From an uncultured Eubacterium sp. (GTDB lineage Bacteria > Bacillota > Clostridia > Lachnospirales > Lachnospiraceae): a stretch of 64,000 nucleotides of DNA. Shown here in pieces: positions 1 to 64,000 of this stretch (within the stretch, counting starts at the first letter, position 1; each line of letters starts with the position of its first letter). The notes under the pieces are model-generated. The model was given only the letters and a program-made list of their open reading frames with translations. It was not told the origin of the DNA and did no database searches. The stretch spans positions 1 to 64,000 of the forward strand of contig CANDMI010000006.1 in the NCBI GenBank assembly GCA_947385775.1, written 5' to 3'. The translations under genes were made by a program, and so were the position numbers.

Positions 1-51
1 AGTGATGCTTGGCGGGGAGTTTTGAAACGCTTAAATTTTCGATAACCAGCC

Positions 52-280
52 GGAAGCAAGCCGGAGGTCTGTCCGGATGTGACTTGCGCAGGGATGTTAG
101 AAGCTCTTAGCATTCTGTTTACAAACAGGATTTTCGGGCAGGGATGCCCGAAAAAGGAGACTGCGCCATGGATGGCGGTAGGTCTCCGGTCCGTCCGGTA
201 TCGATAACCAAGATACAGAATGTTTAGAGCTTCTTACATCCCGAAGCCGGAACATCCGGACAGGCCCCCGGCTTGCCTCC
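52..280. repeat. Large nested inverted repeat, candidate structured RNA or palindromic element
   Basis: Two long arm pairs nest inside each other. Outer arms 55-79 and 252-276 pair over 25 positions with one mismatch and one G-U. Inner arms 91-118 and 215-242 pair over 28 positions with two T-T mismatches and one G-U. The middle holds three more hairpins: 115-128 (6-bp stem), 132-153 (9-bp stem with a 4-nt loop) and 156-187. No credible gene overlaps it. G-U wobbles slightly favour a transcript from the plus strand. It could be a structured RNA or a MITE-like palindromic element; I do not recognise a known family. Confidence 0.6.
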
Positions 281-472
281 AGCGTCCGGGTAGCGCAAAC
301 CTTCAAAATATCCCAAAAACTCAACTGCTGGATAACGCCCTATTATCCATATTCTTTCACAGTATACCTCCCCCATGAAAAGTAACGTACAGCCAGCCGA
401 TGTGAGCAGTTAAATTATGCACAGTTCCTTAACCCCGCTTCCCTGTATAGGCCCCCGCATCGAACCATTGGA
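281..472. other. Intergenic stretch with a partial dispersed repeat
   Basis: No gene is supported here. Bases 392-407 (GCCAGCCGATGTGAGC) are identical to the left part of the dispersed repeat copy at 43407-43422, so this is a partial copy of that intergenic repeat family. Otherwise I see nothing recognisable. Confidence 0.5.
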
Positions 473-1018
473 TCATTCCTTATAAGCCCTTTTATAATAC
501 CTCCAATAAGGAACCGCAAACGATATAAAAGTCACCAAATATAGAACGAACATGACGCAAAAAAACGCCGCAAACCCATACATGTCATTTAAGATCTGTA
601 TCACAATCTGGGGAATGATCCCTAAGAAGAATATCACCAAAAGCGGTATCATACGCCCCAGAAAAACCCGTTTCATCATACCAAGCCTGGAAGCGTCGTC
701 GCAAAAAATTTCTTCTTCCGTCCCATCCATTTCCGAAGCCGCTTTTCGAAAATAACTGTAGCCCACATAATTTTGCATATACTCCCATCCGCAATCGCGA
801 AACATTTGTATGTATTCATTTTTTTTAGAAACACTGTCCGGATTGAAGTCTAACTGGTAAACCACGTCTTTTGGCTCGCATTTTCGAAAATGATACAGGC
901 AAAAACCGTTGACAGAAACAAACTCCCAGCCATTTTTATGCTGCTTCCTAAGATAATTTTCCTCTTTATCCCATGCCGGGATCGGGAAAAACTTTAATTC
1001 TGTTTTTGTGTCATTCAT
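473..1018 (-). CDS. DUF2812 domain membrane protein
   Basis: The 181-residue protein has a soluble N-terminal half rich in aromatic residues, with NGWEFVSVNG near residue 30 and a second similar stretch, CGWEYMQNYVGYSYF, near residue 77. This paired pattern is typical of DUF2812. Two hydrophobic membrane segments follow at about residues 121-142 and 147-170. The start lies one base past the stop of the PadR gene upstream, so the two are translationally linked. PadR–DUF2812 pairs are common in Firmicutes; the DUF2812 protein is presumed to act with, or be controlled by, the PadR partner, but its biochemical role is unknown. Confidence 0.8.
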   Translation of the reverse strand: MNDTKTELKFFPIPAWDKEENYLRKQHKNGWEFVSVNGFCLYHFRKCEPKDVVYQLDFNPDSVSKKNEYIQMFRDCGWEYMQNYVGYSYFRKAASEMDGTEEEIFCDDASRLGMMKRVFLGRMIPLLVIFFLGIIPQIVIQILNDMYGFAAFFCVMFVLYLVTFISFAVPYWRYYKRAYKE

Positions 1019-1019
1019 C

Positions 1020-1334
1020 CTATCTTACCTCCGCCATGCTATGATATAAACGCTCAATCCGCTTCATCTCCAGATCAAGCACCTGATTCCCAAGCTCTGT
1101 AATGCGGTAGATCTTGCGGTTTTCCTCTTCCCGGATAAACCTTATCAGCCCGTCTTTTTCCATTTTCGAAAGGCTCCCATACAACGTTCCCGGGCTGATC
1201 TTTACCTCTCCTCCTGTCAATCGCTCCGTTTTTTTTACGATACCGTATCCATGCATTTCCTGCTTTAAACACAGCAAAATGTAAAAACCAGTCTCGGTCA
1301 TTGGCGCATATACTTTTTTAATATGTTTATTCAT
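1020..1334 (-). CDS. PadR family transcriptional regulator
   Basis: This is a small winged-helix repressor of about 104 residues. The PadR core is visible: MTETGFYILLCLK, then HGYGIVKKTE, then GTLYGSLSKMEKDGLI (recognition helix and wing). The C-terminal dimerisation helix is short, as in the PadR-s1 type. An in-frame GTG lies 12 bases further upstream, but ATG at 1334 is preferred because GAGG sits at the right distance before it. It heads a two-gene operon with the DUF2812 gene. Its promoter at 1388-1416 overlaps two copies of CGATATAGGAT, which suggests autorepression. Confidence 0.9.
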   Translation of the reverse strand: MNKHIKKVYAPMTETGFYILLCLKQEMHGYGIVKKTERLTGGEVKISPGTLYGSLSKMEKDGLIRFIREEENRKIYRITELGNQVLDLEMKRIERLYHSMAEVR

Positions 1335-1370
1335 TCCATACCTCACATTGCAATACGATGCATCGAACTT

Positions 1371-1416
1371 CGATATAGGATAGTAACAGTATAGCGCTGC
1401 GATATAGGATTGTCAA
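1371..1416 (-). promoter_or_regulatory. Promoter of the padR operon with two operator-like direct repeats
   Basis: Reading the minus strand, TTGACA (1416-1411), a 17-base spacer and TATACT (1393-1388) form a near-consensus sigma-A promoter. The 11-mer CGATATAGGAT (plus strand) occurs at 1371-1381, just after the -10, and at 1400-1410, inside the spacer. Paired sites on a promoter of a regulator gene suggest PadR autoregulation; binding itself is inferred. Confidence 0.75.
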
Positions 1417-1451
1417 GGGAATTTGTGTTTCCATATGCGTGCCCGCGCATA

Positions 1452-1487
1452 AAAACAAGCAGAAAAGTACGCTTTCCTGCTTGTTTT
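1452..1487 (-). terminator. Rho-independent terminator of the polysaccharide deacetylase gene
   Basis: Arms AAAACAAGCAG (1452-1462) and CTGCTTGTTTT (1477-1487) form an 11-bp stem. On the minus strand the stem ends in a T run, which fits termination of the gene ending at 1575. Confidence 0.75.
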
Positions 1488-1574
1488 CGCTCAAAATATC
1501 AAATTATCTAACTGTCTAAACCGCCACCGGATCAAACAACGACAGCTCTGGCGTGCCTAGCTGATGGCGCAAGA

Positions 1575-3227
1575 TCATTTCCGAAACTGGCTATATGCCC
1601 TCCCAGCCGTCATCCCGCCGCGATAAAACGCCAGCTCGCTTACGGTCACCATCTGATAGCCCGCTGATTTCATGTTGCGTACGATCGTATCCGCCGCGTC
1701 CGCGGTTGGTTTGTGCAGATCGTGCATAAGCACAACGGCTCCGTCATAGGCATTCTGGTTTACGCACTGTATCGTGGAAGCCGTGTTCCTGGTTTTCCAG
1801 TCCAGCGTGTCTATCGACCACATGATCGTAGGCATTCCCGCCGCGGAAAGAACCGTAGCGTTATAGCTTCCTCCAGGCGGGCGCATAACGTGGATATCCA
1901 CGCCGCATTGATTTTTTACGACGCGGTTCGTTGCGGATATGGCCGATTGTATCTGCGACGCGCTCATCCCGCCGAGGGTATTGTGCCCATATGTATGGTT
2001 TCCGATTTCACATCCCAATGCCGCTTCTCGCCGAATGCTTGCGCTAAACTGGTTGACGCGGTTCCCTACCACAAAAAAAGTCGCATGGGCCCCATATTTT
2101 TCAAGCGCGTCCAGCACGATCGGCGTATACAAAGAAGGCCCGTCGTCATACGTTAACGCGATCATCTTTCGGTTTGCGTCAATCGCCATCTGGCTGGACG
2201 CTTCGCTTAAATTTCCCCATCCGCCATTTTTATCCATTGCGCGCACCCGGTACTTATAAAACTGTCCTCCAGTTAGCTTTTTATCCGTAAAAGACTGGTT
2301 CTCCCCTTTTACCGTCGCTATCTTTTCATATTCTCCTGCATTCCCTTTTCTTAAAATCTGATAGGAAGAAGCTCCTTTTACCCGTCCCCAACGAAACGCC
2401 AGCTTCCTGGAACCCGCCAGGTTCGAAACCGAAGAAAGCTTTGCTTTTTCCAGAGAAATCCCTTTTTTTATTTTGCTGTCCGCCCGTTTGTCACGGCCCT
2501 TATCGTATATGGTCAAGCGGTAATAATAAACCTGTCCCGCAGGGCATTTTTCATCTAAATAATGAGTCGCTTTTTTCTTTTGGAAAATTTTTTGAAACCC
2601 GGCGTCCTTTTTCGTACTGCGAAAAAGCACATATTCAGCCGCGCCGTCCACCTTTTTCCAGCTGATTTTTATCTTTCCATTCGTCCTAGAAGCCGCCTGG
2701 ATGACCGGCTTTTTTAGCTTCACCTCATCTTTTTTGTCGTCATCCGGCTCATCCTTTCCTGGGTCATCCTCTTTTGGATCGTCAGCTTTATCCTCCCCTG
2801 CATTGCCATCGTCCGGTTTGTCATTATCTGGTTTATCTTCACCTGTATTGCCTTCATCTGGTTTGTCATCATCTGTATTGCCATCGTCCGGTTTGTCACC
2901 ATCTGGTTTATCTTCACCTGTATTGCCTTCATCTGGTTTGTCATCATCTGGTTTATCACCATCTGGTTTGCTTTCATCCGGTTTATCATTATCCAGCTTT
3001 TCATTGTCCGGTTTATTATCTTGCGCCTTATCATTTCCAGTTCCATCACGCTGCGTTTTTTCGTTTGCGCTTCCAACACCATCCGCGCTGGTTCCACTCC
3101 CTATCTGCCCGCTTGGATTGATCGATCCCGCAAATGTCGCATACGTAACGTCTCCTGCCATCACCATGCATGCAAGCGCGGCTATGCCAATGCTTTTTAC
3201 CGCTTTTTTTACGATTCTCTTCCTCAT
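1575..3227 (-). CDS. Secreted polysaccharide deacetylase (NodB fold) with two fibronectin type III-like domains
   Basis: Order of parts in the 550-residue protein: signal peptide (1-30); a strongly acidic low-complexity linker built from DKPDD/GNTGEDKPD units (about 60-172); two Fn3-like modules (about 175-260 and 265-355); a C-terminal NodB deacetylase domain (about 358-540). NodB motifs are all present: ALTYDDGPS (metal Asp), EIGNHTYGH (metal His pair), MRPPGGSY, SIDTLDW and VVLMHDLH. It probably removes N- or O-acetyl groups from peptidoglycan or another wall glycan outside the cell. SD AGGAG precedes the ATG well. No LPXTG anchor is seen. The linker repeats are encoded by near-identical DNA units (2790-3010) and may vary in number between strains. 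Confidence 0.9.
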   Translation of the reverse strand: MRKRIVKKAVKSIGIAALACMVMAGDVTYATFAGSINPSGQIGSGTSADGVGSANEKTQRDGTGNDKAQDNKPDNEKLDNDKPDESKPDGDKPDDDKPDEGNTGEDKPDGDKPDDGNTDDDKPDEGNTGEDKPDNDKPDDGNAGEDKADDPKEDDPGKDEPDDDKKDEVKLKKPVIQAASRTNGKIKISWKKVDGAAEYVLFRSTKKDAGFQKIFQKKKATHYLDEKCPAGQVYYYRLTIYDKGRDKRADSKIKKGISLEKAKLSSVSNLAGSRKLAFRWGRVKGASSYQILRKGNAGEYEKIATVKGENQSFTDKKLTGGQFYKYRVRAMDKNGGWGNLSEASSQMAIDANRKMIALTYDDGPSLYTPIVLDALEKYGAHATFFVVGNRVNQFSASIRREAALGCEIGNHTYGHNTLGGMSASQIQSAISATNRVVKNQCGVDIHVMRPPGGSYNATVLSAAGMPTIMWSIDTLDWKTRNTASTIQCVNQNAYDGAVVLMHDLHKPTADAADTIVRNMKSAGYQMVTVSELAFYRGGMTAGRAYSQFRK

Positions 3228-3246
3228 AAAGCTTCATCTCCTGTTC

Positions 3247-4074
3247 TTAATCTTTCGTTTTTTTGCACTTTCCTCGTGGGTATAAATCACATTCGCCGTT
3301 TATTTCATCCACCATCGCCGCGGGCTTTGCGGACAGCTCGACCCATGCGGGGATAAAACCGCTTTTTATGGCGTTTTTTACAGAGCGGATATTTGACCAG
3401 GCGGAACAATAAAAGGGCGTTTTCCCACGCTTTATGATTTCAAGCGCAAGAGAGCTTGTAAGCGCAGACGCGACGCCCCGCCTCCTGTAACGCGGCAAAA
3501 CGTCCACTCCGATCTGCCACATTTTTTCACAATCCGCAGAGCATCCGGCAAGGCCGATAAGCCGCCCGTTATGATACGCCCCAACTCCAAGCACGTCCAG
3601 GCTCTTCCTCTCTTTGCAAAGCGCGTTGCTCCACTCCGGCAAATAAAGGGGTTGAAAATCCGCCTGCGATAGCGTCCGAAGCTCATACCCGCACGGCCTT
3701 TCTTTTAGCCTGCTTAAATCCGGCAGATAATATTCCGCCATAAAACAGATTTTTTGACCCTGTTTTTCAAGCCGCCTGTTGAGCCAGTGCAGATTTGGCG
3801 TTTCAAAACAGTGGTAAAATTCAAACTTTCCAATATATTCTGTCACCACGTCCCGGACATCCTGCGTGACCGCCGCCACAAGATTATTCCCATAGGAAAC
3901 CAGGCTGCACGAAACAGGCTCTTTGATATACTTTCTGGCGCGCTTTGAAAGCTTATAATCCACTACGACATTTTTATCCGAAAGAAAATCCAATGCGGCG
4001 CATCCAATATCCCAGGCGGACTGCTCCATGGCAGTCTGTAAAATTTCTTCATTCGTCATATTTTTCCAAAACAT
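3247..4074 (-). CDS. GNAT family N-acetyltransferase
   Basis: The C-terminal half of the 275-residue protein carries the GNAT core. The acetyl-CoA loop is IGVDVLPRYRRRGVASAL at about residue 188, followed by YCSAWSNIRSVKNAIKSGF, the usual motif B. The N-terminal 130 residues are of unknown fold. The acceptor substrate cannot be inferred. It lies 19 bases upstream of the polysaccharide deacetylase start on the same strand, so the two may be co-transcribed. GNAT plus deacetylase is suggestive of wall or metabolite modification but this is only inference. Confidence 0.8.
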   Translation of the reverse strand: MFWKNMTNEEILQTAMEQSAWDIGCAALDFLSDKNVVVDYKLSKRARKYIKEPVSCSLVSYGNNLVAAVTQDVRDVVTEYIGKFEFYHCFETPNLHWLNRRLEKQGQKICFMAEYYLPDLSRLKERPCGYELRTLSQADFQPLYLPEWSNALCKERKSLDVLGVGAYHNGRLIGLAGCSADCEKMWQIGVDVLPRYRRRGVASALTSSLALEIIKRGKTPFYCSAWSNIRSVKNAIKSGFIPAWVELSAKPAAMVDEINGECDLYPRGKCKKTKD

Positions 4075-4160
4075 CTGATATCCCCAAAATCATCCCATCC
4101 TATGCCTGCCTTTCTCTGCAAAACCTATCCCCCATCCGCCTGCCGCGTTTCCAGAACTCG

Positions 4161-4213
4161 TGGACTCCTGGATTCCTTTCCCGGCGCCCATTGGACTTTT
4201 GGATTCCTTTCCC
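4161..4213. repeat. Two direct repeats of 22 bp
   Basis: TGGACTCCTGGATTCCTTTCCC (4161-4182) recurs at 4192-4213 with two mismatches, a 31-bp period. The repeats lie in the 235-bp gap between the GNAT and XRE genes. Function unknown. Confidence 0.7.
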
Positions 4214-4309
4214 ACATCCGATTATAGCACAAGAAAACGATTTTACCAGCGCTTCTTTTCACATCTTTCCATATCTTTATATTTTTTATTACAAAAGCCC
4301 GAAACGCCA

Positions 4310-4675
4310 CTATTGCTTATGCAGGTCTTTGCCGGCATAATTATGAAAAACCTCGTGGGTAAGCTGCATGATCTTTAACACGTTTTCCTTCGTCGAATCA
4401 TCGTATTTTCGCACTTCCTTTAAAATTTCATTCTCGATCGGCAGCGCCGCATTGTCGTACTGCTCCAATAAAAGGCAGTCGATCGATGTGTCCAGCGCAT
4501 TTGCGATCGCAAGCAAGACATTTAACGACACCTTCGTATGGTTGTTTTCAATATTGGAAATATGCGACGTGTTGCAATGCACCATCTCCGCGAGCGTATC
4601 CTGCGTCAGCTTCCTGCTCTGCCGCACTTCCTTGATCCTTAACCCTAGTTTTTCATAATCAATTTCCTGTTTCAT
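4310..4675 (-). CDS. XRE-family helix-turn-helix regulator
   Basis: A 121-residue protein with a classical Cro/CI helix-turn-helix: LGLRIKEVRQSRKLTQ, TLAEMVHCNTSHISNIE, then VSLNVLLAIANALDTSID. The open frame extends further upstream, but ATG at 4675 is chosen because GGGAGG sits 8-9 bases before it and the HTH then begins in the usual place. The C-terminal tail (residues 70-121) is helical and probably dimerises. It is divergent from the BspA-like gene at 4802. A perfect palindrome in the shared control region and a matching half-site before the second BspA-like gene point to both surface proteins as its targets. Confidence 0.9.
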   Translation of the reverse strand: MKQEIDYEKLGLRIKEVRQSRKLTQDTLAEMVHCNTSHISNIENNHTKVSLNVLLAIANALDTSIDCLLLEQYDNAALPIENEILKEVRKYDDSTKENVLKIMQLTHEVFHNYAGKDLHKQ

Positions 4676-4751
4676 TTCGTATACCTCCCTTTTGTCTGTA
4701 AAAATAATTTGATGTCCTGATTGTAATATCCTAAAATCCGTGTTAGAATCA

Positions 4752-4780
4752 TCTATATAAGTTAAAAACACTTATATAGA
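4752..4780. promoter_or_regulatory. Perfect palindromic operator between XRE gene and BspA-like gene
   Basis: TCTATATAAGT (4752-4762) and ACTTATATAGA (4770-4780) are exact inverted copies separated by 7 bases. The site lies 22 bases before the BspA start. Its half-site recurs before the second BspA-like gene at 7720-7730. Most likely bound by the XRE protein; binding is inferred. Confidence 0.75.
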
Positions 4781-4801
4781 CAATACAAGGAGGAAATCAT
4801 C

Positions 4802-7687
4802 ATGAAAAAAAGACTGCTATCCGTCATGCTCTCATTGTGCCTGGCGGCAGGAACGGCTGTATTTCCTTACAGTGCAAAAGAAGCTTTTGCGGAGGAACAA
4901 AAGACCATCGACGGCCTTTTATATGAAGAGGCGCAAGACGGGTCGATTACGATCACAGGATATTCCGGGAAAGCCCAGACTTTGACGATTCCGGGCGAGA
5001 TCAATGGAAAAGCGGTGACACAGATTGACGACGAATCGTTTCTCGTTTGTAAAACCCTAAAAACAGTCACCCTTCCAGACAGCCTCACCAAAATCAACTA
5101 TGGCGCTTTTGCGGGCTGTAAAAACCTAAAAAGCATTTCGATTCCACGAAACGTTTCTGAAATTGGCTCCGGCGCTTTTTCCGGCTGTGAAAGCTTAGAT
5201 ACGATCATACTGCCAAGCGCCGTTACAAAAATTGAATCCGGTGTTTTTGCTGACTGCAAAAGCTTAAAAAACATTACGGTTCCAGTCCATATCACAGAAA
5301 TTAGCTCTGAAGCCTTTGCCGGATGTGAAAGCCTGGAAACTTTTCCTTTCCCAGACGATCTGACAACCATTTATGGAGCCGCTTTTAAAGATTGCAGGAA
5401 TCTAAAAAAAGTGGATCTGCCAGAGAAATTATCCTCCATTGACCAGCTTGCCTTTGAAGGCTGCACAAGCCTGGAAAATATTTACATACCAGAAAAAGTA
5501 AAAAATATAGGAAATGAAGCTTTCGCACACTGCACAAGCTTAAAGTCCATCACTGTGGATATGGGCAATCGATCCTATGGTGATAATAATGGCATTTTAT
5601 TCACTTATGACAGATCCACTTTGCTTTGCTGTCCAGGCGGGATGCCACAGGATAAAATCGCATTCACTCCTGAAACAACAATAATTGCGTGCGGCGCTTT
5701 TGAAGGATGCCAAAACCTGGAAAGCATTTCCCTTCCAGGATCCATAAAAACAATCGAATCAGGCGCGTTTTCCTTTTGTATAAATCTAAAAAGCATCGAA
5801 ATACCGGATTCGGTACAAGAAATCAACCCAAGCGCGTTTTCAAACTGCATCCGGCTAGAATCTTTTATAGTTGATGAAGTCAATACAAAGTTCTCCTCAT
5901 CCGAAGACGGCGCGCTTTATAATAAGGAAAAAAATACGCTCCTTTTCTGCCCGCTTGGGAAAAAAGGCAAGTTTCAGATTCCAAATACCGTCACAACCAT
6001 TGCGGAAACTGCGTTCAATGGCTGCTCCGCTGGAAAAGGGTTCAATTCCCTTTATGACAATATCCCAAATATCGGGAAAGGCTGCGCAGGCTTAGAAAGC
6101 ATTGAAATCCCGGAAAGCGTCACCGACATCCATAACGGGGCTTTTAATGGCTGTACAAACCTGGGCGCCATTGAGGTGGATGAAAATAACCAAACCTTCG
6201 CATCCGCAGACGGCGTTTTGTATGATAAAAATAAAACGAAGCTGCTCTTTTGCCCGGAAGGAAAACAAGGCGACTTAGTCATCCCGGATACCATAACCAA
6301 TATCGATTACAGCTCTTTTGGGTACACGAACAACCTAAAAAGCATCAGCATACCGGAAAACGCGGCGCTCGATTTAAAAGTCTTTTATAACCTGACCGGC
6401 TTAGAGGCGTTAAATATAAAAGACCCTAAAAACTTTACCTGCGTTGACGGCGTTGTATACAGCAAAGACAGCGAAACGCTTTTATTCTGCCCGAGAGGAA
6501 AAAAAGGAAGCCTTACCATCCCGGCAAACGTGACAGGCATTGGCGAAGACGCGCTAAGTGACTGCGCAAAGCTTACCGACATCACGATTTCGGATTCTTT
6601 TACAGCATTTTCAGATTTGCACGGCTGTGACGGGCTTACATCGGTAACGGTTCCCGCAAGCCATAAAACCTGCGCCTCCGTTGACGGCATTGTATACAGC
6701 AAGGACGCAGACGAGCTGGTTTTTTATCCAAACGCAAAACAGGGCGAATTTCAGATTCCAGACAGCGTCACAACCATTTGCCAAAAAGCATTTTACGGCT
6801 GCCATGGACTGACGGGCATCAACATCCCAGTTGGCGTGACGCTGATCGAAAGCTTCGCTTTTGGAAGCTGCCATGCGCTTACAGACGTATATTATTCCGG
6901 CAGTCCCTCGCTTTGGGACGAGGTTTATCTGGAAAGCGGCAATTCCAATTTGTTAGACGCCGCCATGCATTACGCGATTGAAGAGCCGAATCCGGACCCG
7001 CAGCCAGATCCAAACCCGCAACCGAATCCGTATCCAAATCCGTATCCGCAGCCAAACCCGCAGCCAAATCCGTATCCACAGCCAAACCCGCAGCCGAATC
7101 CGCAGCCTACGCCAAACCCGCCGGAGCCTGCGCCGATCCTGCCGCCTGCTCCGACCCCAGACATCCCGGTGGAGCCTACTCCTGTCACGCCGCCGGAGCA
7201 AGACCCGCCTGTCACGCCGCCAGACCCATATCCAGAGCCAGACATGCCGGACAAATGGGATTTTGTGCGAAAAAAAGGAGAAGGCATTTCTCATGGATAC
7301 AACTTTTACTGTGTTACGAAAACAGGCGCGGAGGTCACCGTCACCCAGACCTTTGAAAAAAAAGCCACGATCCCATCCTCCATTTCCATGGACGGGATCA
7401 CTTATAAAGTAACGGGGATCACGGCAAACGCGTTTTACGGCAATAAAAAGCTAAAGAAGATCACTATCGGCAAAAATGTGCGGATGATCCAAAAGAACGC
7501 GTTTCGCAGCTGCAAAAACCTAAAAAGCATCGTCATAAAAACGAAAAAGCTAAAAAAGGTGGGAAAAAACGCGTTCAAAGGCATCCATGCAAAAGCCAAG
7601 ATCAAGGTTCCTTCGCAGAAAGCAAAAAAATACAAAAAGCTGCTCAAAGGCAAGGGTCAGGGAAAATACGTAAAGATCACAAAATAA
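4802..7687 (+). CDS. BspA-like leucine-rich-repeat surface protein
   Basis: A 961-residue secreted protein. The signal peptide (1-30) ends near AFAEEQ. About thirty LRR_5 (BspA-type) units follow, with the pattern AFxGCxxLxxIxIPxxVxxI, interrupted by inserts such as DGILYNKDKxxLLxCPxGKxG. A proline-rich spacer of PNPQPNPYP units spans about residues 728-816. The C-terminal part has two more LRR_5 units and a very basic tail ending KGQGKYVKITK. Such proteins are cell-surface or secreted adhesins in gut bacteria. No LPXTG or membrane anchor is seen, so retention may rely on the basic tail. SD AAGGAGG is strong. The XRE operator lies just upstream. Confidence 0.9.
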   Translation: MKKRLLSVMLSLCLAAGTAVFPYSAKEAFAEEQKTIDGLLYEEAQDGSITITGYSGKAQTLTIPGEINGKAVTQIDDESFLVCKTLKTVTLPDSLTKINYGAFAGCKNLKSISIPRNVSEIGSGAFSGCESLDTIILPSAVTKIESGVFADCKSLKNITVPVHITEISSEAFAGCESLETFPFPDDLTTIYGAAFKDCRNLKKVDLPEKLSSIDQLAFEGCTSLENIYIPEKVKNIGNEAFAHCTSLKSITVDMGNRSYGDNNGILFTYDRSTLLCCPGGMPQDKIAFTPETTIIACGAFEGCQNLESISLPGSIKTIESGAFSFCINLKSIEIPDSVQEINPSAFSNCIRLESFIVDEVNTKFSSSEDGALYNKEKNTLLFCPLGKKGKFQIPNTVTTIAETAFNGCSAGKGFNSLYDNIPNIGKGCAGLESIEIPESVTDIHNGAFNGCTNLGAIEVDENNQTFASADGVLYDKNKTKLLFCPEGKQGDLVIPDTITNIDYSSFGYTNNLKSISIPENAALDLKVFYNLTGLEALNIKDPKNFTCVDGVVYSKDSETLLFCPRGKKGSLTIPANVTGIGEDALSDCAKLTDITISDSFTAFSDLHGCDGLTSVTVPASHKTCASVDGIVYSKDADELVFYPNAKQGEFQIPDSVTTICQKAFYGCHGLTGINIPVGVTLIESFAFGSCHALTDVYYSGSPSLWDEVYLESGNSNLLDAAMHYAIEEPNPDPQPDPNPQPNPYPNPYPQPNPQPNPYPQPNPQPNPQPTPNPPEPAPILPPAPTPDIPVEPTPVTPPEQDPPVTPPDPYPEPDMPDKWDFVRKKGEGISHGYNFYCVTKTGAEVTVTQTFEKKATIPSSISMDGITYKVTGITANAFYGNKKLKKITIGKNVRMIQKNAFRSCKNLKSIVIKTKKLKKVGKNAFKGIHAKAKIKVPSQKAKKYKKLLKGKGQGKYVKITK

Positions 7688-7719
7688 AAAAAGACCGTCA
7701 CGCCATCTATGCTATATTG

Positions 7720-7735
7720 TCTATATAAGTGTAAA
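7720..7735 (+). promoter_or_regulatory. Operator half-site shared with the first BspA-like gene
   Basis: TCTATATAAGT at 7720-7730 is identical to one arm of the palindrome at 4752-4762, and is again followed by TAAA. It lies 38 bases upstream of the second BspA-like start. This supports control of both paralogues by the XRE regulator. Confidence 0.6.
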
Positions 7736-7767
7736 TTATATTTTCAAATAAATTAAGGAGGAGAAAC

Positions 7768-8271
7768 ATGAAAAAAAGACTGCTGTCCGCCGCGCTTTCC
7801 CTGTGCCTAATGGCAGGAATGACGGCGCACCCTTACCATTACGAAAAAACCTTTGCGCAAGAAGAAGACCCGTCAGAAGACGACCAACCAGAGCAATCCG
7901 AACTGACAGAGGGCGATTACGAATATACCATCGCGAATGATGGGACGGCGGTGATCCTGCATTACCACGGAAAGGAAGCTGACGTTACGATTCCATCCAT
8001 TCTTGGCGGGAAAATAGTTACAGGCATTAAATCCCACGCTTTTTGTGAATGCCAAAACCTCAAAAGCGTCACCATCCCAAGCGGCGTGACAAATATCGAA
8101 GTCGAAGCCTTTTACGCCTGCCTGTCCTTTCAATCCTACACGGTGGACCCTGGCAACCCATCCTATTCCTCCAAAGACGGCGTGTTATACAATAAGGACG
8201 GCTCTGCGCTGATCTCATGCCCAAGCGGGAAACAGGGCGATTTTAATATTCCAGACGGCGTAAAAAAATAG
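7768..8271 (+). CDS. BspA-like surface protein 2, N-terminal part (frame broken at A7 run)
   Basis: This is the start of a second BspA-like protein, a tandem paralogue of the 4802 gene. Signal peptide MKKRLLSAALSLCLMAGM is almost the same as in its neighbour. It encodes the first LRR_5 units and stops early at TAG 8269-8271, right after GTA AAA AAA. If the A7 run (8262-8268) is read with a -1 slip, the frame continues as IEWIAFVDCLYLENIQIP, a perfect next LRR_5 unit, and stays open to 10451. The layout A-AAA-AAA-TAG is a slippery heptamer directly before a stop codon. It may be a mutation, a phase-variable tract, programmed slippage, or a sequencing error. Confidence 0.85.
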   Translation: MKKRLLSAALSLCLMAGMTAHPYHYEKTFAQEEDPSEDDQPEQSELTEGDYEYTIANDGTAVILHYHGKEADVTIPSILGGKIVTGIKSHAFCECQNLKSVTIPSGVTNIEVEAFYACLSFQSYTVDPGNPSYSSKDGVLYNKDGSALISCPSGKQGDFNIPDGVKK

Positions 8272-10451
8272 AATGGATCGCCTTTGTAGACTGCCTATAC
8301 CTAGAAAACATCCAAATTCCGGAAACCGTTACCGAAATCGATGCCATGGCATTCCATACCTGCATTGGCTTAAAAACCATCCAAATCCCGAAAAACGTTT
8401 CGGAAATCTCGGAAGATACTTTCGTATTCTGCCTAAATCTGGAAGAGATCACCGTAGCGGAGGGAAATCCCGTTTTTTATAGTAAGGACGGCGTGCTGTA
8501 TAAAAATGACAATGGGGAAAAAACCCTTTTTTCATGCCCGCTTGGGAAAAAAGGGAGTTTAGACATTCCAGAAGGCACAACAAAAATCGGCTTTTGCGCT
8601 TTTAACCACCGTTCAACCAAATTGGCCGAAGGCGGTATCTTTCGCGTTGACGACCCTAGGTTTGGGTATGGCTGTATGCTCTTAGAAAGCGTCACCATCC
8701 CGGACAGCGTGACAAAAATTTATGAATACGCCTTTTATAACTGTGCTGGGCTAAAAAGCATACGGCTCCCAGCCTCATTCGACGGTATCTATCCAAACGC
8801 CTTTTCATACTGCACAGGCCTGGAAAACATCGATGTCTCAGATAACAATCCATCCTATTCATCCGAGGACGGCGTACTTTATAACCACGATAAGACACAA
8901 CTGGTCTGGTATCCAGCCAAAAAACAGGATACATTCAACATACCGCAAGGCGTGACGGATATTTGCGTCAAAGGCTTTTCCAAAGACGCAAGCCTAAAAA
9001 CCATACATATTCCAAACAGCCTTACAAATATCTGTCCAAAAGCATTTTATTCTTTATCCGGCTTAGAAGCGCTGGAAGCAGATGACGATCATCCAAATTT
9101 TAAGTCCATAGACGGCGTGTTATACAGCAAAGACGGAAAGGAACTTTTATTTTTCCCTGACGGAAAGAAGAGCAGCTTTGAAATTCCGGAGGGCGTGACA
9201 ACCCTTTCGGCTACGTTATATGCAAAGCTTACCAGCATAACCATCCCAGTTTCCCTTACAGAGATTTCTCTTGATAGCTTTGGAGGATGCAAGCTCCTGA
9301 CGGAAGTAAACGTAAAAGAAAGCAACGCAAAGTTTCGATCGGATGACGGCGTTGTCTACAGCAAGGACGGCACAAAGCTGTACATCTTCCCACGCGGAAA
9401 GCAGAGTGACAATTTCCAGGTTCCATCCGGCGTGACGCACATTGGAGAAAAAGCTTTTCGCTCCTGTGATGGCATAAAAAGCATAACCTTTCCATCGACA
9501 CTTACAAGCATTGGAGACGAAGCTTTTTACGACTGTGATGGCATAAAAAGCATAACCCTTCCATCGACGCTTACAAGCATTGGTTATGACGCATTTGATT
9601 CTTGCTATAATCTCACAGACGTTTATTATGCCGGCAGTAAAGAACAATGGGAAAAAATTGAAATAGACAGCGGTAACTGGGCATTATCAGACGCGACGAT
9701 ACACTATAATTCCACCCTGCCGGAGCCCACGCCGGAGCCAGACCCACAGCCTACGCCAAACCCGCAGCCTGTGCCTGATCCGAACCCGCCATACAACCCG
9801 CCTGCTCCGCCTGCTCCAACAACGCCCGTAACCCCAAGCGTCCCTGGCACGCCGACCGCGCCTGTAACTCCAAGCATCCCAAACACGCCGACTGCGCCTG
9901 TAACTCCAAGCGTCCCAAACACGCCGACGAACCCGCCATCAGACCCGGACGGCGCAGCCCCGTCGAATCCATCCGAAAAACCGGGCGGCTCCGTCGCGCC
10001 GGATACGCCTGCAAACCAAGACGGCGCGCTTAAAAAGGGCGAGGGCTTCCAGTTTGGACAAAACCTTTACCGGATTTCCAAAACAGGCTCGGAGGTCGCC
10101 TTTACCCAGGCCGACTCTAAAAAAAGCGTCATCATCCCATCGACGATTTCGTTTAACGGCACGGACTATAAGGTAACGTCAATTACGGCAAACGCGTTTT
10201 CCGGAAATAAAAAGCTTACGAAAATCACGATCGGAAAAAACGTGAAGTTCATCAAAAAGAATGCGTTTAAGGGCTGTAAGAGCCTAAAGAGCATTATTAT
10301 CAAGTCGAGAAAGCTAAAAAAGGTGGGAAAAAACGCGTTCAAAGGCATCCACGCAAAAGCTAAGATCAAGGTTCCTTCGCTAAAAGCGCAAAAATATAAA
10401 AAGCTGCTCAAAGGCAAGGGACAGGGGCAGTATGTGAAGATTACGAGGTAG
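8268..10451 (+). CDS. BspA-like surface protein 2, C-terminal part (continues after -1 shift)
   Basis: This frame continues the protein begun at 7768; the joined product would be about 894 residues. The first in-frame ATG is at 8346, with no convincing SD, so separate translation is unlikely. It carries roughly twenty LRR_5 units, a proline/threonine-rich spacer (about 9715-10020) with repeats of the type TPTAPVTPSVPN, and a C-terminal module almost identical to that of the first BspA protein (KLKKVGKNAFKGIHAKAKIK), ending GQYVKITR. The strong likeness of the ends of both paralogues suggests tandem duplication with divergence of the repeat region. Confidence 0.85.
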   Translation: MEWIAFVDCLYLENIQIPETVTEIDAMAFHTCIGLKTIQIPKNVSEISEDTFVFCLNLEEITVAEGNPVFYSKDGVLYKNDNGEKTLFSCPLGKKGSLDIPEGTTKIGFCAFNHRSTKLAEGGIFRVDDPRFGYGCMLLESVTIPDSVTKIYEYAFYNCAGLKSIRLPASFDGIYPNAFSYCTGLENIDVSDNNPSYSSEDGVLYNHDKTQLVWYPAKKQDTFNIPQGVTDICVKGFSKDASLKTIHIPNSLTNICPKAFYSLSGLEALEADDDHPNFKSIDGVLYSKDGKELLFFPDGKKSSFEIPEGVTTLSATLYAKLTSITIPVSLTEISLDSFGGCKLLTEVNVKESNAKFRSDDGVVYSKDGTKLYIFPRGKQSDNFQVPSGVTHIGEKAFRSCDGIKSITFPSTLTSIGDEAFYDCDGIKSITLPSTLTSIGYDAFDSCYNLTDVYYAGSKEQWEKIEIDSGNWALSDATIHYNSTLPEPTPEPDPQPTPNPQPVPDPNPPYNPPAPPAPTTPVTPSVPGTPTAPVTPSIPNTPTAPVTPSVPNTPTNPPSDPDGAAPSNPSEKPGGSVAPDTPANQDGALKKGEGFQFGQNLYRISKTGSEVAFTQADSKKSVIIPSTISFNGTDYKVTSITANAFSGNKKLTKITIGKNVKFIKKNAFKGCKSLKSIIIKSRKLKKVGKNAFKGIHAKAKIKVPSLKAQKYKKLLKGKGQGQYVKITR

Positions 10452-10487
10452 GATGCGGATCGCGCGCTTTTATGATAATGCCGTAAG

Positions 10488-10522
10488 CGGGAAAGAAAGG
10501 CTTAAAAAACCTTTCTTTCCCG
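10488..10522. terminator. Strong stem-loop between convergent genes
   Basis: CGGGAAAGAAAGG (10488-10500) and CCTTTCTTTCCCG (10510-10522) form a perfect 13-bp stem with a 9-nt loop. It sits between the convergent BspA-like gene and the kinase, so it probably acts as a terminator, although no clear T run follows on either strand. Confidence 0.6.
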
Positions 10523-10550
10523 TGTAAATTAAATGGACATAATAGCGGCT

Positions 10551-12005
10551 TTATTGTATTTTAAGCTCAAACCAAAAGCAGGCTCCCGCCCCATTTTCAC
10601 TAATGACCCCGTACCGCGAAGCGTGGGCGTTTAAAATTTCCTTTACAATGGATAAACCAAGCCCCGTCCCATGTTCGCTGCGCCTGCGCTCGCGGCTGGT
10701 AAAATACCGATCCCAAATATAGGGAATGTCCGCCTTAGGAATCCCCTGCCCATGGTCATATATTTCTACCCGGACGTTTTGCTCTTTTCGATACGCCAAA
10801 ACGCCTACAACCTGATCCTCGCCCACATGGGTGATGGCATTCGCAATCAAGTTATAAAACACCTGGGAGATCCGCTGTTCATCCGCCATAGCCATAAGTC
10901 CCGGCTCTATGCGCCGCTCCATCAAAATCCCCTGCCGCTCACAAACAACGCGAAACTGAAAAGAAACTTTTTGCGCAAGCTCACTTAAATGGACAGGCTG
11001 AAAATCAAAGGCCGCACAATTGCTCTGCAACACAGAATAATCCAAAATATCATTGACCAAAAGCGTCAGCCGCTTGGCTTCCCGTTTTATAACCGCCGCG
11101 TCGCTTTGGCATTCTTCTTTGTTTTTCCATGACAGATCCTCGATCTTTTCCGCATAGCCGCCAATCAGCGTCAGAGGCGTTTTTAAATCATGGGTAATAT
11201 TGGCAAGCAGCTCACGGCGGGATTTTTCCAGTCTGGATAAACTCTTCGCCGCCGCATCCAAAGAATCAGACAGCGCGTCCAGCTCCGCGCAAAAGCCCTT
11301 TTCAAACGCCGCGTCCTCCCCCGCGCCCGTAAGTTTTCCCGCCTGAGCGCAAATTGCCAAAACAGGCTTTGTAAACCGCTTGGCAAAAAAAAGGCAAGGA
11401 TAAAGCCCACAAAAAGCAGCAGCCCGGTAACGGCAAACAGGATTGTCCGAAGTATTTTAACGGTTGGCTGCACCGCGCCCACCGGAGTGTTCATATAAAG
11501 CGCAACCGTTTTATCCCCACAATGAATGAGCTTTCCATATACTAAATGGCTGCCGCCGATCTCGGTGGCAGGCGTAAACGAAACGTACCCGCCAGGGCTT
11601 TCCAAAAGCCCCTGCAAAAATGAGGCGTAACCTTTTGGCAAATTCCGGTACTTCCCGATCTGCCAGCTCTGCTTTTTTTGTTTCTTCTTCCTGACTTTCT
11701 TGCTCCTGCGCGTATGCCGGGCTGTATTCGTCCACCCGGCATAAAATATTCCCGTCCATATCTGTCAGGATGACCTGCATGGAATTTTCATAGGCAATCC
11801 GGTCAACAATATGATAATCCCCTTCCTTTTCCATATTTTCAGCAATTTCACCCGCCGCGCGTTTCACATTTTCCAACTGCATCCAGTCATAAAAGCTTTG
11901 AAGAAAGACCGTCTGGAGCAGCCACAGGAGCGCCAGCGTGACCATAGAAAGCATCGCGAAATATTTCCACAGCTTTATCCCGATAGAATTTTTACTTAAT
12001 TTCAA
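10551..12005 (-). pseudogene. Sensor histidine kinase with two compensating frameshifts
   Basis: Three consecutive pieces make one kinase. The N-terminal piece (12005 to about 11635) has a membrane segment and the start of an extracytoplasmic domain. The middle piece lies in another frame (about 11635-11385) and finishes the sensor domain, the second membrane segment and the start of the HAMP linker. The C-terminal piece (about 11385-10551) has the dimerisation box ITHDLKTPLTL, N box NLIANAITH, G1 DHGQGIP and G2 GTGLGLSIVKE. Removing one A from AAAA near 11635 and adding one T to the T8 run at 11381-11388 (coding strand) restores a full 480-codon kinase. As read, translation stops early. It overlaps the response regulator gene by 14 bases, the usual operon layout. 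Confidence 0.85.
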
Positions 12006-12660
12006 ATTTATATCCCACTCCCCGAAACGTTACGATATAATCCCGACACTCTCCAAGATGGCCCCGAAGCAGCTTAACCTGCCAGTCAACCGTGCGATCT
12101 TCCCCGCAATAATCATATCCCCACACAGCGTTTAAAATAGCGTCCCTTGATAACGCTATGCCTTTGTTTTTTACAAAATAAAGCAGCAGATCGTATTCCT
12201 TCGCCGTCAATTCCACCCTATCTTCATCGATATAGACATTCCGCCCAAGCGCATCTATCCTGATCCTGCCCATTAAAATGCCCTCTTCCTTTCGCCTGGG
12301 CTGTCGGCGGCTTGTCACAACGCGGATTCTTGCCATCAGCTCTTTTGGCGAAAACGGCTTAACCACATAATCGTCAATCCCAAGCTCAAATCCCATCAGC
12401 TTGTCATATTCCGCGCCCAGAGCCGAAAGCATGATGATCGGGATATCCTTACGCTTACGGATTTCTCTGCTTGCCGTATAGCCGTCCATATCCGGCATCA
12501 TAATGTCCATTACAATAACATCATAATCGTTTTGTCCGCAAAGCCAAACTGCCTCCCTGCCGCTTGCCGCCGTGTCCACAATATGCCCCTCATGCTCTGC
12601 ATATCTGGAAATCAGCTGCACTATATCCGTTTCGTCATCCGTTATCAAGATCCGCGCCAT
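11992..12660 (-). CDS. OmpR/PhoB-family response regulator
   Basis: The 222-residue protein has an N-terminal receiver domain, with acidic pocket DDE at 8-10, phospho-acceptor in VIVMDIMMPDMDGY (about D52) and the conserved Lys in VVKPFSP. A C-terminal winged-helix DNA-binding domain follows (ELTAKEYDLLLYFVKNKG, TVDWQVKLLRGHL, FRGVGYKFE). It is the partner of the broken kinase directly downstream, with overlapping reading frames. If the kinase is truly inactive, this regulator would be without its cognate input. No clear target genes can be named; the downstream gene order gives no transporter. Confidence 0.92.
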   Translation of the reverse strand: MARILITDDETDIVQLISRYAEHEGHIVDTAASGREAVWLCGQNDYDVIVMDIMMPDMDGYTASREIRKRKDIPIIMLSALGAEYDKLMGFELGIDDYVVKPFSPKELMARIRVVTSRRQPRRKEEGILMGRIRIDALGRNVYIDEDRVELTAKEYDLLLYFVKNKGIALSRDAILNAVWGYDYCGEDRTVDWQVKLLRGHLGECRDYIVTFRGVGYKFEIK

Positions 12661-12682
12661 GCCGCCACCCCTTTTTCATTTG

Positions 12683-12982
12683 TTAACGTCGAAACTTGCC
12701 ATTAACATAACTGTAGGAAGCCTTAACCCCTTCCTCATACTCCGTATCCGCAATGCCATTTTCAATGAGGAAAGCCTTGCGCGCATCCTCATCTTCTATT
12801 TCCGCCGCCTCTTTATAAACCTCATTGCGTTTCACGCTGCGCTGCCTGCCCGCCAAATAGCTGTATCCGCTGGCATCCTTAGCGGCCTGCGTTTTCGTTC
12901 CAGCCGCCAAAACCGGAGCCGCTTGTAACATACAAGCCGCCACAGCAGCCGCAATCCCTGCAAATCTGATCGTCCTTTTCAT
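12683..12982 (-). CDS. Small secreted protein of unknown function
   Basis: A 99-residue protein with a clear signal peptide (MKRTIRFAGIAAAVAACMLQAAPVLA). The mature part is charged and helical, with EVYKEAAEIEDEDARKAFLIENGI and a C-terminal segment GVKASYSYVNGKFRR. No family is recognised. The start at 12982 is chosen over an upstream frame extension because GGAAGGTGG sits before it and the signal peptide begins there. It lies directly upstream of the response regulator gene (22 bases) and may be the first gene of the operon, so it could be a sensed or regulated extracytoplasmic factor. Confidence 0.75.
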   Translation of the reverse strand: MKRTIRFAGIAAAVAACMLQAAPVLAAGTKTQAAKDASGYSYLAGRQRSVKRNEVYKEAAEIEDEDARKAFLIENGIADTEYEEGVKASYSYVNGKFRR

Positions 12983-13151
12983 AAAATCCACCTTCCTTAT
13001 TTTTATTTGCCGGCCTGCTTGCCGGTGTCTATAATATAATCCCAAAATGTGGAACCTATATTTGACTTATTAGGAATCTGTGTGGAATCCGCGCCGCTAA
13101 AAAATAAAAGGCGCATATTTAGTATACTGTATCCCGCAAATATAAGTCAAT

Positions 13152-13223
13152 GCGCAAAGTTAGCTGCAAAGCTACGGAAAAGCGCCGCAGGCGCCTTTGC
13201 GAATGGCGCGGGCTGAACTTTAC
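13152..13223 (+). repeat. Dispersed intergenic repeat, copy A
   Basis: This roughly 70-bp unit contains a hairpin (AAAGCGCCGCAGGCGCCTTT) and ends in GAATGGCGCGGGCTGAAC. It is nearly identical to the reverse complement of 32771-32840, and its right end recurs at 41144-41181 and 43432-43472. Confidence 0.8.
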
Positions 13224-13242
13224 AGCATATTTAAAATATCCC

Positions 13243-14034
13243 TTATCCTATCTTTTGATTATGCCCTGAATTTCCCGCATATGGAAACCGCGGCCCACAC
13301 AAATGAAAAGAAAGATCCTCCCTGTCCACGAACCCCACCGTTTTATCGCTGTCATATAATTCAAGCAAAAACGCCGCCATCTGTTCGCCCGTATGATACG
13401 CTCCAAAGGCTTTGTCATAATCATACGCACTGACATCATTTGCAACCATGCCAAACTCTGTTTTTGTAGCGGCAGGCGCGAAAACCTTCGCGCGCATTTT
13501 TGCGTAAGCCGCGTCCAATTCCCATGCCAGCCCTTCTGTAAACGCGCTGACATAAAACTTCGTCGCGCAATACGTGACTGCGTTAGGCACGATCGTATAG
13601 CCGCCGCAGGATGAAACGTTAATAAGCTGCGCCCCCTGCGTATCCTTAAAATCCCTGGCAAACAGAGACGAAAGGGCCGTCAGCGATTCCACATTTAAGC
13701 GCAGCATCCTGCCAGCCTTATCGAGATCCTGCTCCCATACGCTGTCATAATCCCCAAAGCCCGCATTGTTGATCCATGTCTTTAAAGGATACGCCCTTAC
13801 GCTTTCGTATAGCTTAAAAACGTTTTGAACCACCGACAGATCACAAACCCGGATCACAATATCCAGCTTTGGATCAAACGCGCAAAGCTCCTTTCGCAAA
13901 TCTTCCAGCCTGTCTTTCCTGCGTGCGATTAAAATCAAATTGCTCCCCCGCCGCGCAAACGCTTTTGCCGTTTCATACCCGATCCCCGCACTCGCCCCGG
14001 TGATCGCCGTGTATCCGTTTTCCTTCCAAACCAT
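13243..14034 (-). CDS. Short-chain dehydrogenase/reductase (SDR)
   Basis: A 263-residue classical SDR. The nucleotide-binding motif TGASAGIG is at residues 12-19, NNAG at 89-92, catalytic Ser in INVSSCGG (about 141) and YCATK at 155-159 (catalytic Tyr and Lys). It should be an NAD(P)-dependent oxidoreductase in the cytoplasm; the substrate is unknown. It is divergent from a MerR-family gene, and its promoter has the stretched 19-bp spacer typical of MerR-controlled promoters, so it is very likely induced by an effector sensed by that regulator, perhaps a toxic carbonyl or lipophilic compound. Confidence 0.9.
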   Translation of the reverse strand: MVWKENGYTAITGASAGIGYETAKAFARRGSNLILIARRKDRLEDLRKELCAFDPKLDIVIRVCDLSVVQNVFKLYESVRAYPLKTWINNAGFGDYDSVWEQDLDKAGRMLRLNVESLTALSSLFARDFKDTQGAQLINVSSCGGYTIVPNAVTYCATKFYVSAFTEGLAWELDAAYAKMRAKVFAPAATKTEFGMVANDVSAYDYDKAFGAYHTGEQMAAFLLELYDSDKTVGFVDREDLSFHLCGPRFPYAGNSGHNQKIG

Positions 14035-14114
14035 TTACAAAACCTCCTCTTTTTTGATATAATTGTAAAAAGAAACGCATTTGCATTTTTAAATGAATCC
14101 GAAATGCAATACGC

Positions 14115-14145
14115 ATCATACAATGTAGAGTTTGCTCTATGTCAA
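14115..14145 (-). promoter_or_regulatory. MerR-type promoter of the SDR gene (19-bp spacer with internal dyad)
   Basis: On the minus strand TTGACA (14145-14140) and TATGAT (14120-14115) are separated by 19 bases, too long for unaided sigma-A polymerase. The spacer holds the dyad TAGAG-CAAA-CTCTA. This is the established architecture of promoters activated by DNA distortion by MerR proteins. Confidence 0.85.
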
Positions 14146-14155
14146 GAGGTAAGGG

Positions 14156-14536
14156 GTGATTTTTTTGGAATATTCCATCGGAGAATTTTCGAAGCTTACA
14201 AATTTAGGGATACATACCCTGCGCTACTATGAGCAGGAAAATTTAATTACGCCAAAACGCAACTCCAGCAACCGCCGCCGTTATTCGGAAAACGACCTTG
14301 CATGGATTCAGTTTATCAAACGCCTAAAAGACACCGGCATGCCGATCAAAGAAATACAACATTACGCAAAACTGCGCTCCCAAGGCGACGCTACTTTAAA
14401 TGAAAGAATGGAAATGCTGATAGATCACCGTAAATCCCTGCATCGGCAGATGGAAGCGTTGCAGGAACATATGGCAAAGTTAGACGATAAGATTTTATTT
14501 TACAGGGAAGAGATTGAGGGGTTGAAGAAGGAATGA
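14156..14536 (+). CDS. MerR-family transcriptional regulator
   Basis: A 126-residue activator. The N-terminal HTH reads YSIGEFSKLTNLGIHTLRYY, followed by the wing (PKRNSSNRRRYSENDLAWIQFI) and a long C-terminal coiled coil (about 75-120). It lacks a large effector-binding domain, like the TipAN/AdhR type. The frame opens with GTG at 14156; TTG at 14165 gives the more usual family start (EYSIGEF) and has AAGGGG upstream, so either may be used. It is divergent from the SDR gene, whose promoter carries its expected binding dyad. Confidence 0.9.
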   Translation: MIFLEYSIGEFSKLTNLGIHTLRYYEQENLITPKRNSSNRRRYSENDLAWIQFIKRLKDTGMPIKEIQHYAKLRSQGDATLNERMEMLIDHRKSLHRQMEALQEHMAKLDDKILFYREEIEGLKKE

Positions 14537-14604
14537 TTTAGCGGACGCGGCTGTCGCTTAAAAATATCCTCCTTTGCCCCTCGCGCATTCACAGCGCTAA
14601 CATA

Positions 14605-17600
14605 TTATAATTTTTCAAACCACACATCAATCAAATCTTGCACCAAATGCTTATATTGCTCTTGCACCTGCCGCAATGTAACCATATTTGTTTTCACTTT
14701 TCTTTCCCATATATATTTTGTAACTTCACTGAAATCCTGACTTTCAATAATTTCCCTAAAACACGCTTCTCGATCCTTACTATGGCGATATTTGTCCATT
14801 TGCTTTTTCATATGGAAAGCGCTATTCCAAGATGGAATATAATTTCTTTTCCAATATATTTCCAGCCAATAATCATAACTGATCCATTCATTATTCATAA
14901 TAAGCGCTGGATATTTGTCAAATCCTATAATTGGCAAGCTGCCAAATTGTTCTTCTTCAGAATCCACCATATTCCAAAACGATAAAAAGCCATCTTTCTG
15001 CGTTTTCTCATCAGCTGCAATACCTGTATTTTCCTGTTTTGAAATCGAAAACAAAATTGATTTACAGTTTTCTTTAACAGTAACCTTTAAAATCGTTACC
15101 AGCTCATGGAATGGCAAAAGATCATATTCAAATGCCTCCTGCGGCATTTGAAACATATATTCTTTTTTATCCAGCAGACTGGAATAAACATTTATTCCAG
15201 TTGCGCCTTTCCCAAGCAGACCAAAAAGCGTTCCTGTAAACTCCTGTTTCCAAGCATCCTGATCCAACTGATTAATCGGCATATTTTTATTTGGTATATC
15301 TAAAAACAACCGAAAATAAGGTTTTGAAAGTTCCAGCAGCACACTGTCAAATATAAAACCAGCATCGCTAATATAGTTTTCAAATACTTTTGCAGAAGCC
15401 GGAATAAAATTCCAGATAATATTATTCTCTGGTTTATCCCTTCGCAATTTTGAAAAATCCCGTAAAATTTTGTTTGTACCTTTTACAATTGTTCTGTAAT
15501 CATATTTTGATTTATGCCAGGCGCTCATAAAGCTCATATAGTGATTGTACTTTTTTTGCAAATCTTTTACCTGCGTATTTGTCATGGCAACAATGTTTTT
15601 ATTTGTTGTACGATCCAGCCAGAATGTCACATAAATGAATATATAATTTTTAAAAATTGATACGATTTGGTCTTCCATCCTGATTATATATTTTTGTTGC
15701 CCGCAATCCTTATGTTTTATATGCCATCTTTGTAAAAAATAATCCAACAAAGATAATGCGGACATATCCAGTGAATTTAAAAAATGATATAAATCAGAAT
15801 TATAATCCGGTTCCCAATCCTGAATGGATTGATGTAAAACTGCATCCACTATTTTAAGACCTATCATAAAAGTAAAAATTTCTGGCTCAGATGCTTTAAT
15901 ATCCCTTATATCTTCTTGATCTAAAAATTCTTTTTCTAATTTCACAGCATATTTCCATACACTTTTTGCATTATGCTCTTTTTTATAATATCTGTTTGCG
16001 CAGCAAGCTATTGACTGCATAAATTTTTGATGGTCTGCATCTATGTATAATTCTTTCGCAAGGCGCTGATAACATATTTTGGCAAACTGAATGCCATCCT
16101 CCAGGATCAGGCTGTACCTTTTATATGCTTTATATGTTAAATCACTACGCGCCGCATTAATGATTTCATGATTGCCTTCCGCAAGTATATCCAATTTCTC
16201 TGCGAATATATATCTTTGTTTTGTTCGATAACTATATCGACGCAAAAAAATCCCATTAAAGCTTGTGTTTGTTAATTGTTCATAGGCATGATCAGAGGGA
16301 TCTTTCACATAGTTAACCAGTTGCAAAGACATTAGCAGCTCTTCTTCCTTATCCCACAATAAAAACTTTTTATAATCATTACTAAATAAATAGAAATATC
16401 GGCTGCTTTTGACTTTATTTTGAATTTTATGCTCTAAATTTCGTTTCTTTTCCTGTGTTCCTACATCTGAAGGTTCCATCACGAATCCTTCTTCATAAAT
16501 TTTTTTTGTAAATTCCGCCACAACGGGTTTTTGATTCACCCAAATCGGAAAAAGCGGTGAAATGCACCAATGCTTGATTTGTGAAATGATTGTGGATTCC
16601 ATTTCATTTTCAAAGCTTTTAAAAAAAGATTCATCTTTATAACCTGCCAGATAAACCTGTTCCTGTTCTTCTGTCAGTTTATATGTGAAAGTAATGATCG
16701 TGCCGCGTTTCTTTAATTTTTTGCTTTTTTCACAAAATACATATCCGTCCTTTTTCCCAGAACATAGTGTTATTTCATTCGCCCTTTCTTCACTTTCCGA
16801 TTTCGTCAAAATCTTCATCTGATCTGTTATCGCAAAAACAGTGTGAAGCCCTATCCCAAAAGTTCCTGTCGGTCTTAACCACTTTGGCATTTGCTGCAAT
16901 TCATAACGGTATTGCTCTCTTTTTTTCCAGCTGTTTCCTACGATTAAAATATTTTCTTTTAATTCCGGAATACTGATCCCTATTCCAGAATCTTTAAATC
17001 TAAAAAATATTTGCCGGTTTTCAAGATCATAATTCAGCTGGATTTCGATTTTATACTTTTCATATATACCAGGATATTTGCGTTCCAATTCAAACGGAGA
17101 TATCCTTTTACTCTCATCTCCCAGTTCCGAACAGATATCCCTCCAAAGCTGCAACTTAGAAGCATCAATTGCATTCTGGATCAATTCCCGTAAAAAAATG
17201 AATTTTGCTTCATGATAAAGACTAATGCTTTCTATCAAACGAAATGCCTTTTCGGGTGACAGATTAAATTTCAGATTTTGATCAGAAGATACGGTATCTT
17301 CACCATTTATTTTAATTTTATAAGATATTTCTGGTATCTGTATATTTAACTTCGAAGGAAGTATCTGATGTTTATTGAGTTTGATATGAACGATTTCTTG
17401 TTCCATCCAACTTTTCCAGATAATGTGTTCTTTCACGGTTCGCTGGAACACTTTTTCCACTTTTTCAATCAATTTTTTTTCGTCTTTTTCATCCACCATC
17501 CATTCCCGACGGCATTCCGTTTCTATATATTCCTTTATTATATTTGCGACTATATTTATTTTTTCATCTGAAATGTAAAGTGTTTCAACGCTTTTATGTT

Positions 17601-18414
17601 TAAAATAGTGGGCTAAACTTTCATCGCCTAACGTCCCAAATGTTGCGATCCCAACCTTATTAAATCGATTATTATCTAAATCACATAAATCCCCTAAGCG
17701 AAGTAAAAACGCAATCATCCTCGGGTGAAAATATTCCCCATAAAAAAAATCTTCTTTAGGCAAATTTTCCATTATTTTATTAAATTCCCATGTATGCGCC
17801 ATAGATATAATATTGATCATTTTAATAATGCGATCTGGTAAAAAAGAATCCTCTACTCTCAATAAATTCGCCAAGCTTCCAGAATCTTTTTTTGTTATCT
17901 GTTCAATCCTTGTTCCATGTCTGGAACGATAATATTCCATTAACAGAATCGTTATGCTTTGCCTTATTTCAAGCGGCCAGAATTTTCCTTCATCACCGGT
18001 TTCTATTTTTCCAGATACAAGCTCCGCCGCTTTTTTTAATTCATCACTTTTATTTTGCACATGGTTCAAAAATTCTGTAAATTCCGCGCTGTCCCAAATA
18101 TTTCGAACTTCTGTATCCGTATATAGCATACCAATATCATGCATATATGCGCACATCAAAATAAAAAACGTATCGACTCCTGAAAGCCTTTTCATATATT
18201 TCTTTCCGAGAATCGCTTCTATTGCGGATATGATACTAACCGAATGAAATGTATCATGCGTGCTATAAGTAGGGAACACAGTTACCATAGATGCAAGATA
18301 TCTATCCAGTTTACGTCTTTGTAAATCATAAACACTTTCTAAACTTTTAATATTTATATCTATTTTTCCTAATTGCCTCAAATGTTTTTCTAAAGTAAAC
18401 CTTTTTTTATCCAT
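14605..18414 (-). CDS. Very large HD-domain plus Hsp90-type (GHKL) ATPase protein, candidate defence gene
   Basis: The protein has about 1269 residues (numbers below count from the upstream ATG at 18441). The N-terminal third is an HD phosphohydrolase-like domain: H62 and H66 in STHDTFHS, the HD pair at 101-102 in YMHDIGML, and a later LRLGDLCDLD near 250. A GHKL ATPase follows with the N box RELIQNAID (418-426), G1 KDSGIGIS (483-490) and G2 GTFGIGLHT (526-534), as in Hsp90 and MORC proteins. The remaining 700 residues are unassigned. ATG at 18414 is preferred, with AAAGGTG before it. To my knowledge HD plus Hsp90-like ATPase fusions are predicted conflict/antiviral proteins (an 'HD-CE' type HD domain). 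The gene is strikingly AT-rich compared with its neighbours and stands alone, consistent with transfer. Confidence 0.8.
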   Translation of the reverse strand: MDKKRFTLEKHLRQLGKIDINIKSLESVYDLQRRKLDRYLASMVTVFPTYSTHDTFHSVSIISAIEAILGKKYMKRLSGVDTFFILMCAYMHDIGMLYTDTEVRNIWDSAEFTEFLNHVQNKSDELKKAAELVSGKIETGDEGKFWPLEIRQSITILLMEYYRSRHGTRIEQITKKDSGSLANLLRVEDSFLPDRIIKMINIISMAHTWEFNKIMENLPKEDFFYGEYFHPRMIAFLLRLGDLCDLDNNRFNKVGIATFGTLGDESLAHYFKHKSVETLYISDEKINIVANIIKEYIETECRREWMVDEKDEKKLIEKVEKVFQRTVKEHIIWKSWMEQEIVHIKLNKHQILPSKLNIQIPEISYKIKINGEDTVSSDQNLKFNLSPEKAFRLIESISLYHEAKFIFLRELIQNAIDASKLQLWRDICSELGDESKRISPFELERKYPGIYEKYKIEIQLNYDLENRQIFFRFKDSGIGISIPELKENILIVGNSWKKREQYRYELQQMPKWLRPTGTFGIGLHTVFAITDQMKILTKSESEERANEITLCSGKKDGYVFCEKSKKLKKRGTIITFTYKLTEEQEQVYLAGYKDESFFKSFENEMESTIISQIKHWCISPLFPIWVNQKPVVAEFTKKIYEEGFVMEPSDVGTQEKKRNLEHKIQNKVKSSRYFYLFSNDYKKFLLWDKEEELLMSLQLVNYVKDPSDHAYEQLTNTSFNGIFLRRYSYRTKQRYIFAEKLDILAEGNHEIINAARSDLTYKAYKRYSLILEDGIQFAKICYQRLAKELYIDADHQKFMQSIACCANRYYKKEHNAKSVWKYAVKLEKEFLDQEDIRDIKASEPEIFTFMIGLKIVDAVLHQSIQDWEPDYNSDLYHFLNSLDMSALSLLDYFLQRWHIKHKDCGQQKYIIRMEDQIVSIFKNYIFIYVTFWLDRTTNKNIVAMTNTQVKDLQKKYNHYMSFMSAWHKSKYDYRTIVKGTNKILRDFSKLRRDKPENNIIWNFIPASAKVFENYISDAGFIFDSVLLELSKPYFRLFLDIPNKNMPINQLDQDAWKQEFTGTLFGLLGKGATGINVYSSLLDKKEYMFQMPQEAFEYDLLPFHELVTILKVTVKENCKSILFSISKQENTGIAADEKTQKDGFLSFWNMVDSEEEQFGSLPIIGFDKYPALIMNNEWISYDYWLEIYWKRNYIPSWNSAFHMKKQMDKYRHSKDREACFREIIESQDFSEVTKYIWERKVKTNMVTLRQVQEQYKHLVQDLIDVWFEKL

Positions 18415-18550
18415 AATATACACCTTTACTAAATCTTTCATCCTGACGTTTTTAGGATCTGTCTTTTTATATTTTATAACAGCTCTCCTAAAAACTCTGA
18501 CTCTATTCTTTTAGTAGTTAGTATATTACAATTTTCTCATGAAAACAAGC

Positions 18551-18642
18551 TATACTCACGAGCGATAAAGTTTACCATATGATTTAAGATAACAACGCTC
18601 GTGAATCGGCGTTATTGGCAAATTTTAGTGATTGTGAGTATA
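18551..18642. repeat. Hairpin repeat TATACTCACGAGCG, copy 1
   Basis: TATACTCACGAGCG at 18551-18564 is answered by CGCTCGTGA at 18596-18604 and GTGAGTATA at 18634-18642, and includes GTTATTGGCAAATTTTAG. The same elements occur in compact form at 38363-38407. It lies upstream of the HD/ATPase gene. Confidence 0.7.
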
Positions 18643-18796
18643 CATTCGTCTCTTACAGCTTTCACACATGATGAGGAAAAATCTTTGGCATTTCATATTT
18701 CTTCTTATCAGACACACTTATCTCTTCGCCTAACTGCACCTCGATAAGCAAAAGCCCTTCCTCCCCCGCGCAGTACAGAATTGACCTTATAACAAA

Positions 18797-18873
18797 ATAG
18801 AAAAACCTCCCACAAGCTTTGACTAGAGCGTGTTAAAAAAACTCTGACCAAAGCTTATAGGAGGTTTTTCTAT
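18797..18873. repeat. 25-bp inverted repeat
   Basis: Arms 18797-18821 and 18849-18873 are complementary over 25 positions with two mismatches (ATAGAAAAACCTCC...AAGCTTTG). The loop holds AGAGCGTGTTAAAAAAA. Possibly a terminator or the relic of a small transposable element; no transposase is visible. The whole 18415-18998 gap contains no gene that I can support, only these two palindromes. Confidence 0.7.
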
Positions 18874-18998
18874 GCATTCCCATCTATAAACTACAAAACG
18901 TAATCCATTCCATAAGAAAAATCTGATCTGTCTAAATTGTGACATATTTCTGCTATGTTGAGACAAATTTTTTATCTTACAGCTTTCCTTTGAAGGCC

Positions 18999-19748
18999 CT
19001 AATCAAACAAAAAACTCTCATTCTCCCTCGTAATGTCCACAATCCTGCCTAAAAAATAATCATTGTCCGTACGCTTTTTATATTCCTGTATCATCGAATA
19101 ATCCTGCCACATATGCATTGGGAACACATGATCCGCGTCGATATGCTTCATAAAATAGCCAAAGCCCTTGTACGTATCCTTTCCCTGGCGCGGGTCCAGC
19201 GGGACGAAGGCAAACCGGAAATGCTCATTTTCAATTTTTCGCATCTGCCGCTTAAACATGCGCTCCATCCTGCCATTGATCAAATCCCCAACGCCTTCCC
19301 AATGCCACCAGTGCAGATCGCCGGCATGGTAAATGGAAACACCCTCCGCTTCCACGCAAAACGCGCATCCCGCATCGGTGGAAAGCAAGGTGCGAATGGA
19401 AATGCTGCCTACCTTATACTCTTTATCCGGCGCGGTATAAGTGATTTTATCCATAACAGACTGCGGATATCCATGCTTTGTCAAAAAATTCCGACTCATT
19501 TTACAGTCCTTTGAAAAGATAAAATAAACATTTGGATACTGATCCGCCAGCTTTAAATTGTCCATATCAAAGTGGTCCTTATGCTTATGGCTTGCAAACA
19601 CATAAAACTCCTTGCTTTCATCCAGCTTTGGGATCTTGCCGCCAAACGAAAAGCCCTCCACTCTGTCTCCCGCAAAATAATCAAACAGCAAAATCGTACG
19701 CTCCAATTCCACAAGGAAGCTGCTGTGGTGTAAAAAAGTTACTTTCAT
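18999..19748 (-). CDS. Metallo-beta-lactamase-fold hydrolase (UlaG-like)
   Basis: About 249 residues. The fold signature begins with VTFLHHSSFLVE; the metal-binding motif is SHKHKDHFD (HxHxDH), followed by a distal ligand in IYHAGDLHWW and a C-terminal histidine in HVFPMHMWQ. This is the UlaG-like branch of MBL-fold hydrolases, which often cleave phosphodiester or lactone bonds; the substrate is unknown. ATG at 19748 is chosen because AGGAAAGGTG precedes it; an ATG 18 bases upstream lacks one. It is a single-gene unit between the palindrome region and a divergent response regulator. Confidence 0.85.
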   Translation of the reverse strand: MKVTFLHHSSFLVELERTILLFDYFAGDRVEGFSFGGKIPKLDESKEFYVFASHKHKDHFDMDNLKLADQYPNVYFIFSKDCKMSRNFLTKHGYPQSVMDKITYTAPDKEYKVGSISIRTLLSTDAGCAFCVEAEGVSIYHAGDLHWWHWEGVGDLINGRMERMFKRQMRKIENEHFRFAFVPLDPRQGKDTYKGFGYFMKHIDADHVFPMHMWQDYSMIQEYKKRTDNDYFLGRIVDITRENESFLFD

Positions 19749-19848
19749 CGTCACCTTTCCTTTCATTTATCCTTTCTGTCACAGATTGCCTTCTTCTTTT
19801 CCGCAACCATTAATCCACACATATCCCCCCTATTGCAGGCTTTCGAAA

Positions 19849-19877
19849 GATATGATATATTGATAAATAATCATATC
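19849..19877. promoter_or_regulatory. Inverted repeat before the orphan response regulator
   Basis: GATATGAT (19849-19856) and ATCATATC (19870-19877) are exact inverted copies 13 bases apart, 27 bases before the response regulator start. A plausible autoregulatory site. Confidence 0.45.
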
Positions 19878-19903
19878 ATAAAAAACAAAAAACAGAGGTT
19901 AAA

Positions 19904-20587
19904 ATGACAGATATCTTAATCATCGAAGACAACAAAGATCTGGCGGAATTGCTTTGCGATTTCCTGCGCCAGGAAGGCTACACCGTATCCATTGCAGACA
20001 ATGCGAAAAAAGCTTTATCCTTATATGAGTCATACGGCGCAAAGCTGATCATCTTAGATATCCTGCTGCCAGGCAGGGATGGCTTTTATATTTGTGAAAA
20101 AATCCGCCAAAAAAGCAATACCCCGATCCTTATCGTAAGCGCGAAAACGGACAAAGACGACAAGCTGCTGGGACTGAATCTGGGCGCGGATGATTACATA
20201 GAAAAGCCATATGATATCGATATCATGCTCGCAAAGATCAGCGGGATTTTTAAGCGCAAATATTCTCTTGACGAAGTGACGGACGGATGCCTGCGCGTGG
20301 ATAAGATAAACCGCATCGCATACAAAGATGATCAGCCGCTTGAAATGACCGCAAAGGAGTTTGACCTTCTTATCACGCTTATGGAAAACAAAAACCGGAC
20401 GCTTTCCAAAGAATACCTGTTCCAGACAGTCTGGGGCAGCGACAGCGACTCGGAGCCTCAAACTTTGACCGTACACATCAAATGGCTGCGCCAAAAAATT
20501 GAAGAAAACCCGAAAAGCCCTCAAAAAATCCGTACTGTATGGGGCGTTGGATACCGATATTTGTCCGAGGAAGCGTCTTTCCGATAA
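19904..20587 (+). CDS. Orphan OmpR-family response regulator (VanR-like)
   Basis: 227 residues: a receiver domain (EDN near residue 8, phospho-acceptor in LIILDILLPGRDGF, Lys in YIEKPYDID) and a C-terminal winged helix (LEMTAKEFDLLITLMENKN, LTVHIKWLRQKIEENP, TVWGVGYRY). Regulators of this type normally precede a sensor kinase gene, but here the frame ends in short tandem repeats and then a convergent HicB-like gene; no kinase follows. The kinase may have been lost or may be encoded elsewhere. Confidence 0.9.
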   Translation: MTDILIIEDNKDLAELLCDFLRQEGYTVSIADNAKKALSLYESYGAKLIILDILLPGRDGFYICEKIRQKSNTPILIVSAKTDKDDKLLGLNLGADDYIEKPYDIDIMLAKISGIFKRKYSLDEVTDGCLRVDKINRIAYKDDQPLEMTAKEFDLLITLMENKNRTLSKEYLFQTVWGSDSDSEPQTLTVHIKWLRQKIEENPKSPQKIRTVWGVGYRYLSEEASFR

Positions 20588-20620
20588 AACGTCTTTCCAA
20601 TAAAGCGTTTTTCCAATCAC
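20572..20620 (+). repeat. Three tandem 16-17 bp repeats over the stop codon of the response regulator
   Basis: Units GCGTCTTTCCGATAAA, ACGTCTTTCCAATAAA and GCGTTTTTCCAATCAC follow one another. The regulator's TAA lies inside the first unit. This may mark the deletion scar where a kinase gene was lost. Confidence 0.7.
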
Positions 20621-20638
20621 GCTCCCTTGGAGCTTTCC

Positions 20639-20986
20639 TTAGCCTGCCTGAAAGCTCCACATTTTTTTCGACTGCAACCTCGCCAGCTGTTTTCGGTATT
20701 CCGTAAAATCCACATCCAGATACGTCAACACGCCCTTTGAAAAATCCACCTCCGCCGTATGCTGGCAAGCCTTGATTGCCGCGATTTGATCTGATGGAGC
20801 GGGTATCTCTTCTCTATTATCTTCCATCGAAACTCCAGTCGATCCGATCGCATCCCTCGCCATTCTAAGCGCATCCGTAAATGTTTCTCCTTCTGTAAAA
20901 ATTTCCATATCTGGAACATAGGCTAAAAAAGGATATTTCGAGCCATCATTTACGTTCAATATAAACGTTGGATATGTCTGTGTCAT
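20639..20986 (-). CDS. HicB-like antitoxin-family protein without adjacent HicA
   Basis: A 115-residue protein with the partial RNase-H-like HicB fold: YPFLAYVPDMEIFTEGETFTDALRMARDAIG is the family core. SD AAGGAGC precedes the ATG. Type II antitoxins of this family normally sit beside a small HicA mRNA interferase, but none is seen on either side (neighbours are a convergent response regulator and comEC, and the flanking gaps are too short for one). It may therefore be a solitary HicB or act on a toxin elsewhere. Confidence 0.8.
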   Translation of the reverse strand: MTQTYPTFILNVNDGSKYPFLAYVPDMEIFTEGETFTDALRMARDAIGSTGVSMEDNREEIPAPSDQIAAIKACQHTAEVDFSKGVLTYLDVDFTEYRKQLARLQSKKMWSFQAG

Positions 20987-21062
20987 GTCATTTGCTCCTT
21001 TTCCTTGTCTTTCTCTCTATCCTATGATTATACACATGAACCGCCCAACACGCAATATATTT

Positions 21063-23825
21063 TTACTCCCCAAACTGCTGCTTCCCGCAAAATTCCTCCA
21101 CGAAAACGCCGCCCTTATCCCAGCTGACGCGTATCCTTCCGCCCTTCATCGTATAATACACGCTTTGGCTGTCTCTTTCCATCCGTTCAACCGCTTCCTT
21201 GCCGGGATGCCCGTAATCGTTTTTTTCGGCGCAGGAAACCACGGATACAAGCGGCGTAAGCTTTTTTAAAAGCTGGGTGGAATTTGAATTTTTAGAGCCA
21301 TGATGCGCGGCTTTATAAAACGATGTATGCTCCGCCCCTCCTTCCTTTGAAAGGCTTACCTCTTCCTTTTGTGAAATATCTCCGGAAAAAAACGCAAAAA
21401 AGCCGCTGTCCTCATACCTTAACGTCAGGCTTTGCCCGTTGCGGTCTTTTGCCGCGCGATTCGTCGGGCCATCTGTTTCTTTTCCATTCACTTCTATTTC
21501 ATCCGCCTTTGGCGCAAGGCATACAAAGCGCGCTTTTTTTCCCTGTAAAACGTCTCCCTTATCCAAGCTTACCGTCTTTATGTTATGCCGCGAAAGCTTA
21601 GCCATAAGCATTTGACAGGCTTCATCCTTAGGCGCGCCCTTTGCAAAGACTGCCTGCTTGATCAAAAATCCCTGCTCCGCCAGCTCCTCGAAGCCGCTAA
21701 TATGGTCCTTGTCCAGGTGGGAGACAAACCAGAAATCGATGTGGCTTACGCCCTTTGCCTTTAAAAACGGAAGCATCCGGTATGTCCCGACCTTACTTAC
21801 GTCCGTGCTGCCACCGTCGATAAAAACCTCCTGTCCATCGCTCGTATGGATATAAATGCCATCTCCCTGCCCAACGTCTAACACATCCACCTCCGCCCGC
21901 CTTGGAAGCCGCAGGCACAGCACGCAGGCGCAAAGCAGGATTCCCGTATAAAGCAGCCGCTTTTGCCGCAGCAGGCTGCGCTTTTGGCTTTGTGGCTCCA
22001 ATGCCGCCTCCTGCTTTTGTTTTTCGTTAAAAATAAGGTAAACGCATGAAAAAAGCAGCGCGTAATAACATGCCATCTGCCAGATTGCCGGTTTTCCGAC
22101 CGCATACAATGACCCTGGCAGCTTTAAAAACAATCCTGCGGCCTGGAAAAAATATTTCAAAATGCCCGCGCACAAACCAAGCAACCCTTCGCTTATTATT
22201 TCAAAGACAACCCCAAAACCTTCTGCCACAAGCGCCAGTCCCCCTCCGGCAGGCCCGGTAAGCAGCGCCAGCCCCCCTCCGGCAAGCCCGGTAAGCAGCG
22301 CCGCTTCCACAAGCGGCAGGACGAGCAGATTTAAAAATATCGAATAGACCGGAATCTCAAAATAATACCACGCGGTTAGCGGAAGCGTCAGAAGTTGAAT
22401 CCCAAGGCTTATAATCAAAGACTCCACAAGCCTATATTTAGGCTTTACGATCTCGCAGATTTCTTTTCCAAGCAACACCCCGGCAATCGCAAAAAAGGAA
22501 AACTGAAAGCCCGACAAAAACAGCGCGCATGGATTTTGCCAAAGCAGGAATACAAGGGCGACCGCCAAAGCGTTCCTGCTATCATACGCCCTGCCGCAGC
22601 ACGCCGCGCCCAGGTAAATCCCAAACATGAGTATCGCGCGCATCGCGGAAAGCCCCATTCCCGTCATGCATCCAAACGCGAAAAGCAACGCCACCGAAGC
22701 TATCGTTGCGGTAACATAAGCCGCTCCCAGTTTCCGCAAAAGGCGGTATACGAAAGCTCCCAATATGGAAATATGAATCCCTGAAATCGCAAGGATGTGC
22801 GCGATCCCGCTTTGCTGGTAGATTTTTTTCACTTCTTCGGACAATGCCGATTTCTCTCCCAAAAGCATCGCTGCGATGACCCCGGCTTCTGTTTGCGGCA
22901 TCGCGTTTTCAAACACCGCTAAAAGCCGTTTCTGCAATCGATAGCAGGCTTCCAAGAAACCGTTTTTTTGCGCGTCTTTCACCTCGTAAGGCGTATCTGA
23001 CGCATAAATTTTTAAAGTATAGCCCCGGTTTTGGTAATAGCTTCGCTCATCAAAATTTCCTTCGTTGCGCGCGCCGGAAAATAGCTTGATCTTGCCTGAC
23101 AGCAATACGGTATTGCCGATCACCGGCTCCTTTTCATCGCCAATATATGCGATCACACGTCCAACTGACCGGATTTTATCTGATGCATAAAGCGCATGGA
23201 GTGAATTTTGGATTTGACCAGATTCTTTTGATGGAATGTCCTCGCTGGAAAAGTCTTTGCATAAAAGCCCTCTTACTGGAAATTCCCTGAAACCAGATTT
23301 TTCTATTTTGGATATGTTTTGATCAGTAATTTCTGTTTTTTGAATTGTTTTTTGACGAATCGCTTCTTGATTTGCCACTGTTCGATGAATTGCTTCTTGT
23401 TGAATTGTTGTTTGACTGACTGCTTCCTGATAATTTTCTTTTTTAGAATTTTCTTCCTTTAAATAACAATCCGCCAGATCCACGACCCATTGTGATTTCT
23501 GTCCCGTCTCTTTAAACTGCTTTTTTACAATCTTCCCCTGGACGACGACTGGCGCGTCGTCGGCAAGCCCGCTAAGCTGGCGTTTTAATTGCGCGCCAGC
23601 CGTATACATACGGGATGCCGCAAGGGAAAATGACAAAATAAGCATTGCGGCGCGTCGAAACGCGAGCGCAAAGACCGCCTCTTTTCGCGCCCATAAGACG
23701 GATATGAAAAGCGCGGCCGCAAGCACAGCCGCCGCAAGCAGACGCTCCTTTTCAAAAGCCGCTTTTGCGGACAAAACGCCCATCACAAATAAAATCCCTA
23801 TCTGGCAGGGATAACGCCGAATCAT
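21063..23825 (-). CDS. comEC: ComEC/Rec2 DNA uptake channel protein
   Basis: A 920-residue multi-pass membrane protein. N-terminal DUF4131/OB-fold region, then the competence domain (EVKKIYQQSGIAHILAISG at about residue 330), many membrane helices, and a C-terminal metallo-beta-lactamase domain (VLDVGQGDGIYI, SHLDKDHISG, HHGSKNS). It forms the inner-membrane channel that takes up single-stranded DNA, and the MBL part is thought to act as nuclease. Two local oddities: a Q/T/I-rich insert (about 130-170, EAVSQTTIQQEAIHRT) and an exact in-frame duplication LLTGLAGGGLALLTGPAGGG in the membrane region, encoded by repeated DNA at 22250-22310. It is the last gene of an operon starting with comEA. 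Confidence 0.93.
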   Translation of the reverse strand: MIRRYPCQIGILFVMGVLSAKAAFEKERLLAAAVLAAALFISVLWARKEAVFALAFRRAAMLILSFSLAASRMYTAGAQLKRQLSGLADDAPVVVQGKIVKKQFKETGQKSQWVVDLADCYLKEENSKKENYQEAVSQTTIQQEAIHRTVANQEAIRQKTIQKTEITDQNISKIEKSGFREFPVRGLLCKDFSSEDIPSKESGQIQNSLHALYASDKIRSVGRVIAYIGDEKEPVIGNTVLLSGKIKLFSGARNEGNFDERSYYQNRGYTLKIYASDTPYEVKDAQKNGFLEACYRLQKRLLAVFENAMPQTEAGVIAAMLLGEKSALSEEVKKIYQQSGIAHILAISGIHISILGAFVYRLLRKLGAAYVTATIASVALLFAFGCMTGMGLSAMRAILMFGIYLGAACCGRAYDSRNALAVALVFLLWQNPCALFLSGFQFSFFAIAGVLLGKEICEIVKPKYRLVESLIISLGIQLLTLPLTAWYYFEIPVYSIFLNLLVLPLVEAALLTGLAGGGLALLTGPAGGGLALVAEGFGVVFEIISEGLLGLCAGILKYFFQAAGLFLKLPGSLYAVGKPAIWQMACYYALLFSCVYLIFNEKQKQEAALEPQSQKRSLLRQKRLLYTGILLCACVLCLRLPRRAEVDVLDVGQGDGIYIHTSDGQEVFIDGGSTDVSKVGTYRMLPFLKAKGVSHIDFWFVSHLDKDHISGFEELAEQGFLIKQAVFAKGAPKDEACQMLMAKLSRHNIKTVSLDKGDVLQGKKARFVCLAPKADEIEVNGKETDGPTNRAAKDRNGQSLTLRYEDSGFFAFFSGDISQKEEVSLSKEGGAEHTSFYKAAHHGSKNSNSTQLLKKLTPLVSVVSCAEKNDYGHPGKEAVERMERDSQSVYYTMKGGRIRVSWDKGGVFVEEFCGKQQFGE

Positions 23826-23858
23826 TTTCCATCCCTCCTAACCTTTATAAACAGCCGC

Positions 23859-24806
23859 TTATTCCTTCGACAATTCCACATAGCTGTAATCCGGCTGGTA
23901 CATCTTGGACAGATCCAGGTCGTCGCGGTATTTTCCGCTGGTGTCGCCGTTTACAGATATCTGTACCGTGTCAATGTTTTCCAAAGACGCAAGGGAATTT
24001 ACGATGGAATAGACCACAATCGGCTCTTGCAGCTCATAATTTTGTATTTTAAAGCTTTCATCCAAATTTACATAGCAGGCGCCGTCCACCACGGCAATGT
24101 TAATTAACTTCGTGCCGTCCGGAATCGTCTTTTTCGCCTTTTCCTTTTTCGGGCCTGCGAGCAGATGCTCCATCACAAGCTTTTCCATGGAAATGTTGCT
24201 ATTGTAATACACCTGCCGGTTTTCCCTGACTAAGCCGTCCCCATCCATATTTGCAAAATACAGGTCAAGCGCCGCATGTTTAAAGGAGTTGATCTGCTCC
24301 CCCGGATTTTCCACAAAGGAATCGATCGTCATCCTGCCAACCGGCGTGCCGCCGCTGTCTAAAAGCGGCGCGCCGCGCACGGTAAAGCTGACGCTGTCGA
24401 TCCCTTCGACCTGGGTCACGGTGCGCACCACCGCAAGGCGGCACAAAATCTCCGTAATCACATCCAGCTTATGGTATGCGCTGTTAAAATCCAGCTTCAG
24501 GCAGCCCTGGTCGGTCTCCCATGTCGTAACCTCTACGCCCTCCGGGATCGCCTTTACGTACTCTACGGTGTCCGTATCGGTGGCAAGCTCGTTTAAAAGC
24601 TCCTCTATCCTGCCCTCTGGCGTTTCCGCCTTAGGCTCGTAGCCTACCTGCACCGTCTGCGTCTGCTTATTGTCAATGTAGCTTACGTAAAAATCAAATT
24701 TTTTCTTCGATGAATGGCAGGCGATCAAAAAAACTGGCAGAACCACTCCGGGCAGGGCTTTTAAAACGATTGCCGCCCATGTTTTTTTTCTGAAAAATCT
24801 CCTCAT
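23859..24806 (-). CDS. GerMN-domain lipoprotein
   Basis: 315 residues with a signal peptide and lipobox ending FLIAC, so it is probably attached to the outer face of the membrane. Two GerMN (sporulation/germination) modules follow, about residues 60-170 and 195-300; the second contains IPDGTKLINIAVVDGACYVNLDESF. In Bacillus, GerM has a role in the forespore–mother-cell channel. Here it lies between a two-component system and comEC, 14 bases after the kinase gene, a context also resembling the LpqB/MtrB arrangement of a GerMN lipoprotein beside a sensor kinase. Confidence 0.88.
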   Translation of the reverse strand: MRRFFRKKTWAAIVLKALPGVVLPVFLIACHSSKKKFDFYVSYIDNKQTQTVQVGYEPKAETPEGRIEELLNELATDTDTVEYVKAIPEGVEVTTWETDQGCLKLDFNSAYHKLDVITEILCRLAVVRTVTQVEGIDSVSFTVRGAPLLDSGGTPVGRMTIDSFVENPGEQINSFKHAALDLYFANMDGDGLVRENRQVYYNSNISMEKLVMEHLLAGPKKEKAKKTIPDGTKLINIAVVDGACYVNLDESFKIQNYELQEPIVVYSIVNSLASLENIDTVQISVNGDTSGKYRDDLDLSKMYQPDYSYVELSKE

Positions 24807-24820
24807 ACCTTGTCACCCTG

Positions 24821-26251
24821 TCATACTATATAATTCAACGGTATCCGGACATTGAAGATCGTGCCTTCCCCTTCCGTGCTGAACGCCTTGATCGCCCCGC
24901 GGTGCATTAATACGATGCTCCTTGTAAGCGCAAGTCCAAGCCCTGTCCCGCCGATCTCCTTGGAATGGGATTTGTCCACGCGGTAAAACCGCTCAAAGAT
25001 ACGGTCTAACGACTCTTCCGGTATCCCAATGCCGTTATCCTCTACTTTGATGTAGAAAAACTGGTGATCCGCGTTTAACGACACATGCACCCATCCATTT
25101 TCGGAATTGTATTTAATGCCGTTTTCCACAAGATTTGAAATCGCAAGCGTCAGCTTGACCTCGTCCACCTCCGCCGTTACCGGGCGAAAGCTTTCCAATA
25201 CCAGCTCTACATTCTGCTTTTCCGCGATCGGACGCAGCCGCTTTAAAATAAGTTCCAAAAGATCGTTGATGTTTAGCGTCGCGATATTTAACCCGTCCAC
25301 CGATTTATCCATTTTCACAAGGGAAAGCAGGTCGGTAATGATCTTATTTTCACGGTCGATCTCCGTTGTGATATCCTGCATAAATTCCTTATACAGCTCT
25401 AGCGGCGCGTCTGGCTGCGCGTTTAAAGCGTCCGCTAAAACCTTCATCGAAGTAAGGGGCGTTTTCAACTCGTGGGAGACGTTTGAGACAAATTCCTGTC
25501 TGGAATCGTCCAAAACCTTCATGCGGGCAAGCAGCTCGTTGGTGCGTTCGCAAATAAGCTCCGTTTCTGAATAGGAATGGATCATCAGCTCATCCTCTCC
25601 AAAGCCCGCCTGTATCTCATCGATGGACTTGGACAGCTGGATAAACGGCCTTGCAAGAAAGGACGAAAGCGCCACCGCAAGTATCACGCCAATCAGCCCC
25701 ATGATCAATGACACCGCAAGCCCTATCCGAAGCAGATAGGCGACATGCGTCTGCGCCACATCCGTCGAAACGCTAATCAGCAACGCTCCTATCACTTCAT
25801 CGGACATGACCTTATGAACAGGCACGGCCACTTCGACAAAGCCGTTTTTCGCGTCGTATTTGGTTACGTCCTTACCCTGGATGCATTGTACGACTTCTTC
25901 GGATATGATGAATTTCGCGCTGTCAATATCGTACGTGTCCCGGCAGATGCGAAGCGCGCGGTCGATGACTATGATCCTGCCGTCATAAATATTGGAAAGC
26001 TGCTCAAACTGCTTATTTATGACCTCGTTCGTATTATCCTCCAAATATCCGTAAGAGGCGATCTGGTCGGCAAGTATTTTGGACTGGGATAAAATGTCTA
26101 CGATCTTTACATCGATCGCCCGCTTTTCGTAGCCTTTGACGAGAAAAACCTGCATCACGGTCATCGGCGTCAGCCCAAATATCAAAAGCACGACAAGCAG
26201 GCGGAACTTCAAGCTTTTAAAATAATCCAGCACTTTCTTTTTTGTCTTCAT
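24821..26251 (-). CDS. Membrane sensor histidine kinase (WalK/PhoR-like)
   Basis: 476 residues. Two membrane segments (about 15-37 and 168-192) enclose an extracytoplasmic sensor of about 130 residues. HAMP linker (SSFLARPFIQLSKSIDEIQAG), dimerisation/phospho-acceptor box FVSNVSHELKTPLTS, and an ATPase with N box LVENGIKYN, G1 VEDNGIGIPEE and G2 GGTGLGLALTRS follow. It autophosphorylates and drives the response regulator encoded just upstream (26 bases). The GerMN lipoprotein directly downstream may modulate the sensor. No PAS domain is seen, unlike typical WalK. Confidence 0.92.
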   Translation of the reverse strand: MKTKKKVLDYFKSLKFRLLVVLLIFGLTPMTVMQVFLVKGYEKRAIDVKIVDILSQSKILADQIASYGYLEDNTNEVINKQFEQLSNIYDGRIIVIDRALRICRDTYDIDSAKFIISEEVVQCIQGKDVTKYDAKNGFVEVAVPVHKVMSDEVIGALLISVSTDVAQTHVAYLLRIGLAVSLIMGLIGVILAVALSSFLARPFIQLSKSIDEIQAGFGEDELMIHSYSETELICERTNELLARMKVLDDSRQEFVSNVSHELKTPLTSMKVLADALNAQPDAPLELYKEFMQDITTEIDRENKIITDLLSLVKMDKSVDGLNIATLNINDLLELILKRLRPIAEKQNVELVLESFRPVTAEVDEVKLTLAISNLVENGIKYNSENGWVHVSLNADHQFFYIKVEDNGIGIPEESLDRIFERFYRVDKSHSKEIGGTGLGLALTRSIVLMHRGAIKAFSTEGEGTIFNVRIPLNYIV

Positions 26252-26277
26252 AGCGTCTCCCCAGAGCGTGTTTGTGT

Positions 26278-26967
26278 CTAGCTATGGTAATAATAGCCCA
26301 CCCCCCATTTTGTATGGACATACTGCGGCTCGCTTGGATTCTTTTCGATTTTCTCCCTCATGCGCCTGACATGCACATCCACCGTACGCACATCCCCCGG
26401 ATAGTCCGCCCCCCATACAAGGTTTAAAAGCTTTTCCCTTCCATACACCTTATTTGGATTGCGCACCAAAAGCTCTAACAGCTCAAATTCCTTTCCGGTC
26501 AGGTTGACCTCCTTGTCCTTGATATACAGCCTGCGGCTCTCACAGTCCAGCCTTAAATCCCCGTCCTCGATCTGGTTGACATGCTCCTCTACAACCTTCT
26601 TTTTCCCGGTGCGGCGCATGATGGCTTTGATCCTCGCTTTGACTTCCAAAATATTAAACGGCTTTGTGATATAGTCGTCCGCCCCATACTCCAGGCCCAG
26701 TATCTTATCCATATCGTCGCCTTTTGCGGTCAGCATGACAATCGGCACGTCCGAAAATTCCCGGATGCGCTGGCAGACCTCCATCCCGTCCATCTTTGGA
26801 AGCATCAGATCCAGCAAGATCATATCATAAATATTGGAAGCGGCTTTTTGCCAGGCTTCCTCGCCGTCGTAAGCGCAGTCCACCTCCATGCCATCCTGCT
26901 CCAGACTGAACCGGATTCCCTTTACAATCAGCTTTTCATCGTCAACCACAAGAACCTTCTTTGCCAT
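26278..26967 (-). CDS. OmpR-family response regulator (WalR-like)
   Basis: 229 residues. Receiver domain: VLVVDDEKLIV, phospho-acceptor in MILLDLMLPKMDGM, Lys in YITKPFN. Winged helix: LTGKEFELLELLVRNPNK, VDVHVRRMREKIEKNP, WGVGYYYHS. The start at 26967 is preferred because TGGAGG precedes it at normal distance, placing the receiver at residue 1. It is the partner of the downstream kinase. The comEA stop lies 15 bases upstream, so competence genes and this system share one transcription unit. Confidence 0.92.
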   Translation of the reverse strand: MAKKVLVVDDEKLIVKGIRFSLEQDGMEVDCAYDGEEAWQKAASNIYDMILLDLMLPKMDGMEVCQRIREFSDVPIVMLTAKGDDMDKILGLEYGADDYITKPFNILEVKARIKAIMRRTGKKKVVEEHVNQIEDGDLRLDCESRRLYIKDKEVNLTGKEFELLELLVRNPNKVYGREKLLNLVWGADYPGDVRTVDVHVRRMREKIEKNPSEPQYVHTKWGVGYYYHS

Positions 26968-26981
26968 GCTAACCTCCATTG

Positions 26982-27665
26982 CTACTGTGTTACTGTTATC
27001 TTATCCTGTATATTCGCGTACACGCCTTTCCCGATGCCGTTTACGTTTAAAATCTCCTCTTTCGAGGAAAAGCCCCCGTTGCTTTCACGGTAAGCGATGA
27101 TATTGGCGGCCTTTGCTTCCCCGATGCCGTTTAAGGTCATAAGCTCTGCGGCGGAGGCGGCATTCAAATCAATAACCGATGCGCCAGCCGCGCCTTCTGC
27201 CGCGCTTGGCGCGTCGGAACGAAACTCGCCCTCTGCCTGCTTGCGGTTATTTTTTTCCTCCGCCAGCGTCAGTATTTCCAACATGTCGCCGTCCGAAAGC
27301 TCCCTTGCCTGGTTTATGCCCTTTACAGACGCGTCCTTTTTAAGGCCCCCGGCCCTTTGGATCGCCTCATAAACGCGGCTTCCGGCAGGCAGCTCATATA
27401 CGCCGGGCTTTTTTACCGCGCCGCAGACATAAATAAAATAGGACTGGGACGGTTCATGGCGCGCCGTGTCCGCTTGCCCATCTTCCTTCCCGCCTTTCTT
27501 TTCCTGTTCCTCTTCCTCGCCTTCTGCTTCTATGACCGTCGCCTGCTGGCTGGAAGGCTCTTTTTCTTTTGCCTCCAAATACATCTGGGCGTCCTTCCTA
27601 CAGCCGCTTATGCAAAAAGCCGCCCATATTAAAAACATGTATGCTGTAAATTGAAATTTATTCAT
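26982..27665 (-). CDS. comEA: ComEA-type DNA-binding lipoprotein (SLBB + helix-hairpin-helix)
   Basis: 227 residues. A signal peptide ends in a lipobox (CISGC). A charged linker is followed by an SLBB domain (IYVCGAVKKPGVYELPAGS) and a C-terminal pair of helix-hairpin-helix motifs (IDLNAASAAELMTLNGIG, ILNVNGIGKGVYANI). ComEA binds double-stranded DNA outside the membrane and passes it to ComEC, which is encoded four genes downstream. Most ComEA proteins use a membrane helix; here a lipid anchor is predicted instead. The ATG at 27665 is preferred since AAGGAGG abuts the ATG 6 bases further upstream too closely. Confidence 0.9.
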   Translation of the reverse strand: MNKFQFTAYMFLIWAAFCISGCRKDAQMYLEAKEKEPSSQQATVIEAEGEEEEQEKKGGKEDGQADTARHEPSQSYFIYVCGAVKKPGVYELPAGSRVYEAIQRAGGLKKDASVKGINQARELSDGDMLEILTLAEEKNNRKQAEGEFRSDAPSAAEGAAGASVIDLNAASAAELMTLNGIGEAKAANIIAYRESNGGFSSKEEILNVNGIGKGVYANIQDKITVTQ

Positions 27666-27768
27666 TTGCATCCTCCTTTTTTATGATTCAAAAAAGGAGT
27701 CCCTCAATGCCTATCTCAATTATTTTATCGGAAATTTGAAATTATTACAATAGAATTTTCATCAAATT

Positions 27769-28983
27769 TTACAGCGACTGAATCCGTTTTAGCGCGGCAA
27801 CGGTATTTTCATAGCTGCCAAACGCCGTCAGCCTGAAATACCCTTCCCCGCTTGGCCCAAAGCCGGAGCCTGGCGTGCCTACGACGTTCGCGTTTTCTAA
27901 TAAATAGTCAAAAAACTGCCAGGAATCCATCTGCTTTGGCGTTTTTAACCAGATATATGGCGCGTCCACTCCGCCGTAGACTTCATACCCCGCGCTCACA
28001 AGCCCGTCTTTGATGGTTTTTGCATTGTTCATGTAATATGCGACCTGCTCTTTTACCTGGGCTTTGCCCTCTTTTGAATATACGGCTTCCCCCGCGCGCT
28101 GGATGATATAAGGCGCCCCGTTGTATTTTGTGCCGTGCCGCCTTGCCCACATCGCGTTTAAGGACACATCGGCGCATTTTAACTCCTTTGGCACAACCGT
28201 AAAGCCAAGCCGCACGCCGGTAAAGCCCGCGTTTTTGGAAAAGCTTCGAATTTCGATCGCGCAGCTTTTTGCGCCCTCGCATTCATAGATCGAATGCGCC
28301 ACATCAACTTGTGAAATATACGCTTCATAAGCCGCGTCGTAAATGATGACCGCGCCAACGCGGTTTGCGTAATCCACCCACGACTGCAACTGCTCTTTTT
28401 TGATCGTCGTGCCAGTCGGGTTGTTTGGCAGGCAAAGGTAAATCAGATCCGGCGTTTTTTTCGGAAATTCCGGCACAAAGCCGTTTTCCCTTACGCATGG
28501 CATGTAAATGACGTTGCTCCAGGTCTGGGTGTCCGGGTCATACTCCCCGCACCTGCCCGCCATCACGTTGGAATCCACATAAACCGGATACACCGGGTCT
28601 GTGACCGCGATCTTACAATCTGCGTCAAAAATCTCCTGGATATTGCCGGAATCGGATTTCGCGCCGTCGGACACAAAGATCTCATCCTCGCTGATGCCGC
28701 AGTTTTTCGGCTCATAATCATTGGCTACAATGGCCCTGCGCAAAAAATCATAGCCAAGGTCTGGCGCATATCCGTGAAACGTAGCCGCATCCGCCATCTC
28801 GTCTATCGCCTTGTGCATCGCCTGCACCATAGCCGGAGCGATCGGCTGCGTCACATCCCCGATCCCAAGCCGGATGACAGACGCGTCTGGATTTGCCGCT
28901 GTAAACGCCGCCACTTTTTTTGCGATCGTGCTAAATAAATAGCTGCCTGGCAGCTTCTGGTAATTTTCGTTGATCTTAAACAT
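27769..28983 (-). CDS. dapL: LL-diaminopimelate aminotransferase
   Basis: 404 residues, the normal length for DapL. It converts tetrahydrodipicolinate directly to LL-diaminopimelate with glutamate as donor, a short route to lysine and peptidoglycan precursors. Class I aminotransferase fold: PGSYLFSTIAKKV and LGIGDVTQPI near the N terminus are DapL hallmarks; YLCLPNNPTGT, YDAAYEAYI and the PLP lysine in SFSKNAGFTGVRLGF are present. It follows dapF, whose product acts in the next step, and appears to be the last gene of the glnA–ANTAR–dapF–dapL operon. Confidence 0.96.
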   Translation of the reverse strand: MFKINENYQKLPGSYLFSTIAKKVAAFTAANPDASVIRLGIGDVTQPIAPAMVQAMHKAIDEMADAATFHGYAPDLGYDFLRRAIVANDYEPKNCGISEDEIFVSDGAKSDSGNIQEIFDADCKIAVTDPVYPVYVDSNVMAGRCGEYDPDTQTWSNVIYMPCVRENGFVPEFPKKTPDLIYLCLPNNPTGTTIKKEQLQSWVDYANRVGAVIIYDAAYEAYISQVDVAHSIYECEGAKSCAIEIRSFSKNAGFTGVRLGFTVVPKELKCADVSLNAMWARRHGTKYNGAPYIIQRAGEAVYSKEGKAQVKEQVAYYMNNAKTIKDGLVSAGYEVYGGVDAPYIWLKTPKQMDSWQFFDYLLENANVVGTPGSGFGPSGEGYFRLTAFGSYENTVAALKRIQSL

Positions 28984-29017
28984 TGGTTTTTCTCCTTTTT
29001 TCTATAAATAAAATTTG

Positions 29018-29866
29018 TTATGGAAGCTGTATCTCCCCTTCAAACACCTCTGTGGCAGGCCCCGTCATATAGATATCGCCCGACTCTTTTTCCCATTCGA
29101 TCAAAAGCTCCCCGCCAAGCAGGCGCACCGTAACCGTATCGTCCACCAGACCGTTTCTTATCGCCGCGGCCGCGGTGGCGCAGGCTCCCGTCCCACAGGC
29201 AAGCGTTTCCCCGGAGCCGCGCTCCCAGACACGCATTTTTAGCGTATGACGGTCAAGGACTTCTACAAATTCCGTATTGATCCGATCTGGAAAGCAAGAC
29301 TGGGTTTCAAACGCCGGGCCTGTTTTTTCCATATTAAGAGCGTTTAGGTCGTCTAAAAAAACGACGCAATGCGGGTTTCCCATGGAAACGCAGGTCATCT
29401 CATATTCGCTTCCCGCCACCTGTATCCGCTGTCGAATGACTTCATCGGAATTGGAATCGGAAATGACCGGGATTTTTTTTGCCGCAAACTCCGGCTTTCC
29501 CATATTAACGCGCACAAGCGACACTTTGTCATTTTCCACCGTAAGCGTAAGCTCCTTTACGCCGCTTCGCGTATCGATCAAAACCTTCGTTTTTTTCGTC
29601 AGGCCATGGTCGTATACGTATTTTGCGACGCAGCGGATGCCGTTGCCGCACATATTTCCCCTTGAGCCGTCGGCGTTATACATTTCCATTTCAAAATCCG
29701 CTTCTTTTGAGGAAGCCCCCTTAATCAAAATAAGCCCGTCCGAGCCAATCCCAAAATGCCTGTCGGAAACAAGCCTTGCCGTCTCTTCTGGAGAGTCAAC
29801 CGTCTCTTCCAGGCAGTTTACATAAACATAATCGTTGCCGATGCCATGCATCTTTGTAAACTTCAT
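29018..29866 (-). CDS. dapF: Diaminopimelate epimerase
   Basis: 282 residues. It interconverts LL- and meso-diaminopimelate with two active-site cysteines, both visible: MCGNGIRC (about Cys 73) and ACGTGACA (about Cys 224). The N-terminal MKFTKMHGIGNDYVYV is the family signature. It acts on the product of the neighbouring dapL. It lies 18 bases after the ANTAR regulator gene, so it is co-transcribed with nitrogen-assimilation genes. Confidence 0.96.
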   Translation of the reverse strand: MKFTKMHGIGNDYVYVNCLEETVDSPEETARLVSDRHFGIGSDGLILIKGASSKEADFEMEMYNADGSRGNMCGNGIRCVAKYVYDHGLTKKTKVLIDTRSGVKELTLTVENDKVSLVRVNMGKPEFAAKKIPVISDSNSDEVIRQRIQVAGSEYEMTCVSMGNPHCVVFLDDLNALNMEKTGPAFETQSCFPDRINTEFVEVLDRHTLKMRVWERGSGETLACGTGACATAAAAIRNGLVDDTVTVRLLGGELLIEWEKESGDIYMTGPATEVFEGEIQLP

Positions 29867-29884
29867 ATGCCGCCCCTTTCTTTA

Positions 29885-30433
29885 TTAGTCCGCGCCAAGC
29901 AGGCTAAGGATCATCTGCGCCGTTTCCTGTAGCCCCGTGCCGTTTTCCATGCTCCGTTTTTGCAAATACCGATGGGCCTCATCTTCCGTAAAATGGTTCC
30001 GCTCCATCAAAAGCGCCTTCGCTTCCCCGATCATGCGCCTTTCCTGCTCCGTGCGCTCCTTTGGAGCGCTCCTTCGTTTTTTCTTCTTTCTGGCATAGAC
30101 GCACGCCATCATCTCTACCGTCTCCAAAAGCTCATGCACCTTGAGCGGAACGGAAAGCCCCACAACGCCTTCCACCTCCCGCTCGCCCACCTGGCTTTTC
30201 GAGCCGATCAAAAGCATCTCAAAACGCGGGGAGAGGTATTCATGCAGTTCGCTGTACATCATATCTGGAAGGCGATAGGCGCAGATCAAAAGCCCGCTGT
30301 CTAGGCCGTTTGCCGCCGCAAGCGCCTGGGCGCCGCTGCCGCAGACGCAGTCCACAAGGTAGCCCCCTTTTATCAGGATGGAGCGGACTGCCTTCGCCTG
30401 CTCGGTTTTTGGAAACACTACTATGATATTCAT
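29885..30433 (-). CDS. ANTAR-domain RNA-binding antiterminator with degenerate receiver
   Basis: 182 residues. The N-terminal part has the receiver fold, but where the phospho-acceptor Asp should be it reads LLICAYRLPDM, so phosphorylation at the usual site is unlikely. The C-terminal ANTAR helices are clear: MIGEAKALLMERNHFTEDEAHRYLQKRSM. ANTAR proteins bind paired hexaloop hairpins in nascent RNA and prevent termination. It lies 12 bases after glnA, the common Clostridial glnA–ANTAR pair, so it probably controls nitrogen genes. I did not find a convincing tandem-hairpin target in the short glnA leader itself. Confidence 0.88.
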   Translation of the reverse strand: MNIIVVFPKTEQAKAVRSILIKGGYLVDCVCGSGAQALAAANGLDSGLLICAYRLPDMMYSELHEYLSPRFEMLLIGSKSQVGEREVEGVVGLSVPLKVHELLETVEMMACVYARKKKKRRSAPKERTEQERRMIGEAKALLMERNHFTEDEAHRYLQKRSMENGTGLQETAQMILSLLGAD

Positions 30434-30445
30434 ATTGACTTCCGC

Positions 30446-31777
30446 CTAAATCCTGTACAAATATTCGAAAACCTCCCAATCCGTTACCGCGCTTCGATAC
30501 CTGTCCCATTCTTCCTTTTTCGCCTTGATATATTTGCGGCTGACATGCGGCCCTAATGCCGCAAGCAAAAGCGGATCTTTTTCCAGCTCATAAACCGCAT
30601 GGATCAGATCCTCCGGCAAAAGCTCGATCCCGACCTGGTCTAACTGGCGCCTGGTCATATCGTATAAATTGCCGTTTACCTCCTTTGGCGGCGTTTGCTT
30701 ATTTTGTATCCCATCTAACCCCGCCGCAAGGCACATCGCCAAAAGCAGGTACGGGTTTGCCGCGGAATCCGGGCTTCGAAGCTCAATGCGCGCGCTGCCG
30801 CCCCTTGTCGATGGGATACGGATAAGCGGCGTGCGGTTATTTAAAGACCATGTAATGAAATTTGGCGCTTCAAATCCCGGAACCAGCCTTTTATAGGAAT
30901 TGACTAACGGGTTTGCCACCGCCGTCATCCCTTTCATATGGGACAAAAGCCCCCCGATAAAATAATAAGCTTCCTCGCTTAGCCCCCGGGGGTCTTTTGG
31001 GTCTGCGAACCTGTTTTTTCCATCCTTTGACAGCGACAGGTTCAAATGCATGCCCGAGCCATTCACGCCAGGCTTTGGCTTTGGCATAAAGCTGGCGAAC
31101 ATGCCGTGTCGCTTTGCGATCGTCTTTACCGCAAGCTTAAACGTCATGATGTTATCCGCCGCCGCAAGCGCCTGGTCGTATTTAAAATCAATCTCATGCT
31201 GCCCCGGCGCGCTTTCATGGTGGGAGGCTTCCACCTCGTATCCCATTTCTTCTAAGGAAAGCACCATGTCGCGCCTTGCGTTTTCCCCAAGGTCCGCGGG
31301 GCCAAGGTCAAAATAGCCTGCCTGCTCGTTGATCTGCGTCGTAGGACGCCCCTCGTCGTCATAGTGGAACAGGAAAAATTCACACTCCGGGCCTACTTCA
31401 AACTCATAGCCCATGCGCCGCGCCTGGTCTATGGCCCTTCGCAGCACATAGCGCGGGTCGCCCTCAAAGGGGTTTCCGTCCACATCGTAAATATCGCAGA
31501 TAATGCGCGCCACCTTCCCCTGCTGCGGCCGCCATGGAAAAACCGCAAACGTATCCAGATCCGGGTGCAGGTACATATCCGATTTTTCCACCCGGGCAAA
31601 CCCCGCGATGGCGGAGCCGTCAAACATACAGGAATTGTCAAGCGCCTTTTTAAGCTGCGTCTTTGTGACGGCAATGTTTTTTAAAGTCCCAAACACGTCT
31701 GTAAACTGTAGACGGATAAATTCAATGTCCTCTTCCTCCGCCATTTCTAAAATGTCCTGTTTCGTGTAGTGGTTCAT
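30446..31777 (-). CDS. glnA: Type I glutamine synthetase
   Basis: 443 residues, the length of the GSI-alpha form of Gram-positive bacteria. It makes glutamine from glutamate, ammonia and ATP as a dodecamer. Signatures: FDGSAIAGF near residue 53, GPECEFFLF near 131, KPKPGVNGSGMHLNLS near 233 and NNRTPLIRIP near 310. The C-terminal adenylylation site of GSI-beta is not expected in this type. It heads an operon with the ANTAR regulator and two diaminopimelate genes. SD GGGAGG lies before the start. Confidence 0.96.
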   Translation of the reverse strand: MNHYTKQDILEMAEEEDIEFIRLQFTDVFGTLKNIAVTKTQLKKALDNSCMFDGSAIAGFARVEKSDMYLHPDLDTFAVFPWRPQQGKVARIICDIYDVDGNPFEGDPRYVLRRAIDQARRMGYEFEVGPECEFFLFHYDDEGRPTTQINEQAGYFDLGPADLGENARRDMVLSLEEMGYEVEASHHESAPGQHEIDFKYDQALAAADNIMTFKLAVKTIAKRHGMFASFMPKPKPGVNGSGMHLNLSLSKDGKNRFADPKDPRGLSEEAYYFIGGLLSHMKGMTAVANPLVNSYKRLVPGFEAPNFITWSLNNRTPLIRIPSTRGGSARIELRSPDSAANPYLLLAMCLAAGLDGIQNKQTPPKEVNGNLYDMTRRQLDQVGIELLPEDLIHAVYELEKDPLLLAALGPHVSRKYIKAKKEEWDRYRSAVTDWEVFEYLYRI

Positions 31778-31798
31778 GGCTGCCCTCCCTTGCTGCTT

Positions 31799-31827
31799 TT
31801 TATGCTTCTTACTAAAGTTTTAGTCAA
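31799..31827 (-). promoter_or_regulatory. Probable promoter of glnA with a small palindrome
   Basis: On the minus strand TTGACT (31827-31822), 17 bases, then CATAAA (31804-31799), 22 bases before the glnA ATG. The spacer contains ACTAAA-AC-TTTAGT, a palindrome that could be a regulator site. Confidence 0.5.
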
Positions 31828-31908
31828 AATCTTACTTTATTTTTCTTACCTTGCTTACCCTACTTATTTTTATCTTTTCTTTCCTGACTATCCTGCGCTG
31901 ACTTATCT

Positions 31909-32688
31909 TTACTTATCTTTACAATAAGAGATCACATCCTGATATGCCAAAGCGCCGCCAAACAGATCCAGCGCGCTTCCGATCGTAGCGTCCAGCCTGC
32001 CCTTGCCATATGCGTACAATAAATCCAGATCCGCAAAGCTGCCGATCCCGCCGGCGTAAGTAACGTGCAGCTTTCCCCATTCCCCAAGCATGGAAACGAG
32101 CGGGATCTCAATGCCAGCCGCTTTTCCCTCCACGTCCGCGGCGTGGATTAAAAATTCATCCGCGAAATCAGAAAGCCGCTCCAAAAGCTTAGGCGTGACC
32201 GCCTCGCTTGTAAATTTCTGCCAGCGGTCTGTAACGATATAATATTTGCCGTCCCGCTTTCGACAGCTCAAATCCAAAACGAGCCGACCTTTGCCAACCG
32301 CCCCGCAAAGCTGCTTTAAATGATCGAAATTTACCGTCCCGCCGCAAAACACATACGAGGTCACGATGATGTGGCTTGCGCCCGCGTCTAAAAATTCCCG
32401 CGCGTTTTGCGGGTCCATCCCGCCTCCTGCCTGCAATCCGCCAGGGTATGCCTTTAACGCGCCAATCGCCTGTCTTTTTGTTTCTTCATAGTACTGGGAA
32501 TCCTTTGGGTTTAACAATATGACATGCCCGCCCTTTATTCCGTCTTTTTGGTAAAGCTTGGCAAAATAAACCGCATCCTTATCCGCGACGAAATTTTCCT
32601 TCGCGTAATCCCCCTCGTCCTTTAAGCTTGCCCCTACGATCTGCTTTACTTTTCCATTGTGAATGTCAATGCATGGGCGAAAGTCCAT
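31909..32688 (-). CDS. hisA: Phosphoribosylformimino-AICAR ribotide isomerase, eukaryotic (fungal HIS6) type
   Basis: 260 residues. It catalyses the Amadori rearrangement in histidine synthesis (ProFAR to PRFAR) in a TIM barrel. The sequence resembles the yeast enzyme rather than ordinary bacterial HisA: CIDIHNGKVKQIVG at the N terminus, HVILLNPKD, LQAGGGM, VTSYVF, LVLDLSCRK and FLIHAADVEG. The open frame runs further upstream, but ATG at 32688 has GGAGGTGG before it and starts the conserved region. It stands alone, away from any other his gene in the window. Confidence 0.92.
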   Translation of the reverse strand: MDFRPCIDIHNGKVKQIVGASLKDEGDYAKENFVADKDAVYFAKLYQKDGIKGGHVILLNPKDSQYYEETKRQAIGALKAYPGGLQAGGGMDPQNAREFLDAGASHIIVTSYVFCGGTVNFDHLKQLCGAVGKGRLVLDLSCRKRDGKYYIVTDRWQKFTSEAVTPKLLERLSDFADEFLIHAADVEGKAAGIEIPLVSMLGEWGKLHVTYAGGIGSFADLDLLYAYGKGRLDATIGSALDLFGGALAYQDVISYCKDK

Positions 32689-32770
32689 TTGCACCACCTC
32701 CAAAAAGAGGATACCATATTTAGGCAAAAAAAGAAACCAGAAAAATTTTTGCCGCGTTTTTCCCAATGAA

Positions 32771-32840
32771 GTAACCGTTGCCCGCGCCATTCGCAAAGGC
32801 GCCTACGGCGCTTTCCCGCTGCTTTGCAGCTAACTTTGCT
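32771..32840 (-). repeat. Dispersed intergenic repeat, copy D (with partial inverted copy at 32914-32930)
   Basis: Read on the minus strand this matches copy A at 13152-13223 for about 60 bases with few changes, including the internal hairpin AAAGCGCCGTAGGCGCCTTT and GAATGGCGCGGGC. A plus-strand partial end, GATGGCTGAACTGTTAC, follows at 32914-32930. The 32689-33085 gap otherwise holds the guaB promoter. Confidence 0.8.
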
Positions 32841-32938
32841 CATAATCAGGCGCTCCGCTCATCGACTGTAAGACGCGCTCATTCATGCAAGCATGATTCG
32901 CCCATCTTACAGTCGATGGCTGAACTGTTACCAAATAA

Positions 32939-34540
<1,602 letters not shown>

Positions 34541-34567
34541 AATTTCAATTGGGCAACCGTGCGCATA

Positions 34568-34602
34568 AAAACAGCCCTCCTATATATCCGGAGGGCTGTT
34601 TT
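34568..34602. terminator. Bidirectional Rho-independent terminator
   Basis: AAAACAGCCCTCC (34568-34580) and GGAGGGCTGTTTT (34590-34602) form a 13-bp stem with T runs on both strands. It ends guaB (plus) and the lipoprotein gene (minus). Confidence 0.9.
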
Positions 34603-34611
34603 TTAAAAGCC

Positions 34612-34983
34612 TTATCTGCGGTTGCCATTGCCGTCAATCGCGTCCGCCGCATCCTCTCCTAAATCCTTCACTCCATTTACCGCGTCCTCGCCTAAATCCT
34701 CGGCTCCGTCTATCACATCGTCCACAACGTTGCCGCCGTTTGTGCCGTTGCCGTTTCCATCTGTGCCATTTTTATCCGCGTTATTTTTGTCTGTGCCATT
34801 CGTGACAGAGTTTACGCTTCCATTCTCTTTGTCGTCCGCCACGCTGTTTGCGCCATCCGAACCATTTCCCGTCTGATTATTTTGCGTAGAGCTGCTTTCC
34901 TCTTTCTTCGTCGTGTTCGTTCCGCACCCTGCGGCTGTCGTCAATACCAACGCGGCAAAAAGCCCTAAAAGTAATTTTTTCAT
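34612..34983 (-). CDS. Small Asn/Gly/Asp-rich lipoprotein
   Basis: 123 residues. Signal peptide with lipobox TAAGC, so Cys 20 should be lipidated. The mature part is low complexity (NGSDGANSVADDKENGS, TDKNNADKNGTDGNGNG) and ends in two similar amphipathic units, DGAEDLGEDAVNGVKDLGED and a following partial copy. Function unknown; similar lipoproteins near spore genes occur in Clostridia. ATG at 34983 has AAGGAGAC upstream. It sits 88 bases downstream of spoVAE. Confidence 0.8.
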   Translation of the reverse strand: MKKLLLGLFAALVLTTAAGCGTNTTKKEESSSTQNNQTGNGSDGANSVADDKENGSVNSVTNGTDKNNADKNGTDGNGNGTNGGNVVDDVIDGAEDLGEDAVNGVKDLGEDAADAIDGNGNRR

Positions 34984-35071
34984 ATCTGTTGTCTCCTTTT
35001 TTCTAGAAATAAGTTTTTCTATAATAAATAATTGCAATCCATATTGTATGCAGCCTGCGCCATCCTATTCA

Positions 35072-35428
35072 TTATTTGCGCATTTTCGGCTGGAAAATCA
35101 GTGAAGCAAGGTATCCCAATACAAGCGCGGCGGAAACCCCGACTGCGCAGGACGTAAAGCCGCCCATAAAAAGCCCGATAAACCCATTTTGGTCAACCGC
35201 CTCCTTCATTCCCTTCCAAAGCAGGTTTCCAAAGCCAAGCAGCGGAACGCTGGCTCCCGCGCCCGCAAATTCCATAAGCGGCTCATAGACTCCGACCGCG
35301 CCAAGCACAGCCCCGGCGCATACAAGCGTGACCATGATCCTGCCCGGAAGCATTTTGGTCTTTTCCATTAAAATCTGCGCAAGCGCGCAGATCAGACCGC
35401 CTACCCAAAAAGCGTTGATATATTCCAT
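35072..35428 (-). CDS. spoVAE: Stage V sporulation protein AE
   Basis: 118 residues, an integral membrane protein with about four hydrophobic segments; the start MEYINAFWVGGLICALAQIL and VLGAVGVYEPLMEFAGAGAS are typical of SpoVAE. The SpoVA proteins move calcium dipicolinate into the forespore and out at germination. It follows spoVAD by 44 bases. spoVAC, which usually precedes spoVAD, is not present here. Confidence 0.93.
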   Translation of the reverse strand: MEYINAFWVGGLICALAQILMEKTKMLPGRIMVTLVCAGAVLGAVGVYEPLMEFAGAGASVPLLGFGNLLWKGMKEAVDQNGFIGLFMGGFTSCAVGVSAALVLGYLASLIFQPKMRK

Positions 35429-35472
35429 ATGCCCTCCTTTTTTTATATGAAGCTTTTTTATATGAAACGTTT

Positions 35473-36489
35473 TTAACCCGCGTTGTATTCCAGCACAACG
35501 CCATGCGCCGTACCCGGGACATTTTGCCCCTCGTTAAAGCTCACCTGTGAAAGCATCGCGCCGGTTGGCACAAATAAAACCCGCTTTAACTCGCCGGATG
35601 AGATCTTTGGCAGAAAATACGCGCTCAACGTCGTGGCGGAGCATCCACATCCAGAGCCGCCGGACTGTGTCCCCTGCTCTTCTTTGTCAAAAATCTCGAT
35701 CCCGCAGTCCGCATGGTTATTACTTATATCATACCCTTCGTCCTTTACAAGCTTCCATAAGATCTCCTGTCCGACATAGCCCAAATCCCCGGTCACGATC
35801 AGGTCATAATCCTTTGGCTCGCGGTTAAAATCCTTAAAATTTTGCACGATTAATTTTGCCGCCGCAGGCGCCATTGCCGCGCCCATATTCATAGAATCCC
35901 GGATTCCATAATCAGTAATGACCCCGGTTGTGATCCCGCTGATTTGCACATTGGACTTTCCGCTTCCAAGTAAAAACGCTCCGCTGCCTGTGACCGTCCA
36001 GGTAGATGATAAGGGGCGCTGGTTGGCGTATTCCACTGGAAAACGAAACTGCTTTTCGGCGCTGGCGAAATGGCTGGACGTGACCGCAAGCACGTGCTTT
36101 GCAAACCCAGCCGCCACGCACATCGCGCCCAAAGACAGCGCCTCGCCGCAGGTGGAGCATGCGCCATAAAGCCCAAACAGCGGGATCTCATAGCTCATAA
36201 GCCCAAACGACGTAGCGATCGTCTGCCCTAATAGGTCGCCCGCAAAGACATAGCGAACCTCTTCCTGTGTGACCTTTGCTTTCCCAAGCGCCAGCGCCAC
36301 AGCCTCTTTTTGCATCGTGCTTTCGGATTGCTCCCAGGAATCCTCTCCAAACTTATCGCTGCCGCATACCATATCAAATAAGTCACCTAACGGTCCCTCC
36401 CCTTCCTTTTTCCCCACAACCGAAGCGCTGCTTAAAATAGAAGGAGCGTTTTCAAATTGCAGGCTCTGTCGTCCGATTTTTTGTTCCAT
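35473..36489 (-). CDS. spoVAD: Stage V sporulation protein AD
   Basis: 338 residues, thiolase-like fold; SpoVAD binds dipicolinic acid on the outer face of the spore inner membrane. Signatures: GRQSLQFENAPSILSSASVVGKKEG at the N terminus (shown as family start), GLYGACSTCGEAL, MNMGAAMAPAA and GGSGCGCSATTL. The ATG at 36489 is chosen because AAAGGAGA lies 7 bases upstream; the frame is open much further upstream without support. Forms an operon with spoVAE. Confidence 0.93.
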   Translation of the reverse strand: MEQKIGRQSLQFENAPSILSSASVVGKKEGEGPLGDLFDMVCGSDKFGEDSWEQSESTMQKEAVALALGKAKVTQEEVRYVFAGDLLGQTIATSFGLMSYEIPLFGLYGACSTCGEALSLGAMCVAAGFAKHVLAVTSSHFASAEKQFRFPVEYANQRPLSSTWTVTGSGAFLLGSGKSNVQISGITTGVITDYGIRDSMNMGAAMAPAAAKLIVQNFKDFNREPKDYDLIVTGDLGYVGQEILWKLVKDEGYDISNNHADCGIEIFDKEEQGTQSGGSGCGCSATTLSAYFLPKISSGELKRVLFVPTGAMLSQVSFNEGQNVPGTAHGVVLEYNAG

Positions 36490-36709
36490 GACCATTCTCC
36501 TTTGCTTTCTTAAGTATTTTCTATGTAATATGCCCATTAAAAAAATTTTTATGTTTTTTAAGCTTTCAAAGGCGTTTTGTTTTATGCATTCCGCATCCAT
36601 TTTTGTCATATTTTTACAAACTTGAATATTTTGTTTTACATGCAAAGCCGCCTATGTTATAATTATAGCCATACAAAGGGCGAAAACACTTCATAAGGGG
36701 GAAACATCG

Positions 36710-38287
36710 ATGAACGTAAAAGCAAAACTTGTCGCACTGGAAGTATTGTCACTGCTTGCACTAAGCCTGGTTTTTATAGTAACAAGCATACTCCTTTCGG
36801 AGAACCAGTTAAACGACCGTATGGCGGAAACCTTACGCGTCGCGGTAGAAGGATTTTCCGGCAATACCAACTATTTAAAAGATGCAAACGAGGACATCGA
36901 CATCACAGTATTTGAAGGAGACACGCGCACGGAAAGCTCCATCGAGGGCGCCGTTGGCACAAAAGCAAGCGAGAAGATCATCGACCTTGTTTTAAACAAA
37001 AAACAGGAATATTTTGACACAAACGTGCCTGTAAACGGAGTCCCATACTATGGATATTACCTGCCTACCGATACCGGCATGCTGTTCGCGGGAAAGCCGC
37101 GTTCGGACGTGACACAGTTTTTGCGCAAATTTGTCGTTGTTTTGCTGGGCGTAGGGTGCGTCGCTTATATTGTCTGCGTTATCGTATCTGTCATAATCTC
37201 AAGCTCGATCGCAAAACGCATTAGAAAAGCAGCCGGACAGGTGGACCTCCTTGCACACGGGGACTTAAGCGGGGAGATTCCGGAAACGAATTCAAAAAGC
37301 AAGGACGAAGTCGACATTATTTTGCATGCGGTCGCCCATTTACATACCGAATTAAAAAAGATCATTTCCAACATCACCGAACAATCCGTAAAGCTGAACT
37401 CCAGCAACATCGAGTTTTCCGACCATTTTTCTTCCATTGCAAAAAGCGTCGGCTTTATCAATTCCTCTGTGGAAGGGATTGCCGCAGGCAGCGTTTCTCA
37501 GGCGCAGGAAACCACTTCCGCCAGCCAGCAGGTAGACGATATGGCGGACGTGATCGACAACAACTCTAATTCAATTACAGAATTAAATAATGCCGTCAGC
37601 AAAATGCGTGAATTGTCCCGCGTTGCGGACTCCACATTAGGGGATCTGATCACGATAAACGAGACAACTTCCTCCAATATCGAAACGGTATTTACACAGA
37701 CAAACGCCACCAACGACTCTGCGGAAAAAATACAGACAGCCGTGCAGTTTATCCAAAACATTACAGAGCAGACAAACCTCTTATCCTTAAACGCCTCCAT
37801 TGAAGCGGCCCGGGCGGGCGAAGCGGGAAAAGGCTTTGCCGTCGTCGCGGAAGAAATTCGAAAGCTCGCGGAGGATTCCGCAAAAAGCGCAAGTGAGATC
37901 GATCAAGCGGTCCATGAACTGATGGACAACTCCACGATCAGCGTACGGACGATGGACGCGGTCAGTAAAGACGCGGACTCCGAAAAGGAAAAGCTTGGAC
38001 ATACCCAGGAATCTTTCCAGAAGCTAAAGTCAGAGATCGATACGGTATATGCGGTATCCAAAAATATATTTGAGCAGACAAGGCGCCTGGAAAACCAGAA
38101 AGACACCATCCATGGCGCGATCCAGCAGCTTGCTTCGATTTCAGAGGAAAACGCCGCTTCGATGCAGGACACAAGCAGCAATATGCAGGCTCTGTCCAGC
38201 TCCATCGAGGAATGTCAGGAACAGACAAAGAACCTGTCCGAATTAAGCGACGTATTGCAGCATCACGCGAACCGGTTTAAATTATAA
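36710..38287 (+). CDS. Methyl-accepting chemotaxis protein
   Basis: 525 residues. Two membrane segments (about 8-30 and 143-167) flank a short extracytoplasmic sensor of about 110 residues, the size of a single Cache domain. HAMP linker follows, then a long coiled-coil signalling domain with the highly conserved tip [36 protein letters not shown] split over residues 355-390. It signals to CheA/CheW; no chemotaxis genes are adjacent. The sensed ligand is unknown. A large hairpin terminator follows. Confidence 0.93.
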
Positions 38288-38307
38288 TTTTTCGCTTATC
38301 ACATTAC

Positions 38308-38362
38308 GCCAAAAAGCGCGCTTAAAAATCGCTCCGCTCCATTTTTAAACGCGCTTTTTGGC
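38308..38362 (+). terminator. Terminator of the chemoreceptor gene (22-bp stem)
   Basis: Arms 38308-38329 and 38341-38362 pair over 22 positions with one mismatch (GCCAAAAAGCGCG...CGCGCTTTTTGGC), loop CGCTCCGCTCC. Confidence 0.75.
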
Positions 38363-38407
38363 TATACTCACGAGCGTTATTGGCAACTTTTAGCGCTCGT
38401 AAGTATA
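38363..38407. repeat. Hairpin repeat TATACTCACGAGCG, copy 2
   Basis: TATACTCACGAGCG and CGCTCGTAAGTATA flank the loop TTATTGGCAACTTTTAG. The same parts occur at 18551-18642. It lies immediately after the terminator stem. Confidence 0.75.
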
Positions 38408-38432
38408 ACTTACCATCTAAAATCTTCTTAAA

Positions 38433-40301
38433 TTATTTCGTCCGCAACGCCCGCATGGAATTTAGGATTGCAAGCACGGACACGCCCACGTCGGCAAATA
38501 CGGCTTCCCACATGTTCGCCAGTCCAAAGGCCCCCAACAAAAGCACAAACGCTTTCACACCAAGCGCGAATACAATATTTTGCTTTACGATCAAAAGGGT
38601 CTTTCTGGAAATCCGCACAAGCGCGGCGATCTTTCGGACATCATCGTCCATCAGCACCACATCCGCGGCCTCAATTGCCGCGTCGGACCCCATACTACCC
38701 ATTGCGATTCCAATGTCCGCCCGCATCAACACCGGAGCGTCGTTAATGCCGTCCCCGACGAACGCAAGCGTTTCTTTTTCCCTTTGCTTTTGCAGCAGGC
38801 TCTCCACACAGCTGACCTTATCCGCCGGCAGTAAATCCGCCACCGTTTCATCAATCCCAAGTTCCAACGCCACTTCTTTCGCCGCCTGGCTTCGGTCGCC
38901 TGTTAGCATAACGGTTTTTCGCACGCCGACCTGCTTCACGTAGCCAATCGCTTCCTTTGCGCCCTCTTTCAACGCGTCCGATATCACGACCGCGCCCAAA
39001 AATCCGCCGTCATAGGCGACATAGACAACCGTCCCGCCCGCTTCGCATTTTTGATAGGAGATCCCGTTTTCTTCCATCAGCTTTTCATTTCCGGCGAATG
39101 CTTCCTTCCCGTCCACCTGGACGCAGACCCCATGCCCGGCAATTTCTTTCGCATCTGAAACGCGCCCCATATCCAGCGGCTTTTGATAAGCCTCCCTTAA
39201 CGAGAGTGCGATCGGATGGTTCGAATAGCTTTCCGCATACGCCGCAAGCTCTAACAATTCCTCCTTAGATTTTGATTCCTGCGGCAGCAGTTTCGAAACC
39301 TGGAACTCGCCTTTTGTAAGCGTCCCGGTTTTGTCGAATACAATCGTCGTCATATTAGCGACGGCTTCCAGGTAATTGCTCCCTTTAACAAGCGCCCCGA
39401 CGCGGGACGCAGCCCCGATCCCGCCGAAAAAGCCAAGCGGGACGGATATCACAAGCGCGCACGGACAAGATATCACCAAAAAGATGCACGCGCGGGATAT
39501 CCATTCGCCCCATCCGCCGCCAAGCATAATCGGCGGCAAAACCGCAAGCGCAGCCGCCCCGATCGTAACCGCCGGCGTATAATATTTTGCAAACCGGGTA
39601 ATGAAATTTTCCACTTTCGCTTTCTTGCTGGACGCGTTTTCGACAAGCTCTAAAATCTTTGCGACCGTGGAGTCATCAAATTCCTTTGTGACCCGCACCC
39701 TTAATACGCCGTTCCCATTGACGCAGCCGCTGATCGCCTCGTCCCCTTCCCTCACTTTTCGCGGAACGGACTCGCCGGTCAGCGCGGCGGTATCTAAGAA
39801 GGACTCCCCGCCTATGACGATCCCATCCAACGGAACCCGCTCTCCCGGCTTTATTACGATGACGCTTCCAACCTCCACTTCATCCGGGTCTGCCTGCAAA
39901 ATCTCGCCGTCTTTTTCAAGGTTGGCATATTCCGGACATATATCCATCATATCTGCGATAGACTGCCTGGACTTTCCCACCGCATAGCTTTGAAAAAGCT
40001 CTCCAACCTGATAAAACAGCATGACCGCAGCCGCTTCTGAATATTCCTGCACGCCAAACGCGCCAAAGGTCGCAAGCATCATCAAAAAATTTTCATCAAA
40101 CACCTGCCCGCGCCTGATATTTCGAAACGCTTTATAGATGATGTCATAGCCTACTGTAAGATATGGAATTAAATATAGTAAAAACAACAGCCATGGACTT
40201 TTCCCCACAAAGCTTCCCCCATGGTCGCATACCATAAGCGCCGCAAACATCGCAAACGCAAGCAAGATGCGCCAAAGCATTTTTTGCTGTTTTTTTGTCA
40301 T
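38433..40301 (-). CDS. cadA: Heavy-metal P1B-type ATPase (Cd/Zn/Pb class) without its own HMA domain
   Basis: 622 residues. Metal-pumping ATPase with the transmembrane metal site SCPCALV (CPC), actuator TGES, phosphorylation loop DKTGTLTKG, the P1B signature His-Pro in SNHPIALS, and GDGINDAP. The CPC plus C-terminal KQN type motif (VKQNIVFALG) fits the Zn/Cd/Pb class. It starts directly at the first helix; the N-terminal metal-binding domain usually fused to CadA is a separate gene 10 bases upstream. It exports toxic metal from the cytoplasm under control of the ArsR-type repressor upstream. Confidence 0.92.
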   Translation of the reverse strand: MTKKQQKMLWRILLAFAMFAALMVCDHGGSFVGKSPWLLFLLYLIPYLTVGYDIIYKAFRNIRRGQVFDENFLMMLATFGAFGVQEYSEAAAVMLFYQVGELFQSYAVGKSRQSIADMMDICPEYANLEKDGEILQADPDEVEVGSVIVIKPGERVPLDGIVIGGESFLDTAALTGESVPRKVREGDEAISGCVNGNGVLRVRVTKEFDDSTVAKILELVENASSKKAKVENFITRFAKYYTPAVTIGAAALAVLPPIMLGGGWGEWISRACIFLVISCPCALVISVPLGFFGGIGAASRVGALVKGSNYLEAVANMTTIVFDKTGTLTKGEFQVSKLLPQESKSKEELLELAAYAESYSNHPIALSLREAYQKPLDMGRVSDAKEIAGHGVCVQVDGKEAFAGNEKLMEENGISYQKCEAGGTVVYVAYDGGFLGAVVISDALKEGAKEAIGYVKQVGVRKTVMLTGDRSQAAKEVALELGIDETVADLLPADKVSCVESLLQKQREKETLAFVGDGINDAPVLMRADIGIAMGSMGSDAAIEAADVVLMDDDVRKIAALVRISRKTLLIVKQNIVFALGVKAFVLLLGAFGLANMWEAVFADVGVSVLAILNSMRALRTK

Positions 40302-40311
40302 TTTCTCCCCC

Positions 40312-40539
40312 CTACATCAAGATCTTACAATCCGGCTCCACCTTCGCGCACACCGATGCGACCTCTTTTAGGATCTCTTCAAACCGTCCCTCATCCGCTT
40401 CCAATACGAGCTTTTGCGTCATAAAACTGACCGAAGCGTTTGAAACGCCCGGTATTTTTTTAATCGCATCCTCCATTTTTGCGGCGCAGTTTGCGCAGTC
40501 CAAATCCTGTAATTTAAATTTTTTCTTCATAGCTTCCAC
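40312..40539 (-). CDS. Stand-alone heavy-metal-associated (HMA) domain protein
   Basis: 75 residues, one HMA ferredoxin-like fold with the metal-binding motif LDCANCAAKMEDAI (CxxC). It corresponds to the N-terminal domain that CadA-type pumps normally carry fused. Encoded immediately before the pump, with GGGTGG as SD, so it probably hands metal to the pump or tunes its activity. Confidence 0.92.
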   Translation of the reverse strand: MEAMKKKFKLQDLDCANCAAKMEDAIKKIPGVSNASVSFMTQKLVLEADEGRFEEILKEVASVCAKVEPDCKILM

Positions 40540-40657
40540 CCTTTCTTTTTGAATCGTATTTGTTTTTCATTTTCGCACAGAATCTTTGTGCTCATTTTTA
40601 AGTTTTACTTTTTTAATTCTTACTTTTTAATTCTTACTTCTTGCTTTTTACGCCTGC

Positions 40658-41017
40658 CTATTCTTCGATATGCTCCCGCCCCTGGGCGATGATCGTCCTT
40701 ACATGCGCGTCCGCCAGGGAATAGAAAACCGATTTTCCCTGCCTCCTGCTTTTCACAAGCCTGGCATTTTTTAGTATCTTAAGCTGATGCGAAATCGCGG
40801 ACTGCGTCATACAAAGCGCCTGCGCCAGATCACAAACGCATACCTCCGCTTCGAACAAAACGTACAGGATCCGTATCCTGGTCGAGTCGCCAAACACCTT
40901 AAACAATTCCGCCAGATCATACAGCTCTTCCTCCGCCGGCATTTTTTCACTTACCGCCTTTAACAGCTCTTCGTGTATTTGAAATGTTTCGCAGCATTCC
41001 AGTTCCGTTTCCTGCAT
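40658..41017 (-). CDS. ArsR/SmtB-family metal-sensing repressor (CadC-like)
   Basis: 119 residues, winged-helix repressor. The metal-binding alpha-3 motif is EVCVCDLAQAL, recognition helix MTQSAISHQLKILKNARLV. The N terminus has further Cys residues (ECCE) as in CadC, where they join the Cd/Pb site. The start has AAGGAAGG upstream. It should repress its own operon (this gene, HMA protein, pump) until metal binds. A near-perfect palindrome of the SmtB/CadC operator type lies at 41066-41093. Confidence 0.92.
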   Translation of the reverse strand: MQETELECCETFQIHEELLKAVSEKMPAEEELYDLAELFKVFGDSTRIRILYVLFEAEVCVCDLAQALCMTQSAISHQLKILKNARLVKSRRQGKSVFYSLADAHVRTIIAQGREHIEE

Positions 41018-41065
41018 CCCTGGTTCCTTCCTTTCGTTTTAAAATAAACCGTTTTCATTTTATTC

Positions 41066-41093
41066 AAACATATGAGCAATTGTTCATATGTTT
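41066..41093. promoter_or_regulatory. SmtB/CadC-type operator
   Basis: AAACATATGAGCA (41066-41078) and TGTTCATATGTTT (41081-41093) are inverted copies with one mismatch, matching the ATATGAACA...TGTTCATAT operators known for ArsR/SmtB repressors. It lies about 50 bases upstream of the repressor start. Confidence 0.85.
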
Positions 41094-41143
41094 ATGATAA
41101 GCCTGCGACCTGAATTTGTCAAGGGGGAAATTATTTTTCTTTT

Positions 41144-41181
41144 AAGCGCGACTTTTTGAATGGCGTGGGCCGAACTGTAAC
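41144..41181 (+). repeat. Dispersed intergenic repeat, copy C (partial)
   Basis: AAGCGCGACTTTTTGAATGGCGTGGGCCGAACTGTAAC; shares the right-hand core with copies at 13152, 32771 and 43432. Confidence 0.75.
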
Positions 41182-41215
41182 TTGCCGCCTCCTGGATATT
41201 TTGAATCAAAACAAT

Positions 41216-41280
41216 GAAAAAACTGCCCAGACTTTGGAAAAGCGGGTAACTTCACTCCTTTTTCCATTCCTAGGCAGTTT
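41216..41280 (-). terminator. Terminator of the hydrogenase-like sensor gene
   Basis: Arms AAACTGCCCAG (41220-41230) and CTAGGCAGTTT (41270-41280) with one mismatch, ending in a T run on the minus strand. The 39-nt loop contains a smaller stem. Confidence 0.65.
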
Positions 41281-41293
41281 ATATTTTGTGTTG

Positions 41294-43219
41294 TTATATA
41301 TCCTCCACCTGCGCCTGCAAGTCGTCCGACATAATCTGCACATTGGCGTTTTCCGCCGCAATCTCCTCGGTATTGGCGGCTATCGTTGCGACCCGGTTGC
41401 TCATATGGTTGATGTTGTCAATTAACTGCTTAATCGACGAAACGCTTTCATCCACCTTCGGGATCGTTTCATCCGCCTGCTGGTTATTATTTGCGATCAG
41501 AGTTTTGATCGACATCGAAAGGTTTCGGATTTCTTCCGCCACAACCGCAAAGCCGCGTCCCTGCTCCCCTGCTCTTGCCGCTTCGATCGAGGCGTTTAGG
41601 GAAAGCAGGTTGGTCTTATCCGCAATGCCTACGATGCTCGCGCTTGTGTTTTTATATATTTCAATAAAGTGCATAATGCTCTTAAGCGACTCGTCCAAGC
41701 TGTAGCAGAAATTTGAAATCTCCTGTAGCTTGTTGGCCAAATCCGTCGCTTCGTTTGCAGACGCTTCGTTCGCTTCGCTAAGTTCTGTGACCGCGTTGGT
41801 CAACGTGCCAAACTGGCTTCGGATCGCGTCGATCTTGCGGCTTCTGGCCTCATGCTCCTGCTTTTGCTGTTTATTCACATCCTGGAGCTTGCGTTTTTCT
41901 TCCTCTACCACATCCTTAATATAATGAATGCAGTTATCCTTTACATTAACGCCATTAAAGATCGCGCACGCCATTTCATAACAGGTTTCATAGCCGCAGG
42001 CGCCACAGTTCAAATTCTGCTTTTCCTTTGTATCCTTATACATATCCCGCATAATTTGTTCCAGCTCGCTTGCGCTAGGGTCTTTGATCTTGATCGCTTT
42101 TGTGGAATCGTATTTGCGTATAAAATCTTCCAGCTTTAGCTCCTTAAACGCTTCCATCAAATTATCATAGCGCTGCTGCGGCGTAAGCTGCTTGCTCCAC
42201 GGGCTTTTATTTACTTTTTTAAACGGGCGCGACCCCCGCACATTCTGCTTATCCACGGAACGCATTTTTTCGATCGTAAGACGCACGTCATCCGTGTTTC
42301 TGGACGGCTCCGTCGCAGGCCCGTAGATACAGCCCTTGGAACAATTTAATATATCCACCATAAACGGCAGCTCCGCCTTATGCTCGATCCGCTTTTGATA
42401 TTCCTCTAAATACTCGTAGGCTTCCTGCTCTCCTTCCACCTGCATGACTACTTGATTTTTTCCAAGGAAATGCTCTACGTTTTCTTTTAACCCTCCCGGC
42501 ATCGGGTAAAGGGAGCCAAATCCATATTCCAACTCGTCTGTATATTCCTGCGCCTTCGTGTAGCCTGTCCCAATATGCTCCATCAGCTTTGCGAAAGTCA
42601 CATTGTATTTTACGTATCCATGATTGTTTGGATCTGTGATCTCTATTTTTTTCGCCACGCACGGGCTGATAAATACTAAATCATCTGAAATATTCAAATA
42701 TTTTTTTATGTAGATCGCCATACACATCATTGGGCTTTGCACCGGCATCATGCGCGGAAGCAATTTCGGTATATATTTTTCCACATAATTTACAACCGCA
42801 GGGCATGGCTGGCTGATGCCGCCTACAAAATTGTGCTCTTTTATGTATTTTAAATAGCCCCAGGTCGTTATGTCCGCGCCAAAGGACACGCTATAAATAT
42901 GCTGCACGCCCTTGGATTTCAAATATCCAAGCACCCGCTTATACTCTCTTGGATAATTCGCCAAAAACGCCGGAGCGACAATTACGGACATCTTCTTTCC
43001 AGCCTGTAAGTCAGCAAAAAACGCCTTCGTATCATCCTGATATTGTCTGGCATCATGCGTACACGCTTCTAAACACGCGCCGCACGCAATACAATTGTCA
43101 TTATTTACCCGAACGCTCCCGTCTAATGCGACATTTGAAATAAGCGTCGGGCAAACACGCACACATTTGTTGCATCCTGTGCATTTTTCATTTGTAAATA
43201 CCAATTCCTGAATATTCAT
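41294..43219 (-). CDS. Iron-only hydrogenase-like sensor fused to a chemoreceptor signalling domain
   Basis: 641 residues, no membrane segment. N terminus: two 4Fe-4S ferredoxin motifs (Cys 13/16/19/23 and 43/46/49/53). Next an iron-only hydrogenase large-subunit domain: ISQPCPAVV (C139), [11 protein letters not shown] (C187) and [10 protein letters not shown] (C293, C297). These match the four H-cluster ligands of known enzymes, but the proton-relay Cys just before the first ligand is Pro, as expected for a sensor rather than a turnover enzyme. A further Cys-rich FeS domain follows ([15 protein letters not shown], about 430). The last 170 residues are a methyl-accepting signalling coiled coil with tip [20 protein letters not shown]. 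It probably reports hydrogen or redox state to the chemotaxis system or another partner. Confidence 0.9.
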
Positions 43220-43551
43220 AATGATTACCTTTTTCCTTTTCTAGTCTCCTAAAAAGTTTTTGCTATCTTGCATTCCCAATGCCTTGCTTTCAAAGCCCCC
43301 AGGCATTTTATTCAAGCCTATGTATACTCTAGTAATAGTTTAACAGATATCAACATAAAAATAAATACATTTTATAGTATTTTGAAAAATTTTTGTTGCA
43401 GTTGTGCCAGCCGATGTGAGCGGCTAAAATCACTTGCGCGCAACTTTGTGAATGGCGTGGGCTGAACGGTAACAATTTTTGGGCAGAATGTTCATATTGC
43501 CCAGATGCGGCCGGAATTTTTACAATATCTGCCAGTTTTCGAAAAAGGCGC
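43220..43551. other. Intergenic stretch with dispersed repeat copy B
   Basis: Bases 43407-43472 hold the most complete form of the dispersed repeat: left motif GCCAGCCGATGTGAGCGGCT and right motif GAATGGCGTGGGCTGAAC. No gene is supported in the rest. Confidence 0.75.
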
Positions 43552-43581
43552 AAAAAAACCTTGCAAAATCATCTGCAAGGT
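43552..43581 (-). terminator. Terminator of tRNA-Leu(CAG)
   Basis: ACCTTGCA (43558-43565) and TGCAAGGT (43574-43581), 8-bp perfect stem followed on the minus strand by T7. Confidence 0.9.
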
Positions 43582-43602
43582 CAAAGATATATAAATATGC
43601 AA

Positions 43603-43686
43603 TGCAGAAGATGGGACTTGAACCCACACGATATTGCTACCACAGGCACCTGAAGCCTGCGCGTCTGCCAATTCCGCCACTTCTGC
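43603..43686 (-). tRNA. tRNA-Leu (anticodon CAG)
   Basis: 84 nt. Acceptor stem GCAGAAG/CTTCTGC with discriminator A, D arm GGCGGAATTGGCAGACGC, anticodon stem-loop CAGGC-TTCAGGT-GCCTG (anticodon CAG), a long class II variable arm and T arm GTGGGTTCAAGTCCCAT. CCA is not encoded. Confidence 0.96.
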
Positions 43687-43704
43687 TCGCTTGGAACAAT
43701 AATT

Positions 43705-43733
43705 ATTCTACACGACAACACCTGATTCGTCAA
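43705..43733 (-). promoter_or_regulatory. Promoter of tRNA-Leu(CAG)
   Basis: On the minus strand TTGACG (43733-43728), 17 bases, TAGAAT (43710-43705), about 19 bases before the tRNA. Confidence 0.75.
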
Positions 43734-43810
43734 GTTTTTTTTTGAATTTACATGTCAAAAAATCCATATATTTCCATTTGATTTTTGTTTATTTTTTTCT
43801 TTCTTTTTTG

Positions 43811-43839
43811 TTGACTTATATGGAATCAAGTGGTATTCT
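43811..43839 (+). promoter_or_regulatory. Promoter of tRNA-Leu(AAG)
   Basis: TTGACT (43811-43816), 17 bases, TATTCT (43834-43839), about 38 bases before the tRNA. Confidence 0.7.
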
Positions 43840-43876
43840 ATATAAGTCGTTTGGGGACAGACGAAAAAATAAAAAA

Positions 43877-43961
43877 GCGGAAGTGTCGGAACTGGCAGAC
43901 GAGCAAGACTAAGGATCTTGTGGGCAATGCGCTCGTGTGGGTTCAAGTCCCATCTTCCGCA
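43877..43961 (+). tRNA. tRNA-Leu (anticodon AAG), integration site of the downstream element
   Basis: 85 nt, class II. Acceptor GCGGAAG/CTTCCGC with discriminator A; anticodon stem-loop CAAGA-CTAAGGA-TCTTG, giving AAG at positions 34-36; T arm GTGGGTTCAAGTCCCAT. The AAG anticodon needs A34-to-inosine editing by a TadA-type deaminase to read other CUN codons; it is rare among bacteria but reported in Firmicutes. The integrase gene's stop codon lies 5 bases beyond the 3' end, so the 3' half of this tRNA is the likely attachment site. Confidence 0.93.
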
Positions 43962-43966
43962 CTGGT

Positions 43967-45364
43967 TTAGAGGGCTGGAAGCTTTGATTTATCAAGGTTT
44001 CTGGCTTTTCTTTTTCCTGAAAAGCTGATTATGTTTTGGTCACTTTGGTCACTTTTCATTTTGCCGCTTCCTTCTAACGCATTCAAAACCTTGTGATCTG
44101 TTTCCTCGCTATCCTCAATATTATAAATATAGTGTTTTAAAGTTGTTGATTCATCTGCATGTCCCAACATATCTTTAACAATGCTAATGTTAACTCCATT
44201 ATGAAGCAATGTTGACGCATACGTTTTCCTGATTTTGTGCATCGTTTTAACCGGAATGCCAATGTGTTCGCATCCTCTTTTGACTTGTGCGTCTACGGCA
44301 TCCGGTGAAATGCAATGCCCATCTCTCACAAACAGAAAATCTTTGTATTCATAGCCATACTCTTTGTTTATTTTTTCAATTCTTTCAATAATCCTCTTAG
44401 CCTCTGCTGTCAGCGGCAACCACCTGTCACCGTCTTCTGACTTTGTATAATCCACAACTCGGAATCCCAGACTTTTTATATTATTAAGATCGCTTGTATC
44501 AAATTCTTCTACAAGTTGCCTGTGTATATGAATCCTGTTATTGACTATATCTGTTTTGCAGATTGCAAGAATTTCACCTTTCCTTGTCCCCAACTCAAAA
44601 TCAAGCATCACTGCTAACGGCGCTGTATTAGAAGGATTGTTTTCCAGTCTTCTTTTCATTTCATTAATAAACAGTTCCTTTTCACCAGCTTGAAATACCT
44701 CTTTTACACTAGGTTTCTTATTGCTGCTTGCAAATTTCTTTTTATTTACTTTTATCCGGTAAGGATTTTTCTCTATGTATTCAGCATCTACCGCATACTC
44801 TAACGTCTGTTTCAGGATGCCACACATATTATAAAATGCTTTCTTTTTTAGTTCATGAGTTGCTAACACTGAATTGAAAAAGTCATCAATGTTAATTTTT
44901 GTGAGATTCTTCACAGAAATGGCAATAAACTCTTTATTTGGTTTGTAAAATCTATTCCAATCCGACATCATTCGCTTAACTGTCCCACTATTTACTTCAT
45001 TCATTTTATGCTTCATAAATTCATAAAATAAATTTTCTATAGACAGCTTTTTATTTTTCGCCTCTTCTGCCTGTCCTATCTCAATCGACAAATAATAATC
45101 ACAAATCACTTTTTGTAAATCACTTTTATTCTTTCTTTTTATTTTCCGTCGATTATTTGCTTTTGAATCATCAGGCAAATAACTATACCAAACATTTTCT
45201 TTCTCATTAAACCAAATAGAATATTGATGCTTCTTTAATATCTCCTCTCTTTTCTTCATTTTAACTTGTTCTTGCACATATGTTAAATCAATAATACCGC
45301 TTTCTGCTATATATTTCAATAATTCAATATCACTATTTTCCGTAATGTTAATTCCTCCATTCAA
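43967..45364 (-). CDS. int: Tyrosine recombinase/integrase
   Basis: 465 residues. Core-binding SAM-like domain (about 105-205) and catalytic domain with first Arg in LGTRKGEIL (about 258), HKIRKTYASTLLHNG (HxxR, about 375), LGHADESTTLKHYI (His and the nucleophilic Tyr, about 398-408). The N-terminal part, NSDIELLKYIAESGIIDLT and a motif resembling an arm-site-binding domain (YSIWFNEKENVWYSYL), is typical of integrases of Firmicute elements. The frame begins at TTG 45364; GGAGG lies inside the first codons and could instead serve an ATT at codon 7, so the true start is uncertain. It inserts and excises the element at tRNA-Leu(AAG). Confidence 0.92.
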   Translation of the reverse strand: MNGGINITENSDIELLKYIAESGIIDLTYVQEQVKMKKREEILKKHQYSIWFNEKENVWYSYLPDDSKANNRRKIKRKNKSDLQKVICDYYLSIEIGQAEEAKNKKLSIENLFYEFMKHKMNEVNSGTVKRMMSDWNRFYKPNKEFIAISVKNLTKINIDDFFNSVLATHELKKKAFYNMCGILKQTLEYAVDAEYIEKNPYRIKVNKKKFASSNKKPSVKEVFQAGEKELFINEMKRRLENNPSNTAPLAVMLDFELGTRKGEILAICKTDIVNNRIHIHRQLVEEFDTSDLNNIKSLGFRVVDYTKSEDGDRWLPLTAEAKRIIERIEKINKEYGYEYKDFLFVRDGHCISPDAVDAQVKRGCEHIGIPVKTMHKIRKTYASTLLHNGVNISIVKDMLGHADESTTLKHYIYNIEDSEETDHKVLNALEGSGKMKSDQSDQNIISFSGKRKARNLDKSKLPAL

Positions 45365-45477
45365 TTCTTAATCTATTTTATAAGGCATAACCACAAACAG
45401 CGTCTTTTATTTTTTCTGATATCTCAGCCCATTATCCCCTTATATCCACTTTTTAATCTTTTCTATATCTATTGACC

Positions 45478-45498
45478 GGAGGGGCATGAATCCCCTCC
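45478..45498 (-). terminator. Stem-loop after the tape-measure ORF
   Basis: GGAGGGG (45478-45484) and CCCCTCC (45492-45498) pair perfectly around a 7-nt loop, 10 bases after the stop codon. Without a clear T run; may be a terminator or RNA-stabilising hairpin. Confidence 0.5.
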
Positions 45499-45507
45499 AG
45501 CCATTCA

Positions 45508-48500
45508 TCAAAACCTCACATTATACTTCCCAAAACTGCCAGCCCCGCTTAAATGCGTGTTCATGATATGCCCGATCAATTTGCTAAAATCAGGGTCTTT
45601 CTGTGCACAACGCATGATATCTTGGTAGTTCTTCACATTCGGCAGGTTAATGTTTACGTTCCCATAATCAACCTTTACGTTCGTTGCGATGTTGTTCGTC
45701 TTTGGCTCCGGCATCTTCGCAATGTCGTCCAGCTTCGGCGCAATGTCCATCAGCTTTGGCATAACCGCCGTCCATTTCTCCCACATTGTATTCTGCACAG
45801 GGGTCAGCACACGTTCGCCTGGGGTTAGGATGACAGGCAGCTTATCCGGCCCGCCGGAAGCGTTTCTCAGTCCGTAATCCTCCAAGTCTTTCCCATTGGT
45901 GACAACGCCGCCTTTGGACAGCCCGATTCCATGCAACGCGCGCAAAATCTCTGTTTTATACGAGCTCCGTTTCTTATCCGAAGTCAGCTGCTTTTCCGTA
46001 TAATCCAGGCCAAGGAGTTTTGAAAGTTTTGCCATTTCAGCCGTCGTCAACGCTTTTTTATACTTCCCATAAATATATTGATTTAGGTCAGAGCTGTTTT
46101 TCACGCTGTACTTGCCCGTCCCGCTTTCCAGGATCTTTTTGGCGGACTGCCTTATGGCTTCTTTCGCAAGCGCCGCCCCAAGCGGGCCAGCCGCATTGGA
46201 TAGATTGCCGAGGGTTGGATCTTTCGACACGATCTGGCTTATCGCAGCGTTGCCCTCATGATTGGAGCCGTTCTTTTCCGGCGCAATGGCCGTTACATTT
46301 GGAAGCTCTGTGGACGGCGGAGTTGCCGTCTCTTTCGGGTTATAGTATTCATCCTCCTTGCCAGTGCGGTTGGAAGGGTCGCCGTTGTTCAGAGAGGATG
46401 ATATTTTATCATACCCATTCCTTATTTCCATAACGATGTTATTGAGCGTCCTTGTGACATGCCCATTTTCCCCAAGATATGTTTCCATCGGAACCATCCG
46501 CTCAATCGCGTCTATAATGTCGCTTGTGTTAGACGAAATCCTATAGTTATGCTGATCCGCCACGTCCCGTATCGTGTCCTGAACTTCTGAACCAGTCTGC
46601 GCAAATAAATCCAATCCCTCACGCAAAAGCCTGTCCGTATCCTTCTCCAGATCCGTCAGCAGGGCGGAGTATTCATTATACATGTTGTCGAGCATATTTT
46701 GCTGGTCAGAAACATACCTATCATACTCCGTATCCTTCAGCCCTTCCTCCGCTTCCTTTAACTGCGCCTGCAACTTCTGCACACGGGATTCGCTTTCTTT
46801 GGAGCTGTCGCCTTTCAACGCCGCTATCTGTTTCCGCAAAGAATCGATATTGTCCGTCTGCTGTTTCAGGTTTTTGGAATATTCATATAAATCCTTTTCG
46901 GCATTTAAAGCCTCTTTCTTCTTGTCAATCAGGTCTTTGAGCCAGTCCGCCTCCGCCTGGTGTTTCTCCTTCATCAGATTGACAATCTTGGATTCATAGT
47001 CAAAGGTATGCTTGACTTCATCACGGTAAGTAGAGTACATGTCCTGTAGCTTTTCTTTCATTTCGTCTACAGAAGCATACTCCCGTTTAACCCCGTTCGC
47101 GTCAATAAAAGTAAGCTGTCCGCTGTCAATTGCATTCTGCATAGCGTCAACGCTTTTACGCAGGTCGCCTGTCGCTGTCTTACAAACATTCAACTGTGTC
47201 ACATACAGGGACAATGCCGCAAGCCCATCATCCGTAATAATTCCTTCTTTACTGTCTGTAAAGTTGTCCCCAAGCAATGTGATTAGAAGGTCGGCTTCAT
47301 CCGTAATGTCATGGAAGCCCTTTAAAATATCCTCCTGTATCGTGTCGGCAATCCCGTTAATCGCGTCCTGGCATTCTTTTATCTCTGCGGTCAAACCTGC
47401 GCTCTCATTCTGCACGCTTTGCAAAGCGTCTTGGCATTCATACCATTCATCCGAGTGCATTGTGACGTTTGCAAGCTGGTTTGTTAAACTTTCCTCTTCC
47501 TGTTTGTTTAAAGCAAGCAACTGTTGTTTAAACGCTATCTGGCTTTGGTAGAAAGAAGCGTCCACTTTCCGCCCGGAAGCCTCCACTTTTTTCATCTCAT
47601 TGTCAATGTCGGAAATGTCGTTTGATATAAGGGACGCAAGGTTACTGTAATACTTACTTATGTTGTCAAACTCCGTCTTATAGGATTTCCGCATTTCCGC
47701 CTGAAACTCCTCATCAAGACGCATCTGCTCCACCGGATCGTCAAACGCGGCTTGCCTTAAGTTGCTGAAACGGCTGGACAGCTTATTTCGGCGCTGCTCC
47801 TCAAATATATTTTTAGAGGCGGAATCCGTCGCGTTGTCCTGCCTTGCCTGCCAGTAATCCATCCATGCGGAGTCTTCTTCCGCATCGTCCCGGAACCCCT
47901 GTTTTAAATTTTCAGTCAGCTCCTTTTGCATCTCCGCCTGGAGCCTTGTGGCTTCCACGGAATCGTTCCGAACTTCGGCCGCTTTGATCAGGTAGGCGTA
48001 TTCCTCGCGGATTAGGTCTGCGTTCTCCCTTAGATATTTCTTCTTCCCAGCCGCAGTCGTCTCATTTTCCATTAAGGCGTTGTTGCGCCCGATCTTTGCA
48101 GCCGCCATGTCAGAATAATTGGTTAAGTCTTGGACTACAATATCCTGCAAATCTTTCTTCTTTTGCGCTTCCAACTGCGCAGCCAACGCGTGGTCGCCAT
48201 TCGCCTTGGCTATTTTAATCTGCTGGTTATACCAGCCTTTTTTGTGCTTATACACGCGTTTCAGATACTTGCGTTTCTCCGCTGGGTCGGTTTCATTCTC
48301 CGCAAGCGCGTTGTTCTTGTCGATCCATCCCTGAGCTTTGTCAGACCTGTCCTGGTATTTCTCTATCTTGCGGTCGCGCTTTTGCTTTAAGCCTTCCTGC
48401 TTCTGTTTTTGGAAAGCGGCCTTGTTTGACTTTAACGCTTTCCATATTTCTCCGCTTCTGACCGCTTCATTGTTATATTTTTGGCAAGCTTTGTAAACGT

Positions 48501-49842
48501 CGTCTGTGCCAAATATGCCGATTTCCGTAAGCAGCTCAGAAGGGATCTCTTTCCCTGATTTAACGCGGGAGAGGGTTTTGTCCACCGTCTGTTTTGTCAG
48601 CCCCGTGTTTTTGGCGGAAAGCGCTTTCCTTGCGCCAGCTTTTGCAGAGTCAACTTTACGCAATGACTTTTTATACTCTTTGGAGCTTTCCTTATATGCG
48701 CCCTTATACGCAAGAGTTTTTTTCTGCGTGGACTTGATCAGTTTATCCGTCAGTGAATTGAACTTTTTCGTCCCGTCGTTCGCCGTCTGGCTTACTTTGG
48801 CGTACTGGCTGTGCAGGTAAACCGCATCGTTGTATTCACTGCATTTTTCAAAAAGCGCGCCATCGGCGATGGACTTTAAGATGGAATCCGGTATCTGTTT
48901 GCCGGACTTCATATAAGAGTTTAACTTTTTCAGTTCCTCTTTATCCAATCCAGACGACGTTTTCTGTTTCTTTGTGCGGATGGACTTCTTTACGGATTTC
49001 TCCGCTTTCTGCCGCTGTTTCTTCGTCTGGTTGAACTTTTTCTTATTGACAATCGGCGTATCGGCGTTTTCACGCTCCGCTTCATAAAGCCCAGCCTTTT
49101 CCTCAATGGATTCGACAACTTTATCCCGTTTCTGCGCCGGGAGTTCCGCCATTGTCTGGTAGAGGTCGCGTAAAGTCTTTTGCAGCTCCTCAATTTTATC
49201 TTTACACGCCTTGATCTTGTCCCACCATTTCTGATAGGCTTCAATGCCTGCTTTTAAACCTTCATCCGTTATGGTTTCAATGTCAAAGGAGCCTTCCCTC
49301 ACAAGCTTTTTGTATTTCTCCGGGATGGAAGTCCATATCTTTTGATATTTCTGCAACTCCTTGGCGGACATTGCGTCTATTTTGCTTGCTGAATTGGAGG
49401 AAACAGATGGAAGGGCAGTAGTGGAGGAAACGGAAGACGCGCCACTAATGCCTGCGTAACGTTTGCCGCCGACAAAATCCCCCCGGGCTGAAAATTGACG
49501 TTTTGCGGCATAGCCGATTTTACTGTTCGGTTCGTCAATATATGTGTCATTGCCCGCATAAATGCCGACATGATGGATGCTGTTTACATTATCGCCGAAA
49601 AACACTAAATCCCCAGGCTGTAAGTCCTGCCTGTTTGTAATCTTTGTTCCAAGAGCCTGATGAAACTGGTCTTGGGCGACACGCACAAGGTTCACGCCAT
49701 AATTTTTATATAACTGCTGTACAAACCCGGAGCAGTCAGCCCCAGTCGTCAAGCTTGCGCCGCCCCATATATATGGAAGCTTCCCGACATACTGCAAAGC
49801 GTCATTCACTACGCCTACAGAAGTGTCAACCGCGCCGGACAC
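45508..49842 (-). CDS. Tape-measure protein, C-terminal part with NlpC/P60 peptidase domain (downstream of in-frame TAA)
   Basis: This is the in-frame continuation of the ORF that stops at 50017. From the GTG at 49842 it has 1444 residues; the frame is already open from 50016. Near its start is an NlpC/P60 endopeptidase domain: LPYIWGGASLTTGADCSGF (catalytic Cys), GDLVFFGDN and HHVGIYAG (catalytic His), suited to opening peptidoglycan during DNA entry. About 1100 residues of Lys/Glu/Gln-rich coiled coil follow, then a C-terminal GGVVTNGKDLEDYG...PVILTPGERVL segment typical of tape-measure ends. No SD precedes the GTG, so this part is likely made only by read-through or from an intact ancestor. 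Confidence 0.85.
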   Translation of the reverse strand: MSGAVDTSVGVVNDALQYVGKLPYIWGGASLTTGADCSGFVQQLYKNYGVNLVRVAQDQFHQALGTKITNRQDLQPGDLVFFGDNVNSIHHVGIYAGNDTYIDEPNSKIGYAAKRQFSARGDFVGGKRYAGISGASSVSSTTALPSVSSNSASKIDAMSAKELQKYQKIWTSIPEKYKKLVREGSFDIETITDEGLKAGIEAYQKWWDKIKACKDKIEELQKTLRDLYQTMAELPAQKRDKVVESIEEKAGLYEAERENADTPIVNKKKFNQTKKQRQKAEKSVKKSIRTKKQKTSSGLDKEELKKLNSYMKSGKQIPDSILKSIADGALFEKCSEYNDAVYLHSQYAKVSQTANDGTKKFNSLTDKLIKSTQKKTLAYKGAYKESSKEYKKSLRKVDSAKAGARKALSAKNTGLTKQTVDKTLSRVKSGKEIPSELLTEIGIFGTDDVYKACQKYNNEAVRSGEIWKALKSNKAAFQKQKQEGLKQKRDRKIEKYQDRSDKAQGWIDKNNALAENETDPAEKRKYLKRVYKHKKGWYNQQIKIAKANGDHALAAQLEAQKKKDLQDIVVQDLTNYSDMAAAKIGRNNALMENETTAAGKKKYLRENADLIREEYAYLIKAAEVRNDSVEATRLQAEMQKELTENLKQGFRDDAEEDSAWMDYWQARQDNATDSASKNIFEEQRRNKLSSRFSNLRQAAFDDPVEQMRLDEEFQAEMRKSYKTEFDNISKYYSNLASLISNDISDIDNEMKKVEASGRKVDASFYQSQIAFKQQLLALNKQEEESLTNQLANVTMHSDEWYECQDALQSVQNESAGLTAEIKECQDAINGIADTIQEDILKGFHDITDEADLLITLLGDNFTDSKEGIITDDGLAALSLYVTQLNVCKTATGDLRKSVDAMQNAIDSGQLTFIDANGVKREYASVDEMKEKLQDMYSTYRDEVKHTFDYESKIVNLMKEKHQAEADWLKDLIDKKKEALNAEKDLYEYSKNLKQQTDNIDSLRKQIAALKGDSSKESESRVQKLQAQLKEAEEGLKDTEYDRYVSDQQNMLDNMYNEYSALLTDLEKDTDRLLREGLDLFAQTGSEVQDTIRDVADQHNYRISSNTSDIIDAIERMVPMETYLGENGHVTRTLNNIVMEIRNGYDKISSSLNNGDPSNRTGKEDEYYNPKETATPPSTELPNVTAIAPEKNGSNHEGNAAISQIVSKDPTLGNLSNAAGPLGAALAKEAIRQSAKKILESGTGKYSVKNSSDLNQYIYGKYKKALTTAEMAKLSKLLGLDYTEKQLTSDKKRSSYKTEILRALHGIGLSKGGVVTNGKDLEDYGLRNASGGPDKLPVILTPGERVLTPVQNTMWEKWTAVMPKLMDIAPKLDDIAKMPEPKTNNIATNVKVDYGNVNINLPNVKNYQDIMRCAQKDPDFSKLIGHIMNTHLSGAGSFGKYNVRF

Positions 49843-50016
49843 AGTATGGGACGCAATCGTGGATGCCGTGTTTGCAGCCGCATTTGCGTTTGCGATGGCT
49901 TCATTTAATTCTGACTGCGCTTTAGCAATTTCTTTTGCTTTTTCCAGAGACGCTTTTTCAGCCGCTTTCCCGGATGCGGTGTCGGCATAGGCGGAATATT
50001 TCTTGATTGCCTTGTA

Positions 50017-53000
50017 TTACGCTTCAATGGCTTTCGTTGTTTCCTCAATGGCTTTTTGCGTCTGCTTCTTCTTCGCGCCAAAAGTGAGCAGTCCATCAAT
50101 TTCATCCTTTGCCTTGGACGCTGAATCAACCAGGTTATTTAAATTTGTGTCAAGCCAGTCGATCTCTTCACCTGTGGTTTCTAACGCTTTGTTGAGGTTT
50201 TCCTGGGCTTTTTCAATATCTTCCTGCGCTTTCTTTGCGTCTTCCTGGGCCTTCTTAGCTTCATCCGCTAATTTTTTCTGGGTGTCGCGCGTTGTTTCGC
50301 CGCCGGAATAGTCTGGTATGACTAGCTGGTCGAACTGTGACTTTGCATTGTCGAAAACTTTATCCATTATATCTTGGATTGTGTTTTCAGAGTTTTTCTT
50401 TTTCTTATTTTTCTCTGAATATTTTTCATACATCCAAGTGTTTTTAAACGCAGGATTGTTTTTGGCGGCATTATTGATAAACTTCCCAACGGCGTTGCTT
50501 AATGAACTTCCTAAATAATTCGTGTAGTCAAATGCATTTAGATCCGCCATTGCAGCCTTAAGGTCGCGGATTTGTTCAGCGCTCGCGCCAGCGTATGAGG
50601 CAAGTTTTAACAAGTTGTCACAGTCAGTCTTTGTTTTTAACTCTTCCTTATTGACGTTCCATTTTTCAATGGCAAGCTTGACAAGATATAGCCGCACATC
50701 TTCGCTGGCAATTCCTTCTTTAATCAACGCATTGATTTCATCATATGTGGCGTTTGTAAGGTCATCGCACCCCTGTGCCGTTGCGTACTTCTGCGCCTCC
50801 AGCATTCTTTCATTTTCAGCAAGGGCATATTCCACAACGGCGGTGGCATTTGCAACACCTTGTTGTTCCAGCATAGCGATGGCAGAATCCTTGGTTTCTT
50901 CCGTCACTTCCGTTAAAGCTTTTGATCCATAAATGTATGCGGAAGCAAGGTCATTGAACGCGCTCTGGCAGGCGTTTATGTCGTCCGGCGAAGATGTGAC
51001 CGTATCGATGAATTTATTGTACTCATCTGTGTATGCGCCAAACTCTTTTTTGAAATCTGCGCTGAAAACAGAGGAGAAGTCAAAATCTTCTTTGTCCAGG
51101 ATGTCGGCGTATACTTTATCTAACTGGTCTAATCCTTCTGAAAGGCTCTGCACGTCGGCAAGGGCGTTCCCAGAAAACTTAACGCTGGCAAAGTTTTGGG
51201 CTTCCCGGTTGCCTTCTTCTAAACTTTTTATTAGGGCTTCTATTTGCTTACGTGTAGCTTCTGAAATATTATCGCCGTTAAGAATCTCTTTCAAATCCGC
51301 GACAATGGAATTGGTTATCTTATCCATGCGCTTCTGGACTTTTTCAGCGGCTTCCTCAGCAGAATCAGCTACAATGCCAAATTCTGTCAGGAGAGAAGTC
51401 TTATCAGTGGAAGAGAAGTCGCCGGAACGGAATTTTTCAAGGTAGGATTCGAGGGAGGAGAACTTCTTTTGGTAATCGTCAACGTTAGCATCGGAAATTA
51501 TATTTTTGAATGAAAATGAGTCTTTGCCATTTTCAGCTTGCGCTTTTTTTACCCCATTTAAGGCATTTTCGTAATCCTGCGTCGTTAATGACGCTTCGCC
51601 AATCTTTTTCTTCTGATCTTCTATTGCATTGATGAATTCATCGGACTGTGCAAACTCTAATTCTTTTTTAGTTAAAGAATCCACCCAATTAGCGGCATCC
51701 TGGTTTTTTGCCCCGCCATTAACGCTTGAAAGTTTATGTTTTAAGGCAAGGACGGGTTCTTCATCTGCTACAACGTCATAACCTAGACGGATTTTTAGGT
51801 CAACAGGGTCTTCTTCGAGTATTCCAGCCAGGATATTGATATATTTATCCACTTGCGATTGGATCTCACCAACCGGCATGTCATCGGTGTCCAATTTAAA
51901 AAGGCTGACCATTGCGTCTTTTGCGTCTGGGTTTGACAAAATAGTCTGTATGATCCCATCCACATACTTACCGACATCAGTTTTTGAATGGAAACCTGAC
52001 GCAATGCCAGCATCCAGATTATTAACCATTAAAGACGCTGCATTTTTAGATTCTTCATTGAGTTTTTCATAATCCTCATTTGTCATCAGGTATGCATTTG
52101 CAAGGGCTTCAACGTCTGACAGCGCAGATTCTATTTCTGCGTTATATGTTTGAACCAATGCCTTCGCTTGTTTTTTGGCTTGCGCAAATTCTTTGTCTGT
52201 GGTGTTTTCGTCAATGCCCAACGCCCCATAGATATAGCTTCCATATCCAATGTCTTTTTCAATTTCAGACAAAGATTCAATTTCTTCATGCGAACCGGAA
52301 CCGACAATTTTTTCAATTTCACGGTATCTCTCGGCGGACATATTTTGCACCGCCTTTAATTGCTCCACCGCCTCGGTTATAGATATGCCTTGTCCAACGT
52401 CCTGCGTGCCTAAATCAAACAGTTTAGCCCAAAACCCAGTGTCATGTGTGTCTTCCCATTGTTTAATTATGTCGTTTCCATCAGAATCCTTTCCTGATGA
52501 GATCAGCATGTTGTACGCTTCTTGTTGCGCTTCCTTGTAAGCATCCCTTAATTGTTCCACATCGCCCTTCAAGGATAAAATAGCGATTCCTTCATCCGTG
52601 TAGCCTTGCACAAGGGTTGGGAACATATCGGCGATCTGGTTTACAATATCGTTATATTCCGAATATTCATCAGCGGTTAAAGAGACATTTTGTCCAAGGT
52701 TATTTACGCCTTTAGATAAATCCTCATATTTGTCTGCCAGCCCCTCAACCGTTTCAGCGTTACTGTTTGCCTTGTCAAGCGCAGAATGGTAATTGGACAT
52801 TAATTCATTTACACGTTCCTTACAATGTTCAGCGGAGTGGGCAAGCTCGTCAATTCCTTTAACAGCTAATTCAATTCCTTTTGAGATGGCCCACATAGCA
52901 ATCATATTGCCAGCTATGCCAAGGGCTTTTGTTGCTTTAGTTGCAGTTTTAGAAGCGTCAGCCGTCGCTTTTAAACCTTCCTGCACCTGTTTCTGCCCCG

Positions 53001-55461
53001 CTGCAAACGCCTGTGCGGAGCCTGCCGCCCCTTTTGTCTGCACCGCATATTCCTGTGCCTGCGCGCTTGCGCCATCCATGATTGACGCAAACCTTTCTGT
53101 CGTGACGGCCCCTTCCGCGCATTCCGCCTCGTATGCCTGCAAAGCGGCCGTGTCTATTTTAAGCTGCGCCGCCTGTTTCGCCATGGAAGCGTTTAATTCC
53201 TCCTGTGCGATCCTGCGCGCCTTTAGCGACGTTACGAGCTTGGCTTCCCCTAAACCATTATCCTCTGTAGGCTGGACAACCTTGAATATGCCTTTATCCT
53301 TAATGCCCGCAAACAGCCCCGCTCCCAGCCCGGCTGTCCCCGCCATGTCAAGCTTGTCTGCAATGCCCGTCACGCCCTGCAATACAGCGTCAAGGGCATT
53401 GACGGCCCCTTTCATCCCATCCGTGTCCGCAAAAGCGTTCACAAGCTCCGTCCACGAATTGGATAAAGAGTTAATGGAACCGGATAAGCTATTAGCGCTC
53501 TTTTGCGCTTCCCTCATTGCCGAGCCGGAGCCTTCGGAATAATCAACAAGCATCTTGTCCATCATATCGATGTTTTGTAGCAAAGCTGCAAATTTGGACG
53601 CCTGATATTTTCCCGCCACATTCGTGATGATCTCAGCCCTTAATGGGTCGTCCTCATCCAGTTCGTTAAATGTTTTCGCCAAATCCCTGATAATGTCGAT
53701 AGGGTTCCTTAATTTTTCAGCGCCATTGACAAACTCCGTCATGGATGCGTTCGCCTTTTCCAAAGTCCCTGTGATCTTATCGGAATTGACATTCTGTAAG
53801 TTGATCAGGATGGACTTGGCGGCGTTCCCAACCTCGCCGCCCCCTGATTTCGTGACCGCTTCCATTGCGCCAAGCATTGCGCTCAAGTCTTCCACCGCCA
53901 CATTATAGCTGGACGCGACCGTTCCAGCCTTGCTCATGCCAGCCGCCATATCCGCCATTGCGACGCTGTTGCGGTTGCAGACTGAATTTTGTCCGTCCAA
54001 AATTTCATTGATCTTTTCCGCATTTCCATTCAGCTTATAGGCGGCATTGCTTGCAAGTATGTATTTATCTGCCAGTTCCGCGCTCATGTCGCCAGCCGCC
54101 TGCGCAAGCAAGGACTGCTCCGCCATAGCTTCGCCCTTTTCGCCATAGAAGCCTGACTGCGACATGTTTTTAACGCCAGTGAGGTAGTCGCTTGCGGTCT
54201 TCCCGTATTTGCTTGCGGAATCGTAGGCTGATATGCCAAGCTCTTTTAACTCTTGTGATGTCAGGTCGGATGTCTTGCTGATTTCAGTCAATATATCATC
54301 CAGATCTTTTATCTCTGACACCGCCCTCTTTACCTCTGTAACGCCCTTTGTCATCATGGCCAACGGGCTTGCCCATGCAGTGAGGGCCTTTGCCCCTTCT
54401 TTTATCGATTGGAGCCAGGAGCTTCCTGTCTTGCCAGCCTGCCTTGCCGCAGACGCAACGCCGTTAAATGACTGCTCAATTTCACGCACCCTTTGCGTCG
54501 TAAGCCCCGCGCCGGATGCAGTCTCAGAAAGCATCTGCTTTAACTGGCTGCCCCATTTCTTATGTGAAGCGGAGTTATTGTCATAAAAGGACTGTATTTT
54601 ATCATGCAAAGATGACACGGCTGAATCCTTGGCAAACTCAGCGTTCATTTTCCTGACTGAATTTGTGACGGCTTTCACTTGCTTATCCAGTTCCTTTTCG
54701 GCTTCGATCAAAGCTTTCTGGTTTGCGGCTGCGCCATTTTTTGACAATTCTGCGGAAGCATTGTTTAGGCTCTGCAATGACCTTGACAATGCATCTGTGC
54801 TGATCCTCGCGTTCCCATTGCCGTCCGTCCACTGCATTGTGCGCGATATCAAAGCCTCAACCTTCGCTTCATAACCCCCTGTGTCAACCTGCATCTGGAT
54901 TTTGTTCGCAAGTGCAAGCTCCGTAAATGATGTTTTGAGTGCATCCGCCTGTGACCGCAGCGTATTTAATTCAGACACATTGCTAACGGATGACAATTTG
55001 GCAGTCAATGACTCCAGGCTTACTTCCGCGCCTTTTATTTCTGTTTTGAATGCGTCAAACCCTGTGTTTTTGAGCGCAAAGTTGTTGAGGCTGTTTTTTA
55101 ACGTTTTAATGTCTGCATTTAATTTATCTGTGTTTATCCCAGTCTGGTCAATCCCATTTTGCACAGAATCAGAAACGCTTTTCCCAATGGCTTTCCCAGC
55201 CTTGTCAATCTGCCCCTGGTCTATATTGATCTTATGCAATGTGACCGTCTGGTTGGCTATCCGCTCTAACTGCTTTTTGATGTCCAGGATTGAAGCCGGA
55301 TCGATTTCAGCCTGTATTTTTAATTTATCAATCTGCCCTTGGATTTTATCAATGTCGTCATTGATATTAAGTTTTGATTTCGCTTCATCTAATTTTGCCT
55401 GGAGTTCAATTAAAAACTCATTCATGTAAAGTTTTGCCCTGCCTTTCCTGCCAGCGGCCAT
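50017..55461 (-). CDS. Phage tail tape-measure protein (TP901 type), N-terminal part
   Basis: 1814 residues to the TAA at 50017-50019; start either ATG 55461 or ATG 55425 (MNEFLIELQ), neither with a strong SD. A helical N-terminal region precedes the TP901 core (about 380-690): DLDDILTEISKTSDLTSQEL, ASKYGKTASDYL, MADMAAGMSKAGTVAS, SLSNSWTELVNAFAD. A long coiled-coil region follows. The protein would set tail length and guide DNA ejection. The last codons read AIEA-stop-YKAIKKYSAYAD, and the same frame then stays open for 1502 further codons into the NlpC/P60 part. The joined ORF of 3316 amino acids is very large even for tape measures. No other tail gene is visible nearby. Confidence 0.87.
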   Translation of the reverse strand: MAAGRKGRAKLYMNEFLIELQAKLDEAKSKLNINDDIDKIQGQIDKLKIQAEIDPASILDIKKQLERIANQTVTLHKINIDQGQIDKAGKAIGKSVSDSVQNGIDQTGINTDKLNADIKTLKNSLNNFALKNTGFDAFKTEIKGAEVSLESLTAKLSSVSNVSELNTLRSQADALKTSFTELALANKIQMQVDTGGYEAKVEALISRTMQWTDGNGNARISTDALSRSLQSLNNASAELSKNGAAANQKALIEAEKELDKQVKAVTNSVRKMNAEFAKDSAVSSLHDKIQSFYDNNSASHKKWGSQLKQMLSETASGAGLTTQRVREIEQSFNGVASAARQAGKTGSSWLQSIKEGAKALTAWASPLAMMTKGVTEVKRAVSEIKDLDDILTEISKTSDLTSQELKELGISAYDSASKYGKTASDYLTGVKNMSQSGFYGEKGEAMAEQSLLAQAAGDMSAELADKYILASNAAYKLNGNAEKINEILDGQNSVCNRNSVAMADMAAGMSKAGTVASSYNVAVEDLSAMLGAMEAVTKSGGGEVGNAAKSILINLQNVNSDKITGTLEKANASMTEFVNGAEKLRNPIDIIRDLAKTFNELDEDDPLRAEIITNVAGKYQASKFAALLQNIDMMDKMLVDYSEGSGSAMREAQKSANSLSGSINSLSNSWTELVNAFADTDGMKGAVNALDAVLQGVTGIADKLDMAGTAGLGAGLFAGIKDKGIFKVVQPTEDNGLGEAKLVTSLKARRIAQEELNASMAKQAAQLKIDTAALQAYEAECAEGAVTTERFASIMDGASAQAQEYAVQTKGAAGSAQAFAAGQKQVQEGLKATADASKTATKATKALGIAGNMIAMWAISKGIELAVKGIDELAHSAEHCKERVNELMSNYHSALDKANSNAETVEGLADKYEDLSKGVNNLGQNVSLTADEYSEYNDIVNQIADMFPTLVQGYTDEGIAILSLKGDVEQLRDAYKEAQQEAYNMLISSGKDSDGNDIIKQWEDTHDTGFWAKLFDLGTQDVGQGISITEAVEQLKAVQNMSAERYREIEKIVGSGSHEEIESLSEIEKDIGYGSYIYGALGIDENTTDKEFAQAKKQAKALVQTYNAEIESALSDVEALANAYLMTNEDYEKLNEESKNAASLMVNNLDAGIASGFHSKTDVGKYVDGIIQTILSNPDAKDAMVSLFKLDTDDMPVGEIQSQVDKYINILAGILEEDPVDLKIRLGYDVVADEEPVLALKHKLSSVNGGAKNQDAANWVDSLTKKELEFAQSDEFINAIEDQKKKIGEASLTTQDYENALNGVKKAQAENGKDSFSFKNIISDANVDDYQKKFSSLESYLEKFRSGDFSSTDKTSLLTEFGIVADSAEEAAEKVQKRMDKITNSIVADLKEILNGDNISEATRKQIEALIKSLEEGNREAQNFASVKFSGNALADVQSLSEGLDQLDKVYADILDKEDFDFSSVFSADFKKEFGAYTDEYNKFIDTVTSSPDDINACQSAFNDLASAYIYGSKALTEVTEETKDSAIAMLEQQGVANATAVVEYALAENERMLEAQKYATAQGCDDLTNATYDEINALIKEGIASEDVRLYLVKLAIEKWNVNKEELKTKTDCDNLLKLASYAGASAEQIRDLKAAMADLNAFDYTNYLGSSLSNAVGKFINNAAKNNPAFKNTWMYEKYSEKNKKKKNSENTIQDIMDKVFDNAKSQFDQLVIPDYSGGETTRDTQKKLADEAKKAQEDAKKAQEDIEKAQENLNKALETTGEEIDWLDTNLNNLVDSASKAKDEIDGLLTFGAKKKQTQKAIEETTKAIEA

Positions 55462-55516
55462 GCCACAATTTTCAAATCCTGTTTATATTTTCAAGAACTG
55501 TGGCATAGCCACTGGC
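55450..55516. repeat. 18-bp inverted repeat over the tape-measure start
   Basis: Arms 55450-55467 and 55499-55516 match as inverted copies with two mismatches (GCCAGCGGCCATGCCACA), 31-nt loop. The upstream ATG of the tape-measure ORF lies in one arm, so the fold could hide that start. Confidence 0.75.
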
Positions 55517-55708
55517 GTGTTTGATATTTTTGGTCCGCTTTGAATTTTTGGTTAAAACTCTTATTTTTTTGCCTAATTTCCATTTTTTTGCCTAAAATGC
55601 CTTAATTTTTTGATTTTTTTCAGATTTTTTTGATTTTCGGAAATTTTAGATTTAGCACTGTCCACCCAGCGGCTTTATCTATAAAAGCCTGGCTGGGCGG
55701 TATGTGCC

Positions 55709-55864
55709 CTGCGCCTTAGTGGAGTCCAGCGCAGAATTTTTTTGCGCGCCTAGTGGAATCAGCGCGTCTGCGCCTTAATGGAGTTCAGCGCAGATTATTT
55801 GCACACCTTGGGATCGGTGCGTTTACGCCTTAGTGGAGTTCAGCGTGAATGCCGCTATAAGCGG
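55709..55864. repeat. Array of five stem-loops with conserved loop and covarying stems, plus a sixth hairpin
   Basis: Units at 55709-55734, 55744-55767, 55768-55793, 55801-55820 and 55825-55846, spaced 24-35 bases. The loop consensus CTTAGTGGAGTTCA is kept in four of five, while stems differ yet stay paired: CTGCGC/GCGCAG twice, CGCGC/GCGCG, ACGC/GCGT, and a GCAC/GTGC variant. A further small hairpin is at 55852-55864. The array lies between the polymerase and the tape-measure gene and would be transcribed as leader or spacer RNA on the minus strand. The remaining 55517-55708 part is very T-rich with two copies of TTTTTTTGCCTAA; 55865-56064 shows nothing clear. Confidence 0.8.
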
Positions 55865-56064
55865 TGAAGCTTATAACAGCCCTTGTAAAATTGCATTTAT
55901 TGTAACTGCAACATTACAGCATTTTTCTTAGCGCAAGGGTTGGTACGCACATAAGCTTTTCCACAACCTTATATGCCCCCTGCGCATAATCCACAGTACT
56001 ATATCTATTTGGGGAAAAGGCATTACTAGGCTTACGCTCCGCTCATGCCCCTCTCTAATAGGGA

Positions 56065-58995
56065 TTATGAAACCCTAGTAAAATCAAGGCTTCCTGGGAT
56101 TTTTGCGGGACTTTTTTCACTTTTTTTGAAACAGGATAGGAACTTTTTATGCCCTTTATCATAATCATATAATACGGTTAACAGCCTGTCCCTTACATCC
56201 CCATTTTTAGCAAACGCATAAGCGATCAATGAACTCATTGTGCTTTTATTTATAGTAAGGTTTTTCAATTTTATCATGCAGTTCTCAAACAGGTTTTCCA
56301 CACTCTTTGAATAGTCCCCTTTTGACCTATCCAGTTTATGAACTTCCCTGTCATATTCCTGAACAATGGAAACCACTTTCTTATACTGCTTGCTGTCATT
56401 GCTTTTGTCAGCCTTATACTGGAAAACCATATTCAGGCTGCATGTATATGGCATTAATTCTTTATGCTTCCTTAAATCAATCACGCCTTCTTCCACAATA
56501 TCGGCTAAAATTTCCATAGGGCAGTTAAAAGCCCTTATTTTAGATTTGTCAACCGCATTTTTCTTCTTTTTCCCCTTCATCTTTTGTTCCTGCACTTTAG
56601 AATAAAAAACAGGGTACTTACGTCCGTCTTCTGGCTGCATACAGGCCAGCCCTTTTAGCCTCGCCAGCTCTTTGTTTACATTTATGTCAAACATACGTTT
56701 TGCAGAGTCAATTGCCGCCTGCGCTAAGACAGAGCATATGATCGTCACATCTTCCAGCTCCTTATCCTTACCTCCACCGTCATAATAGTAGCTCAATGCT
56801 AACTGCGCAATGTTGCTCGCTTCCCCTATGGCGTATTGTGAGGATGAAATTTTACTGTCCATCTCCGCATAGGACTTCATATCTTTCTTATATTCACTGT
56901 TGCATTTTTCAATACCGTTAATTATTGTTGGATATTTTAAATACGCTTCCTCCGCAATGTTTACAATGTCAGGCTGGTTTGTCGTGTATATCATATCCGT
57001 ATCCAGATCCTGGCCGTTCAAACGGTCTTGTATATCCGTGCCAATCCCATTTATCACTATTACGTTATTCCCCAATTTAGGAAAATACCTTTGAATTTCT
57101 TCTGAATATGTATTGACCAGGCGCACGATATTATGTGGCGCGTTATGCGGCGAACGGAAGCCCGCCAGCCCCTCACCGTCTTTAAACCTTGCCGTGTAGC
57201 ATTGTATCCCGTTCTCTATCGGTTTAAAGCATGGCTCTTTAAGAAAATCCTGGCCCGTCACTTTCATCAGCAATGCGACTGGGTTGCCGCAAATGGTGAG
57301 GTTGTCGCCATATTGCAGAAGCTTCCCCAACTTCAACCTTTCATTCTTAAATTTGCTTATAATTTTTCTCTTCTTTTCTTTAAAATACTCTGTATATTTA
57401 AATTTATCATTCCATCTATCCAATGCTGTGAGGACATTGTTCACGCTGTATTTTTTAGAAGCGTTCGCCTCTAAATGTTTTATAAAGGCTTCATGGCTTG
57501 TCTTCAACAGATTGCAGTAATCGACGCTTGCCTGCGCGACATTCTTTAACGTCCCCCTGTCTGTGCATGGGAGGCTGTTGTTTATCTGGTATGAGCTTCT
57601 CTGCAATTCCCCATATTTGCTTGCATGCGCGGTCTTCAATATTTCAAACGTTTCCTTATGCTTTCTCATAAACCGCTTGTAATATGCATATGCGGCTTTT
57701 TCACTCCCGCCCATTATGTCAATAAATTTTATCCACTTTATTGAATTTTCCGTAACGATAACTTTAATGTCCTTCACATGGAACGCATTGCCAAACATAT
57801 CCTTTACAACCGCCATATCATAAGCGTCCCCGTAATAATCCTTGAAATACCCTTGTATATCGCCCCTAAAGAGGCAGGATTTAAAGAAATGGCCCCTGCA
57901 ATAAATAAAGCCGTCCATCTTTTTGTCTTTTGGAAAAATGGACTCGTCGCATAACCCCATGCCATCCCACAGGGTGTTCTTAACCTCCGCCTTTCCATTC
58001 CGTCTGTCAACATAACACTCTTTTTTATAAATAACGTTTTTCTTCAACGGATAATCCACGATTCCATTTTCCATTAACGCAGATTTTGATTTCCTGACAT
58101 ATGTCAGTTTAGGGTTATCCCTCCGTTTCTTTTTATAAAACGTAAATCCAAATTTATTTATAATCCCCTCCGCAGCGTCCCAGTCAATCGCTGTTTTCTC
58201 ATATTTGACATCATGTGTTTTCACAGAAACGGCATTGGCCAAGGCGCATACATCTTCATCTTTTACAATCAAAATATTCCCCATAGGGATTTTTATATAA
58301 TCGATCGCTGTAGCCGTGACCAATGGCGCATATGCCGACATTTCAACTATTTTAGCGTTTTCATAAGGCATCTTGTCCCATAAATCCATTGTAATGTATT
58401 TCAACGCTGTCCCATGCAGGTTTTCACGGATAAAAATGCAATCCCCCTCTTTTGCCCTGCCTGTGCTTCTCATAAGCATCTTATAATGGACGCTTTTCCC
58501 GTTAACGGCGTTCCCTTCCCTATCATAATCCAGCCAAGTGACAGCAGCCCCATTTTCATAATAATAATCCCTTAATTCATCTGCGGACATCCCGCCTTTC
58601 ACGCCGTAATCAAACTTCATCACAATAAAGTCCCTGCTCCCGCCTTTTTTATTGACAGACACAGCATGGCGCATCATATACTCTGAAAACAGGCAGTTGT
58701 TTATGGCCGCTTCCCCCAGGTCAAGGCGCGGCTTCCTATCATCCGCCCCATCCCCTTTTCCCACGTAATTATTTACAGAATAAAGGCTGTTGGCCTGTAT
58801 GCTTTTGATTTTAATTTTCTTTACTTTTTTATCTTTATCCAATAACACTCCTCCACTAAAAGCTGCCGCATATGACCTATCGCTTATGCAATAAATTTGC
58901 ACTCCATATTTTTCCACTTTGTCTTTTAAACCTGCTATTATTGCAATTCCTTTGCCCGTATGAATTGTTCTTGGTTTATCCCCATTTTTCTCCAT
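56065..58995 (-). CDS. Single-chain two-barrel RNA polymerase homologue (YonO / eukaryotic RdRP-like)
   Basis: 976 residues. The catalytic motif is NGQDLDTDMIYTTNQPDIV (Asp 663, 665, 667), equivalent to the DxDGD metal-binding loop of cellular RNAP beta-prime, QDE-1-type RdRP and phage SP-beta YonO, with Thr in place of Gly. Supporting motifs in the expected order: TLWDGMGLCDE (about 341, the DG motif of the first barrel), CLFRGDIQGYFKDYY, IKVIVTENSIKWIKF, then GFRSPHNAPHNIVRL (about 612) and NVIVINGIGTDIQDR (about 644). The C-terminal 280 residues are helical. By analogy with YonO it may be a DNA-dependent RNA polymerase that transcribes late genes of the element, such as the tape-measure gene downstream. 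No SD is visible before the ATG. Confidence 0.85.
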   Translation of the reverse strand: MEKNGDKPRTIHTGKGIAIIAGLKDKVEKYGVQIYCISDRSYAAAFSGGVLLDKDKKVKKIKIKSIQANSLYSVNNYVGKGDGADDRKPRLDLGEAAINNCLFSEYMMRHAVSVNKKGGSRDFIVMKFDYGVKGGMSADELRDYYYENGAAVTWLDYDREGNAVNGKSVHYKMLMRSTGRAKEGDCIFIRENLHGTALKYITMDLWDKMPYENAKIVEMSAYAPLVTATAIDYIKIPMGNILIVKDEDVCALANAVSVKTHDVKYEKTAIDWDAAEGIINKFGFTFYKKKRRDNPKLTYVRKSKSALMENGIVDYPLKKNVIYKKECYVDRRNGKAEVKNTLWDGMGLCDESIFPKDKKMDGFIYCRGHFFKSCLFRGDIQGYFKDYYGDAYDMAVVKDMFGNAFHVKDIKVIVTENSIKWIKFIDIMGGSEKAAYAYYKRFMRKHKETFEILKTAHASKYGELQRSSYQINNSLPCTDRGTLKNVAQASVDYCNLLKTSHEAFIKHLEANASKKYSVNNVLTALDRWNDKFKYTEYFKEKKRKIISKFKNERLKLGKLLQYGDNLTICGNPVALLMKVTGQDFLKEPCFKPIENGIQCYTARFKDGEGLAGFRSPHNAPHNIVRLVNTYSEEIQRYFPKLGNNVIVINGIGTDIQDRLNGQDLDTDMIYTTNQPDIVNIAEEAYLKYPTIINGIEKCNSEYKKDMKSYAEMDSKISSSQYAIGEASNIAQLALSYYYDGGGKDKELEDVTIICSVLAQAAIDSAKRMFDINVNKELARLKGLACMQPEDGRKYPVFYSKVQEQKMKGKKKKNAVDKSKIRAFNCPMEILADIVEEGVIDLRKHKELMPYTCSLNMVFQYKADKSNDSKQYKKVVSIVQEYDREVHKLDRSKGDYSKSVENLFENCMIKLKNLTINKSTMSSLIAYAFAKNGDVRDRLLTVLYDYDKGHKKFLSCFKKSEKSPAKIPGSLDFTRVS

Positions 58996-59506
58996 ATGGG
59001 GTATATTGGGACTTATACAATATCAGACAGTTTTTCATCTGTTGTAAAATTTATCTTTTTGCCAACCGCTTATGTCAAATTTGACCTAACCGATTTTGGA
59101 TAACTTTCTGATTTTGCCGCCCCGCTAAGAAATTCATTTATTCTTCCGTCTCCCCCAACTGATTCTGAATCATCCACTCTATAACCTATGCCACAGCACA
59201 TTTATTTGCCCAAATTAGCCACTAAATCATTTACCCTATAAATTCTACTACCCAAACATAAAAGCTCAAAATTAGCCCAAAATCCATTTGCACACGCTAT
59301 ATTTAAAACCGGATACGGGACATAACAGCAATTAGTTAAAATGGTAATTTAAACCTGATATTGCCCTCCTGAACTGAAGCCTAGTTTAACTGCAACCGCA
59401 TCTCTTTTTGTGCCTATGGCAGTGGAAACATTTCCACCACTGGATGTCTAATGCAATTTTATCTGTATGCCCTGATTTAGAATTCTGGCTGTCAGCATTT
59501 TGCAAG
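58996..59506. other. Intergenic region upstream of the polymerase gene
   Basis: About 510 bases without a supported gene. A palindrome, ATATTG...CAATAT, lies at 59003-59024 just before the polymerase start, and a small hairpin GTGGAAA-CAT-TTCCAC at 59421-59437. This may hold the polymerase promoter and regulatory sites, but no clear sigma-A promoter was identified. Confidence 0.4.
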
Positions 59507-59749
59507 TTAACTTTTTAGCTCTTTTTCCCTCTTCACAGCTTCAAGCTTCTTTTTCTTTTCTTCTATCCATTCATCCAATTTTTTATCGATTTCATCCCCT
59601 TCATTAACAAACTTATCCATATAATAATTCGCTTTCTCAACATCGCCAAAGTATAATTCATCCCATGCATATGCCAAATAAAACACTGAGCTTCTTGTGT
59701 GCATGTTGCATTCAAAAAACGTATGCAACAGCAGGTCATCCAACTTCAT
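59507..59749 (-). CDS. Small protein of unknown function
   Basis: 80 residues, acidic N-terminal half with aromatic residues (FYLAYAWDELYFGDVEKANYYMD, as two short motifs) and a Lys/Glu-rich C-terminal helix (EWIEEKKKKLEAVK). Its start overlaps the end of the ParB-like gene by 14 bases, so it is translationally coupled. No family recognised; the tetratricopeptide-like first half may be a single helical repeat. Confidence 0.65.
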   Translation of the reverse strand: MKLDDLLLHTFFECNMHTRSSVFYLAYAWDELYFGDVEKANYYMDKFVNEGDEIDKKLDEWIEEKKKKLEAVKREKELKS

Positions 59750-60416
59750 GTTCCTCGCATTTTTTACAGCTAAAATAACGCGCTGGGATTGTTTCCATCC
59801 CTAAATCTTTACATGCCCTTACCCTTTCATGCCCGCTAATAATTGTCATATCCCTTGTAATAAGGATAGGTTGAAAAACCCCGCACTCTTGAATGCTGTT
59901 AAGAAAATGAATATAATTTTCCCCTGTTATCCTTCCAAAATACATCTCATGGTTAGGCAATGGCTTTAATTCGTTTATCCTTACATCATAAATATTGAAA
60001 TCTTTTACCTTATCTACAATCTTCCATACTTCTGTATTATTCCGTTTATATTCCTGTAATCGGCTCCTTACCTCCCTAGTGGACATCCCCTTTAAATCAT
60101 TTTGAGAAATAAAATCCTCCCTGTCTTCAACAGGCAGTTCCATCAATAGATAGATTTTAGTGGCTTCCAAATTAGAAATCGCTTGCGAATTTGAACCGTA
60201 CTCTTGGGCAATCCTCATAAACTGGTTTGCAGTCCTTTGGCTAAACCCAACTTTGGATTCCAGCCAATCACCCCACCCTCCATGAGGGATCAACTTTTTC
60301 GCTTCAATAAATTTCTGTCCCATAAGAATAATATTTTCAGCTGTTTGGTTTTTTAAAGCGACAATTTCTTTTTCTATTTTCTCCAGTTCAATATTTTGTA
60401 CAACCGTCTGTTTCAT
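59736..60416 (-). CDS. DUF3102 + ParB-like nuclease-fold protein
   Basis: 226 residues. The N-terminal half resembles DUF3102 (IVALKNQTAENIILMGQKF, then IPHGGWGDWLESKVGFSQRTANQFMRIAQ), a helical, probably DNA-binding domain common on mobile elements. The C-terminal half is a ParB/sulfiredoxin-type domain: LKPLPNHEMYFGRI, VFQPILITRDMTIISGHERVRACKDLG (GHxRxxA box). ParB-fold proteins act in partition, replication control or as NTP-dependent DNA clamps. The short C-terminal CKKCEEHE could bind metal. Probably a DNA maintenance or regulatory protein of the element. Confidence 0.82.
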   Translation of the reverse strand: MKQTVVQNIELEKIEKEIVALKNQTAENIILMGQKFIEAKKLIPHGGWGDWLESKVGFSQRTANQFMRIAQEYGSNSQAISNLEATKIYLLMELPVEDREDFISQNDLKGMSTREVRSRLQEYKRNNTEVWKIVDKVKDFNIYDVRINELKPLPNHEMYFGRITGENYIHFLNSIQECGVFQPILITRDMTIISGHERVRACKDLGMETIPARYFSCKKCEEHEVG

Positions 60417-60542
60417 AATTTTCTCTCCTTTGCTTGTAAGCCAATCGTGGCTGGATTGTTAATTTTTAAGCGTTTCATGGCCGAATTTTCGACCATGGGT
60501 TATCGAAACCATAAATCTAATGAATACCGCATGGCATTAACT

Positions 60543-61253
60543 TCATCGATTTACAACACGTAAATGGCTATGTTCTTTCGCCTTTATAATGTCTCCTGTC
60601 TGGTTATCTATCATAATTCCCGTTTCCCTATCGTATGTATATGTGTCTATCCCCTGATCCTCACACCATTGCTCCGCTAAGCCTTTGCCAGTCTGCGACC
60701 GATAAATCGCGCTCATTGCATTTAGAAACTCAAGATAGACATTGCGCAAATCCGTATTCTCATAGTCCCATAACAGATCCATAAGCCCATCCCTGCCTAT
60801 TGGCTTGTCCCAGTCCATTTTCTTTAGGACATCCATTGTGTAGAAATAATCCTTTTCTTCCCACTTTGCACCTTTATAATACTTTTCTATGGGAAATGTG
60901 GTTACAAAATTCCTTAATGTCAGGCATCCTAAAACCGCAAACAGCCCCTCCAATATCTTTGCCTTTACTTGCGCCCCTTCCACAGTCCCGCCCTGGGGAA
61001 CGCCAGACTTCTCATTTTCACTTTCCGCATCGCATATGGAACATATATATTTAACGCCGGATAAGCCAATTTTTGAAAGCGTCTCTTGTGGAATGGCGTT
61101 TATCCCGTTCCCCCATACTGTACAAGCTTTTTGTATGGATGAACAATACTGTCGCCCCCATATCCTGTTTCGTTTTATGATCCTATTGATGCGGTTTATC
61201 TCCTTCATTTTATCTTCATTTGTTGAACCGATCACTGTAAACTTATTCTTCAT
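60543..61253 (-). CDS. Element protein of unknown function
   Basis: 236 residues from ATG 61253, which has AGGGGG upstream. A possible zinc pair YICSICDAE lies near residue 70. The middle has GLFAVLGCLTLRNFVTTFP and the C-terminal third YRSQTGKGLAEQWCEDQGIDTYTYDRETG. No family recognised. Lies between the ParB-like gene (126 bases) and clpX (243 bases) in the same direction, so it belongs to the element's core set. An internal V/A/K stretch suggests a soluble helical protein. Confidence 0.65.
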   Translation of the reverse strand: MKNKFTVIGSTNEDKMKEINRINRIIKRNRIWGRQYCSSIQKACTVWGNGINAIPQETLSKIGLSGVKYICSICDAESENEKSGVPQGGTVEGAQVKAKILEGLFAVLGCLTLRNFVTTFPIEKYYKGAKWEEKDYFYTMDVLKKMDWDKPIGRDGLMDLLWDYENTDLRNVYLEFLNAMSAIYRSQTGKGLAEQWCEDQGIDTYTYDRETGIMIDNQTGDIIKAKEHSHLRVVNR

Positions 61254-61496
61254 ATAAACCCCCTTCATTACTGATGTTATCCATTATCAATATTGTACGT
61301 TACCAATCTAAGTCCATCTGTTTTTCGACAACGGTACGCATTGCCGCCGTCCACTTTTGGCAGATATTGGCGTAACTAAATCCGCTAACATTTTCTTTCC
61401 CTGAATATATCCTTTGCGTCTCTTGTCGCCCTCTAATTTCCGTAGAAGCTTGCTGTCAGTGTCCTCAGTTTAAAATTTTTCCAAATGTAGTATAGT

Positions 61497-62726
61497 CTAC
61501 GCAATTTTCTTGTTCTTACTATCATAAACAACCGCTTCTTCAGTGCCATCAACCACACCAGAAGTCACAACGGCCTTTTCCGCATCCGCCCTATCAGGAA
61601 TTGAAAACATAACTTCTTGCATTGCTTTTTCAATAATGCTTCTCAATCCCCTTGCGCCAATCTCCTTCTTAATTGCCAATTCAGCAATCCGCTTCAATGC
61701 ATCGTCTTCAAACTCCAACTTCACGCCATCCATAGCAAACAATTCCTGATACTGCTTTGTGAGCGCATTTTTCGGCTCTGTGAGTATCTTGATTAGGTCA
61801 GTTTCAGATAACGGACTCAATGTTGCAATGACAGGCAGTCTGCCTATCAACTCAGGCATAAGGCCGTATTTTAACAAATCCTTTTGCTGCACACCCGATA
61901 AATCCAATTTGTCTGCCCCACAGCCGCTTTTAACGTCTGCGCCAAACCCAATAGGGTTCCCATTGTTATTCCTCTGCCTGATAATTTTTTCCAACCCTTC
62001 AAAAGCCCCTCCGCAGATAAATAATATATTTGACGTGTCAATATTCACGCATTCCGCCTGTGGATGCTTTCTGCCGCCAGACAATGGAACCCTTACAACG
62101 CTGCCTTCAATAATCTTCAACAACGCTTGCTGCACCCCCTCGCCTGACACATCCCTTGTAATGGACATATTCTCACTTTTCCGCGCCAATTTGTCTATTT
62201 CATCTATGTAGACTATCCCTTTTTCAGCTAATTTACTGTCATAACCCGCATTCTGCAACAGCGTCAAAAGGATGTTTTCAACATCATCGCCTACATATCC
62301 GGCTTCGGTTAAGCTGGTTGCGTCCGCTATCGCAAACGGGACTCCAAGGAATTTCGCAAGGCTTTTCGCTAAATATGTCTTGCCGCTTCCAGTGGGGCCG
62401 ATAAGGAGTAAGTTAGACTTCTGGATATCTACATCTGATTTCTTTTCCTGCCTTAATCTTTTGTAGTGGTTATATATTGCAACAGCCAAAGTTTCTTTTG
62501 CTTCGTCCTGTCCAACAACATACTGATCCAAATGCGCTTTGATCTGTGAGGGCTTAACCATTTGTGCATTATGGGATGTTTCCATCTCTTCATCCTTGTT
62601 CAATATTTCATAAGCTTCCTGGGCGCAAACATCACAGATGCATCCATACTTACCCTTTATCAATTTCTCTGTTTCTGATTTTAGCTTCCCACATAGAAAA
62701 CATCTTTCTTCCTGTTTATTTGCCAT
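61497..62726 (-). CDS. clpX: ClpX-type AAA+ unfoldase encoded by the element
   Basis: 409 residues, full-length ClpX. Zinc-binding domain with C9/C12 and C31/C34; Walker A GPTGSGKT (110-117); pore loop GYVG (143-146); Walker B IVYIDEID (171-178); RKH loop SGGRKHPQ; ClpP-docking loop NPIGFGADV; sensor motif PELIGRLP and C-terminal [15 protein letters not shown]. All parts for unfolding substrates and docking to host ClpP are kept. As a mobile-element copy it may redirect host proteolysis, remodel element proteins, or replace the host unfoldase during takeover. It sits beside a DnaJ-like gene. Confidence 0.93.
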
Positions 62727-62774
62727 ATTTATATTTCTCCTTTTTCCATCTGATTCACTTAAACAAACTTTCCA

Positions 62775-63602
62775 CTAAATTCCCCACTCCGACTTCAATT
62801 TATTTACAAGCAGCATTGGCCCATTATCCCCACCCAATACGTCAGGATGAAATTTAGCCGCCAGCGTTTTATAAAATTTCTTATAGTATTCTTTCTCTTT
62901 ATCAGAACTGTGGCCTCTGTTTAATGCGCCTGTCCCATAACCGCCGTAATAATTATTGTAGTTGCTTTGATAATTTCTCTGGTAGTCACTGCTTTTTTGC
63001 TCATATTCTTTTCTTGCTCTGTAATCCCTCTTTATCTTTTCAAAATACTCTTTGCCCCTCAATTTGCCTAAAATTTCAAAACACATGTCATACTCATTTT
63101 TCTGCACCCCATACTTTTCAGCAAATTTATGTTTCTTTACCATATACTCATGCAAAATAGCGTCATGCTTTTCTTGCGCCTTAAACTCTTCTGTCTGTGC
63201 AAATTCATCCCTTACCTTATCTTGTAATGCTTCCAGTTTGCTTTCTATTTCCGCCCAAACAATTTCAGGGTCTATACTCATTTTCTCAGCAATGCCATCT
63301 ATCTTCCTTTCTACAATGCAGTCATACCAACTAAAATCCACTAAATCATAATATTTAATGGTTGTTACATGATATTGCTTTTTTGTTGCCTTTCCTTTGT
63401 CATTGCGATAACTTTTATCGTGGACCGTTACCTTATACGCTGTTTTAATTGGGCGGTTAAACCTCTCCTCTGAATATGTATATCCATAGCTTGTATATGA
63501 AATCCCATTTACTGACCAATTGGTTGTGGTGACGCATAATTCTTTTCCACAGCCAACGGAATTTGAGCTTTTCATCTGTATTTCCTGTATATAGCAATGC
63601 AT
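62775..63602 (-). CDS. DnaJ-like protein with C-terminal J domain
   Basis: 275 residues. The J-domain helix and HPD motif lie at the extreme C terminus (YYKKFYKTLAAKFHPDVLGG, HPD about 252-254), preceded by a Tyr/Asn/Gly-rich linker (YQSNYNNYYGGYGTG). The N-terminal part (1-110) is unassigned; the middle (110-200) is helical and charged. HPD stimulates DnaK ATPase, so the protein may recruit host DnaK. AAAGGAAG precedes the ATG. It lies 48 bases before clpX, pointing to a shared chaperone function. Confidence 0.8.
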   Translation of the reverse strand: MHCYIQEIQMKSSNSVGCGKELCVTTTNWSVNGISYTSYGYTYSEERFNRPIKTAYKVTVHDKSYRNDKGKATKKQYHVTTIKYYDLVDFSWYDCIVERKIDGIAEKMSIDPEIVWAEIESKLEALQDKVRDEFAQTEEFKAQEKHDAILHEYMVKKHKFAEKYGVQKNEYDMCFEILGKLRGKEYFEKIKRDYRARKEYEQKSSDYQRNYQSNYNNYYGGYGTGALNRGHSSDKEKEYYKKFYKTLAAKFHPDVLGGDNGPMLLVNKLKSEWGI

Positions 63603-64000
63603 AATCTTCCTTTCCTATGTAGTCACTTTGTCAAAATAGAAAGTTAACTACAAATTTTGTTCTGAATTAAATTATTCACCCACTTAGAAATATAATCATC
63701 TTTTGCGAACAATCTCTGATTGTGAGCAACACCATGAGCTTGCTTGCAAGCGATTGGTGCGTCCTTGTTGTGAATGCAACACCCCATATATTAGGGAAAT
63801 CCGTACAATCTTAGTTAAACGTTTAAAATTGAATTGTAAGCATTTACAAATCAACTCCAATCTCTAATAAATATATTCTTCTTTCTTTGCTGACCATCTA
63901 TTTCCCATTAAGCTGCACGACGCAATCAAAGATTGCTGTTTCGCTAAATGGTAAATACCTTGCGCCAAAGAAAGAAGCAAAGAAATCGCAATTATAATTT
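63603..64000. other. Structured upstream region of the DnaJ-like gene
   Basis: No gene supported. CTTCTTTCTTTG (63878-63889) and CAAAGAAAGAAG (63966-63977) are exact inverted copies enclosing GCAATC-AAA-GATTGC (63922-63936). A further hairpin, GCTTGCTTGCAAGC, lies at about 63742-63755, between two copies of GCAACACC. This suggests a leader RNA or control region. Confidence 0.55.

Follow-up and report, generated by a model that had tools for sequence, protein, structure and literature searches.

The prophage that enters the window (the whole 64,000-nt stretch of DNA analyzed here) encodes a large single-chain RNA polymerase of the YonO family. The gene is followed directly, on the same strand, by a conserved structured RNA and then by the gene for the tail tape-measure protein. 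We confidently identify the polymerase as a new subfamily of a known kind, and the spacer RNA is a well-supported new structured RNA. The explanation that we favor, and consider likely, is a prophage-borne, single-chain, DNA-dependent polymerase of the YonO family that is catalytic via D612, D614, and D616 and reads the late genes through the structured RNA. The features of the region are as follows.

43877..43962 (+): tRNA-Leu (aag), the probable attachment site, judging from its position
43967..45364 (-): phage integrase, left end of the prophage (phrog_1, E 6.2e-42; PF00589)
45508..49842 (-): minor tail protein (phrog_329, E 1.6e-22)
50017..55461 (-): tail tape-measure protein (PF10145, E 1.4e-18; TIGR01760, E 4.5e-29)
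55450..55516 (-): inverted repeat of 67 nt, forming a long hairpin where the tape-measure gene starts, exposed by a sub-threshold Rfam match
55650..56060 (-), working extent: conserved structured noncoding RNA between the polymerase and tape-measure genes (core model match at 55895-56059, 140 bits)
55654..56000 (-): stretch that a predicted long-range helix of 8 pairs, AGUACUGU/ACAGUGCU, would close; it contains several hairpins, a number of them bearing CUCCAC-type loops
56015..56053 (-): first hairpin of the spacer RNA, from the predicted fold and the consensus structure
56065..58842 (-): gene for the YonO-family, predicted two-barrel RNA polymerase (925 aa from TTG; the open frame reaches ATG 58995)
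56995..57009 (-): catalytic loop DLDTD, residues 612-616 (D612, D614, and D616 in 51 of 51 aligned sequences)
57145..57156 (-): RSPH motif, residues 563-566 (R563 and P565 in 51 of 51, H566 in 50 of 51)

The integrase gene abuts the tRNA-Leu gene, and the minor tail, tape-measure, polymerase, and further phage genes succeed it on the same strand. This places the polymerase in the left portion of a prophage whose remainder extends beyond the contig end at 78,487, and the open reading frames scanned before 43 kb are chromosomal in appearance. The "giant tail gene" that the first-pass annotation had placed downstream of the polymerase is the tape-measure gene, which probably starts at ATG 55425, a start that resembles the one in the related locus L057.

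The polymerase reading frame exists at 56065-58995 on the minus strand, as that annotation had claimed, and gives 976 aa when counted from its ATG; the motifs FRSPHNAPHNI and NGQDLDTD had been read correctly in the translation. TTG 58842, with GGAGG seven bases upstream, is the likelier start. The reading frames of two relatives that are about 79% identical, L057 and L058, span 936 and 928 aa when counted from the first possible start. In comparisons with five relatives, synonymous sites are near or beyond saturation, with dN at 0.13 to 0.15 in four of them and 0.33 in L060. This low dN at near-saturated synonymous sites, together with 27 invariant columns in the alignment of the window protein with 50 full-length relatives, argues that the frame is not a chance one.

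Searches of Pfam and NCBIfam gave no significant match for the window polymerase (no Pfam family at E 0.01, the eukaryotic RNA-dependent RNA polymerase family PF05183 included). In PHROGs, it belongs to PHROG 8308, labeled "unknown function" (E 2.8e-80), as does YonO of phage phi3T (E 1.9e-303), and among 14 control genomes the profile of this group matched in Bacillus subtilis only. Relatives were gathered from 37 loci on viral contigs and 38 loci in named genomes. Sixty loci had a gene of more than 850 aa, and 50 of these were aligned with the window protein (A3, 51 sequences) after ten had been dropped by eye as redundant. A profile-profile comparison with 18 YonO proteins extended over 548 columns (probability 99.9, E 1.6e-31; 18% identity in the profile alignment) and placed the DLDTD loop in register with the DNDGD loop of YonO, with the catalytic triad aligned. 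The window protein is, by these computations, a member of the YonO family. Within the alignment, PF05183 was matched by three of the 51 sequences (best E 7.9e-07) and phrog_4291, named as an RNA-dependent RNA polymerase, by eight.

A PDB sequence search with the single window protein found no match, and one with the family profile returned helical matches only, which we took as chance. Since these direct searches gave no true match, a fold search was needed. The predicted structure of the window protein (pLDDT 88.5) matched QDE-1 and the plant enzyme RDR2, both eukaryotic RNA-dependent RNA polymerases of PF05183, along nearly the whole chain, at only 10 to 13% identity in the structural alignments. 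The predicted model of YonO ranked the same three PDB groups first. Judged from the fold match of the whole model, the presence of two double-psi barrels is supported; the model thus passed the structural check that the annotation had set for a two-barrel enzyme. Its assignment to the YonO/QDE-1 type is likewise borne out, with sequence profiles linking the protein to YonO and fold models linking it to QDE-1 and RDR2. The further suggestion that the subfamily may be undescribed has to be qualified, as PHROG 8308 is already defined, though with no function assigned, phage PMBT24 has a homologue annotated "RNA-dependent RNA polymerase", and one paper names YonO-like enzymes of other large phages (PMC7824862). 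Biochemistry was found in the literature for YonO alone among family members, and in the open-licence papers covered, which are not exhaustive, no loop variant with Thr or Ser is reported to be active.

The three metal-binding aspartates are kept, and the window has Thr at residue 615, just as previously noted. Across the 51 aligned sequences this residue is Ser in 40, Thr in ten, and Gly in one, whereas all 18 YonO proteins carry Gly at this fourth place of the loop (D-x-DGD), so the window protein lies outside the YonO branch proper. Gly in fourth place marks that branch; it belongs neither to the family profile nor to the superfamily signature, which two papers write as DxDxD (PMC10770324; PMC7824862). 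A tree of 70 sequences (the 51 aligned, the PMBT24 homologue, and the 18 YonO proteins, which we chose as outgroup), built by a quick method with SH-aLRT values only, gave Thr a single origin, in a clade of ten with support of 100 beside nine Ser sequences. This single origin and the near-saturated synonymous sites with low dN argue against decay: Thr is an established feature in a family subject to selection. YonO-type enzymes have been likened to a single-chain ancestor of cellular RNA polymerases in PMC5467207. With its Ser or Thr in place of the YonO Gly, the large sister branch offers a way to test how much change an ancient catalytic loop tolerates.

The gap between the polymerase and tape-measure genes measures 603 nt, and parts of it are conserved in close relatives despite near-saturated synonymous sites in the gene. 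A 415-nt portion of the window spacer folds with a minimum free energy of -161.3 kcal/mol (z -5.93), and none of 100 shuffles was as low. The earlier description of a structured spacer is therefore correct, and the conserved RNA within it goes beyond what had been seen. All seven RNAs aligned gave z values of -4.7 to -8.3 (40 shuffles each), as opposed to +0.47 for a control stretch of equal length inside the polymerase gene, and they share a consensus fold in which 25 of the 45 predicted pairs show double changes. In the window and in L058 the long-range closing helix reaches 8 pairs, in L057 and L059 it reaches 7, and in L064 it reaches 6; it is not convincing in L062 (6 pairs) and L061 (5 pairs). 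A covariance model of 167 positions, R1, was built from these seven RNAs. When its structure was laid on 13 RNAs, 92.6% of 323 cells were paired, against at most 47.6% for slid structures, and 20 of 29 pairs changed on both sides. The 57 double-change cells compare with 19.8 in shuffles (0 of 500 as high), figures to be read with the alignment having been fitted to the R1 structure, which favors it, and with shuffles that leave relatedness in place. Rfam holds no family at gathering score for the window RNA or for the RNAs of eight close loci, and the low-threshold matches in the spacer were judged to be chance.

The loop CUCCAC recurs on several hairpins of the spacer RNA. TCCAC occurs 20 times in 11 RNAs, compared with a mean of 2.8 and a maximum of 7 in 300 letter shuffles. 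GTGGA, which could pair with it, is present in nine of the 11, often in the second hairpin. Because GUGGA is missing from L059 and L061 and UCCAC from L058, we put forward a kissing-loop interaction as a hypothesis. In L193, L194, and L195 the first hairpin, just before the RNA core, is unlike that of the Thr clade (GGTAATA...TTATTATAAA type), and the later hairpins are common to both.

Over 38 sources, R1 recovered, besides the seven training RNAs, that of L060 (113 bits) and, weakly, that of L063 (32 bits, E 1.6e-6); matches in L031 (E 0.17) and L098 (E 0.69) were rejected as chance. The RNA of L060 lies 7 kb behind the polymerase gene, so the adjacency of the two is not strict; the roughly 7 kb of other sequence between them (L060:12890-20060) looks as if another element had been inserted. 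Among 299 genomes of the host's inferred family, Lachnospiraceae, ten matched at E 0.001. The six best (E 9.3e-8 or lower) were the window genome G000, G308, G299, G166, G157, and G290, of which the first two (the G308 match being that of L058) had been used to build R1 and the other four were new. All six matches stand directly behind a PHROG 8308 polymerase, the one in G290 covering 79 nt, essentially the first hairpin. We dismissed the weaker matches, L197 to L200 (E 2e-6 to 9e-4), as chance, since we found no polymerase in those stretches and no PHROG 8308 polymerase at E 1e-10 in the four genomes. This division into six good and four poor matches was chosen after the result was known. A conserved structured RNA stands directly downstream of the polymerase gene, as established by computation.

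The polymerases beside the RNA differ in type: those of G299 and G157 are far-off, with DYDGD or DFDGD, that of G166 has DFDSD, and that of G290 has DLDTD. A tape-measure homologue follows the RNA in L193, L194, and L195; the polymerase of L195 was missed by the default profile search and was found without filters and with PHROGs. Since PHROG 8308 polymerases occur in 30 of the same 299 genomes and the RNA in few, most polymerase copies lack the spacer RNA, and in 391 genomes of the class R1 matched the window's own RNA only. What ties the RNA to the polymerase is co-occurrence in a small number of genomes, a correlation that does not amount to a mechanism.

Some sister phages carry a different large RNA in the same position. 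Among 23 loci scanned for ROOL (RF03087) at gathering score, chosen and not random (8 including phi3T, 7, and 8 of the Thr clade), a ROOL RNA lies behind the polymerase on the same strand in five, L021:12997, L022:5606, L026:12965, L032:12965, and L004:8424. It lies 226 to 249 nt after the polymerase stop in four of them and 2,270 nt after it in L004. Like ROOL, the window RNA is large, multi-hairpin, and prophage-borne; it is shorter, however, and neither the window nor eight close-relative loci gave an RF03087 match at gathering score, so the spacer was rejected as a ROOL RNA. A scan of 149 genomes of the phylum returned no ROOL match, and likewise none for its positive control, so it carries no weight. 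In the open-licence literature covered, we found no description of a link between ROOL and polymerases or of the window RNA. The finding of the window RNA and ROOL in the same slot is a genomic lead that connects functionally uncharacterized ornate phage RNAs with one particular enzyme, and we know of no earlier one. PMC12286853 describes ROOL as an RNA of phages and prophages with unknown function, often near tRNA islands, and the main text of this cryo-EM paper does not contain the word polymerase. A small conserved element, CCGTAATATGGA...CGCTATTGCCGAAGCG...AAATAYGGA, also occurs in part or whole within about 250 nt after the polymerase stop in L021, L022, L026, L032, L033, L046, L027, and L004. 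Group I introns (RF00028) interrupt the polymerase gene in three related phages (L004:5276-5525; L028:11723-11991; L031:11375-11617 and 11952-12268), that of L004 right at the catalytic loop. The yonO gene of phi3T (L096) is split by 415 nt (3119-3533) that match no Rfam intron at gathering score. Of the 76 listed YonO copies, 18 stop at the same place.

We know of no promoter for YonO-family polymerases. The claim that the tail gene lacks an ordinary promoter held to the extent that a scan with a sigma-70-like consensus found no minus-strand site inside the spacer, which weighs little, as the whole scanned region had 19 such sites against 13.2 (sd 3.6) in shuffles. In 18 sequences of the YonO clade, an expectation-maximisation search found a motif, ATCGTCTTTAAGGGAGA, located 74 to 149 nt after the yonO stop, where the best match fell in 15 of 18 loci. 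Its total was 110.5 against 45.7 (sd 2.7) in 12 shuffle sets; controls gave 50.4 upstream of the gene, 78.9 in the next 220 nt downstream, and 142.8 and 167.8 in two coding stretches. Because the shuffles keep shared ancestry and no copy was seen in phi3T upstream of yonK, where the published YonO start lies, we do not claim this motif as a promoter. The same search gave another motif in the wider Ser group (83.7 versus 47.1, sd 4.0) and locked onto the RNA hairpins in the window's own group (97.4 versus 47.8). PMC5467207 leaves the YonO promoter open.

Gene order was compared in 86 loci including the window, each with a polymerase by construction and grouped by protein clustering; clusters were named from one representative each, the HU-like and antirepressor-like names being our own reading. 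Recognized late genes lie downstream on the same strand in every case: 21 HU-like genes, 20 terminase, 18 head protease, 16 portal, 19 of a tail cluster, and 28 exonuclease genes. By locus, a downstream terminase was found in 17 of the 86, a head protease in 18, a portal in 13, and the tail cluster in 14. As many of the contigs are cut, absent genes mean little. The antirepressor-like cluster occurs both upstream and downstream of the polymerase, and one other cluster is mostly on the opposite strand. In phi3T, yonO is followed by an HU-type gene and then by late genes. According to PMC5467207, YonO transcribes the late genes of SPbeta from a start upstream of yonK and of an unannotated noncoding RNA. 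The window system resembles that of SPbeta and phi3T in sequence family, size class, predicted fold, and catalytic triad, and in having a polymerase gene upstream of late genes with a noncoding RNA near the published late start. It differs in its loop, in that the tape-measure gene follows the polymerase gene, and in its RNA (phi3T has RF03075 upstream of yonK). A late-gene role of the window polymerase is likely, by the precedent of YonO and the conserved gene order. Under this explanation, host RNA polymerase would make the phage enzyme once the prophage is induced. The enzyme would then initiate within the 3' end of its own gene or close to it and, after passing the structured RNA, continue into the genes for the tape measure and the tail, much as YonO transcribes the SPbeta late genes. 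The late transcript would open with this RNA, which might be freed as a separate molecule or stay attached as a leader. It counts against this explanation that in Thr-clade loci the polymerase precedes tail genes and does not head the whole structural module.

A rival reading is a virion polymerase that would travel in the particle with or through the tape measure and be injected to serve early genes, in the manner of P23-45 gp96 or phi14:2 gp66. Both gp64 and gp96 of P23-45 are phage single-chain two-barrel polymerases, the former non-virion and the latter a virion enzyme fused to the tape measure. The window enzyme is, however, a separate frame 603 nt from the tape-measure gene, its fold is nearer to gp64 (15.8) than to gp96 (12.2), terminase, head protease, and portal genes lie downstream about as often as the tail cluster, and YonO, the closer relative, acts late. 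We regard a virion role as improbable. That the enzyme copies RNA, with the neighboring structured RNA as template, is quite improbable. RDR2 and QDE-1 are its closest solved folds, the PMBT24 annotation points the same way, and so do the three Pfam matches among its relatives, but the window protein itself has none, and PMC5467207 describes YonO, the closest of the studied relatives, as DNA-dependent. The fold does not decide the template, since the YonO model ranks the same folds first. Also quite improbable is a catalytically dead remnant or regulator. The invariant Gly of the YonO proteins would speak for it; against it stand the aspartates in every aligned sequence, strong purifying selection (dN far below near-saturated synonymous change), and a distribution of Ser or Thr, found in 50 of the 51 members, that is too broad to reflect decay.

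The RNA and polymerase might also be neighbors only because both head the late operon, the RNA being a leader or processing element of the tape-measure gene. This reading, which is compatible with the others, has somewhat less than an even chance. The tape-measure homologues behind the RNA in three loci, the persistence of the RNA while the polymerase type changes, and the distant RNA of L060 favor it. Against it, no R1 match with E below 1e-7 lies away from such a polymerase in two genome samples, a result obtained with a model built from polymerase neighbors and with few genomes carrying the RNA. A bolder proposal, which we consider doubtful, is that the polymerases of the YonO family belong together with large ornate RNAs as a single functional module. 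In it, the polymerase would make, and perhaps work with, an RNA that self-assembles via UCCAC/GUGGA loops like the RNA-only cages of ROOL and GOLLD, and the slot would be filled by different RNAs (the window RNA, ROOL, and the SPbeta late RNA).

Elsewhere in the prophage, the window encodes a ClpX-like ATPase at 61497-62726 (NF003745, E 6.9e-180) and, at 62775-63602, a protein of phrog_32441 (unknown function), with a DUF3102/ParB protein nearby at 59736-60416. The C-terminus of the phrog_32441 protein resembles what we take to be a J-domain. A probably chromosomal protein at 41294-43219 joins an iron-hydrogenase domain to a chemotaxis-receptor signaling domain.
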